Below are positions 1 to 37,555 of a stretch of DNA of 37,555 nucleotides, piece after piece; position 1 is the stretch's first letter, and every line of letters starts with the position of its first letter. Location: positions 1 through 37,555 of the forward strand of contig JADCES010000285.1 of NCBI GenBank assembly GCA_020250005.1, written 5' to 3'. Below the pieces are notes generated by a model, which saw nothing but the letters and a program-made list of their open reading frames with translations, searched no databases and was not told the origin of the DNA. This stretch comes from Roseomonas sp. (GTDB taxonomy: Bacteria; Pseudomonadota; Alphaproteobacteria; Acetobacterales; Acetobacteraceae). The translations under genes and the position numbers were made by a program.

Positions 1-1056
1 AGTGCGGCGGCTTCCGCCATGGCGCTCGCGCGGGTGCGGCGGGATGCGCCGATCATTGCGGCTGGGTCGGAAGAAAAGGCCGTCGCGCCTCTGCCGCTTG
101 GCCCGGCGCTCCGCCTGCCGGGGGGCATGGTGGAAGACCTTGCCCGGCTTGGGCTGCGGCTGATTGGTGATGTGCTGCGTCAGCCCCGCGCGCCACTCGC
201 CCGGCGCTTTGGCGCGCCCTTGCTGGATGCTGTGGATGCCGCAACGGGCCGTCGCGCGCCGCCCATCACCCCCATCGCCGCGCCGCCTGATCTGGCCGTA
301 ACCCGCGCCTTGCCGGAACCGATCCTGACCGCCGAGGCCATTGCCGCCTTGCTGGATCGGCTGCTGGCAGCGCTGTGCGCGCGGCTTTCCCGCGCCGGGC
401 TTGGCGCCAGGCGACTTTGCCTGACCGCCTGGCGCGTGGATGGCACGGAACAGCGCCTGATGATCGGCACCGGCGCGCCCAACCGCGACCCTGCCCATCT
501 GGCGCGGCTTTTCGCCGAACCGCTCGCCAGCCTGGCGCCGGAACTCGGTTTTGAACGCTTCACCCTGCAAGCCCTGGCAACCGACCCCATGGGCGCGGAA
601 GGGCAGGGCGCCTTGCCCATGGGCGCCGCGCCGCGCCCGGATGGGGTTTTGGCGCAGCTTTTGGATCGCCTCGGCCAAAGGCTGCGCCTGGCCCGCCCCG
701 CACCGCTGCCGAGCCATTGGCCTGAGCGGCAATGGCGCGCTGCACCCGCGCATGAGGCACCCAACCCCGCCCCGCCCGGCTGGGGCGCGCGCGCCGCGCC
801 GGTGCTGCTGCGTCGCCGGCCTGAGGCTGTGCAGGTCACGGCCTTTGCCGAAGGCGCGCCCGCTGCGCTGCGTTGGCGCGGGCGGCATTACGCGCTGACC
901 CGCGCCGAAGGCCCGCTGCGACTGGAAGCGGAATGGTGGCATGGCGGCGCGCTGCCGCCGGCGCGGGATTATCACCGCGTGCAACTCGCTTCCGGCGAAA
1001 GGCTCTGGCTTTGTCATGCCGATGGGCGCTGGGTGGTGCAGGGCGATTTGCCATGA
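1..1056 (+). CDS. imuB: ImuB-type Y-family polymerase-like protein, C-terminal part (5' truncated by window)
   Basis: Non-catalytic Y-family polymerase paralogue that works with ImuA and DnaE2 in SOS-induced translesion synthesis and mutagenesis. The frame is open from base 1, so the ATG at 19 is probably internal: the visible ~350 residues match only the C-terminal two thirds of a family usually near 500 aa. The N-terminal palm/fingers region lies outside the window. Visible are a helix-hairpin-like stretch (VEDLARLGLRLIGDVLRQP) and the little-finger-like region followed by the Pro/Arg/Ala-rich ImuB tail. The stop overlaps the next start in an ATGA quartet, so translation is coupled to dnaE2. 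That adjacency is the main reason for choosing ImuB over DinB. The LexA-controlled promoter of such cassettes would lie upstream of the window. Confidence 0.85.
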   Translation, partial: SAAASAMALARVRRDAPIIAAGSEEKAVAPLPLGPALRLPGGMVEDLARLGLRLIGDVLRQPRAPLARRFGAPLLDAVDAATGRRAPPITPIAAPPDLAVTRALPEPILTAEAIAALLDRLLAALCARLSRAGLGARRLCLTAWRVDGTEQRLMIGTGAPNRDPAHLARLFAEPLASLAPELGFERFTLQALATDPMGAEGQGALPMGAAPRPDGVLAQLLDRLGQRLRLARPAPLPSHWPERQWRAAPAHEAPNPAPPGWGARAAPVLLRRRPEAVQVTAFAEGAPAALRWRGRHYALTRAEGPLRLEAEWWHGGALPPARDYHRVQLASGERLWLCHADGRWVVQGDLP

Positions 1057-4000
1057 CCGCGCCTGGCTATGCGGAAGTGGCGGCGCGATCCAATTTTTCT
1101 TTTCTGGATGGCGCCTCGCACCCCGAGGAATTGGTGGAACAGGCGGCGGCCTTGGGCCATGCGGGGTTCGGGCTTTGCGATACCAATGGGCTGGCTGGTG
1201 TGGTGCGTGCGCATGGCGCGGCCAAGGCGGCGGGGTTGGCCTTCGCGCCGGGCTGCCGGCTGCGGCTGGAAGATGGCGCGGAATGGTTAGTTTGGCCCGC
1301 TGATCGCGCGGCCTATGGCAGGCTGACGGCGCTGCTTTCGGCCGGGCGTATGGCCGCGCCCAAGGGCGAATGTCGGCTGGATTTCGCCATGCTGTGTGAC
1401 GCGGCCGAGGGCACGGCGCTGGCCGCCATCCCACCTGTTGCGCCCGCAGCCTTGCGCCGCCTGGGCGGCTTGCGCCTTGCCCTGCCGCCGTTGATTGTGG
1501 TCGCCTGCCCCCTATTGGGCGATGATGCGGCGGTGCTTGCCCGCCATGCGGCCTTGGCGGAAGCAAGTGGCGCGCGGCTGCTCGCCACCAACAACGTGCG
1601 GTATCATGTGCCATCGCGCCGGCGCTTGGCGGATGTGCTGAGTGCCATTCGCCTGCGTTGCTCGGTGGAAGCCTTGGGCCAGGCGGCGGAGCCCAATGCC
1701 GAACGCCATTTGAAATCACCTGCCGAAATGGCGCGGCTTTTCGCGCGCTACCCGGATGCCTTGCAGGCCAGCCTGGATGTGCTGGCGACAACGCGCGGCT
1801 TTTCGCTGGATCATTTGCGCTACGAATACCCCGATGAGGTGCTGGACCCGGGCCTGAGCGCACAGCAAAGCCTGGAAGCGCGTGTGGCCGAAGCTGTCGC
1901 GGCGCGTTGGCCGGTGCAAGTGCCGGATGCCATCACCACGCGCATCGCCCATGAAATGAAGCTGATCAATGATCTTGGCTACGCGCCTTATTTCCTGACA
2001 GTGCATGAGATTATCCGCTTCGCCCGCGCGCGCGGCATTTTGTGCCAGGGGCGCGGTTCGGCGGCGAATTCCACCATTTGCTATGTGCTGGGCATCACCG
2101 CCGTTGATCCCGAAAAACATGATCTGTTGTTTGAACGTTTTGTCTCCGCTAGTCGCGGCGAACCGCCCGATATAGATATTGATTTCGAACATGACCGTCG
2201 GGAGGAGGTGATCCAGCATCTTTATGAACGCTATGGCCGCGACCGCGCGGCGATTTGCGCAACTCTCATCCGCTATCGCCCGCGCAGCGCCATCCGCGAA
2301 GTGGGCAAGGCGATGGGGTTGAGCGAGGATATCACCGCGCGCCTCGCCAAGGCCGGCTGGGGGCCGGGGCGGGAGATGAGCCTCGCCGAATTGGCCGCGG
2401 ATGAGGGCTTTGACATCAGCGATCCGCGTCTGGCGATGACGCTGGAATTGGCTGAGGAATTGCAGGATTTCCCGCGCCATACCGCAACCCATGTTGGCGG
2501 CTTTGTCATCACGCGCGGCAAGCTCACGGAATTGGCGGTGGTGACGCAGGCGGCAATGGAAGACCGCACCGTGTTGGAATGGGACAAGGATGATATTGAT
2601 GCGCTTGGCATTATGAAGGTGGATGTGCTGGGGCTTGGCATGCTGTCCTGCCTCAGGCGCAGTTTTGATTTGCTGGGGCGGCATCGGCGCCTGGCGCTCG
2701 CTTTGGAAAACCTGCCGCGCGATTGCGCCGAGACCTATGCCATGCTGCGGCGCGCGGATTCCGTTGGCGTGTTTCAGGTGGAAAGCCGCGCGCAGATGAA
2801 TATGCTGCCACGCCTGAAACCGCGTGCCTTTTATGATCTGGTGGTGCAGGTGGCGATTGTGCGCCCGGGTCCCATCCAAGGCGATATGGTGCATCCCTAT
2901 TTGCGTCGGCGTCAGGGGCTGGAAGCGGTGGAATATCCAGCACCTGATCCTGCCTTTGGCCCGGCGGATGAGTTGCGCCAAGTGTTGGGGCGCACGCTTG
3001 GCGTGCCGCTATTCCAGGAACAGGCGATGCGGCTTGCGATTGTCGCCGCCGGCTTCACGCCGGAAGAAGCGGATCAATTGCGCCGCGCCATGGCAACTTT
3101 TCGCCAACAGGGGCTGGTGACGCGCCACAAGGATAAGCTGGTCGCCGGCATGACACGCCGCGGTTACGCGCAGGAATTGGCGGAGCGTGTCTTTGCGCAA
3201 ATCGAAGGCTTTGGCAGCTATGGCTTCCCCGAAAGCCATGCGGCGAGCTTCGCGCATCTGGTCTATGCCTCGGCCTGGTTGAAATGCCATCACCCGGCGG
3301 CCTTTGCCTGTGCGCTGCTGAACAGCCAGCCCATGGGGTTTTACGCGCCGGCGCAAATCGCGCGCGATGCGCGGGACCACGGCGTGGTGGTGCGCGCGGT
3401 GGATGTGAATGCCAGCGATTGGGATAGCAGCCTGGAAGAAGCCCCCGAAAGCGCGGGCGGCCTGGCGCTGCGCTTGGGGCTGCGGCTTGTGGCGGGGCTG
3501 GCGCAACGGGAAGCGGGGGCTTTGCTTGCCGCCCGCGCCGCGCGCAATGGCGCGCCCTTCGTGACGGTGGAGGATTTGGCCTGGCGTGCGGGGCTTTCTC
3601 AAAGCGCGCTAAGCGCACTCGCTGCCGCCAATGCCTTTCCCGGTGTGCTGCGCCGTGATGCGGCCTGGGCCGCGCGCGGTGCGCGGAGAACGCCGCGCGA
3701 CTTGCCGCTTTTCGCCCCGCGCGATGGCGTGGATGCCGCGCTGGCCAATGAGGCGCCCATCCTGCCCGAAGCAAAGCCCGTATTACCGGTGGAACATGAG
3801 GGCGAGCATATCGTGCATGATTACGCGGCGCTTGGCCTGACGCTTGGACGGCATCCTTTGGCATTATTGCGCGCGCAACTCCGCGCCGAAGGACTGCGCG
3901 ACACGCGCGATTTGCAAAGCTGGAAATCCGGACGCTTGCTGCGCCTGGCAGGGCTGGTGCTGATGCGCCAGCGCCCCGGTTCCGCCAAGGGCGTGATTTT

Positions 4001-4325
4001 CATCACCATCGAAGATGAGCACGGCACCGCCAATCTGGTGGTCTATACCGATATCGCCGCGCGCGATCGGCGTGCCCTGCGCGGCGCGCGCTTGTTGCAA
4101 GTGGAAGGCCGGGTGGAGCGTGAGGATCGCTACGCTGAAGTGCCGATCATCCATGTGATTGCGCGCCGCCTGGTGGATCGTTCCGATCTGCTGGAAGGCT
4201 TGTTGCGCGAAGCGGGCAGCGGCTGGGCAGAAGCCGCGCTTGGCCGCGCCGATGAAATCCGCCGCCCACAGGATGATCGCCGCCCGCCGCGCGCCAAACT
4301 GCCCGCGAGCCGGGATTTTAGATAG
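1053..4325 (+). CDS. dnaE2: Error-prone DNA polymerase III alpha-like DnaE2
   Basis: C-family polymerase of the damage-induced imuA-imuB-dnaE2 mutasome, which bypasses lesions with ImuB and the beta clamp. The ORF track starts at 873, but the ATG at 1053 overlaps the imuB stop (ATGA) and gives a normal N-terminus (MTAPGYAEVAARSNFSFLDG). This yields 1090 aa, the usual DnaE2 length. An N-terminal PHP domain covers about residues 1-200. The polymerase core carries the catalytic PDIDID motif near residue 372 and the GFGSYGFPESHAASFAH motif near 725. A C-terminal OB-fold (GLVLMRQRPGSAKGVIFITIE) spans about 965-1040. The length and pairing with imuB separate it from replicative DnaE1. No frameshift or missing core motif was noticed. 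Confidence 0.95.
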   Translation: MTAPGYAEVAARSNFSFLDGASHPEELVEQAAALGHAGFGLCDTNGLAGVVRAHGAAKAAGLAFAPGCRLRLEDGAEWLVWPADRAAYGRLTALLSAGRMAAPKGECRLDFAMLCDAAEGTALAAIPPVAPAALRRLGGLRLALPPLIVVACPLLGDDAAVLARHAALAEASGARLLATNNVRYHVPSRRRLADVLSAIRLRCSVEALGQAAEPNAERHLKSPAEMARLFARYPDALQASLDVLATTRGFSLDHLRYEYPDEVLDPGLSAQQSLEARVAEAVAARWPVQVPDAITTRIAHEMKLINDLGYAPYFLTVHEIIRFARARGILCQGRGSAANSTICYVLGITAVDPEKHDLLFERFVSASRGEPPDIDIDFEHDRREEVIQHLYERYGRDRAAICATLIRYRPRSAIREVGKAMGLSEDITARLAKAGWGPGREMSLAELAADEGFDISDPRLAMTLELAEELQDFPRHTATHVGGFVITRGKLTELAVVTQAAMEDRTVLEWDKDDIDALGIMKVDVLGLGMLSCLRRSFDLLGRHRRLALALENLPRDCAETYAMLRRADSVGVFQVESRAQMNMLPRLKPRAFYDLVVQVAIVRPGPIQGDMVHPYLRRRQGLEAVEYPAPDPAFGPADELRQVLGRTLGVPLFQEQAMRLAIVAAGFTPEEADQLRRAMATFRQQGLVTRHKDKLVAGMTRRGYAQELAERVFAQIEGFGSYGFPESHAASFAHLVYASAWLKCHHPAAFACALLNSQPMGFYAPAQIARDARDHGVVVRAVDVNASDWDSSLEEAPESAGGLALRLGLRLVAGLAQREAGALLAARAARNGAPFVTVEDLAWRAGLSQSALSALAAANAFPGVLRRDAAWAARGARRTPRDLPLFAPRDGVDAALANEAPILPEAKPVLPVEHEGEHIVHDYAALGLTLGRHPLALLRAQLRAEGLRDTRDLQSWKSGRLLRLAGLVLMRQRPGSAKGVIFITIEDEHGTANLVVYTDIAARDRRALRGARLLQVEGRVEREDRYAEVPIIHVIARRLVDRSDLLEGLLREAGSGWAEAALGRADEIRRPQDDRRPPRAKLPASRDFR

Positions 4326-4739
4326 TGCTGTCCTTATGAAGTAATCATCTGACAAAGGCCGCCGAGGTAACCGGGCGCGGGGTGCAATGGTCTGCGTGCC
4401 CGGTTCGCGTTGGCCGGACCGCATGGAAGCGGGATTGATGGCTTTGCGACACAACCCCAAAACACGAAAATCTACGGAGATGACCAAAAAACACCAAGCA
4501 GCATGACGAAAAAAGTCACTGCCGAAAATCGCCTTTGAATTGTCGAAAGTGAACAGCGCATACGGAATGATGCGCTATTCGCGCAGGCAACTCAATAAAA
4601 TTCGGTTGAAATTCCAGTTTGTCACGCAGGCATGGTTACTCCGAGGGACGATGGCGTCCTTCTCGACGTCGCCTGTTCCATCGCAGACCTCAGATTTCTG
4701 AGTATGGCAGCCATGCGCCTTCTGCTATAGGCTCAGGTG
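4326..4739. other. Intergenic region between dnaE2 and the SDR gene
   Basis: No convincing gene is visible in about 410 bases. Two small dyads stand out. One is ACCGGGCGCG/CGTGCCCGGT at 4370-4379 and 4395-4404, ten pairs with one G.T wobble, possibly part of dnaE2 termination though no T-tract follows. The other is AGCGCAT/ATGCGCT at 4555-4576. Short ORFs here look like chance. Confidence 0.4.
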
Positions 4740-5510
4740 ATGAGCATCATTGAACAATTCAGCCTGACAAGCCGCACCGCACTTGTGACAGGCGCGCGCC
4801 GTGAAATCGGGCGGGCCATTGCGCTGACCCTGGGCGAGCTTGGCGCGAGGCTTGCCATCCATCACGCCGGCACCGCAGAGGAAGCATCAGATGCCAATGC
4901 CGTGGTGCGAGAGATTGAACGGGCGGGGGGTGTCGCGCGCGCCTTTGCGCAGGATTTCGCGCACGATGATGCTGGCCGGCACTTGGCTGCCGCGGTCTCC
5001 GCCTGGGCAGCGGTTGATATTCTTGTGCTCAATGCCTCCATCGAATTGCCGGAAGCCTATGAGGATATCAGCCGCGCGCATTTTGATCGTCAGATCGCGG
5101 TCAATTTGCGGACACCGCTTGAGTTGCTGCAAAGCCTTGTGCCACCCATGGCCGAGCGTGGCTGGGGCCGCGTCTTGACCATAGGCAGTGTGCAGCAGAT
5201 GCGCCCGCATCCCAAGATGATGGTTTATGCCGGCACCAAGGCCGCGCAATGGAACTGGATGCGCAATCTAGCGCGGCAATTCGGCGGCAAGGGCGTGACT
5301 GTGAATAATCTGGCGCCGGGCGCCATCCTTACCGCGCGCAACCGCGCCCAAATGGCAGTTGAAGGTGCCGCGCTGGTTGAACGCATTCCCGCAGGCAGAC
5401 TTGGGCATCCGAATGATTTGCGTGGCGCTGCCGCGCTTTTATGCTCTGAGGCCGGCGCTTATATCAATGGCGTCAATCTTTATGTGGATGGTGGTCGGGC
5501 TGCGGTATGA
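4740..5510 (+). CDS. SDR-family NAD(P)-dependent oxidoreductase
   Basis: Classical short-chain dehydrogenase/reductase of 256 aa, a cytoplasmic enzyme interconverting an alcohol and a ketone. The Rossmann signature TGARREIG sits at residues 17-24 and LNAS stands in for the NNAG motif. The catalytic Ser is S150 (TIGSVQ), with Y163 and K167 in YAGTK. The C-terminal segment (INGVNLYVDGG) is typical of FabG/gluconate-5-dehydrogenase-like SDRs. The track begins at a GTG (4737), but the next codon is ATG (4740); neither has a strong ribosome site, so the ATG is preferred. It converges on the GMC operon with a 25-base gap. The substrate is unknown; a sugar or polyol is plausible from the neighbours. 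Confidence 0.85.
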   Translation: MSIIEQFSLTSRTALVTGARREIGRAIALTLGELGARLAIHHAGTAEEASDANAVVREIERAGGVARAFAQDFAHDDAGRHLAAAVSAWAAVDILVLNASIELPEAYEDISRAHFDRQIAVNLRTPLELLQSLVPPMAERGWGRVLTIGSVQQMRPHPKMMVYAGTKAAQWNWMRNLARQFGGKGVTVNNLAPGAILTARNRAQMAVEGAALVERIPAGRLGHPNDLRGAAALLCSEAGAYINGVNLYVDGGRAAV

Positions 5511-5535
5511 AGGGCGCTACTACGCATTCCCACCA

Positions 5536-7146
5536 TCAATCATCATCGAAAAGATTGGCCAGGCGTCGCTTCATCCGATCAGCGATATATAGCGCTAGCG
5601 CCTGGATAGTGGAGGTTGGGTTCACCCCACCTGAGGTAACCCAGATGCTGCCATCCACAATGAACAGATTCTTCACATCATGGCATCTGCCCCAGGCATT
5701 GACGACTGATCTTTCAGGGTCATTGCCCATGCGGCAGGTGCCGAGCAAATGCCCTGGGCTGTTCAGTATGGTACGCGACGTATAGATATTGCGCGCGCCG
5801 GCGGCCGTGAGCACTTCCGTCGCCCGCGCAATGCCGTGTTCCATCATGCGCGCCGTGTTTTCGCTGATGGTGTAATCGATCCGTGGCGCGGGAATGCCGT
5901 GGCTATCCTTCAATACGGGATCGAGTGTGACGCGATTATGTTCTTCCGGCAGATCCTCACACGCGATGCCGATGATCAGCCTGCGATTGACAAGCCCGCG
6001 ATAGGTTTTGTGGTGGTCCCGCCCCCAAGGTAGGATGCCCGCCGCTGCGCTGGTAATGGCTTCGTTGACCAAACCAGTCGTGCGCCCGAATTGCATGGTA
6101 TAGCCACGCACAAACCCGCGCGCACGATCGGTTTCGTAAAACTCCTTGCTCCAGATGACATTCATCGGACCGCGATCGCCATCCAATTCATCTTCCACAT
6201 GGCCACGGATTTGCGGCCAGGGATGCAGCATGAGGTTTCGCCCAACCAGATCACTGGAATTGGCAAGCCCATGCGGAAACCGACCAGAGGCCGAATTCAG
6301 CAAAAGACGCGGCGTACCGATGCCGTTGCAAGCAAGGACCACCAGTTCCGCTGGCTGGAAATGCTCCTTGCCGTCAGCGTCGAAATAGATGGCGCCATTC
6401 GCCATGCCTTGCGCATTCAAAGTAATTTCACGGACCCGGCATCGGGTGCGCAATTCCACGCCAGCGCGCAGCGCAGCGGGCCAATAGGTGATATCCGCGC
6501 TCGCCTTGGCGCCTTGCGCACAGCCAGGCGTGCAATGGCCAAGATTGATGCATTTGGCCCGGCCATCATACTCCGTGGAGGCAATGGCGGAATCGGATGG
6601 CCACCAATGCCAGCCAAGCTTGTTCATTGTCTTGGCGTAGAGCGTGCCGGTGCGGCCAAGCGGCAGGGGCGGCATGGGCGGATGGCGTGGTGGCACGCCG
6701 GGATCGCCGGGCAAGCCGGAAACACCAATGAAGCGATCATTCTGTTCAAAGTAAGGTTCAAGATCCCAATAGCTGATCGGCCAATCATCCGCGACACCAT
6801 CCAGGCTGCGGACACGAAAATCCGAGGGATGCATACGGGGAAAATGCGCCGTCCAGAGGATTGTTCCGCCACCAACGCCATTGAAATTGGCAACTTTCAT
6901 GACGGAGTTGTCTTCATTGATCGGGTAGTCGGCAGGCCGCGCACGGCGGTTCGGATGGATATCGAAATCCGTGTAGCGACGCGCTTCCCAATCGCGGCCA
7001 TTTGCCGGCAGCTCACTGGATTTGACCCAATCGCCCTGTTCCAGGCACAGGATGCGCATGCGCGTATCAGTCAGGCTCCAGGCGACGGCAGCGCCAGATG
7101 CGCCGGCCCCGATGATGAGCACATCCACCATCTCATGTCGGCTCAT
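5536..7146 (-). CDS. GMC-family FAD-dependent oxidoreductase (gluconate 2-dehydrogenase large-subunit-like)
   Basis: Flavoprotein of 536 aa that oxidises an alcohol or sugar hydroxyl. The ADP-binding motif IIGAGASG lies at residues 11-18. The second GMC signature region is GVGGGTILWTAHFPR. The C-terminal catalytic and FAD-contact region contains GHLLGTCRMG and GGVNPTSTIQALALYIADRM. It starts 3 bases after the stop of the subunit-3-like gene, with a GAGG ribosome site upstream, so the two are co-translated. This pairing is characteristic of membrane-associated gluconate/sorbitol dehydrogenase-type complexes. The usual cytochrome c subunit is not present nearby, so the electron acceptor must be encoded elsewhere or differ. 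The exact substrate cannot be assigned. Confidence 0.88.
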   Translation of the reverse strand: MSRHEMVDVLIIGAGASGAAVAWSLTDTRMRILCLEQGDWVKSSELPANGRDWEARRYTDFDIHPNRRARPADYPINEDNSVMKVANFNGVGGGTILWTAHFPRMHPSDFRVRSLDGVADDWPISYWDLEPYFEQNDRFIGVSGLPGDPGVPPRHPPMPPLPLGRTGTLYAKTMNKLGWHWWPSDSAIASTEYDGRAKCINLGHCTPGCAQGAKASADITYWPAALRAGVELRTRCRVREITLNAQGMANGAIYFDADGKEHFQPAELVVLACNGIGTPRLLLNSASGRFPHGLANSSDLVGRNLMLHPWPQIRGHVEDELDGDRGPMNVIWSKEFYETDRARGFVRGYTMQFGRTTGLVNEAITSAAAGILPWGRDHHKTYRGLVNRRLIIGIACEDLPEEHNRVTLDPVLKDSHGIPAPRIDYTISENTARMMEHGIARATEVLTAAGARNIYTSRTILNSPGHLLGTCRMGNDPERSVVNAWGRCHDVKNLFIVDGSIWVTSGGVNPTSTIQALALYIADRMKRRLANLFDDD

Positions 7147-7149
7147 CGG

Positions 7150-7602
7150 CTATGCCTCATGATCATCGCGCCAGAAGGGATTTCTCTGCTTGACCACATC
7201 AAGCAGTGTCCAATCGCCTTGCGCTAGCGTGTGGCCCTTCGGAAAGGGTGGGCGGGGTTCGCGGCCATGGGCCAGCATCACGCGATCATCGCGATAATAG
7301 GCGGCCGCCACAACGCGGGAGAGCACCCGCACCTCTGCCCGGTTTTCACCCAGCATGGCCATCGCCCTTTTTTCGGCCTGATCATCTGGCAGATCGAGGA
7401 AGCCAGTCCGCCCCAATTCGGAGATAATGATGCGAATGGCTGGCGCATCGCGCCCCAGGCTTGTTATGCAATCTTCAAGGATCAGCGGATCATCCGCGCA
7501 TGGCAGCGCCATTTCAGGGTCACTTGGAATCATGATCCCAAGCAGCCGACGGAAAATGGCGCGCTCCTGCAGGTTGAGCGGTGCGGGCTTCAGGTCTTCC
7601 AT
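7150..7602 (-). CDS. Gluconate 2-dehydrogenase subunit 3 family protein
   Basis: Small protein of 150 aa matching the small-subunit family of FAD-dependent gluconate/sorbitol dehydrogenases. It stabilises or helps export the GMC flavoprotein encoded 3 bases downstream. The family-like opening (LQERAIFRRLLGIMIPSD) is visible, followed by a mostly helical body. No twin-arginine signal can be seen at the chosen start, whereas many family members carry one. An upstream start was checked in the 217 bases before the gene and none with a signal was apparent. The assignment rests on the tight pairing with a GMC partner and on overall composition. No catalytic residues are expected in this subunit. 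Confidence 0.7.
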   Translation of the reverse strand: MEDLKPAPLNLQERAIFRRLLGIMIPSDPEMALPCADDPLILEDCITSLGRDAPAIRIIISELGRTGFLDLPDDQAEKRAMAMLGENRAEVRVLSRVVAAAYYRDDRVMLAHGREPRPPFPKGHTLAQGDWTLLDVVKQRNPFWRDDHEA

Positions 7603-7787
7603 GCGTCCATTTCCCGAGCCATGCGTTGGGATACCCCTTTCTGCAAGAAAAAGCCTATCAGCCCTATCGGCTTGGTCGCAAGAATCTTCGCGCCAATCAG
7701 CGGCGACATTTACGCAGCCCGGAAGGCAGGGCGATACTGATGGGCGGCTTCACGGCGGGGCGCCCCATGCGCCGCAATCGCGCTGCG

Positions 7788-7804
7788 TTTTCCTTTGAGG
7801 AAAA
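7788..7804. repeat. Small hairpin TTTTCCT-TTG-AGGAAAA
   Basis: A 7-bp perfect inverted repeat with a 3-base loop lies in the 217-base gap between the aldo/keto reductase stop and the subunit-3 gene. It begins 15 bases past the reductase stop. Either a weak terminator for the reductase or chance; no T-run follows on the minus strand. Confidence 0.25.
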
Positions 7805-7819
7805 GCCATCTTTGTGAGA

Positions 7820-8851
7820 TCACGCGCCCGGCAAGGGGGCCGCCGCTTCCAGCAATCCTTCTGCGCGCAATTCCTGCCAAAGGGCTGCTGGAATCCTGTG
7901 ATGCAGATGGCCGATATTCTGGCGAATTTCCTCAGCCGATAGCGCACCGGGAATGACCGATGCCACCGCTGGATGCGCCAGCGGAAATTGCAGCGCCGCG
8001 GCCGCCAAGGGCACCTGGTGGCGCTGGCACACCGCGGCAATACGGCGTGCCTTGTCAATCAGGTGTCTCGGCGCGGCCTTATAGTCATGGGTCGCATGGT
8101 CGGGCACATCACCCGCGAGGATGCCGGAATTATATGGCCCACCAATGATCACGCTGACATTCTTCGCTTCGGCATAAGGCAGAAACGCCTCCAGCGCGCC
8201 CTGTTCAAGCAAGGTGTAGCGCCCTGCCAGCAGCATGCAGTCAAAATCGCCGGCCTTGGCAAAGCGCAGGCACATATCCGCTTCATTTAGGCCACAGCCA
8301 ATCGCACCAATAACCCCCGCCCGGCGCAATTCATCAAGCGCGCGATAGCCGCTATCCATCAGGGTTTGAAAACGCGCATCAAGCAGCGCGCGGTCCTGGA
8401 TGGTCCAGAAATCTATATCATGCACGAGCAGGATATCCATGCGCGAAATCCCAAGCCTCAGGCAGCTTTGTTCAAGCGAACGCATGACGCCATCATAGCT
8501 ATAGTCGAAGGCCGGGATGAAACCGGGCAAGCCATTGCTGCGCAAATCGGCCGGCGCTTGTTCGCCCGGCTGCTGTGCATGCATGACACGGCCAATCTTG
8601 GTGGAGATGATGAATTCGTCTCTGGGGCATTGCCGCAAGAAATGCCCAAGGCGCAATTCACTTCGCCCATAACCATAAAAGGGCGAGGTATCAAAGAAGC
8701 GCACACCGCCCTGCCAAGCGGTCTCCAGCAGCGCTTGGCCTTCAGCTTCGGTAATGGTTGCACGAAAGCCGCCAATGGGCGCGGCGCCAAAGCCGAGCTC
8801 TGTGACGCTGAGCGCTGTGGTGCCAATGCGGCGGGCGGCGATGTGTTCCAT
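7820..8851 (-). CDS. Aldo/keto reductase (D-threo-aldose 1-dehydrogenase/L-fucose dehydrogenase-like)
   Basis: NAD(P)-dependent TIM-barrel oxidoreductase of 343 aa. The catalytic tetrad is visible: D54 and Y59 (FFDTSPFYGYG), K85 (ISTKIG) and H144 (LLVHD). The C-terminal region resembles the AKR subgroup that oxidises aldoses such as L-fucose or D-arabinose to lactones. The start is supported by an AGGA ribosome site 8 bases upstream. It lies on the same strand as the GMC pair, 217 bases before it, so the three may form one transcript. With the SDR they suggest a sugar or polyol oxidation group. The sugar specificity is inference. Confidence 0.85.
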   Translation of the reverse strand: MEHIAARRIGTTALSVTELGFGAAPIGGFRATITEAEGQALLETAWQGGVRFFDTSPFYGYGRSELRLGHFLRQCPRDEFIISTKIGRVMHAQQPGEQAPADLRSNGLPGFIPAFDYSYDGVMRSLEQSCLRLGISRMDILLVHDIDFWTIQDRALLDARFQTLMDSGYRALDELRRAGVIGAIGCGLNEADMCLRFAKAGDFDCMLLAGRYTLLEQGALEAFLPYAEAKNVSVIIGGPYNSGILAGDVPDHATHDYKAAPRHLIDKARRIAAVCQRHQVPLAAAALQFPLAHPAVASVIPGALSAEEIRQNIGHLHHRIPAALWQELRAEGLLEAAAPLPGA

Positions 8852-9252
8852 GGCGTGCTTCCTGATGCGTTATTGGCGCGCCGATATCTGGCGCGCTGGT
8901 TGGGGCCGTGAAACGGGCCGGCCCAGATTATTCACCATGCCCAGGCGGATATGGAATAGTGCTCTGCGCGACGGATTGATCTTTTTGCAGACCGCAAATC
9001 CTGCCCGCCAATACGCCATGTCCGCTATCAGCAAGAGACGCTGGCGCCCTGACCAAGCCGCTGCGCGTGGCCAATCAGACGGTTCGGCATCCCCCTCATG
9101 AATTCCTGCCAGGGCAATGAATGTACAGGTCCGTGGCGAGAGAGAGGCGCGACTTGCAAGTACTGTCACGGTTGAATTCGCGGGAAGATTACCATAAATC
9201 CATATCATAATGGTCGGATAGGCCGCCCATTTGAGGAAACGAGAACCAAAAC
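8852..9252. other. Divergent intergenic region, aldo/keto reductase and Bug receptor
   Basis: About 400 bases without a supported gene; the 158-aa minus ORF here has no recognisable family and overlaps the Bug gene start. The stretch from about 9165 to 9215 is AT-richer than its surroundings and holds TTGAAT followed after 17 bases by TAAATC. That is a possible promoter for the Bug-type gene, but the match is weak. Confidence 0.35.
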
Positions 9253-10263
9253 ATGTCCCGCTCCATTCATCTGAAGCGCCGCACGGCGCTTGGCCTTGCC
9301 GCAGGCGGCGTGCTTGGCTTTCCCAACCTTGCCCGTGCTCAGGCACCGCGCGGGCCGGGTAATTGGCCGGACCGTCCGGTCAACTGGATCGTTGGCTTCC
9401 CGCCCGGCGGCCAGACCGATTTCGCGGCCCGCATGCTGCAATCACCCTTCTCCCGCGCCATTGGTCAGCCGGTGCCGATCGAAAATCGCGGCGGCGCTGG
9501 CGGCAATATCGCGGTGGAGCAGGTGCTGCGCGCCCGCCCGGATGGCTATACCCTGACGGTCGGCAATGTCGGCACTTTCGTGCTGAACCCCCATACCATG
9601 CAGGGGGTGAATTTTGACCCGCTGGAGTTGGTGCCCATCGGGTTGATGCTGCAATCGCCAGTTCTGCTGCTGGTGCACCCGGATGTGCCTGTGCGGAATT
9701 TCCAGGAATGGGTCGCGTGGGTACGAAGCCAGCAACCCCGTGGGGTAGATATGGGCACAACCAGTGCCGGCGGCATTGCCCATGGGATTTCGGAAAAATT
9801 GCGGGCGCGGCTAGGCAACCCGGTCATCAACTTCATTCACTATCGCGGCAGTGGGCCGGCCTTGCCGGATTTCATCGCGGGTCGTTATCAAACGCAGTTT
9901 GAAGCACCGTCGCTCGTGCATGGCTTTGTTCAGGAAGGCCGGCTGCGCCCGATCATGGTCACCTCCTCCACCCGGCTGCCTGCCTTCCCGAATGTGCCGA
10001 CAGCCGAGGAATCCGGCCTGCCCAATTTTGTAACTGGAGCTTGGGTCGGCCTATTCGGCCCGCGTGGCCTACCGACCGACCTAGCGCAGCACATCAACGC
10101 CATGTTGAATATCGCTTGCCGGGATGAGGAAGCGCGTAATCGCATCGCGGAGCGGGGCGAAGAAATCGGCGGCGGTTCCATGGAAGAATTCGCTCGCCGC
10201 GTCCGCGCTGAGCATGCCGAATGGGGCAAGATTGTAAGGGAGGCCGGCATCCGCGCCGAATAA
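9253..10263 (+). CDS. Tripartite tricarboxylate transporter substrate-binding protein (Bug/TctC family)
   Basis: Periplasmic solute receptor of 336 aa. The N-terminus has a twin-arginine-like signal (LKRRTALGLAAGG) ending near the ARA/QA cleavage region. The mature protein starts with the family pattern WPDRPVNWIVGFPPGGQTD and later has ENRGGAGGNIAVEQV, both typical of Bug receptors that bind carboxylates or small amides. No TctA or TctB membrane component is nearby; orphan receptors of this kind are common in bacteria with many Bug genes. It stands alone, with a perfect hairpin 20 bases past its stop, and precedes the orphan Mo-hydroxylase gene on the same strand. The ligand is unknown. Confidence 0.9.
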   Translation: MSRSIHLKRRTALGLAAGGVLGFPNLARAQAPRGPGNWPDRPVNWIVGFPPGGQTDFAARMLQSPFSRAIGQPVPIENRGGAGGNIAVEQVLRARPDGYTLTVGNVGTFVLNPHTMQGVNFDPLELVPIGLMLQSPVLLLVHPDVPVRNFQEWVAWVRSQQPRGVDMGTTSAGGIAHGISEKLRARLGNPVINFIHYRGSGPALPDFIAGRYQTQFEAPSLVHGFVQEGRLRPIMVTSSTRLPAFPNVPTAEESGLPNFVTGAWVGLFGPRGLPTDLAQHINAMLNIACRDEEARNRIAERGEEIGGGSMEEFARRVRAEHAEWGKIVREAGIRAE

Positions 10264-10283
10264 CGCGGCCTGCTGACCCGACA

Positions 10284-10319
10284 GATATTCGATCTGATGG
10301 AAGCATCAGATCGAATATC
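10284..10319. repeat. Perfect 16-bp inverted repeat with 4-base loop
   Basis: GATATTCGATCTGATG is followed by GAAG and its exact reverse complement. It lies 20 bases after the Bug receptor stop. It could form a strong hairpin that protects or ends the transcript, but it is AT-rich and has no following T-run, so it is not a classical terminator. A protein-binding site or mobile-element scar are alternatives. Confidence 0.8.
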
Positions 10320-10615
10320 CCGCTGCAGTGGATTGCCGCGCCGGCACGCTGCGCGATCATTGTCCTGCGTTGAACCTTGTTCTTGAGCTTAATCTGAAAT
10401 TCATCCGGCGATAGCGGTGCGGCTGTTGCGCCGATTTGGCTGAAGAATTCCTGGTACGGCGGATCGCGAAAGCCTACTTCTAACCGCCATCGGCACCGCT
10501 TCTTGGCGAAATTCTTCGGTCCCGCCTTTGCCTATGGTTCATCTCCTTCGCGGCGTAACAAGTGAACGAAGGGGCGGTACAAAACCGTGACAGCTCCGGA
10601 CTGGCTACAAAACTC

Positions 10616-10644
10616 TTGCGATCCAGCCTGCAATCCCCTATTGT
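10616..10644 (+). promoter_or_regulatory. Candidate sigma-70-like promoter of the orphan Mo-hydroxylase gene
   Basis: TTGCGA (10616-10621) is followed by a 17-base spacer and TATTGT (10639-10644), 4 of 6 bases matching TATAAT. The putative operator begins immediately after the -10 element, so a bound repressor would cover the transcription start. Prediction from pattern only. Confidence 0.35.
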
Positions 10645-10661
10645 TTATCGATAGATAAGTT
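10645..10661 (+). promoter_or_regulatory. Candidate operator, copy 1 (TTATCGATAGATAAGTT)
   Basis: A dyad TTATC-GATA-GATAA with a GTT extension sits 48 bases upstream of the orphan Mo-subunit start. It is 14/17 identical to a site at 20042-20058 upstream of the second hydroxylase operon, next to the TetR gene. Two such matches at the same distance from functionally related genes suggest a shared regulator, most simply the TetR protein. Confidence 0.45.
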
Positions 10662-10709
10662 ACTTCTGCCCTCAAAAGGCGAGGCCAAAAGTCACCGGGA
10701 GATCAAGCA

Positions 10710-13073
10710 ATGGACCAAGGTATCGCATCCGCTTCGGCACGCTTCGGCATAGGCCAGGCAGTCCGCCGGCGAGAGGATGACAGGCTGCTGCGCGGCAAAG
10801 GGCATTTCGCTGGCGATGTCACGCTTCCGAACCAGCTTTACGCCTATCTGCTGCGCTCGCCACATCCGCATGCCCGTGTCATTTCCATAAATATTGCACG
10901 GGCGGCAGCGGCACCAGGGGTGCACGCGATTCTTACCGGTGACGATGCGGCGGCTGATGGCCTTGGCTGTCCCCCAGGGCTTTCAGGTGCGGCGCCGCCG
11001 GCCTATCCAAAAAATCGCGATGGCAGCGAATTCATCGAGGTGCCCTATCTGCCGCTTGCCCGCGCGCGTGCCATGTATGTTGGCCATGAGGTAGCGCTCA
11101 TTATCGCCGATAGCCTGCAACAAGCCCGTGATGCGGCGGAACTCATCGCCATAGAGTGGGAAATCCTGCCCCATGTCACCGAGGCCGCCGATGCGCTTGC
11201 ACCGGGCGCACCAGCGCTACAGGAGCATGTGCCCGGAAACCGTGTGCTTGACTGGAGTTTTGGCGATTCAGCAGCGGTACAGGCGGCTTTTGATGCGGCA
11301 GCGCATGTTGCGCGCCTCACGGTCGAACAGACCCGCATCACTCAAGGCTTCATGGAACCGCGCGCTGCCGTCGCGGATTATGATGACGCAACGGGTCGCT
11401 GGACTCTCCATACCTGTACCCAGGCGGCGAATCGCGCAAAGGAATATCTCGCCGATCATGTCTTCAAGGTGGATCGTGAACGCTTCAGGGTTCTCTCCGC
11501 CGATGTGGGCGGTGGCTTCGGTGGCAAGATCCACCTCTATAATGAATATGCGCTGGTCTGTTGGGCGGCGCGGCGACTTGGCCGGCCCGTCAAATGGGTC
11601 TCGGACCGCACCGAAGGGTTTCTCTCGGATTGGATGACGCGCGATCAGCGCTGTTCGGGCGAATTGGCGCTCGATTCGGAAGGGCGCATTCTTGCGCTGC
11701 GCATTCGCCAAATCGCCAATACGGGTGCTTTTGTCACGCCTCTCGCCATCATTCCGCCGACCTGGAATTTTCTGCGTTCGACTCAAGTGCTTTATCGTAC
11801 GCAGCTTTGTCACGCGGAAGTTCAAGTGGCCATCACCAATACCTGCCCAGTCAATATCTATCGTGGTGCTGGGCGGCCAGAGGGCACCTATATCGTCGAA
11901 AGACTGCTCGACCAGGCAGCAGCGGAAATGGGGATGGATCGCGCTGAAATCCGACGGCGCAACCTCATCCCCGATGATGCGCTACCCTTCAAGACCTTCA
12001 TCGGCCTCAATTACGATAGCGGACGCTTTGCGGATGGCCAGGCCATGGCGCTGCGCCTGGCGGATTGGGATGGCTTTGCGGCACGCCGCGCCGCCGATGC
12101 CAAAGCAGGCAGGCTGCGCGGCATTGGCATTTCCAATTATGTCGAGGTTGCCGGCGGAATGCCGCGCGAATTTGCCGAAATGCGCATCAAGGGCAGCACC
12201 AATCGCGTTGAAGTCATGGCTGGTTCCGGCCCCATGGGCCAGGGATGCGAAACAGCCTATGCGCAGCTTGCCGTGGCACTTCTTGGTGTGGAACCCGGCT
12301 GTGTTGATGTCATTATGGGCGATACCGATCGCGTAAAGTGGGGCGATGGGTCCTATGCCACAAGATCAATGCGGGTTGCGGGTACGGCCATTCATCTTGC
12401 CGGCACAAAGGTGATTGAGATCGGCAAACAGGCTGCCGCTCATCTGCTGGAGGCCGCGGCGACCGATATCGCCTTTGAGGAAGGCCGTTTCTTCATCGGC
12501 GGAACAGACCGAGGGATCAGCCTGTTTGAGGTGGCGCGCGCGATTGAGACTGGAAAACTCCCGACCGAGCTTGGCAATGCGCTTGGTGCAGAGATTGATC
12601 ACGTAGCCGATGGGCCATCCTTCCCGAATGGTTGCCATGTGTGTGAGGTTTCGATCTGCACCGAAACAGGCGTGGTGCGGATAGAAAACTATGTGGCGGT
12701 GGATGATGTGGGCCGTGTGATCAATCCGATGATCGTACATGGGCAGATCCATGGTGGGATTGCACAAGGCATTGGCCAAACCTTGCTTGAACAGATTGTG
12801 CATGATGCTGCCACTGGCCAGATCCTGACCGCGAGCTTCATGGATTACACCATGCCGCGCGCCGATGATTTGCCCAATCTTGTCACGGCAATGAATGAAG
12901 TACCCAGCCCGAAGAACCCGCTTGGCGTGAAGGGCGCCGGTGAAGGCGGCATCACGGGTGCCCTTGCTGCGGTGGTCGGCGCTGTTTCAGATGCGGTATC
13001 GGTTCATGGCGTGCGGCATATTGATATGCCGGTGACGCCGGAAAAGGTATTGCGCGCCATTGGTAAATTGTGA
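10710..13073 (+). CDS. Xanthine dehydrogenase-family Mo-cofactor (large) subunit, orphan
   Basis: Molybdopterin-cytosine-dinucleotide-type hydroxylase subunit of 787 aa, which would hydroxylate a substrate carbon using water. Visible are VRRREDDRLLRGKGHFAGD at the N-terminus, QGFMEPRAAVADYD near 212, GGGFGGK near 265 and YRGAGRPEGTY near 385. The GAGEGG loop with the catalytic glutamate lies near 743. The YRGAGR loop is the aldehyde-oxidase/form-II type, not the CSFR loop of true CO dehydrogenase. No FAD or [2Fe-2S] subunit lies beside it, so it must borrow electron-transfer partners, perhaps those at 18651-20001. A GGGAGA ribosome site lies 7 bases before the ATG. Its substrate is unknown. 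Confidence 0.93.
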   Translation: MDQGIASASARFGIGQAVRRREDDRLLRGKGHFAGDVTLPNQLYAYLLRSPHPHARVISINIARAAAAPGVHAILTGDDAAADGLGCPPGLSGAAPPAYPKNRDGSEFIEVPYLPLARARAMYVGHEVALIIADSLQQARDAAELIAIEWEILPHVTEAADALAPGAPALQEHVPGNRVLDWSFGDSAAVQAAFDAAAHVARLTVEQTRITQGFMEPRAAVADYDDATGRWTLHTCTQAANRAKEYLADHVFKVDRERFRVLSADVGGGFGGKIHLYNEYALVCWAARRLGRPVKWVSDRTEGFLSDWMTRDQRCSGELALDSEGRILALRIRQIANTGAFVTPLAIIPPTWNFLRSTQVLYRTQLCHAEVQVAITNTCPVNIYRGAGRPEGTYIVERLLDQAAAEMGMDRAEIRRRNLIPDDALPFKTFIGLNYDSGRFADGQAMALRLADWDGFAARRAADAKAGRLRGIGISNYVEVAGGMPREFAEMRIKGSTNRVEVMAGSGPMGQGCETAYAQLAVALLGVEPGCVDVIMGDTDRVKWGDGSYATRSMRVAGTAIHLAGTKVIEIGKQAAAHLLEAAATDIAFEEGRFFIGGTDRGISLFEVARAIETGKLPTELGNALGAEIDHVADGPSFPNGCHVCEVSICTETGVVRIENYVAVDDVGRVINPMIVHGQIHGGIAQGIGQTLLEQIVHDAATGQILTASFMDYTMPRADDLPNLVTAMNEVPSPKNPLGVKGAGEGGITGALAAVVGAVSDAVSVHGVRHIDMPVTPEKVLRAIGKL

Positions 13074-13161
13074 GCGGTCATTCGTAAGGGCAACGGGATG
13101 CGCAATCATCGGGTGTGAAGCGCTTCTGCGAGCTGATGCTGAACCGTCTTGAAGCTGCGGA

Positions 13162-13190
13162 GGGTGTGATCCCAGGAAGGGATCACACCC
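13162..13190 (+). terminator. Strong rho-independent terminator between convergent genes
   Basis: GGGTGTGATCCC - AGGAA - GGGATCACACCC is a perfect 12-bp stem with a 5-base loop, followed by CTTTT on the plus strand. It ends the orphan Mo-subunit transcript 88 bases after its stop. It also sits just downstream of the minus-strand DctP stop, so the hairpin could serve both directions, though only the plus side has a T-run. Confidence 0.85.
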
Positions 13191-13197
13191 CTTTTGG

Positions 13198-14292
13198 TCA
13201 AGCGATCGGATAGGTAATGGGCAGGCGGAAGTTACTGGCTTCCAGCCGTTCCATGTAAGTACGCAAAATCTGGCTGCCGGGCATGCCGCGCCGATCCGCT
13301 TCACGCGCCTGTTCCAACGGCAAACCCGAGAGCGCTTGCGCCCAGGCAAGACGCGTTTCGTCACTCATGTAGCTCACGGTAGTGTTAGGGAAAGTACGCC
13401 ACTGGTCCACCGCCGTTGCATAAAGGCGGTCATTTTCCTCAGCGGTCTTGATCTGCCATTCACTGGCGACTTCCTGGAGCGTATCCTGGACAGGACGGGG
13501 CAGGCTCCGCCAGCGGTCGCTATTGACCGTGATATGCGCTGACCCGGAAGCACCGAAACGCGTGACATGCAAATGGGGATTCACCTCATAGAGACGAATT
13601 GCAATCATGCCGGCGGTCACGGTCATCACGCCGTCCACAACACCCGACTGGGCCGAGGTGAAGAAATCTGCAAGGCTGCCTTGTACGCCAACGATACCGC
13701 CAGGCCGCAGGAAGTTCAGCAGAGCGCCAGCGCCCGCGATGCGACGTCCGCGCAGATCTTCCAAGCGGTTCCACGGTGTGCGGGTGGCAAGATCAACGCT
13801 TGGCGCTCCCGAAACAGCGATCATCCGCTGGCCAAACCGCTGTTCAAAGACATTGCGCAGAAAGGGCACACGCTCATACACCTCATGCGTCACCTTGATC
13901 TGAAGCGCGTTATTGTCAGGGGCGAAGGGTACCCAGGGATGCCAATTATGGGAGAATAGCCGCGCTGCCTCAAAGGTCGCGAGGAATAGGCCAACATCAA
14001 CAACGCCGTTTTGTACTGCTTCCAGCGTCTCATTCACCCGCGTGACCGCGCCGCCCCAGCTTACGGTAAAGGTCACGGGGTGTCCGCGTTCCCGTGACCG
14101 ACGAACAACTTCCGGAATAAAAAAGCTATCTGCGACACCAACATAAGCGAGTGCGGCAGTAGTATGGCCTGACGCGATGCGCAGATTAGTGGCGCGCGCC
14201 TGAGCGCTTGCCTTGGTGCCGATCAGCGCAACGGAAAGCCCCGCCGCGCCGCCTGCCAGCGCGCGACGCCGGCTGATGGAAGTGGTGGTCAT
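13198..14292 (-). CDS. dctP: TRAP transporter substrate-binding protein (DctP family)
   Basis: Periplasmic receptor of 364 aa for a TRAP importer. The N-terminus is a twin-arginine signal (SISRRRALAGGAAGLSVAL) with likely cleavage after ASA. The mature part shows the DctP pattern, including LEAVQNGVVDVG and, later, FTSAQSGVVDGVMT, the repeat that marks ligand-binding-site architecture. A GGGAGG ribosome site lies 8 bases before the ATG. It is the last gene of the operon, 42 bases after DctM, and ends at the shared hairpin. Position in the molybdenum-hydroxylase operon suggests it captures that enzyme's substrate. TRAP receptors usually bind carboxylates, so a carboxylated (hetero)aromatic ligand is plausible but not shown. 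Confidence 0.9.
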   Translation of the reverse strand: MTTTSISRRRALAGGAAGLSVALIGTKASAQARATNLRIASGHTTAALAYVGVADSFFIPEVVRRSRERGHPVTFTVSWGGAVTRVNETLEAVQNGVVDVGLFLATFEAARLFSHNWHPWVPFAPDNNALQIKVTHEVYERVPFLRNVFEQRFGQRMIAVSGAPSVDLATRTPWNRLEDLRGRRIAGAGALLNFLRPGGIVGVQGSLADFFTSAQSGVVDGVMTVTAGMIAIRLYEVNPHLHVTRFGASGSAHITVNSDRWRSLPRPVQDTLQEVASEWQIKTAEENDRLYATAVDQWRTFPNTTVSYMSDETRLAWAQALSGLPLEQAREADRRGMPGSQILRTYMERLEASNFRLPITYPIA

Positions 14293-14334
14293 GATTTATT
14301 CCTCCCTTGATGGTTTGCCAAAACTCTAGCCCTT

Positions 14335-15693
14335 TCACATCAGGTTGCGTGGAATCCAGGTGGCGATCTGCGGGAAATTCCACACCAGAAAGGCAGTCAC
14401 CAGGATCAACCCGACATAAGGTAGACTTCCCTTGACGATTATCGAAATGCTGACACCTTGCCCGGGCAGGGCGCTTTTCACCGAGAAAAGAAGCATCCCG
14501 AAAGGCGGTGTCAGCAGACCGCATTCGATCACCAATATGCCTACAATCGCGAAGGCGATAGGATCAAAGCCAAGCATATTCGCAACCGGCCAGAAGATCG
14601 GCACCGTCAGCAGCATGATCGAAACACTGTCAATGATCATGCCAAGCAAAAGCCAGATCACAACCATGATCAGCATGACTTCCAGCGGGCCAAGATCAAG
14701 GCCAGTCACTAGGCCTTGAACAGCAGCCGTCATCCCGCCCATGGAAAGCATGCGCGAATACATCTGCGCGGCAATCAACAGCACCAGCAAAGGCGCTGTG
14801 ATTTTGGCGGTATCGTAGAAAACGCCGAATATCTGCTTGACCGTCATGCCCTTCAGCAGCGCCAGCAGCAATGCACCCAAGGCGCCAATCGCAGCCGCTT
14901 CTGTGGGCGTGAAGAGTCCCCCCCAAATCCCGCCAAGCACAAGCATCATCAAGACACCAATGCCACCCGCACCAAGCCATTCCTTGGGCGACATCGGAAG
15001 CTGCGCATTGGACCTGGCGCGTTCGACGAAAGCCGGTGTTGCGGCGGCCGGCATTGCGGGCGCCGTATCCGGCGCCAGCGAAGGGTTACGCTTCACCGAA
15101 ATGATGATGTAGAGGCAGAGAAGCGTGGTCAGCAGCAGGCCAGGCCCGATGCCGGCCAGAAAGAGCTGCCCGATGGATTGTTCCGCCAGAATGCCCCAGA
15201 CGATCATCAAGACGCTGGGCGGAATAAGCATGCCGAGTACGGCGCTTCCGGCGATGGCGCCCACGGCAAACTGCTGCTGATAGCCGGCATTGCGCATGGC
15301 TGGATAGGCAAAACGGCTGAACGCCGCCGCGGCCGCAACCGAAACCCCTGTGACGGTCGCGAAAATGGCATTGCCGATGACGGTCGCCACGGCAAGCCGC
15401 CCAGGGATACGACGCAGCCCCCGATTGACCGCCTTGAACATGTCTTCAGCCGCGCCGCAGCGACCCACAAGATCACCCATCAGAATGAAAAGAGGGATCA
15501 CCGCAAAGATATAATCTCGCAGGAACTGAAACGCTGTTGACTGCAACATGCGTACCGGCACCATTGGATTGCCGGTGATGAGCATCACGCCCGCCATGCT
15601 GGCTGCGATCAGACAAAGCGCGATGTGCACACCAAGCGAGACCAGGATGATCAGCAGGCCGACCATCAGCGTGGCGATTTCGATCCCGGTCAT
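14335..15693 (-). CDS. dctM: TRAP transporter large permease (DctM family)
   Basis: Large membrane subunit of the TRAP importer, 452 aa with about 12 hydrophobic segments; it carries the sodium-driven elevator-type transport domain. The ORF track begins at 15966, but that extension overlaps DctQ in another frame and lacks DctM character. The ATG at 15693 has GGAGG 6 bases upstream and gives the standard start (MTGIEIATLMVGLLIILVSL). Typical stretches include RDYIFAVIPLFILMGDL and the GMLIPPSVLMIVWGILAEQS region. It begins 25 bases after the DctQ stop and is followed 42 bases later by DctP. Confidence 0.92.
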   Translation of the reverse strand: MTGIEIATLMVGLLIILVSLGVHIALCLIAASMAGVMLITGNPMVPVRMLQSTAFQFLRDYIFAVIPLFILMGDLVGRCGAAEDMFKAVNRGLRRIPGRLAVATVIGNAIFATVTGVSVAAAAAFSRFAYPAMRNAGYQQQFAVGAIAGSAVLGMLIPPSVLMIVWGILAEQSIGQLFLAGIGPGLLLTTLLCLYIIISVKRNPSLAPDTAPAMPAAATPAFVERARSNAQLPMSPKEWLGAGGIGVLMMLVLGGIWGGLFTPTEAAAIGALGALLLALLKGMTVKQIFGVFYDTAKITAPLLVLLIAAQMYSRMLSMGGMTAAVQGLVTGLDLGPLEVMLIMVVIWLLLGMIIDSVSIMLLTVPIFWPVANMLGFDPIAFAIVGILVIECGLLTPPFGMLLFSVKSALPGQGVSISIIVKGSLPYVGLILVTAFLVWNFPQIATWIPRNLM

Positions 15694-15718
15694 GATTTTT
15701 CCTCCGTCTGATACCGGG

Positions 15719-16267
15719 TCATTCCACGGCCGCCGAACTGTCCTTGGGCGCGCCCTTGCGCCAGGCATTGATGAGCATGGCGAAATAAGCAATGGCCGCG
15801 AGGCCCGACATGGCCACAAGTACGATACGGACCGGCCAGACGGGTACGCGGAAGGCGCCTTCGCCCTCATAGGCGCCGATCTCAATCGCCTCCAGCATGG
15901 GCCGCCAGCCGCCATAGGCAATGGAAGCACAAATGAAAATGCCGAGAATGCAGGTACAGGTTTCAATCGCTAATCTACCGGTATCATTTGCCGCATCATA
16001 GATGACGGTCGCGCGGATCATCCCATTGCCGAGGACGGCAAAGGGCAGTTGCAGGAAAACAAGCGCGACAAGCGTATTGGCCACCATCTCAGCCGTGCCC
16101 GGGACTGGCTTATTGAAAAGCCCACGCGATACAACATCCGCGCAGACAAGCAGCGCTATGGCGAAAAGGCCAAATACGGAGATCAGGTGAAACATCCTGG
16201 CAAAGCGTTCAAGACCGCCATGGGCGATCTCTGCAACGCCTGTGGCTTCGGTCTTTCCTGCGGCCAT
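15719..16267 (-). CDS. dctQ: TRAP transporter small permease (DctQ family)
   Basis: Small integral membrane subunit of the TRAP importer, 182 aa with four predicted hydrophobic segments, as expected for DctQ. Segments are seen near residues 25-48 (LISVFGLFAIALLVCADVV), 60-80, 95-115 and 135-155. An AAGGA ribosome site precedes the ATG. It starts 17 bases after the stop of the Mo large subunit, so transporter and enzyme genes form one transcript. DctQ and DctM pair to form the translocation unit, with DctP as receptor. The assignment rests on size, topology and placement before DctM, because DctQ sequences diverge strongly. Confidence 0.88.
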   Translation of the reverse strand: MAAGKTEATGVAEIAHGGLERFARMFHLISVFGLFAIALLVCADVVSRGLFNKPVPGTAEMVANTLVALVFLQLPFAVLGNGMIRATVIYDAANDTGRLAIETCTCILGIFICASIAYGGWRPMLEAIEIGAYEGEGAFRVPVWPVRIVLVAMSGLAAIAYFAMLINAWRKGAPKDSSAAVE

Positions 16268-16284
16268 GGAACTTTCCTTCCCTG

Positions 16285-18654
16285 TCAGGCCTTGCCAAGG
16301 GCGCGCAAGATGCGCTCTGGCGTGAAAGGCATTTCCGTGATTTCAACGCGAAACGGCGATAGCGCATCGTTCAGCGCGTTCATGATGGCAGCCGGCGCAC
16401 CGGCTGTTCCGGCTTCGCCCGCACCCTTCGCCCCGATCGCTGATTCCCGCGTCAGTGTTTCAACATGCGCGACATCCATATCCGGCATTTCAGCGGCCAT
16501 TGGCACCAGGTAGTCAACCATGCTGCCATTCAGCATCTGGCCATTGCTGTCATAAAGGCATTCTTCGAAAAGCGTAGGCCCGATGCCCTGCACAATGGCG
16601 CCGCGCATCTGTTCTTCTACCAGCAAAGGATTGAGCACCTTGCCGCAATCTTCCACTGCCCAGAACTTCAAAAGCTTGATGAAGCCCGTTTCCGGATCCG
16701 CTTCCAAATGGCAGGCAAGAATGCCATTGGTGAAGGCAAAGGCATATTGCGTCGGAAGATAATGCCTGGTGACCGATAATTCGGGCCGCATGCCGCCCAA
16801 GGTATCCGGGCGGAAATAGGCAATGCGGCCAACCTCCGAAAGGCTTGTGATTTCCTGTCCGCTTTCGGCATCCACAACAAGCCCGCGGCGGATATCAAGG
16901 GATGCGGCGTCACGCTGATGGATGGTGGCAGCAAGATCAAGGATGGATTTTCGCAAGGCGCGTCCTGCCTGCCAGGCGGCCTCACCACCCACGCCAGCAC
17001 CGCGGCTCGCCCAGGTTCCCCCGCCATAAGGCGTGGCGTCCGTATCACCGGTTACCAGACGCACGGCGCCCATAGGTACCCCAACCGCATCGGCAACGAT
17101 TTGCGCGAAGATCGTCTCGGTTCCCTGGCCCTGTTCACCACACCCATGCAGCACCATGATGCCGCCTTGCGGTTCCAACCGCACGGTGCAACCATCCTGC
17201 GCCGAAATGCGCGCCCCGCCGACACCATAGAACATGGCCGAAGGATTGGTGATTTCGATCATCGAAGCAAGGCCAATGCCGCGATAGATGCCGCGCTTGC
17301 GTGCTTCCACCTGATCGGCGCGCAGTTTTTCATAATCCATCATGCTGAGCACCTTATCGAGGCACGCATGATGCGACATGCCTTCGAATTTCATGCCCGA
17401 TGGTGTCTGTAACGGAAAATCCTCGTCGCGGAGGAGGTTCTTCCGGCGTATCTCAGCCGGGTCCATGCCAATCTCGCGCGCGGCGGCATCCACCAGCGCT
17501 TCCGTGACGCCCACCGCGACCGGATGCCCAACGGCACGATAATTGGAATAGGGTGCCAGATTCGTGAACAGGGCGCGCACCTTTGCCCGATAGGCCTGCA
17601 GCCGATACCATTGCCCGCAAATATTGGCGATCTGATTGCCTTCAACGACACTCGTGCGCGGATAGACGGAATAAGGGCCGATCGCCTGCGTCCCCTCATA
17701 ACCCAAGGCGAGGATCGTACCATCGCGCTTGAGCGCGAGCCGGGCGGTCACGGCGTGGTCGCGGTTGTGGATATCGGACAGAAAACTCTCCAACCGATCC
17801 GCGACGAATTTAACAGGGCGCCCGATCCGCATGGAAAGTGCGCAGATTGCCAGCTCATCACCATAAACATGCGTCTTGATGCCATAGCTGCCGCCCACAT
17901 CCGGGCACACCACGCGCACGTCAGATTCCGCAATTCCCAAAAGCCGCGCATAACAATCCTGGATCATATGCGGCGCCTGATGGGAAATATAAACCGTCAG
18001 GCGCCGGTCAGATGGATTCCAATCACCGATGATCGAGCGCCCTTCAGGACAGACGCCGGTATGGCGTGGAAAACGAAAGCGCCTTTCCACGAATACATCG
18101 GCCTCGGCCGCTGCCTTGTCCCAGTCACCGCCTTCCACTTCGCGTGTGAAGCAGATGTTGTCGTCAAGCTCCGGCTGCGCGCGTATCTCGCCGCGTTCCG
18201 CAACATCCAGCGAACTGACCGCAGGTAGGGGGTCATATTCCGCATCAATGCGCGCAGCCGCATCTTCGGCCAGACGACGCGTTTCGGCGATGATGGCAAC
18301 AACAGGCTCGCCTTGCCAGGCAACACGATCAATGGCGATGCAATGTTGCATGGCTGATTTCATGCCTTTGAAATGGACAAGAAGGCCCGCAAAGGGTTGC
18401 ACCGCGTCGGCAAGATCGCGGCCCGTGACGATATCGATCACACCGGGCATGGTGCGCGCGGCAGATGCATGAATGGCCAGGATGCGCGCATGGGCATGCG
18501 GGCTGCGCAGAAACGCCACATGGGCCATCCGCGCCAAAACGATGTCATCCACATAGCGCCCGCGGCCTTCAAGCAGCCGACGGCCATTCGGGCGCGCGAC
18601 TGAAGCGCCGATCATGGGCGCTTCGGGGCTGGTTTGCGGCGTGATCTTGTTCAT
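16285..18654 (-). CDS. Xanthine dehydrogenase-family Mo-cofactor (large) subunit
   Basis: Catalytic molybdenum subunit of 789 aa in a three-subunit hydroxylase (FAD-FeS-Mo gene order, as in coxMSL). Motifs seen are GRRLLEGRGRYVDDI near 25, GGSYGIKTHVYGDE near 255 and KGAGEAG with the catalytic glutamate near 744. The Mo-contact loop reads NYRAVGHPVAVG near 371 instead of the usual YRGAGRPE, so this is neither form I nor form II CO dehydrogenase in the strict sense, and its substrate pocket is unusual. It overlaps the [2Fe-2S] gene by ATGA and precedes the TRAP genes by 17 bases. Nicotinate-, purine- or aldehyde-type substrates are all possible. Confidence 0.92.
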   Translation of the reverse strand: MNKITPQTSPEAPMIGASVARPNGRRLLEGRGRYVDDIVLARMAHVAFLRSPHAHARILAIHASAARTMPGVIDIVTGRDLADAVQPFAGLLVHFKGMKSAMQHCIAIDRVAWQGEPVVAIIAETRRLAEDAAARIDAEYDPLPAVSSLDVAERGEIRAQPELDDNICFTREVEGGDWDKAAAEADVFVERRFRFPRHTGVCPEGRSIIGDWNPSDRRLTVYISHQAPHMIQDCYARLLGIAESDVRVVCPDVGGSYGIKTHVYGDELAICALSMRIGRPVKFVADRLESFLSDIHNRDHAVTARLALKRDGTILALGYEGTQAIGPYSVYPRTSVVEGNQIANICGQWYRLQAYRAKVRALFTNLAPYSNYRAVGHPVAVGVTEALVDAAAREIGMDPAEIRRKNLLRDEDFPLQTPSGMKFEGMSHHACLDKVLSMMDYEKLRADQVEARKRGIYRGIGLASMIEITNPSAMFYGVGGARISAQDGCTVRLEPQGGIMVLHGCGEQGQGTETIFAQIVADAVGVPMGAVRLVTGDTDATPYGGGTWASRGAGVGGEAAWQAGRALRKSILDLAATIHQRDAASLDIRRGLVVDAESGQEITSLSEVGRIAYFRPDTLGGMRPELSVTRHYLPTQYAFAFTNGILACHLEADPETGFIKLLKFWAVEDCGKVLNPLLVEEQMRGAIVQGIGPTLFEECLYDSNGQMLNGSMVDYLVPMAAEMPDMDVAHVETLTRESAIGAKGAGEAGTAGAPAAIMNALNDALSPFRVEITEMPFTPERILRALGKA

Positions 18655-19145
18655 GGTGAGGGCCTTGCCATCAAGCGCTTGGCCTGAGTTGCTTCAACAG
18701 CATCCACAATTGCCTGATAGCCGGTGCAGCGGCAGTAATTGCCCGAAAGCTGTTCCCGAATGGCCTGGCGATCCATCGGCGCCGGTACGTCAAGGATCTC
18801 CGCTGCGGTGATCAGCATGCCGGCAGTGCACCAGCCGCATTGCATGGCGTTCCGCGCGTGAAACTCCGCCTGCAAATCCGCGATTTCGCCAGTCGCCGTC
18901 AGCCCTTCTATGGTCCAGACATCGGCGCCTTCCAATTGTGGTGCCAGCAACAGGCAACCACGCACGATTTCATTATCTACACGGAGCGTACAGGCCCCGC
19001 ATACCCCATGCTCACAGGCAACACGTGGCCCGGAAAGGCCGAAGATCTCCCGCAGCATATCCACCGCATGCAAACGGGCGGGAACACGGCGCCGTACGGC
19101 CTGGCCATTGAGCCGGAAGGCGATTTCCATTTCCTCATCTTCCAT
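18651..19145 (-). CDS. (2Fe-2S)-binding small subunit of molybdenum hydroxylase
   Basis: Electron-transfer subunit with two [2Fe-2S] clusters, passing electrons from the Mo site to FAD. The N-terminal plant-type ferredoxin domain has C44, C49, C52 and C64 (CEHGVCGAC...GC). The second cluster uses CGWCTAG and NYCRCTGY. The track start (19187) is too long: the ATG at 19145 has a strong GAGGAG ribosome site and gives 164 aa, the family norm. An alternative ATG at 19163 overlaps the FAD gene and has no clear ribosome site. It follows the FAD subunit by 10 bases and overlaps the large subunit (ATGA), so the three are made together. Confidence 0.93.
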   Translation of the reverse strand: MEDEEMEIAFRLNGQAVRRRVPARLHAVDMLREIFGLSGPRVACEHGVCGACTLRVDNEIVRGCLLLAPQLEGADVWTIEGLTATGEIADLQAEFHARNAMQCGWCTAGMLITAAEILDVPAPMDRQAIREQLSGNYCRCTGYQAIVDAVEATQAKRLMARPSP

Positions 19146-19155
19146 GCTGCTCTCC

Positions 19156-20001
19156 TCAGCCATGGCTGCGCAATTGATTGATGGCACGCTGCAAAAGCAC
19201 GCCGGCGAGGTATTTTTTCGTTGCCGATGAATGGCAAGGATCCGAGGGCGGATCGAGCTTCTGCTTCAATTCCGCGATCGCCGGCGCCATTTCGCCAGCC
19301 ATGAGTAGCTTCTCAACCGTGGGGAAGCGCAGCGGCCGATCCGCAACACCAAAAAAGGCCAGACGCAAGCCGCTGAGCTTGCCATCAAGGCATGTGCCCA
19401 CAATGCCCACAATCGCAAAATCACCGTGACGCCTGGCAAGTTCCAGCGCAACGCTGCGCGCCCCCGGCTTTTGGATCGGCAGCTCTACACGCAACAAAAG
19501 ATCATCTGGACCAAGCGCTGTTGCGTAAAGACCGCGGAAGAAATCCGCCGCCGCTATGCGCCTTTCGCCGGTGATCTGTGGCCCGGTAAAAATCATCTCA
19601 GCGTCAAGGGCGAGGCAGCAGGCAGGCCATTCTGCGGCGGGATCCGCCAAGGCGATGCTACCGCCAAAAGTGCCACGATTGCGAATGGCGGCATGGGCCA
19701 CATAGGGCAGGGCGCGCAATAAAAGCGGCGCATGCGCGGCAATAAGCGGGTCATTGGACAGTTGCGCATGACGGGTCAGCGCGCCGATCACGAGCCGCCC
19801 ATCGGCAAGCAAAACGCCAGAAAGGTCGCGCAAGCCTGCAATATCGATCAGGGCGCGCGGTTCAAGGAGGCGTAGATTGAGAGCGGGCACCAAACTCTGC
19901 CCGCCAGCGATGAAGCGCGCATCTTCCCCGTAATCGGCCTTGAGCGCCACGGCATCGGCGACGCTTTTTGCACGCAAAAAACGGAACGAAGCCGCCTTCA
20001 T
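19156..20001 (-). CDS. FAD-binding (medium) subunit of molybdenum hydroxylase
   Basis: CoxM/CutM-type subunit of 281 aa that binds FAD and hands electrons from the [2Fe-2S] clusters to the final acceptor. The two FAD signatures are FIAGGQSLVPALNLRL near residue 31 and IRNRGTFGGSIALADPAAEWP near 106. The C-terminal CO_deh_flav_C-like region is present. The ATG has an AGGGGGA ribosome site 6 bases upstream. It is the first gene of the hydroxylase-TRAP operon; the 97 bases before it carry the candidate promoter and operator, and the TetR gene ends just beyond. Confidence 0.92.
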   Translation of the reverse strand: MKAASFRFLRAKSVADAVALKADYGEDARFIAGGQSLVPALNLRLLEPRALIDIAGLRDLSGVLLADGRLVIGALTRHAQLSNDPLIAAHAPLLLRALPYVAHAAIRNRGTFGGSIALADPAAEWPACCLALDAEMIFTGPQITGERRIAAADFFRGLYATALGPDDLLLRVELPIQKPGARSVALELARRHGDFAIVGIVGTCLDGKLSGLRLAFFGVADRPLRFPTVEKLLMAGEMAPAIAELKQKLDPPSDPCHSSATKKYLAGVLLQRAINQLRSHG

Positions 20002-20041
20002 GCAATTCCCCCTGCCTGGGCTTTTTTCTGAAAGCCCTTAA

Positions 20042-20058
20042 TTATCGCTTGATTAGTT
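20042..20058 (-). promoter_or_regulatory. Candidate operator, copy 2 (TTATCGCTTGATTAGTT on plus strand)
   Basis: Dyad TTATC-GCTT-GATTA with a GTT extension, 40 bases upstream of the FAD-subunit start and 40 bases past the TetR stop. It is 14/17 identical to the site at 10645-10661. It overlaps the expected -10 position of the promoter, as a repressor site would. Confidence 0.45.
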
Positions 20059-20078
20059 TTAACTCAGCCGAATGTCAA
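20050..20078 (-). promoter_or_regulatory. Candidate promoter of the hydroxylase-TRAP operon
   Basis: On the minus strand a consensus TTGACA (20078-20073) is followed by 17 bases and TAATCA (20055-20050). The -35 is perfect, the -10 weak (2 of 6), as often seen for regulated promoters. The operator candidate covers the -10. Confidence 0.4.
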
Positions 20079-20098
20079 GGGCGAAGAAGGCGGCTTGT

Positions 20099-20845
20099 TC
20101 AGGATTCTTGCGGGACTGGCGCCTTGGGCGCTGGCATGGCCGCGCGGCTGCGGCGTTTCGCCTGTTGTTGGCCCGGGGCTTTGACCCGTGCGGCCGGGCC
20201 AAGTAGCCGCTCAAGGACGCCGCTGCTGGCGGTGAAAAGATCATCCATCATCAATTCGATGGCGTCCTCAAAGGTGGCGCGATCGGGCATTGCGTAAACG
20301 TAACGTCGAAGATTCCAGTAGAAAAGCCGTCCATGGAGGTGCCAAATATATTCCAGTTCCAAGGGCGTGATCGCGTCGGTCGTAGTGGCGGGGTAACCCG
20401 CTGCGACACGCAATTCAACACAAACAGGCCGGAAGATCTTCGTCTCAAGGCGATCCAGGGTTCGGCGATTGTAATCGACGCCATCCAATCCGGCGTAGAC
20501 GAACATGCGTACCCATTCGCGGGAGAAAATTGTTTCCTGAAACTCATGATAAAACTGCGTGAGTCGTGCACGCAGTGATTGTTTTCGGTCAACCACAAGC
20601 GCTTCCCAATCGGCGCGCCAACGCATCAGGAACAATTCTTCATAGACTTTTTCGATAAGCGCCTGCTTTGATGGAAAATATTGGTAGAGAAGGGGCTGCG
20701 TAATGGAAAGTTGGCGCGCCAATTCACGCGTTTGTCCATTGAATCCGTGTTCGGAGAAAAAGCGAATGGCGCCTTCAAGTATCTGGCGTTCACGCTCCTC
20801 GCGCTTTAAACGTGGCATTCCTCTGGCCCAATCTTTATGGCGCAT
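20099..20845 (-). CDS. TetR/AcrR-family transcriptional regulator
   Basis: One-domain DNA-binding plus ligand-binding regulator of up to 248 aa. The N-terminal HTH spans about residues 18-65: ILEGAIRFFSEHGFNGQ, then LARQLSITQPLLYQYFPSK and ALIEKVYEELF, the classic TetR layout. The rest is a helical effector domain with a charged, Pro/Ala/Lys-rich tail. Two starts are possible: the track ATG (MRHKDWARG) and an internal ATG at 20818 (MPRLKREERE). Neither has an ideally spaced ribosome site. It sits upstream of and in line with the hydroxylase-TRAP operon and next to operator copy 2, so it likely represses that operon and perhaps the orphan Mo gene until substrate is present. Confidence 0.9.
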   Translation of the reverse strand: MRHKDWARGMPRLKREERERQILEGAIRFFSEHGFNGQTRELARQLSITQPLLYQYFPSKQALIEKVYEELFLMRWRADWEALVVDRKQSLRARLTQFYHEFQETIFSREWVRMFVYAGLDGVDYNRRTLDRLETKIFRPVCVELRVAAGYPATTTDAITPLELEYIWHLHGRLFYWNLRRYVYAMPDRATFEDAIELMMDDLFTASSGVLERLLGPAARVKAPGQQQAKRRSRAAMPAPKAPVPQES

Positions 20846-20848
20846 GAC

Positions 20849-20935
20849 TTACATGCCGATGCGTGCTTTGCGCAAGGCCTGTTCGAAGGGGTTTCTTAAC
20901 GCCGGCAGGCGCCGCTTGGCCGGGTATATAGGCCG
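20849..20935 (-). pseudogene. Short C-terminal gene remnant (minus strand)
   Basis: Directly upstream of TetR the minus strand reads NPFEQALRKARIGM and a TAA stop. One frame over, it is preceded by PGQAAPAGVK, as if a single frameshift split a protein C-terminus. No family was recognised and nothing further upstream continues it. Low-confidence remnant. Confidence 0.3.
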
Positions 20936-20954
20936 TGAGGCCACGAGCGATTAG

Positions 20955-21068
20955 GTGAAGCCGCCGCGCCAGGATGCTCGCGCGCTGAGCGAGGTCGTCG
21001 CCGAGCAGGTGCTCGAGCTCTACCTGCTCAAGAAACGCATGATCAGGGATGTGGAGGACCGCGCATGA
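20955..21068 (+). other. 37-codon ORF of unknown origin, possible element remnant
   Basis: GTG-initiated frame containing LSEVVAEQVLELYLLKKRM and ending in DVEDRA. It is highly charged and helical. It lies between an upstream gene remnant and the truncated amidohydrolase, at the point where the amidohydrolase similarity begins. It may be the edge of an inserted or deleted segment. I do not recognise the family. Confidence 0.25.
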
Positions 21069-21932
21069 CGTACTCCATCGCCGAAGCAGGATATCCGCGC
21101 GGCGGTTGCACCCAACATCCCGCATCATTGTTCCGATGCCTTCATGTGCGGCTGCCGTGATCTGGCGCGCAAACATGGTGTTGGTATCCATAGCCATGTT
21201 GGCGAAAGCAAGGTGCAGGCCCTTATGGGCATTCGGCGCTATGGCAAGGCGCTGGTGCAGCATATGGATGATCTTGACCTGATCGGCCCGGATTTCACGG
21301 CGGCGCATACGATTTGGCTTGATGATAATGATCTCAAGATCATGCGCGACAAGGGCGGGTCGCTTGCGCATAATCCCGACAGCAATATGCCCCCTGGGAA
21401 TTGCATGTTCCGCTTTCGTGAAACGCGCGATATGGGCGCGAATGGTGTTATCGGCACTGATGGTGCGCATTGTTCTGACAATCAGAATATGTATGAGGCA
21501 ATGCGCCACGCCTCCACGCCCTCAAAGACGCAGACCCCCAACCCGCGCCGCTGGGCGAGGCTTGAGGAAGTTTAGGACGCCACCACGCGCGGTTCCGGCC
21601 GCGCTGTAGGTTTCAAGGATATCGACGCCATCGCGCTGGGCATTTAGGCGGATAAGGTGTTTTTGGATCGCGCCTCGGTGAGCTGGAGTCCGCATCACTG
21701 GATCGTCAATCAACTGATACATAAGGATGTTGGCACGTTTGTGCGCCACGTGATGATCGGGGGGCGCTTTGTGGTGCGTGATGGCTGCATCCTGACAAAT
21801 GCCCGCGATCGCCGGGTCAATGAGGCAGAGGCAGCGTGGGAAGGGCTTGAAGCCCCGAACGCCTAGTTCCGCGACCTGTATGAAAAGCTTGAGCCCGTGG
21901 TCGCCTCCTTCTGCCCAGCCTTTGCGGCCTAG
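21069..21932 (+). pseudogene. Amidohydrolase-family pseudogene (chlorohydrolase/deaminase-like), N-terminus missing, three in-frame TAG codons
   Basis: A single frame reads as the C-terminal two thirds of a metal-dependent amidohydrolase (SsnA/TrzN/AtzA-like). Visible are HSHVGES, the metal-ligand AHTIWLDDND, SLAHNPDSNM and GTDGAHCSDNQNMYEA. After that come TTRGSGRAVGF, VNQLIHKDVGTFVRHVMIGG and LYEKLEPVVASFCPAFA. The frame is kept throughout but is broken by TAG at 21573, 21645 and 21864, with a fourth TAG at 21930. The N-terminal ~170 residues, including the HxH metal motif, are absent, so it cannot be functional as it stands. It lies just upstream of the Liv importer and may once have acted on imported cyclic amides or amines. 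Confidence 0.8.
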
Positions 21933-22323
21933 CCCTGTCAGGTGCGGTGCTATCTTGGTGATGCGCCTGTTTGAGGCGTCGGTACCGAGTTGGGTGCCCG
22001 CCAGGAGCTCCTCGGCCTGGGAGGTGATCAAGAACCGGGCGATGAGGCAGTTTAGCTGCCCGAAAATGCATCAGAACCCATGGATTTAGCCTTGTATGCC
22101 TTTCGGGCAGGACGTTCTACCGCTCAAAACCTCGCAGCGTTGGGCGGCATGATTTTTGCCTTCTCTCCGAGGCTAAAATTGTTGTTGTCCGAGTTGCCAG
22201 GGTTTATCCATGTCGTGTCATAAAGTTTTCGCAACGGGTTCTGTTATTTTCATCTTGTGTCTAGCGCCTTCGCCGCGCCATAATTGGCCAACAGTTGAAC
22301 GGTAACGAACGGGAGATAGCTAC
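21933..22323. other. Intergenic region upstream of the Liv operon
   Basis: No gene recognised in about 390 bases; short ORFs on both strands have no family character. The last 150 bases are AT-richer and should hold the livK promoter, for example TTGCCA near 22195 and TCATAA near 22219, but no convincing -35/-10 pair was found. A GGGAGA ribosome site precedes the livK ATG. Confidence 0.35.
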
Positions 22324-23556
22324 ATGAAATCGATCCAATACCCCTCTTCAACGCGGCGTCGCGCCGGGCTTTTGGGTGCCAGCCTGCTTGCGGGTCTGGC
22401 CCTGATGGGGCTTGCCGTGCCGGCACAGGCTCAGCGCGCTGAGCCCTGCATCGGCGCCTCCTGGGAATTGACTGGGCCGCTGGCGCATACCGGTCTGCAA
22501 ATCCGTTATGCAGTGGAAACCGCCATCGATGAGATCAATGCTGCAGGTGGCGTGCTTGGCCAAAGGCTGCGGCTGGTCGCCTATGATGACCAGGGCGAAC
22601 CGGCGCGTGCCGTGGATAATGCGCGGCGAATTGGCGAACGCGATAACTGCATTGTCATGATGGGCGGCTTCCGGACGCCGAATGCCATTGCACTGCGCGA
22701 ACCGCTCGATGAAATGGGCTTGCCCTGGATGGGCGTGATTTCTGCTGGCACTCAGGTGATCGAACACCCGAATGGCCGCAATAAATGGATGTTCCGCGTT
22801 TCCATGAAGGATCGCTGGGTGGCGCCCTTCCTGGTGGATGCGGCGCGCGCACGCAGCCGCAATGGGCGCATCGGGCTGGTGTTTGAAGGCACCGCCTGGG
22901 GTCAGGGCGCTGTGCCTGACGTGACGAATGCAATGCGCGCAGCCGGGCTGACCCTGGCTGGGCAGGAAACCTATAACATTGCCGATCAAGACATGTCTGC
23001 GCAGCTTATCCGCCTGCGTGACGCCAATGTGGATACGATCATCCTCTATGGCGTGGACCGTGAGGCGACCAATCTTGTGCGTTCCATGGATCGGCTGGGC
23101 TATAAGCCGCAAATCATCTCTGCCTGGGGGGTCGGTGTGCAATTCGCGCAAACCGCGGGCCCCTTGGCGGAAGGCGTGATTGTGGCGGGTACCTTCACCT
23201 GGATGGGGCAATTGTCCGAACGTGCGCAGGGCGTACTGCAACGCATTCAAGCGAAATTCCCGCAGGTGCGCGGTGCACAAGACCTGTTGCTGCCATCCGG
23301 CACGGCGAATGCCTATGATGCCACCCATATCATTGCGGAAACCTTGAAGCTTGCCGGTCGATTTGATCGTGAAGCGTTCCGCCAGGCGCTTTATCGCGTC
23401 AATTACCAGGGTATCGTGACCAACTACGCCCCGGCCTTTGAAGCGCGCCAGGAACGTCACGACGCGATCAAGCCCGAAGCCTATCGCCTGCTGGCCTTCC
23501 ATAATGGGCAACTGGTCGCGATCGAACAGACGCCTTACGCTCAACCGCGCCGTTGA
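22324..23556 (+). CDS. livK: Branched-chain amino acid/amide-type ABC transporter substrate-binding protein
   Basis: Periplasmic receptor of 410 aa, type I periplasmic-binding fold (Peripla_BP_6). A signal peptide is clear: TRRRAGLLGASLLAGLALMG with cleavage after AQA near residue 37. The mature chain starts with GASWELTGPLAHTGLQIRYA and contains the typical AVETAIDEINAAGGVLGQRL. Such receptors bind branched-chain amino acids but also amides, urea and aromatic acids, so the name does not fix the ligand. The next permease gene starts 83 bases on, after a hairpin that may keep receptor mRNA in excess. The downstream hydantoinase cluster suggests an N-containing ligand. Confidence 0.92.
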   Translation: MKSIQYPSSTRRRAGLLGASLLAGLALMGLAVPAQAQRAEPCIGASWELTGPLAHTGLQIRYAVETAIDEINAAGGVLGQRLRLVAYDDQGEPARAVDNARRIGERDNCIVMMGGFRTPNAIALREPLDEMGLPWMGVISAGTQVIEHPNGRNKWMFRVSMKDRWVAPFLVDAARARSRNGRIGLVFEGTAWGQGAVPDVTNAMRAAGLTLAGQETYNIADQDMSAQLIRLRDANVDTIILYGVDREATNLVRSMDRLGYKPQIISAWGVGVQFAQTAGPLAEGVIVAGTFTWMGQLSERAQGVLQRIQAKFPQVRGAQDLLLPSGTANAYDATHIIAETLKLAGRFDREAFRQALYRVNYQGIVTNYAPAFEARQERHDAIKPEAYRLLAFHNGQLVAIEQTPYAQPRR

Positions 23557-23588
23557 GGTATTTGCCAAGCTCAGTCTGATGGTTTGAG

Positions 23589-23609
23589 GGGCCGCGCCTG
23601 TCGCGGCCC
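23589..23609 (+). terminator. Intercistronic hairpin (attenuator) between livK and livH
   Basis: GGGCCGCG - CCTGT - CGCGGCCC is a perfect 8-bp GC-only stem followed by TTCTTCCT. It fits a leaky terminator or a 3'-protecting stem that makes more receptor than membrane components, a common arrangement in binding-protein-dependent importers. Confidence 0.6.
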
Positions 23610-23639
23610 TTCTTCCTGATTTGAGGGGATACAGGCTTC

Positions 23640-24515
23640 GTGGAAGCAATATTGCAATACCTGCTCACCGGGCTTTCCGTCGGAAGCGTTTATGCCATGA
23701 TTGCGCTTGGCTTTTACGTGATGTGGAGCGCGGCCAAGGCAGTCAATTTCACCTATGGCGATGTTTTCATGCTGGGCGGTGTGCTCACCGTTGTACTGGT
23801 GGAAATGGGTTTACCGCTGCTGCTTGCCGGTGGCGGCGCGCTTGCCATTGCCGCGCTGGCTGGGGCGGTGATTGAAAGAGTTTTCGTGCGCCCCTTCAAT
23901 CGGGAAGCTAATGCAATTGGCTGGATGCTGACCACGATTGCAGTTGGCATCATGCTGGAGAGCTTCACGACCATTACCTATGGCCCGCTGGGGCGGCCCT
24001 TGCAGACACCTTTTGTGGAACAGCCGATCCGGATCGGTGGTTCAGGGATTTACCCGCAGGAACTCATTCTACCCGTCGCCCTGATCATTGTGACCTTCGC
24101 CCTTGAAGGCTTCTATCGCCGCACCGTTTTGGGGCGGGCGATGCGTGCTGTTGCCTTTAACCGTGTCGCGGCGGGCTTGGTTGGCATTGATGCTGATCGG
24201 ATCACGCTTTTGGCTTTTGCACTCGCCGGCGGCATTGGCGCCTTGGCCGGATTCTTGATTGCACCCGTGATCCAGGCGAGTTCGACAATGGGCGTCGTCG
24301 TTGGCTTGAAAGGCTTCATGGTTGCCATCATCGCCGGCATCGCCAATGCCAAAGGCGTGGTGATTGTAGGCGTTGTTTATGGCGTCATGGAAAAAATGAT
24401 CGAAGGCTATCTTTCCACCGCAGCGCGCGATGCCATTGGCTTTACCATCATGATCCTGGCGCTGCTGATCTTTCCGCAGGGGCTTTTCGGTCGGCGGGAG
24501 GTCCAGAAGGTATGA
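23640..24515 (+). CDS. livH: Liv-type ABC transporter permease (LivH family)
   Basis: Inner-membrane permease of 291 aa with about eight hydrophobic segments, first of the two Liv membrane subunits. Family features are the start EAILQYLLTGLSVGSVYAMI, YGDVFMLGGVLTVV, and GLVGIDADRITLLAFALAGG near the C-terminal half. The start codon is GTG, with GAGGGGA ten bases upstream; the next ATG would remove the first membrane segment. The stop overlaps the next start in ATGA, so it is translationally coupled to the LivM-LivG fusion. Confidence 0.92.
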   Translation: MEAILQYLLTGLSVGSVYAMIALGFYVMWSAAKAVNFTYGDVFMLGGVLTVVLVEMGLPLLLAGGGALAIAALAGAVIERVFVRPFNREANAIGWMLTTIAVGIMLESFTTITYGPLGRPLQTPFVEQPIRIGGSGIYPQELILPVALIIVTFALEGFYRRTVLGRAMRAVAFNRVAAGLVGIDADRITLLAFALAGGIGALAGFLIAPVIQASSTMGVVVGLKGFMVAIIAGIANAKGVVIVGVVYGVMEKMIEGYLSTAARDAIGFTIMILALLIFPQGLFGRREVQKV

Positions 24516-26368
24516 AGCAAAAAAGCTGGGCCGGCTGGGCCGCGCTTTTCCTGCTTGCCGCGGGCATCGCCATTTTCCCCTGGGTGGGTGACTTCATCGG
24601 CCAGCGCTTCCCGACAAGCTATGAACTTCGCCTGGTTATGCGCGCGATGATCCTGGCGATTGTCGTGATTGGCCTCAATCTACTGGTTGGGCTTGCCGGG
24701 CTGGTTTCTCTCGGACAGGCGGCGCTTTACGGGCTTGGCGCCCATGTGGCGGCGCTTCTATCACTGCGCGCCGGATTCTCCTTTGCTGAGAGCATGGTTT
24801 TTGCCGTTGCCATTCCCGCCATGATGGGCGCGATCTTGGCCTTCCCAACGGTGCGTGTGCGGGGTGTTTATCTGGCCGTGGTCACCATCGCCTTCGGCCT
24901 GATTTTCGTGAATATCCTGCGCGAATGGGTGGGCTTCACGGGCGGTGCCTCGGGCCTTGCCAATCTGCCGCGACCGACAATGTTCGGTGAAAGGCTGATG
25001 GCAACACGGGCGCAATCCTTCAATTACTACTACCTGATCCTGGTGTGCTTGCTGATTGCGGTTTGGGTGCAATATGCGATCGCCAATAGCCGCTATGGGC
25101 GGGCCATGCGCGCCGCAGCGCAAAGCGAAAATGCCGCGCGCGCTTTGGGCGTGAATGTTGTTGGCATTCGTACCCTGGCCTTTGCCGTTTCCGCCGGGTT
25201 TGCCGGGCTGGGTGGAGGACTTTTCGCGAACCTTGCGCTCTTTGTGAATTATGAGACTTTCACCTTCACCGCTTCAGTCGAATTGCTGCTGATGGTCATT
25301 CTTGGTGGTTCGGGCACCATGGCTGGTCCTTTGGTGGGCACGTCGGTGCTGTTCACAGCAACGCAGTTCTTGCAAGGCCTTGGTCAATGGCAGACTTTCG
25401 GTTACGGCTTTTTACTGGCGCTGGTGTTGTTTGTGATGCCAAAGGGAATTGTTGGCTCGCTTACTGCGCTGCGCGCACGGATGATGGCGACATCGCGCGC
25501 GCGTGAAACCGGCCCTTGGCCGAATGGTGAACCAAATTTCCTCAACGCCCAGGAAGCCCAAGCTAATGGTGCAATGTCTGCATTGACCGCCAAGGGCGTT
25601 ACCTTGCGCTTTGGGGGGCTCACGGCAGTGAATGCGGTGGATATGGCGCTGAAGCCAGGCACGGTACATGCGCTCATCGGCCCGAATGGCGCCGGCAAAT
25701 CCTCGCTGCTCAATGTCATTTCCGGCTTCTATCCAGCGACAGAAGGTGAGGTGACGGTCTTCGGCCACCGCATCAAGAATGATCCGCCCTATTATCTTGC
25801 CCGGCTTGGCGTGGCGCGCAGCTTCCAGAATACGGAATTGTTCGGCCAAATGACGGTGTTGGAAAATATATTGGTCGGCGCGCATACGCATTTCCACGCC
25901 AGCTTTGCCGAGACCGTTTTGCGCCTACCGCGGTTTGGGCGCGAAGAAAGGACTGCGCGTAGCGACGCACTTAGGCTGCTGGATTTTGTCGGCCTTTCTG
26001 ATTTTGCCGATGAGGAGGCACGCAATCTCCCCTTTGGTCATCAGCGCCGCCTTGAAATTGCCCGCGCCCTGGCGCTGCGGCCGAAGCTACTTTTGCTTGA
26101 TGAACCAGCAGCCGGCCTGACCCATGCCGAAATTGAGGATCTGATCCGCCTGATCCGCCGCCTCGCGGATCATGGGGTGACGGTCATCCTGGTGGAACAT
26201 CATGTGGATATGATCATGGCCGTGTCCGACCGCGTGACCGTATTGGATTATGGTGAGGTGATTGCCGAAGGCTCGCCAGCCGAGATCCAGGAAAACCCCA
26301 AGGTGATCGAAGCCTATTTCGGCCACGGTGCGCCGGCTTCGCCCAATGCCCCTCAGGTGCCGGCATGA
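24512..26368 (+). CDS. LivM-LivG fusion: ABC permease joined to ATPase
   Basis: Single 618-aa polypeptide combining the second Liv permease and one ATPase. Residues 1 to about 325 are LivM-like, with GLNLLVGLAGLVSLGQAALY and a C-terminal GGSGTMAGPLVG. A linker of about 30 residues follows. The ATPase covers about 355-600, with Walker A GPNGAGKSS near 390, signature NLPFGHQRRLEIARAL near 510, Walker B LLLLDEP near 527 and the H-loop VEHHVDM near 563. LivG proteins normally have (S/A)YGQQRR; here the first Gln is His. Fusion makes a fixed 1:1 ratio and leaves LivF as the separate second ATPase. ATGA overlaps occur on both sides. Confidence 0.93.
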   Translation: MKQKSWAGWAALFLLAAGIAIFPWVGDFIGQRFPTSYELRLVMRAMILAIVVIGLNLLVGLAGLVSLGQAALYGLGAHVAALLSLRAGFSFAESMVFAVAIPAMMGAILAFPTVRVRGVYLAVVTIAFGLIFVNILREWVGFTGGASGLANLPRPTMFGERLMATRAQSFNYYYLILVCLLIAVWVQYAIANSRYGRAMRAAAQSENAARALGVNVVGIRTLAFAVSAGFAGLGGGLFANLALFVNYETFTFTASVELLLMVILGGSGTMAGPLVGTSVLFTATQFLQGLGQWQTFGYGFLLALVLFVMPKGIVGSLTALRARMMATSRARETGPWPNGEPNFLNAQEAQANGAMSALTAKGVTLRFGGLTAVNAVDMALKPGTVHALIGPNGAGKSSLLNVISGFYPATEGEVTVFGHRIKNDPPYYLARLGVARSFQNTELFGQMTVLENILVGAHTHFHASFAETVLRLPRFGREERTARSDALRLLDFVGLSDFADEEARNLPFGHQRRLEIARALALRPKLLLLDEPAAGLTHAEIEDLIRLIRRLADHGVTVILVEHHVDMIMAVSDRVTVLDYGEVIAEGSPAEIQENPKVIEAYFGHGAPASPNAPQVPA

Positions 26369-27108
26369 CCGCTTCCGCCGCACCCATTCTTTTTGTTTCC
26401 GATTTGCGCGTTTCCTATGGCCGCATTGAAGCGGTTCGTGGGGTCACGCTCGCCGTCAATAAGGGCGAATTCATCGGCGTTATCGGGTCAAATGGCGCCG
26501 GCAAAACCAGCATGCTGCGCGCCATTGCCGGCGTGCTGCGCCCGGCAGGTGGCAGCGTTTCCTTCGAAGGTGCGGATACGACCGGGGCCAAGAGCCATCA
26601 GATGGTGGCGCGTGGCCTTGCCATGGTGCCTGAAGGCCGCATGGTTTTTGCCGATCAAACCGTGCGCGATAATCTGGTGCTGGGTGCCTATAGCCGCATC
26701 TCCTCTGACCCCAAGGGGGTGGAAGAGGATATCGAAAAAACACTCGATCTTTTCCCGCGCCTTAAGGAAAGGATCGCGCAGCAGGCTGGCACGCTTTCCG
26801 GGGGGGAGCAGCAGATGCTCGCCATCGCGCGCGGCTTGTTGTCACGACCGCGCCTTTTGGTGATTGATGAATTGTCGCTTGGGCTGGCGCCGAAGATCCT
26901 CGATATGCTTTTCCCGGTGCTCACGGATCTCAATCGCCAGGGCCTCTCTATTTTGCTGGTGGAACAGATGGCGAGCTATGCGCTTGCGGTCACGCATCGT
27001 ACCTATGTCATGGAAAATGGTCGCGTCTTGTTCGATGGCGCGTCAGCCGATCTGGCAGGGGATGATCGCGTACTTGATGCGTATCTGGGCCGCCGCGGCA
27101 AGCACTGA
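26365..27108 (+). CDS. livF: Liv-type ABC transporter ATP-binding protein (LivF family)
   Basis: Cytoplasmic ATPase of 247 aa, the second ATPase of the Liv importer. Walker A is SNGAGKTS near residue 43, the signature is LSGGEQQMLAIARGL near 143, and Walker B is LLVIDELSLGLAPKI near 163. The Walker B DE is followed by L rather than P, common in LivF. The H-loop region reads VEQM without His, also usual in LivF. The start overlaps the fusion gene by ATGA. It closes the importer operon; the next genes face the opposite way. Confidence 0.93.
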   Translation: MTASAAPILFVSDLRVSYGRIEAVRGVTLAVNKGEFIGVIGSNGAGKTSMLRAIAGVLRPAGGSVSFEGADTTGAKSHQMVARGLAMVPEGRMVFADQTVRDNLVLGAYSRISSDPKGVEEDIEKTLDLFPRLKERIAQQAGTLSGGEQQMLAIARGLLSRPRLLVIDELSLGLAPKILDMLFPVLTDLNRQGLSILLVEQMASYALAVTHRTYVMENGRVLFDGASADLAGDDRVLDAYLGRRGKH

Positions 27109-27141
27109 TGCTGGTACCAAAGCCGCGCGCGCGCGCAGGCT

Positions 27142-27524
27142 TTAGGTGGCGGTCTCGGTCACTTGGGTTTTGACGAATTGGGCGCGCAAATGTTCCCCGC
27201 TGGTGGATGGCGGAAAACGTGGCGTGTCGCCATCATCTACGGTGCCGGGCAGGGCGCTGACTGGCGCGTCGTAATTGGGGTTATGGAAGAACACCAGGGA
27301 TAATCTGCGGCTACCGGCGGGCTGATCCGCCGGCGGATTGACCACGCGATGTAGATTTGCAGCCCAGCGCCCATTGGTCCAGCACGCCATCAATTCACCG
27401 ATATTGATGATGTAGCTATCAGGCGCGATGGGCACATCCACCCAGCGCCCTACCTTATTCATTACCTGCAGGCCACACCACCACGAAAGGTGGTGATATC
27501 GAGCACGGAAACCTCAAGCAGCAT
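27142..27524 (-). pseudogene. 2-oxoglutarate/Fe(II) oxygenase (isopenicillin-N-synthase-like) with large internal deletion
   Basis: The minus strand begins with an ATG at 27524 and reads MLLEVSVLDITTFRGG, like the usual start of this family, then stops after 20 codons. One frame over, from CGLQVMNKVGRW, it resumes as the conserved C-terminal part: SYIINIGELMACWTNGRW, NLHRVVNPP (iron-ligand His) and RRLSLVFFHNPNYDAP. About 200 central residues, including the HxD iron motif, are gone and the junction is out of frame. The 106-aa ORF in the track is therefore a fragment, not a gene. Intact relatives often sit beside Liv importers and hydrolases in catabolic clusters. Confidence 0.8.
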
Positions 27525-27622
27525 GGTGATACCTCACGGAGGAGATGGCCTGACGGCCTACATCTCATTCACAGTGCAGGAATCTTGCCATTCCGCTGGC
27601 GAGGCCCCCTTGGGCGCCCCGC

Positions 27623-29419
27623 TTAGCCTCCGCGCGCCGCCGTTAACTGTGCCCGCGCTGCTTGCGTTGCCGGTAAATCAACCGCGAGTGTCTCGTCCTC
27701 GATCTCTCCAGTGAAAATCACGCCATAGATCGCGCGTGCTTTTTCGCGGCTTTCCCACCCTTCCAGCACATCATGCAGCACGCGGGCGGTATCGCGTGTC
27801 AGCGGATCGCCATAGCCTCCGCCTGAGCTATCGCGCCCACGCAAGGCTTGCCCCTTTTGTAGCGTGATCTGCACCACATTCGGCAAGCGTGCAGGATCGC
27901 CATTGTCGCCCACCAACCATGTGGCGCCTGGCGTTCCAGGCAGGCCACCAACAACGCCGCGCGGCGGTGCGTGTTGGCCATCGCAGGAAATTACCGCTGT
28001 CACTGGATTGCCGGTCGGCGTCAGTTCAATCTGCTGCGCCGGCGCGCCCCGGTGCCGCCCAGCACCTGCGCTATCCTGCACCAATTCAAGCGTATTTACG
28101 CGTATGGGGTGTTTCAGCTCATCCACTTCCACACTATCGCGATACATCAGGCCGGCAATGACAGGAATGGCGTAATTCACCCAGCCATCGGCAACCGGCG
28201 AAGAAGGCCCACCATTAGTGGAAAGCATCATGCGATTCACGAAAGGCGCATCCGCGCGGCGATGATCCTTGCCGGAAATTACCGCCATGCCAGCACCAAG
28301 GCCAGTACCGCCCTCACTCAGCCCATGACCATCACCAAGCTGGGCGAAGGCCGATTGCGTGATATTGACCAAGCGTTCGGATACATTGGTGGTAGCGACG
28401 GAACAGGAATGCGGGAATTTCGGCGCGGCCACGACACTTTCTTCGGCATAGGTAAAGCGCAGCCGCCGGAAACTACCGGCATTGCGCGGCAGGTCCTTGT
28501 CCAAGGCGTTGAAGATGGCGCCCACCACCGCAGATGTCGCGGCACCCAGCGATGTATTCAACCCGACATCAACGCAAGGCGGATTATCGGAAAGATCAAC
28601 ATGGATCATGGCCTCATCCGGGTCGATCTCGATCTTTACGGTCAATTCCAGCCCGCCAGGCAGAATGCCCTCCAACGGATCGGATTTGCCCTTATTCACC
28701 AGGCGCGCCTTTGGCATGCGGCGAATATTGTCAATCATGCGGCGTTCGGAATAATCAAACCAGTCGTGCATGAACCGCTTGACGGTGGGCACGCCATATT
28801 TGGCGCAGAATTCCTCAAGCCTGCGTTCCGCCACCCGGGCCGAGCCAAGCCCCGCAAGATAATCGCCATACCATTGGTCTGGCACGCGAATGCGCGCGCG
28901 GCACATGCGGACGATGTCTTCAATATTGCGGAAATCGCGCTGAATGCGCACGCCTGGAAATACCAGAGCGCCTTCGTGATAAACATCCCGCGCCAGGACG
29001 AAATAGCTGGAAGGGATGGAATTACCAATATCCGCCATGTGGCATTTGGCGACACTGGTGAAAAGATGCTCGCCTTCATAGAACACCGGCACCATGAAAG
29101 TGTGATCGGCGGGATGGGTATTGCCGCCATAGGGGTCATTATCCAGGTAAGCGTCACCGCGGCGGATATCTCCCGCGTGATAGCGCCGCATATTGGCGGT
29201 TTGGATATGGCAGCCGAAGATATGCACTGGCAGCCCTTCAGCGGGTGCCAATAATTCATCCTCCCCCGTCACGAGGCAGCAGGAGAAATCACGCGCCGAG
29301 GATATCACGGCCGAACGTGCGGCGCGCAAAAGCGTATTGGTCATTTCCCGCACAATGCCATCAAGGCGATTGGCCATGACAGAGAGCAGAACGGGATCAA
29401 GGCTTGTTGTATCAGTCAT
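27623..29419 (-). CDS. hyuB: Hydantoinase B/oxoprolinase family subunit (pair 1)
   Basis: Subunit of an ATP-dependent cyclic-amide hydrolase (hydantoinase, N-methylhydantoinase, 5-oxoprolinase or acetone-carboxylase-like), 598 aa. The track start at 29461 lies inside the partner gene; the ATG at 29419 has AAGGAG 7 bases upstream and gives MTDTTSLDPVLLSVMANRLD. Conserved signatures are LLRAARSAVISSARDFSC, DNDPYGGNTHPADHTFMVPV, AKCHMADIG and the C-terminal GGGYGDPLTRD. It starts 11 bases after hyuA-1 and forms one transcript with it. The two HyuB proteins of the window are clearly different, so they are not a recent duplication. The substrate is unknown. Confidence 0.92.
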   Translation of the reverse strand: MTDTTSLDPVLLSVMANRLDGIVREMTNTLLRAARSAVISSARDFSCCLVTGEDELLAPAEGLPVHIFGCHIQTANMRRYHAGDIRRGDAYLDNDPYGGNTHPADHTFMVPVFYEGEHLFTSVAKCHMADIGNSIPSSYFVLARDVYHEGALVFPGVRIQRDFRNIEDIVRMCRARIRVPDQWYGDYLAGLGSARVAERRLEEFCAKYGVPTVKRFMHDWFDYSERRMIDNIRRMPKARLVNKGKSDPLEGILPGGLELTVKIEIDPDEAMIHVDLSDNPPCVDVGLNTSLGAATSAVVGAIFNALDKDLPRNAGSFRRLRFTYAEESVVAAPKFPHSCSVATTNVSERLVNITQSAFAQLGDGHGLSEGGTGLGAGMAVISGKDHRRADAPFVNRMMLSTNGGPSSPVADGWVNYAIPVIAGLMYRDSVEVDELKHPIRVNTLELVQDSAGAGRHRGAPAQQIELTPTGNPVTAVISCDGQHAPPRGVVGGLPGTPGATWLVGDNGDPARLPNVVQITLQKGQALRGRDSSGGGYGDPLTRDTARVLHDVLEGWESREKARAIYGVIFTGEIEDETLAVDLPATQAARAQLTAARGG

Positions 29420-29430
29420 CCCCTTGCTCC

Positions 29431-31530
29431 TTAAGCCGCCATGGGTTGAGAGGGTACGCAATGCAGAATGTAATTCCCTGCTGCGGAGAGAGTGGCTGAA
29501 AGCCCCGGATAGACAACAATGGTTGTCGTGGGTTCTTCGATAATGGCTGGGCCGGCGATTTGCGCACCAGGCTTCAGCATCTGGCCGCGATAGACAGGTG
29601 TTTGCGCACGGCCTGTTTCAGTGAAGAAGCAAGGGCGCTTCGTATCCGCTTCTGGCCGATAGCTGCGCGCGCTAAAATCCGGTGGCGGAGGTGGTGCAAA
29701 CAATCGAATGGCGATGCGCCCCTTCCAATTGACGAATTCAACTGGGCTGCCTTCATCGCGCACCGCATAGACCCGTTCATGCGTTTGATGAAATGCCTCA
29801 GCCAAGGCCGCGACATCGGCGGCATTTTGCAGGTGTGTTTTCGGCAGGAAGGTATCCAGTTCCCATACCTGCGCACGGTAGCGCGCTTCTACCAGCCATT
29901 CCACGCGCGCTTCGGCGCCTTCTGCGCCCTTGAGGCCCTGACGGAAGCTCAGAAGTTCAGCCTCAATCTCTTCAAGCGCGCGATTGACGCCGGCCATGTC
30001 AAAGCCGCGATCATCGGTAAAGCGGCTACGCGTCGCTTCAAAGACAATGTCGCTATATTGCATGCCGCATGCCGATAGCGCTGAAGCAAGGCGGGGTAGA
30101 ATGACTGTTGCGCAACCCAATTCACGTGCGATGGGCATGATATTGAAGCCTGCGGCACCACCGCCGGCAACGACCACACTTTCCCGAGGGTTGACGCCTT
30201 CATTGACGGTGATTTCGCCAATCGCCTTGATCATCAGTTCATTAGCAATCACCATGATGGCGGCAGCGGTTTCATCCGCTGTGCGGCCAAGCTGATGCGC
30301 AAGGCGCGCCATCACGCGATGCGCCGCTTCTGGATCCAGCTTGAGCCGACCACCGTTGAAGTAATCAGGATCAATATAGCCTAGCACTAGGGCGGCATCG
30401 GTTACTGTCGGTTGATCGCCACCGCGGCCATAGCAGGCGGGACCGGGAACGGAGCCCGCGGATTGTGGGCCCACGCGCAGCAAGCCGCCGGCATCAAGCC
30501 AGGCGATGGAACCGCCGCCGGCGCCAATACTGCGTACATCCACAGTCGATGTGCCGATGATATCGCCAAGCCAGCGCTGCCCAAGCCATGAATCGCGCGT
30601 ATAGACCAGGCTACCATCGCGCACGAGGCCGACATCAAACGTCGTGCCGCCGGTATCGCAGACAATCGCATTGCCGCCGAGCTTTTCCACCGCCGCATAG
30701 GCGCGTCCCGCAACTGGCGCCATGGCGGGGCCGGATTTCAGGGTGTGAATGGGCCGCGCAATAAGTTCTTCCACTTCCTGACAGCCGCCGACCGAGGTGC
30801 TGACCAAAAGATCTCCGGCAAAACCCGCCTTGCGAAGATCTGCCGCCATTTCACGGAGGTGCTTTTGCATCAATGGCTTCAGCGATGCATCAATCGCGGT
30901 GGCCGAAGCACGGCGATATTCGCGCAGAATGGGTACAAGTTGCTGCGATAGCGTATAGGGAATCCCAGGCAGCATTTCCTCAATCAGTTTGCCAATCATC
31001 AGCTCATGCGCTGGATTGGCGATGGACCATAAAAGCGACACTGCCACCGCTTCAAACCCGCGCTGCTTAAGTGTTGTAAGAATTTGGCGTGCTTCGGCCT
31101 CATTCAATGGCTGGACCACTTCGCCTTCGGCACCGATACGCTCCGTCACCTCGAAGGAGCGGCGGCGCGGGATATAGGGATCGGGATAGTCATAGGAATA
31201 ATCATGGGGGCCGTGCTTGCCGCCTTCTTTCAGGGTCAGCGTATCCTTGAAACCCTTAGTGGTGATGAAGGCTGTCTTGGCAGTGCGTTTGGTAACCACG
31301 GCATTGGTGGCGCGCGTGGTGCCATAGATCAGCACATCAGTCGCTGCCAAAAGCCTAGCCAGTTCAATGCCTAAATCTTCGGCAACCACGCCAAGTGCGC
31401 CGGCCATACCATCAAAAATGCGCTCTGGGGTCGTCAGGGCTTTGCCGATATGCAAGCTTCCCTGGGGGTCAAGCACAACGATATCCGTGAATGTTCCGCC
31501 TGTGTCCACGGAAATCCTGTATCCAGTCAT
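29431..31530 (-). CDS. hyuA: Hydantoinase A/oxoprolinase family subunit (pair 1)
   Basis: ATP-binding partner of HyuB, 699 aa, of the actin/ASKHA-type fold that phosphorylates the amide oxygen. The start at 31530 (MTGYRISVDTGGTFTD) is preferred over the track start because of GAGGG five bases upstream. Phosphate-binding motifs are DTGGTFTDIV near residue 8 and CDTGGTTFDVGLV near 290; SIGAGGGSIAWLDAGG and PGPACYGRGG follow. The region KEGGKHGPHDYSYDYPDPYIPRR is typical of the acetophenone-carboxylase/hydantoinase branch. It reads away from the isochorismatase-type gene across a 98-base divergent promoter region. Acetone- or acetophenone-carboxylase-like activity remains an alternative to hydantoin hydrolysis. 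Confidence 0.92.
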   Translation of the reverse strand: MTGYRISVDTGGTFTDIVVLDPQGSLHIGKALTTPERIFDGMAGALGVVAEDLGIELARLLAATDVLIYGTTRATNAVVTKRTAKTAFITTKGFKDTLTLKEGGKHGPHDYSYDYPDPYIPRRRSFEVTERIGAEGEVVQPLNEAEARQILTTLKQRGFEAVAVSLLWSIANPAHELMIGKLIEEMLPGIPYTLSQQLVPILREYRRASATAIDASLKPLMQKHLREMAADLRKAGFAGDLLVSTSVGGCQEVEELIARPIHTLKSGPAMAPVAGRAYAAVEKLGGNAIVCDTGGTTFDVGLVRDGSLVYTRDSWLGQRWLGDIIGTSTVDVRSIGAGGGSIAWLDAGGLLRVGPQSAGSVPGPACYGRGGDQPTVTDAALVLGYIDPDYFNGGRLKLDPEAAHRVMARLAHQLGRTADETAAAIMVIANELMIKAIGEITVNEGVNPRESVVVAGGGAAGFNIMPIARELGCATVILPRLASALSACGMQYSDIVFEATRSRFTDDRGFDMAGVNRALEEIEAELLSFRQGLKGAEGAEARVEWLVEARYRAQVWELDTFLPKTHLQNAADVAALAEAFHQTHERVYAVRDEGSPVEFVNWKGRIAIRLFAPPPPPDFSARSYRPEADTKRPCFFTETGRAQTPVYRGQMLKPGAQIAGPAIIEEPTTTIVVYPGLSATLSAAGNYILHCVPSQPMAA

Positions 31531-31628
31531 TAAAGCCCTCATAAAGCCACGCAAAAAGAAGTCGGCAGAATTGCTTACATCTGCGCTTTAGGCAAATATC
31601 CGTCGCGGAAGATGGGAGGAATTGCGTC
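31531..31628. promoter_or_regulatory. Divergent promoter region between hyuA-1 and the isochorismatase-type gene
   Basis: These 98 bases must drive both arms of the hydantoinase cluster. A GGGAGGAATT ribosome site precedes the rightward gene. A small dyad GCAGA-N10-TCTGC at about 31565-31584 is a weak operator candidate. No clear -35/-10 pair or regulator gene was found nearby. Confidence 0.4.
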
Positions 31629-32264
31629 ATGGAAGATATCTATGCTGCGCGCGGCTATGGGGACCGTCCTGTTGGGTTTGGCGAAAAGCCAGGCGTGGTC
31701 GTTGTTGATTTTCAGCGCGGCTTTACCGACCCGGATTTCCCCATGGGCGGGGCACCGCTGGTTGAGCGCGCGCTGGAAAATACCCTGCGCGTGATGCGTG
31801 CCGCCAAGGCCGCCGGCGCGCCCGTGATAGCCTGCGCCATCGCTTTTGATGGGCCTAAGGGCGCACCGCATTGGAAGGTAGGGCCAGTCCTGGATTTGCT
31901 CGCTGGCACCAAGGCTGTTGAACTTGACCCAAGGATCGCGGCGGAAGAACCCGATGTCGTGCTGGCCAAGACCGCGCCCTCCATATTTTTCGGTACCGCT
32001 GCGGGCGCGATCCTGACACGTAATCGCGTAGATACGGTCATCGTCACGGGCTGCATCACCTCAGGCTGTGTACGCGCTAGCATCATTGATGCCTTTTCCT
32101 TGGGCTTCCGGGTACAGGTGCCGGAGGATTGCGTCGGCGATCAGGATGAAGTGGCCCATCGGCAGAATTTGAAGGATGTCGAAAGACGCTACGCGGATAT
32201 CATTGATGCTGAAGCGGCGATTGCGGGTATTCAGCGCTGGGCCCAGGCAAATAATCGCGGCTAA
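31629..32264 (+). CDS. Isochorismatase-family amidohydrolase (N-carbamoylsarcosine amidase-like)
   Basis: Cysteine hydrolase of 211 aa that cleaves amide or carbamoyl groups. The catalytic triad is visible: D27 (VVVVDFQRGF), K114 (VVLAKTAPSIFFGT) and C147 (ITSGCVRAS). The N-terminal YGDRPVGFGEKPGVVVVDFQ and the GCITSGCVRASIIDAFSLGF stretch fit the N-carbamoylsarcosine amidase / maleamate amidase branch better than true isochorismatase. A strong GGGAGG ribosome site precedes the ATG. In creatinine breakdown such an amidase removes the carbamoyl group left by ATP-dependent N-methylhydantoinase (HyuAB), and here it sits between two HyuAB pairs, which supports a related order of steps. The actual substrate is inference. 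Confidence 0.88.
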   Translation: MEDIYAARGYGDRPVGFGEKPGVVVVDFQRGFTDPDFPMGGAPLVERALENTLRVMRAAKAAGAPVIACAIAFDGPKGAPHWKVGPVLDLLAGTKAVELDPRIAAEEPDVVLAKTAPSIFFGTAAGAILTRNRVDTVIVTGCITSGCVRASIIDAFSLGFRVQVPEDCVGDQDEVAHRQNLKDVERRYADIIDAEAAIAGIQRWAQANNRG

Positions 32265-32391
32265 AGCCGTACGCTCCTTCGCGGCACGATGTTTGCTTTT
32301 CCCTCCCCGAGGCGTACTGTGATATATACGGAAAGGCACTACCCAAAGTGTCAACCGTTTCTCATTCTTGAACAAAGACCGGGAGAACAAA

Positions 32392-33297
32392 ATGGCAAAA
32401 GAAATTCTCTGCGCATTCAGCGTGCATTGTGATGCCGTAGCGGGTTGGCTTGGCAGCTATATGGGTGAGGATAGCCCCGGCGATATCAGCCGCGGCGTCT
32501 TTGCGGCTGAGGTCGGTATGCCGCGCCTTCTCAAGCTATTTGACCGCTTCGATATGAAGCAATCCTGGTTCATTCCAGGCCATACCATCGAAACCTTTCC
32601 TAGGGAGACGGAGCTGGTCGCCAGGGCTGGGCATGAGATCGGCCTGCATGGCTATAGCCATGAAAACCCGCTCGCACTTTCGCGCTCTCAGGAAGAAGCT
32701 ATTTTTGATAAATGCATAGGCCTGATCGAGAAATATTGGGGCCGTCGCCCCGTTGGCTATGTCGCGCCCTGGTGGGAGGTTTCCGCTACTTCGATCGAAA
32801 TCCTGGTGGAGCGCGGCATCGCTTACGATCATTCGCTGATGCATCATGATGCACTCCCATATTATGTGCGCACCGGCGATGCCTGGACGCCGATTGATTA
32901 CAGCAAGCCGGCTTCTACCTGGATGAAACCTTTTACCCGTGGGCGCGAAACCGATTTGATTGAAATCCCGGCTTCCTGGTATTTGGATGATCTGCCGCCC
33001 ATGATGTTCGTGAAAAAATTCCCGAATAGCCATGGCTATGTCTCCCCCCATCAGCTTGAACAGATCTGGCGCGATCATTTTGATTTCATCTACCGTGAAT
33101 ATGATTACGCGGTCGTTCCAATGACGATCCACCCGGATGTATCGGGCCGGCCGCAAGTGCTGCTGATGCTGGAACGCCTGATCGGACATATGCTAAAGCA
33201 TCCCGGTGTGCGCTTCGTGACCTTGGAGGAGATGGCTGCAGATTTCCGCAAGCGCTTCCCGCGCAAAGCTGCTGCTAAAGGAAAAAAAGGCAAGTGA
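32392..33297 (+). CDS. Polysaccharide deacetylase-fold hydrolase, imidase/PuuE-like
   Basis: NodB-type TIM-barrel metal hydrolase of 301 aa. The ATG at 32392 ([18 protein letters not shown]) with GGGAGA upstream is preferred over the track start 24 bases earlier. The likely metal and catalytic residues are D14 (HCDAVAG) and H86/H90 (GLHGYSH), with a later IHPDVSGRP motif. The sequence follows the branch that includes PuuE-type allantoinase, cyclic imide hydrolase and the Helicobacter PgdA homologue, rather than chitin deacetylases; there is no signal peptide, arguing for a cytoplasmic small-molecule substrate. It is followed without a gap by HyuA-2. A cyclic imide or hydantoin-like ring is the best guess. 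Confidence 0.82.
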
Positions 33298-35366
33298 TGC
33301 TGGTTGGTGTTGATGTCGGTGGTACCTTCACCGATCTGGTACTGACGGATACCGAAGCCGGCAGCGTCACCATCCACAAGGTATCGACAACGCCGGCTGA
33401 TCCTTCGATCGGCGTTGTTGAAGGTATCCTTGCCCTTTGTGCCAAAGCGGGTGTGGCGCCCGCGGCAATTGGCCATGTGCTGCATGGGACCACCATCGCC
33501 ACCAATGCAGCACTTGAATATCGTGGCGCTGAATGCGGCATGATCACCACGCGCGGATATCGGGATGTGGTGCATATCGGCAGGCATCAACGGCCGGAAC
33601 ATTACTCGATTCAGCAACGTATTCCTTGGCAGGCCACCCCGCTCGTCAAACGCCGCCATCGCCTGGTGGTGAGCGAAAGGCTGATCCCGCCACGTGGCGA
33701 CGTGCTTATCCCACTTGCGGAAAATGAGGTCCGCGACGCAGCCCGGCATTTCAAGGAAATTGGCATAGCCTCCATCGCCATTTGCTTCCTGTTTTCCTAC
33801 TTGAACCCCGATCATGAACACCGCGCACGCGATATCGTTCTGGAAGAATTTCCCGAAGCATTCGTCACCATTTCATCCGATGTGGCGCCGCAATTTCGTG
33901 AATTTGAACGCTTCACCACCACCGCGATGAATGCCTTTGTCGGCCCCGCCGTCAGGGATTATGTCGCGCGGTTGGAAGGGCGCATGCGCGCGGGTGGCTT
34001 GCAGGCTGATTTGCACATCATGGGTTCAAATGGTGGTGTCGCGACCGCGAAAATGGTGGCGGATCGCCCGGTCATCACCATGCTTTCGGGACCTGCCGCT
34101 GGCGTCTTGGGCGGCATTTGGGCGGGCGCGCTTTCTGGCCGCGACAATCTGATCACCTTCGATATAGGCGGCACTTCCGCCGATATCGGTATTGTGACTG
34201 CCGGACGCTTTGCTGAAGCAACGGCGCGTGACACCTGGATTGCGGGCTTCCCTTTACTGACGCCGATGATTGATATCCACACCATTGGCGCGGGCGGCGG
34301 TTCGATTGCGCGGCTCGATGCGGGGGGAGCGTTTCGCGTGGGGCCGCAATCCGCCGGCGCCATGCCTGGCCCTGCCGGGTATGGGCGCGGCGGCACGCTG
34401 CCCACCGTGACAGATGCGAATATCGTTTTGGGACGGCTTGATCCCAAGAACTTCCTGGGCGGCGCCATGGCGCTTGATGTCGCGGCCTCCAAGGGCGTGA
34501 TTGAACGCTTCGCGGCCGAGACGGCCTTGCCCATGGAGCAGACCGCGCTTGGCATTCTTACCATCATCAACGCCAATATGGCCAATGCCATTCGCAGCCG
34601 CACGGTGCAGAAAGGCATTGATCCCAGGGGCTATGCGCTGGTGGCCTTTGGCGGCGCTGGGCCTTTGCATGCGGTGGAGGTGGCGCAAATCCTAGGCATC
34701 AAGGAGGTTATCATTCCGCCTGCGCCGGGTATTACCTCGGCTATGGGTTTGCTCACCACTGATCTGAAATATGATGCGGTGCGCACCTGCTTTCAGTTTT
34801 CAGGTACGCCCGATCTAGCCCGCATGGCGCGAGACTTCACGGCGATGGAAGCCGAAATTGCCGCACAATTCGCGGCCGATGGGCTTGATCCTGGGTCAGC
34901 ACGGTATGAACGTGCCGGCGATTTGCGTTACGTCGGCCAGGGCTACGAACTGCGCGTTGCCTTCAATGACGATGCGGTGAATGAAGTGGCGCTGGCCGAA
35001 GCGCTTACGCGCTTTCATCAGCAACATCGCGCGGAATACGGCCATGCTTTCACCGATAGCGTCATTGAAATCGTCAATCTGCGCGTCACGGGCTTTGGGT
35101 CGCGGCCTAAGCTGGGCAAGCCGCCAGCGCCCCAGAAGGGAGGCAGCATTGAAGCCGCCTTGGCGCACCGAAGCCCGGTTGTTTTCAAAGGGGCTGATGG
35201 TAAGCCTTTTGCGCCAGAAACGCCCTTCTTGCACCGTGACCTTCTGCCCATGGATGCGCCCATTCCTGGGCCTGTCATTGTCTTGCAGACCGACAGCACC
35301 ACTGTGGTACCGCCCGGCTGCACCATTACCGCCGATATCGGCGGCAATCTGATCATCGCGGTTTAA
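33297..35366 (+). CDS. hyuA: Hydantoinase A/oxoprolinase family subunit (pair 2)
   Basis: ATP-binding subunit of the second HyuAB pair, 689 aa. The ATG at 33297 shares its A with the preceding TGA (TGATG), with AAGG six bases upstream; the track's GTG at 33294 is less likely. Motifs are VDVGGTFTDLVL near residue 4, HGTTIATNAALEYRG, FDIGGTSADIGIV near 285 and GAGGGSIARLDAGG. The normally conserved PGPACYG reads PGPAGYGRGG here, replacing the Cys by Gly. The chain diverges widely from HyuA-1, notably RDVVHIGRHQRPEHYSIQQR in place of the KEGGKHGPHDY stretch, so the two pairs probably handle different substrates. Confidence 0.92.
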   Translation: MLVGVDVGGTFTDLVLTDTEAGSVTIHKVSTTPADPSIGVVEGILALCAKAGVAPAAIGHVLHGTTIATNAALEYRGAECGMITTRGYRDVVHIGRHQRPEHYSIQQRIPWQATPLVKRRHRLVVSERLIPPRGDVLIPLAENEVRDAARHFKEIGIASIAICFLFSYLNPDHEHRARDIVLEEFPEAFVTISSDVAPQFREFERFTTTAMNAFVGPAVRDYVARLEGRMRAGGLQADLHIMGSNGGVATAKMVADRPVITMLSGPAAGVLGGIWAGALSGRDNLITFDIGGTSADIGIVTAGRFAEATARDTWIAGFPLLTPMIDIHTIGAGGGSIARLDAGGAFRVGPQSAGAMPGPAGYGRGGTLPTVTDANIVLGRLDPKNFLGGAMALDVAASKGVIERFAAETALPMEQTALGILTIINANMANAIRSRTVQKGIDPRGYALVAFGGAGPLHAVEVAQILGIKEVIIPPAPGITSAMGLLTTDLKYDAVRTCFQFSGTPDLARMARDFTAMEAEIAAQFAADGLDPGSARYERAGDLRYVGQGYELRVAFNDDAVNEVALAEALTRFHQQHRAEYGHAFTDSVIEIVNLRVTGFGSRPKLGKPPAPQKGGSIEAALAHRSPVVFKGADGKPFAPETPFLHRDLLPMDAPIPGPVIVLQTDSTTVVPPGCTITADIGGNLIIAV

Positions 35367-35375
35367 GGATCAGCC

Positions 35376-37142
35376 ATGAACCAGCAGGTAGACTCCGTCA
35401 CGGCCAGCGTCATTCAGGGCGCGCTTGAAAACATTGCTGTTGAGATTGGCTATAAGCTGATGCGTATGTCATATTCCTCCATCATTCGTGAAAGTGAGGA
35501 TTTCGGGGCAGCGCTGATGGATGAACATGGCAGTGGCTTGGCAGAATCCGCGCAATCCACGCCGCTGCAATCTGGCCCCATTCCCGGCTATGTGAAGCAT
35601 ATCCTGAAAACGCTGCAGGCCCGTGGTGATGTGGTGCGGGCTGGCGATGTGATCATGCATAATGATCCCTATGGCGGGGCCTCCCACGGGCCGGATGTCG
35701 CTTTCATTGTGCCGGTATTCCATGGGGGAGAATTGGTTGGATTTTCCGGCACCACCGCGCATCATTTGGATATCGGCGCGTTGACGCCGGGTTCTTGTGG
35801 CATTGTGGATGCGATTGATGCCTATGCCGAAGGCCTGCAATTCAAGGCCATCAAGGTCTATGATCGCGGGCAGCGCAATGATGCCGTATGGCAAATCATG
35901 CGCGACAATATCCGCGCCTCTGACCTTGTGGTTGGCGATATGGAAGCGCAGGTTGCTGCAAGCCGCATTGGCGCGGAGCGTATGGAAGCGCTGATCGCGG
36001 AATATGGCTTACCGACCTTTCGTGCCGCCTGCGCATCCCTCATGGACCACGCCGAACGTTTGATGCGCCAAGCCATTCAGCGCCTGCCGGAGGGTTCCTG
36101 GCGCGCGGAGACTTTCATTGATGGCTATAGTGATAGCCCTGATTCCTCCAAGCGCGATCTGCCTATCGTGGCGACAGTTACAAAGCGGGATGATCGTTTG
36201 GTCGTGGACCTGACTGGTACTGCGCCGCAGGTCAAGGATCGTCCCATCAATATGCCTTTCACCGGTACGGTGGATGTCGCGATTTGGCTCACGGTGCGCT
36301 CCGTATTGTTGGATACCGCCGTACATGGCCATATTCCGGTGAATGAGGGTCTGACGCGCCCGATTGAAATCATTGCGCCAAAAGGCTGTCTTGCTAACCC
36401 GGAATTTCCAGCGCCGACCATTGCGCGTTTCTGCCCAGGCAATCAGGTGGCAGATACGGTAATGCGCGCCTTGGCGCAGGCTGTGCCTGATCAAGTTTGC
36501 GCGGGTATTGGTAATCTGAAGGTCATCGCGTTTTCCGGCATCAAGGGAAATTCCCATTGGGTGCATATGGAAATCTTCGAAGGCAGCTATGGTGGCCGGC
36601 CAGGTGCGGACGGCATGGATGCGGTGGACACGCTTTACGCCAATACGCGCAACAACCCGATCGAGGATATCGAGAGCCATTTGCCATTGCGTGTTGAACG
36701 CTATGAATTGCGCGAAGATGCCGGTGGCGCAGGCCAATGGCGCGGCGGCCTAGGCAGCGTGCGCGAATTCCGACTGCTGAGTGATGGCGGTGCCAGTGTT
36801 GAAGGTGAGGGGCACCGCTTCAAACCCTGGGGCCTGTTAAGTGGGCGCGATGGCGCGACTGCGCGCCTCACATTGCGCCGTGCCGATACGGGGGAGAGCA
36901 TCGCGCTGCCTTCAAAGGTGCCGCATATGCCGACAAGGGAAGGCGATATCTTTATCTGCGAAGGACCGGGCGGGGGCGGTTATGGCGATCCTTTCAGGCG
37001 ACCCACTGAAAGCGTGCGCGCTGATGTGTTGGACGGCTTGATTTCTACTGCCACGGCTGAACGCGATTACGGCGTGGCGCTTACATCGGCAGGTCAGGTG
37101 GATGTGGTGGCGACTGGTCGGCTTCGTAAGGATCGATGCTGA
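35376..37142 (+). CDS. hyuB: Hydantoinase B/oxoprolinase family subunit (pair 2)
   Basis: Partner of HyuA-2, 588 aa, starting 9 bases after it with AAGGA upstream. The family signatures are visible: VEIGYKLMRMSYSSIIRESEDF at the N-terminus, HNDPYGGASHGPDVAFIVPV near 90, TTAHHLDIG near 127 and the C-terminal GPGGGGYGDPFRRPTE. HyuB-1 has CHMADIG where this has HHLDIG, again showing distinct lineages. It is the last gene of the rightward hydantoinase operon; beyond it come only about 200 noncoding bases and an insertion sequence. HyuAB enzymes act in the cytoplasm. Confidence 0.92.
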   Translation: MNQQVDSVTASVIQGALENIAVEIGYKLMRMSYSSIIRESEDFGAALMDEHGSGLAESAQSTPLQSGPIPGYVKHILKTLQARGDVVRAGDVIMHNDPYGGASHGPDVAFIVPVFHGGELVGFSGTTAHHLDIGALTPGSCGIVDAIDAYAEGLQFKAIKVYDRGQRNDAVWQIMRDNIRASDLVVGDMEAQVAASRIGAERMEALIAEYGLPTFRAACASLMDHAERLMRQAIQRLPEGSWRAETFIDGYSDSPDSSKRDLPIVATVTKRDDRLVVDLTGTAPQVKDRPINMPFTGTVDVAIWLTVRSVLLDTAVHGHIPVNEGLTRPIEIIAPKGCLANPEFPAPTIARFCPGNQVADTVMRALAQAVPDQVCAGIGNLKVIAFSGIKGNSHWVHMEIFEGSYGGRPGADGMDAVDTLYANTRNNPIEDIESHLPLRVERYELREDAGGAGQWRGGLGSVREFRLLSDGGASVEGEGHRFKPWGLLSGRDGATARLTLRRADTGESIALPSKVPHMPTREGDIFICEGPGGGGYGDPFRRPTESVRADVLDGLISTATAERDYGVALTSAGQVDVVATGRLRKDRC

Positions 37143-37354
37143 ATCGAAAACTGATAGAAGAATCTTTTATTCTGAACTTACCTGAAAATCTTCCCGCATC
37201 ACGGGCGATTGCCGTCGCGATACCGCTAACCGGGAAATTGTCGAACCGCGGCGTGTGTTCACGTCTAGCAAGCTGCTTTTTTATTGAATCGGGATTCCCG
37301 AAGCGGGTTGATTTCTGATTCAAGCTCCGTGCTGGGTTGAGGAGGCCAGCATGG
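37143..37354. other. Noncoding tail and probable left end of the insertion sequence
   Basis: No gene is supported. A small stem AGAAT-CTTTT-ATTCT follows the hyuB-2 stop by about 16 bases and might aid termination. From about 37285, CGGGATTCCCG and the TGATTCAAGCTCCGTGCTGG stretch just before the transposase look like the terminal segment of the IS630-type element. The exact end and its TA target duplication cannot be fixed without the right end. Confidence 0.35.
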
Positions 37355-37555
37355 ATGCGCCCCTATTCCGAAGATCTGCGTGAGCGTGCCGTTCAGCGTG
37401 CCGAGGCTGGCGAGACGATCCGCGCGATCGCTGCTGCCTTGCGGATCAGCCCATCCTGCGTCTCCAAATGGCGCAAGCGGCAGCGCGAGACCGCGGCGCT
37501 GACGCTAGGCCAGATGGGCGGTCACAAGCCGCGCACCTTGAGCGGCGAATGTGCG
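37355..37555 (+). CDS. IS630-family transposase, N-terminal part (runs off window)
   Basis: Absent from the ORF track because no stop lies inside the window. The ATG at 37355, with a GAGGAGG ribosome site upstream, opens a frame of 67 codons to the last base: MRPYSEDLRERAVQRAEAGE, then a helix-turn-helix IRAIAAALRISPSCVSKWRK, then GGHKPRTLSGE. This is the typical N-terminal DNA-binding domain of IS630-family orfA-type transposases; the DDE catalytic domain lies beyond the window or in a second frame. A first ATG at 37351 is out of frame and stops after ten codons. It marks the right border of the catabolic island. Confidence 0.88.
   Translation, partial: MRPYSEDLRERAVQRAEAGETIRAIAAALRISPSCVSKWRKRQRETAALTLGQMGGHKPRTLSGECA

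Follow-up and report, generated by a model that had tools for sequence, protein, structure and literature searches.

Two short palindromic sites in the window (the whole 37,555-nucleotide Roseomonas sp. stretch analyzed here, one of the 325 contigs of the 4.03-Mb assembly G000) are very probably operators (probability about 0.86) of the TetR-family repressor encoded beside one of them, which would open two molybdenum hydroxylase transcription units together. The predicted regulon, the orphan large-subunit gene coxL1 plus the operon coxM-coxS-coxL2-dctQMP (Table 1), is well supported on comparative grounds. A small regulon joining coxL1, the complete FAD-FeS-Mo enzyme, and the TRAP importer had been proposed in a first-pass annotation and is upheld by conservation of the sites and by the TRAP genes, which are counted into the coxM operon because they lie directly 3' of coxL2 on the same strand. 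The order is coxM-coxS-coxL2, then dctQ, dctM, and dctP, and the order of the TRAP genes is kept in genomes G018 and G374. This operator and its two-unit regulon are new, while the arrangement is of an ordinary kind, a TetR-type repressor-operator pair. Most studied TetR-family members are repressors, and TetR itself represses over 15-bp palindromes adjoining its gene (PMC3511530).

Table 1. Genes of the window with predicted promoters and operators
Feature	Coordinates	Strand	Description
coxL1	10710..13073	+	Orphan molybdopterin-binding large subunit, 787 aa; MoCoBD_1, MoCoBD_2, Ald_Xan_dh_C
TRAP importer dctQMP	13198..16267	-	Directly 3' of coxL2, same strand; DctQ, DctM, DctP domains
dctP	13198..14292	-	DctP
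dctM	14335..15966	-	DctM; longest ORF, true start probably later
dctQ	15719..16267	-	DctQ
coxL2	16285..18654	-	Molybdopterin-binding large subunit of the complete enzyme; MoCoBD_1, MoCoBD_2, Ald_Xan_dh_C
coxS	18651..19187	-	[2Fe-2S] subunit; Fer2_2, Fer2
coxM	19156..20001	-	FAD-binding subunit; FAD_binding_5, CO_deh_flav_C
tetR	20099..20845	-	TetR-family regulator, 248 aa; HTH RELARQLSITQPLLYQYFP; Pfam TetR_N, E = 1e-13
Predicted coxL1 promoter	10616..10644	+	TTGCGA-N17-TATTGT; TTGCGA aligns with TTGCGA 5' of G374 coxL1
Operator 1 (predicted)	10645..10658	.	Dyad TTATC-GATA-GATAA, perfect 5+5 arms, directly after predicted coxL1 -10
Predicted coxM promoter	20050..20078	-	TTGACA-N17-TAATCA, overlaps operator 2; G374 has TTGACG at equal spacing
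Operator 2 (predicted)	20042..20055	.	Dyad TTATC-GCTT-GATTA (TAATCAAGCGATAA in gene direction); left arm = predicted coxM -10

The sites lie within two 17-mers, TTATCGATAGATAAGTT (10645 to 10661) and TTATCGCTTGATTAGTT (20042 to 20058), both read on the + strand, and their letters and their match at 14 of 17 bases were confirmed. They had been described as a 17-bp dyad; the shared 17-mer stands, but the symmetry does not span all 17 bp, and the symmetrical unit of both sites is the 14-bp dyad T-N-ATC-N4-GAT-N-A. The distances to the start codons, given as 40 to 48 bases, are 48 nt at coxL1 (ATG at 10710) and 40 nt at coxM (ATG at 20001, minus strand), and the reported contact with the predicted -10 elements also holds, the dyad lying on the -10 at coxM and just after it at coxL1. 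Each target promoter carries a palindrome of the size of a TetR operator. The two copies are oppositely oriented with respect to transcription, which is tolerable because a palindromic operator permits both directions. As had been noted, the second copy adjoins a TetR-family gene; 43 nt separate its stop codon from the coxM-side dyad, and the gene lies directly 5' of coxM on the same strand. No strict dyad was found upstream of tetR itself in the 250-bp flanks examined, so autoregulation is not visible. A third core dyad of the window (21329 to 21342) falls within an amidohydrolase remnant that occupies positions 21076 to 21880, between tetR and branched-chain amino acid ABC transporter genes. 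The remnant is apparently broken up over several frames, matches Amidohydro_1 at 21144 to 21575 (E = 2.5e-13), and looks like a pseudogene.

On the evidence of the window alone, the 14/17 similarity is weak and could not carry an operator claim. A 14/17 partner was found somewhere in the window for 27% of random window 17-mers, and when the promoters were shuffled, at least one of the 55 pairs reached 14/17 in 79 of 150 shuffles and the coxL1-coxM pair did so in 3 of 150. The genome scan that had been suggested as a check returned the exact pattern TTATCGNTNGATNAGTT at the coxL1 and coxM sites alone in the whole 4.03-Mb assembly; as the pattern was built from these two sites, its uniqueness is mild support at most. 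The core TNATCN4GATNA has 60 copies in the genome and so cannot by itself delimit the regulon. A wide regulon was rejected, as 40 of the 50 copies that were placed lie inside coding sequence. Only one further placed copy precedes a called start by 100 bp or less; it is 50 bp before a tRNA-methyltransferase-like gene adjoining an S-adenosylmethionine-synthetase-like gene, an unrelated pathway (names from translations). By chance, about 0.15 to 0.25% of promoters would be expected to have a dyad no farther than 100 bp from the start.

Conservation in relatives, also proposed as a check, was found for both sites. Scanning the genome collection for close relatives gave a single contig, apparently the one in G034. 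Orthologs of coxL1 (87 to 99% identity) were identified in G034, G018, and G374 only, and with the window included, the dyad precedes the ATG by about 50 bp in all four available orthologs, the DNA upstream being largely unalike between the window, G374, and G034/G018. G034 and G374 have both sites; G018 has the coxL1 site, and since its contig stops within coxM, the comparison there covers the coxL1-side site alone. G034, of the same genus, has both units, with TetR 96% and coxL1 99% identical and the coxM-side site unchanged; beyond the operator, its DNA upstream of coxL1 could not be aligned to the window, and its promoter has TGATCAAGGGATAA at the orthologous position and TGATCAAGGGATAAGTTA at the same distance as in the window. 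The G018 coxL1 promoter has TGATCAAGGGATCA at the orthologous position. In G374, which belongs to another genus, the whole cluster is found in the same order (tetR 71 to 75%, coxM 72%, coxL2 88%, and coxL1 87% identical). The coxM-side 22-mer AACTAATCAAGCGATAATTAAG occurs without a single change in both G034 and G374, although the G374 promoter has otherwise diverged; the G374 coxL1 promoter has TTATCAAAAGATAA at the orthologous position and TAATTATCAAAAGATAATTA lying about 50 nt 5' of the ATG. This cross-genus footprint, with the site kept and its flanks diverged, is the main evidence that the sites may serve as operators. As a separate observation, the window and G034/G018 (L043/L047) share coxL1 at 99% identity, yet the DNA upstream of it (window positions 10500 to 10660) differs up to the operator, and the window segment adjoining the tctC gene sits on another contig in G034. 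The coxL1 promoter region was exchanged, with an operator present in both versions.

The coxL1 side needs separate weighing, as tetR is almost 10 kb from coxL1, the genome holds those 60 core dyads, and the coxL1 dyads differ from the coxM dyad in outer and spacer bases, all of which would fit a TetR protein that controls only the adjoining coxM operon, the coxL1 dyad being coincidental or the target of another regulator. This is improbable in our judgment, given that four of four coxL1 orthologs carry the dyad at an equal distance in differing upstream contexts, against the 0.15 to 0.25% expected. Moreover, only one protein of the window's TetR subfamily was matched in the G000 genome, and no second was found in the homolog search.

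The TetR protein matches the TetR_N helix-turn-helix (PF00440) with 51.3 bits against a cut-off of 24, and no named NCBIfam TetR equivalog reached its cut-off with it. Its model is all-helical (eleven helices, pLDDT 92.9), the closest PDB folds are TetR-family regulators, and the monomer model has the N-terminal DNA-binding domain and C-terminal ligand/dimer domain of this family. The expectation that the site would recur beside TetR orthologs was examined with homologs of roughly 33 to 48% identity gathered from about 800 genomes, of which 68 were compared. The strict dyad was present in the 250-bp flanks of 18 of 39 homologs with the helix-turn-helix motif TQ[AP]L versus 1 of 29 with another motif, with an expectation of about 0.7% per locus (Fisher P = 8e-5, a value that is only a guide, as the loci are related and not phylogenetically independent). 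The 18 positive loci include 11 related ones in which the homolog is divergent to another coxM-coxS operon, with TGATC-N4-GATCA after a TTGACA box; the dyad-bearing loci nevertheless span at least five different neighborhoods, and a coxMSL operon in another family (L210) also adjoins a dyad-bearing homolog. When 33 distinct regions upstream of coxM were compared, only ones adjoining the window's TetR type had the dyad. The site is conserved together with its regulator, as is characteristic of TetR-family operators. Counting against this, about half of the TQ[AP]L homologs have no strict dyad in their 250-bp flanks, including one TQ[AP]L TetR-coxM pair (L209/L228). Elsewhere in the subfamily, dyad-bearing homologs adjoin NnrS (L016/L113) and two cytochrome P460 genes (L029/L150), which suggests that some members control nitrogen-oxide-related genes. 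In another locus (L191/L226, G430 contig C17), three dyads surround one homolog, one 5' of tetR (4452, 5120, and 5170 being the three positions) and two 5' of a downstream flavin monooxygenase-like gene, making it a candidate for an autoregulated version of the switch.

A natural control is provided by a second coxM-coxS-coxL and TRAP operon on G000 contig C10 (L105, 11000 to 19500), whose coxL is 57% identical to coxL2 and next to which the TetR searches found no TetR of the window's subfamily. In the orthogroup of its coxM, the full dyad is present in 11 of 11 TetR-linked promoters (e.g., TGATCAAACGATCAACAAG) and in 0 of 11 TetR-less promoters (the window's clade, C10 included, in which those searches gave no adjacent homolog). 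The latter, as in TGATCAAAGCGCGCAAC, retain the arm close to the expected -10 and lack the other. The C10 operon was rejected as a third target, since its promoter retains one dyad arm only. These promoters also bear on the idea that the two sites are a chance similarity of AT-rich promoter regions, that is, of -10 elements with no regulator. The 14/17 match is by itself not significant in the window and the coxM-side left arm doubles as the predicted -10, as that idea would have it, but it was rejected after the comparison with G374, both arms of the coxM site being kept letter for letter across the genus boundary and the dyad recurring in four coxL1 promoters. It is largely refuted also by the TetR-less promoters, which retain one arm and not the other, and its probability is negligible.

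The sites' sequence and position, their conservation across divergence, and their association with the TetR subfamily and its helix-turn-helix are direct observations; from them we infer physical binding, repression as its sign, an inducer, and transcription through the TRAP genes. A TetR dimer would bind the 14-bp dyad and, seated on the -10 of coxM or just after that of coxL1, would bar RNA polymerase from both promoters. Once the TetR protein bound a small-molecule ligand, probably one of the pathway's substrates or products, coxL1 and the operon coxM-coxS-coxL2-dctQMP would open jointly. Some TetR-family proteins, e.g., AtrA, activate (PMC3511530), and the protein could in principle act as an activator or dual regulator at both sites; this is quite improbable, as the dyad covers the coxM -10 and the coxL1 start region, where binding should obstruct polymerase.

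The repressor arrangement favored here has a short palindrome over a core promoter by the regulator gene, as in TetR/tetO and divergent TetR-family repressors (PMC3511530). In relatives L021 to L028 and L201 to L206 the classical divergent layout is found, with the site in the common intergenic region, whereas the window's regulator gene points the same way as its target and lies upstream of it. The window also differs from TetR/tetO in a second operator, which lies about 9.4 kb off and belongs to a different transcription unit. XdhR, linked to xanthine dehydrogenase, is likewise a TetR-family protein beside molybdenum hydroxylase genes. It is listed among the TetR-family regulators obeying the 200-bp rule (PMC3511530).

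The best solved relatives of both large subunits are CoxL and quinoline 2-oxidoreductase (PDB 1t3q, 8uem, 1ffu). The window enzyme shares the L, M, and S composition of these CoxMSL-type hydroxylases, but in the NCBIfam comparison neither large subunit reached the cut-off of any named equivalog, CO dehydrogenase included. Identity as an aerobic CO dehydrogenase large subunit was rejected on the curated cut-offs, coxL1 and coxL2 scoring 480 and 463 bits against 991 for TIGR02416 and 506 and 510 against 950 for NF040766. Both proteins have near the C terminus a KGAGE motif, which we take to hold the catalytic glutamate, and from its retention CoxL1 and CoxL2 are probably both active. CoxL1 may conceivably be an alternative catalytic subunit that alternates with CoxL2 on one CoxM/CoxS pair, though this is rather doubtful, and an orphan subunit borrowing FAD and FeS subunits is speculation. 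If such alternation were true, it would be the reason for the shared operator, and one repressor would free two enzymes with different substrates and common electron-transfer subunits. Farther along the window, positions 27623 to 37142 encode two hydantoinase-type A+B pairs, an isochorismatase-family-like hydrolase, and an allantoinase PuuE-like deacetylase (three identities by NCBIfam comparison, the rest from translations), which suggests that the molybdenum enzymes sit in an island for degrading nitrogen heterocycles or amides.

A description of the operator TNATC-N4-GATNA was not found in the literature searched. The site offers a testable operator for a TetR subfamily found repeatedly next to uncharacterized molybdenum hydroxylases, both in Acetobacteraceae and in some further families of its class; a few genomes have it next to NnrS, cytochrome P460, or a flavin monooxygenase-like gene. 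By co-regulation, the orphan large subunit would be tied to one particular FAD/FeS pair and one importer, narrowing the search for its partners and substrate.
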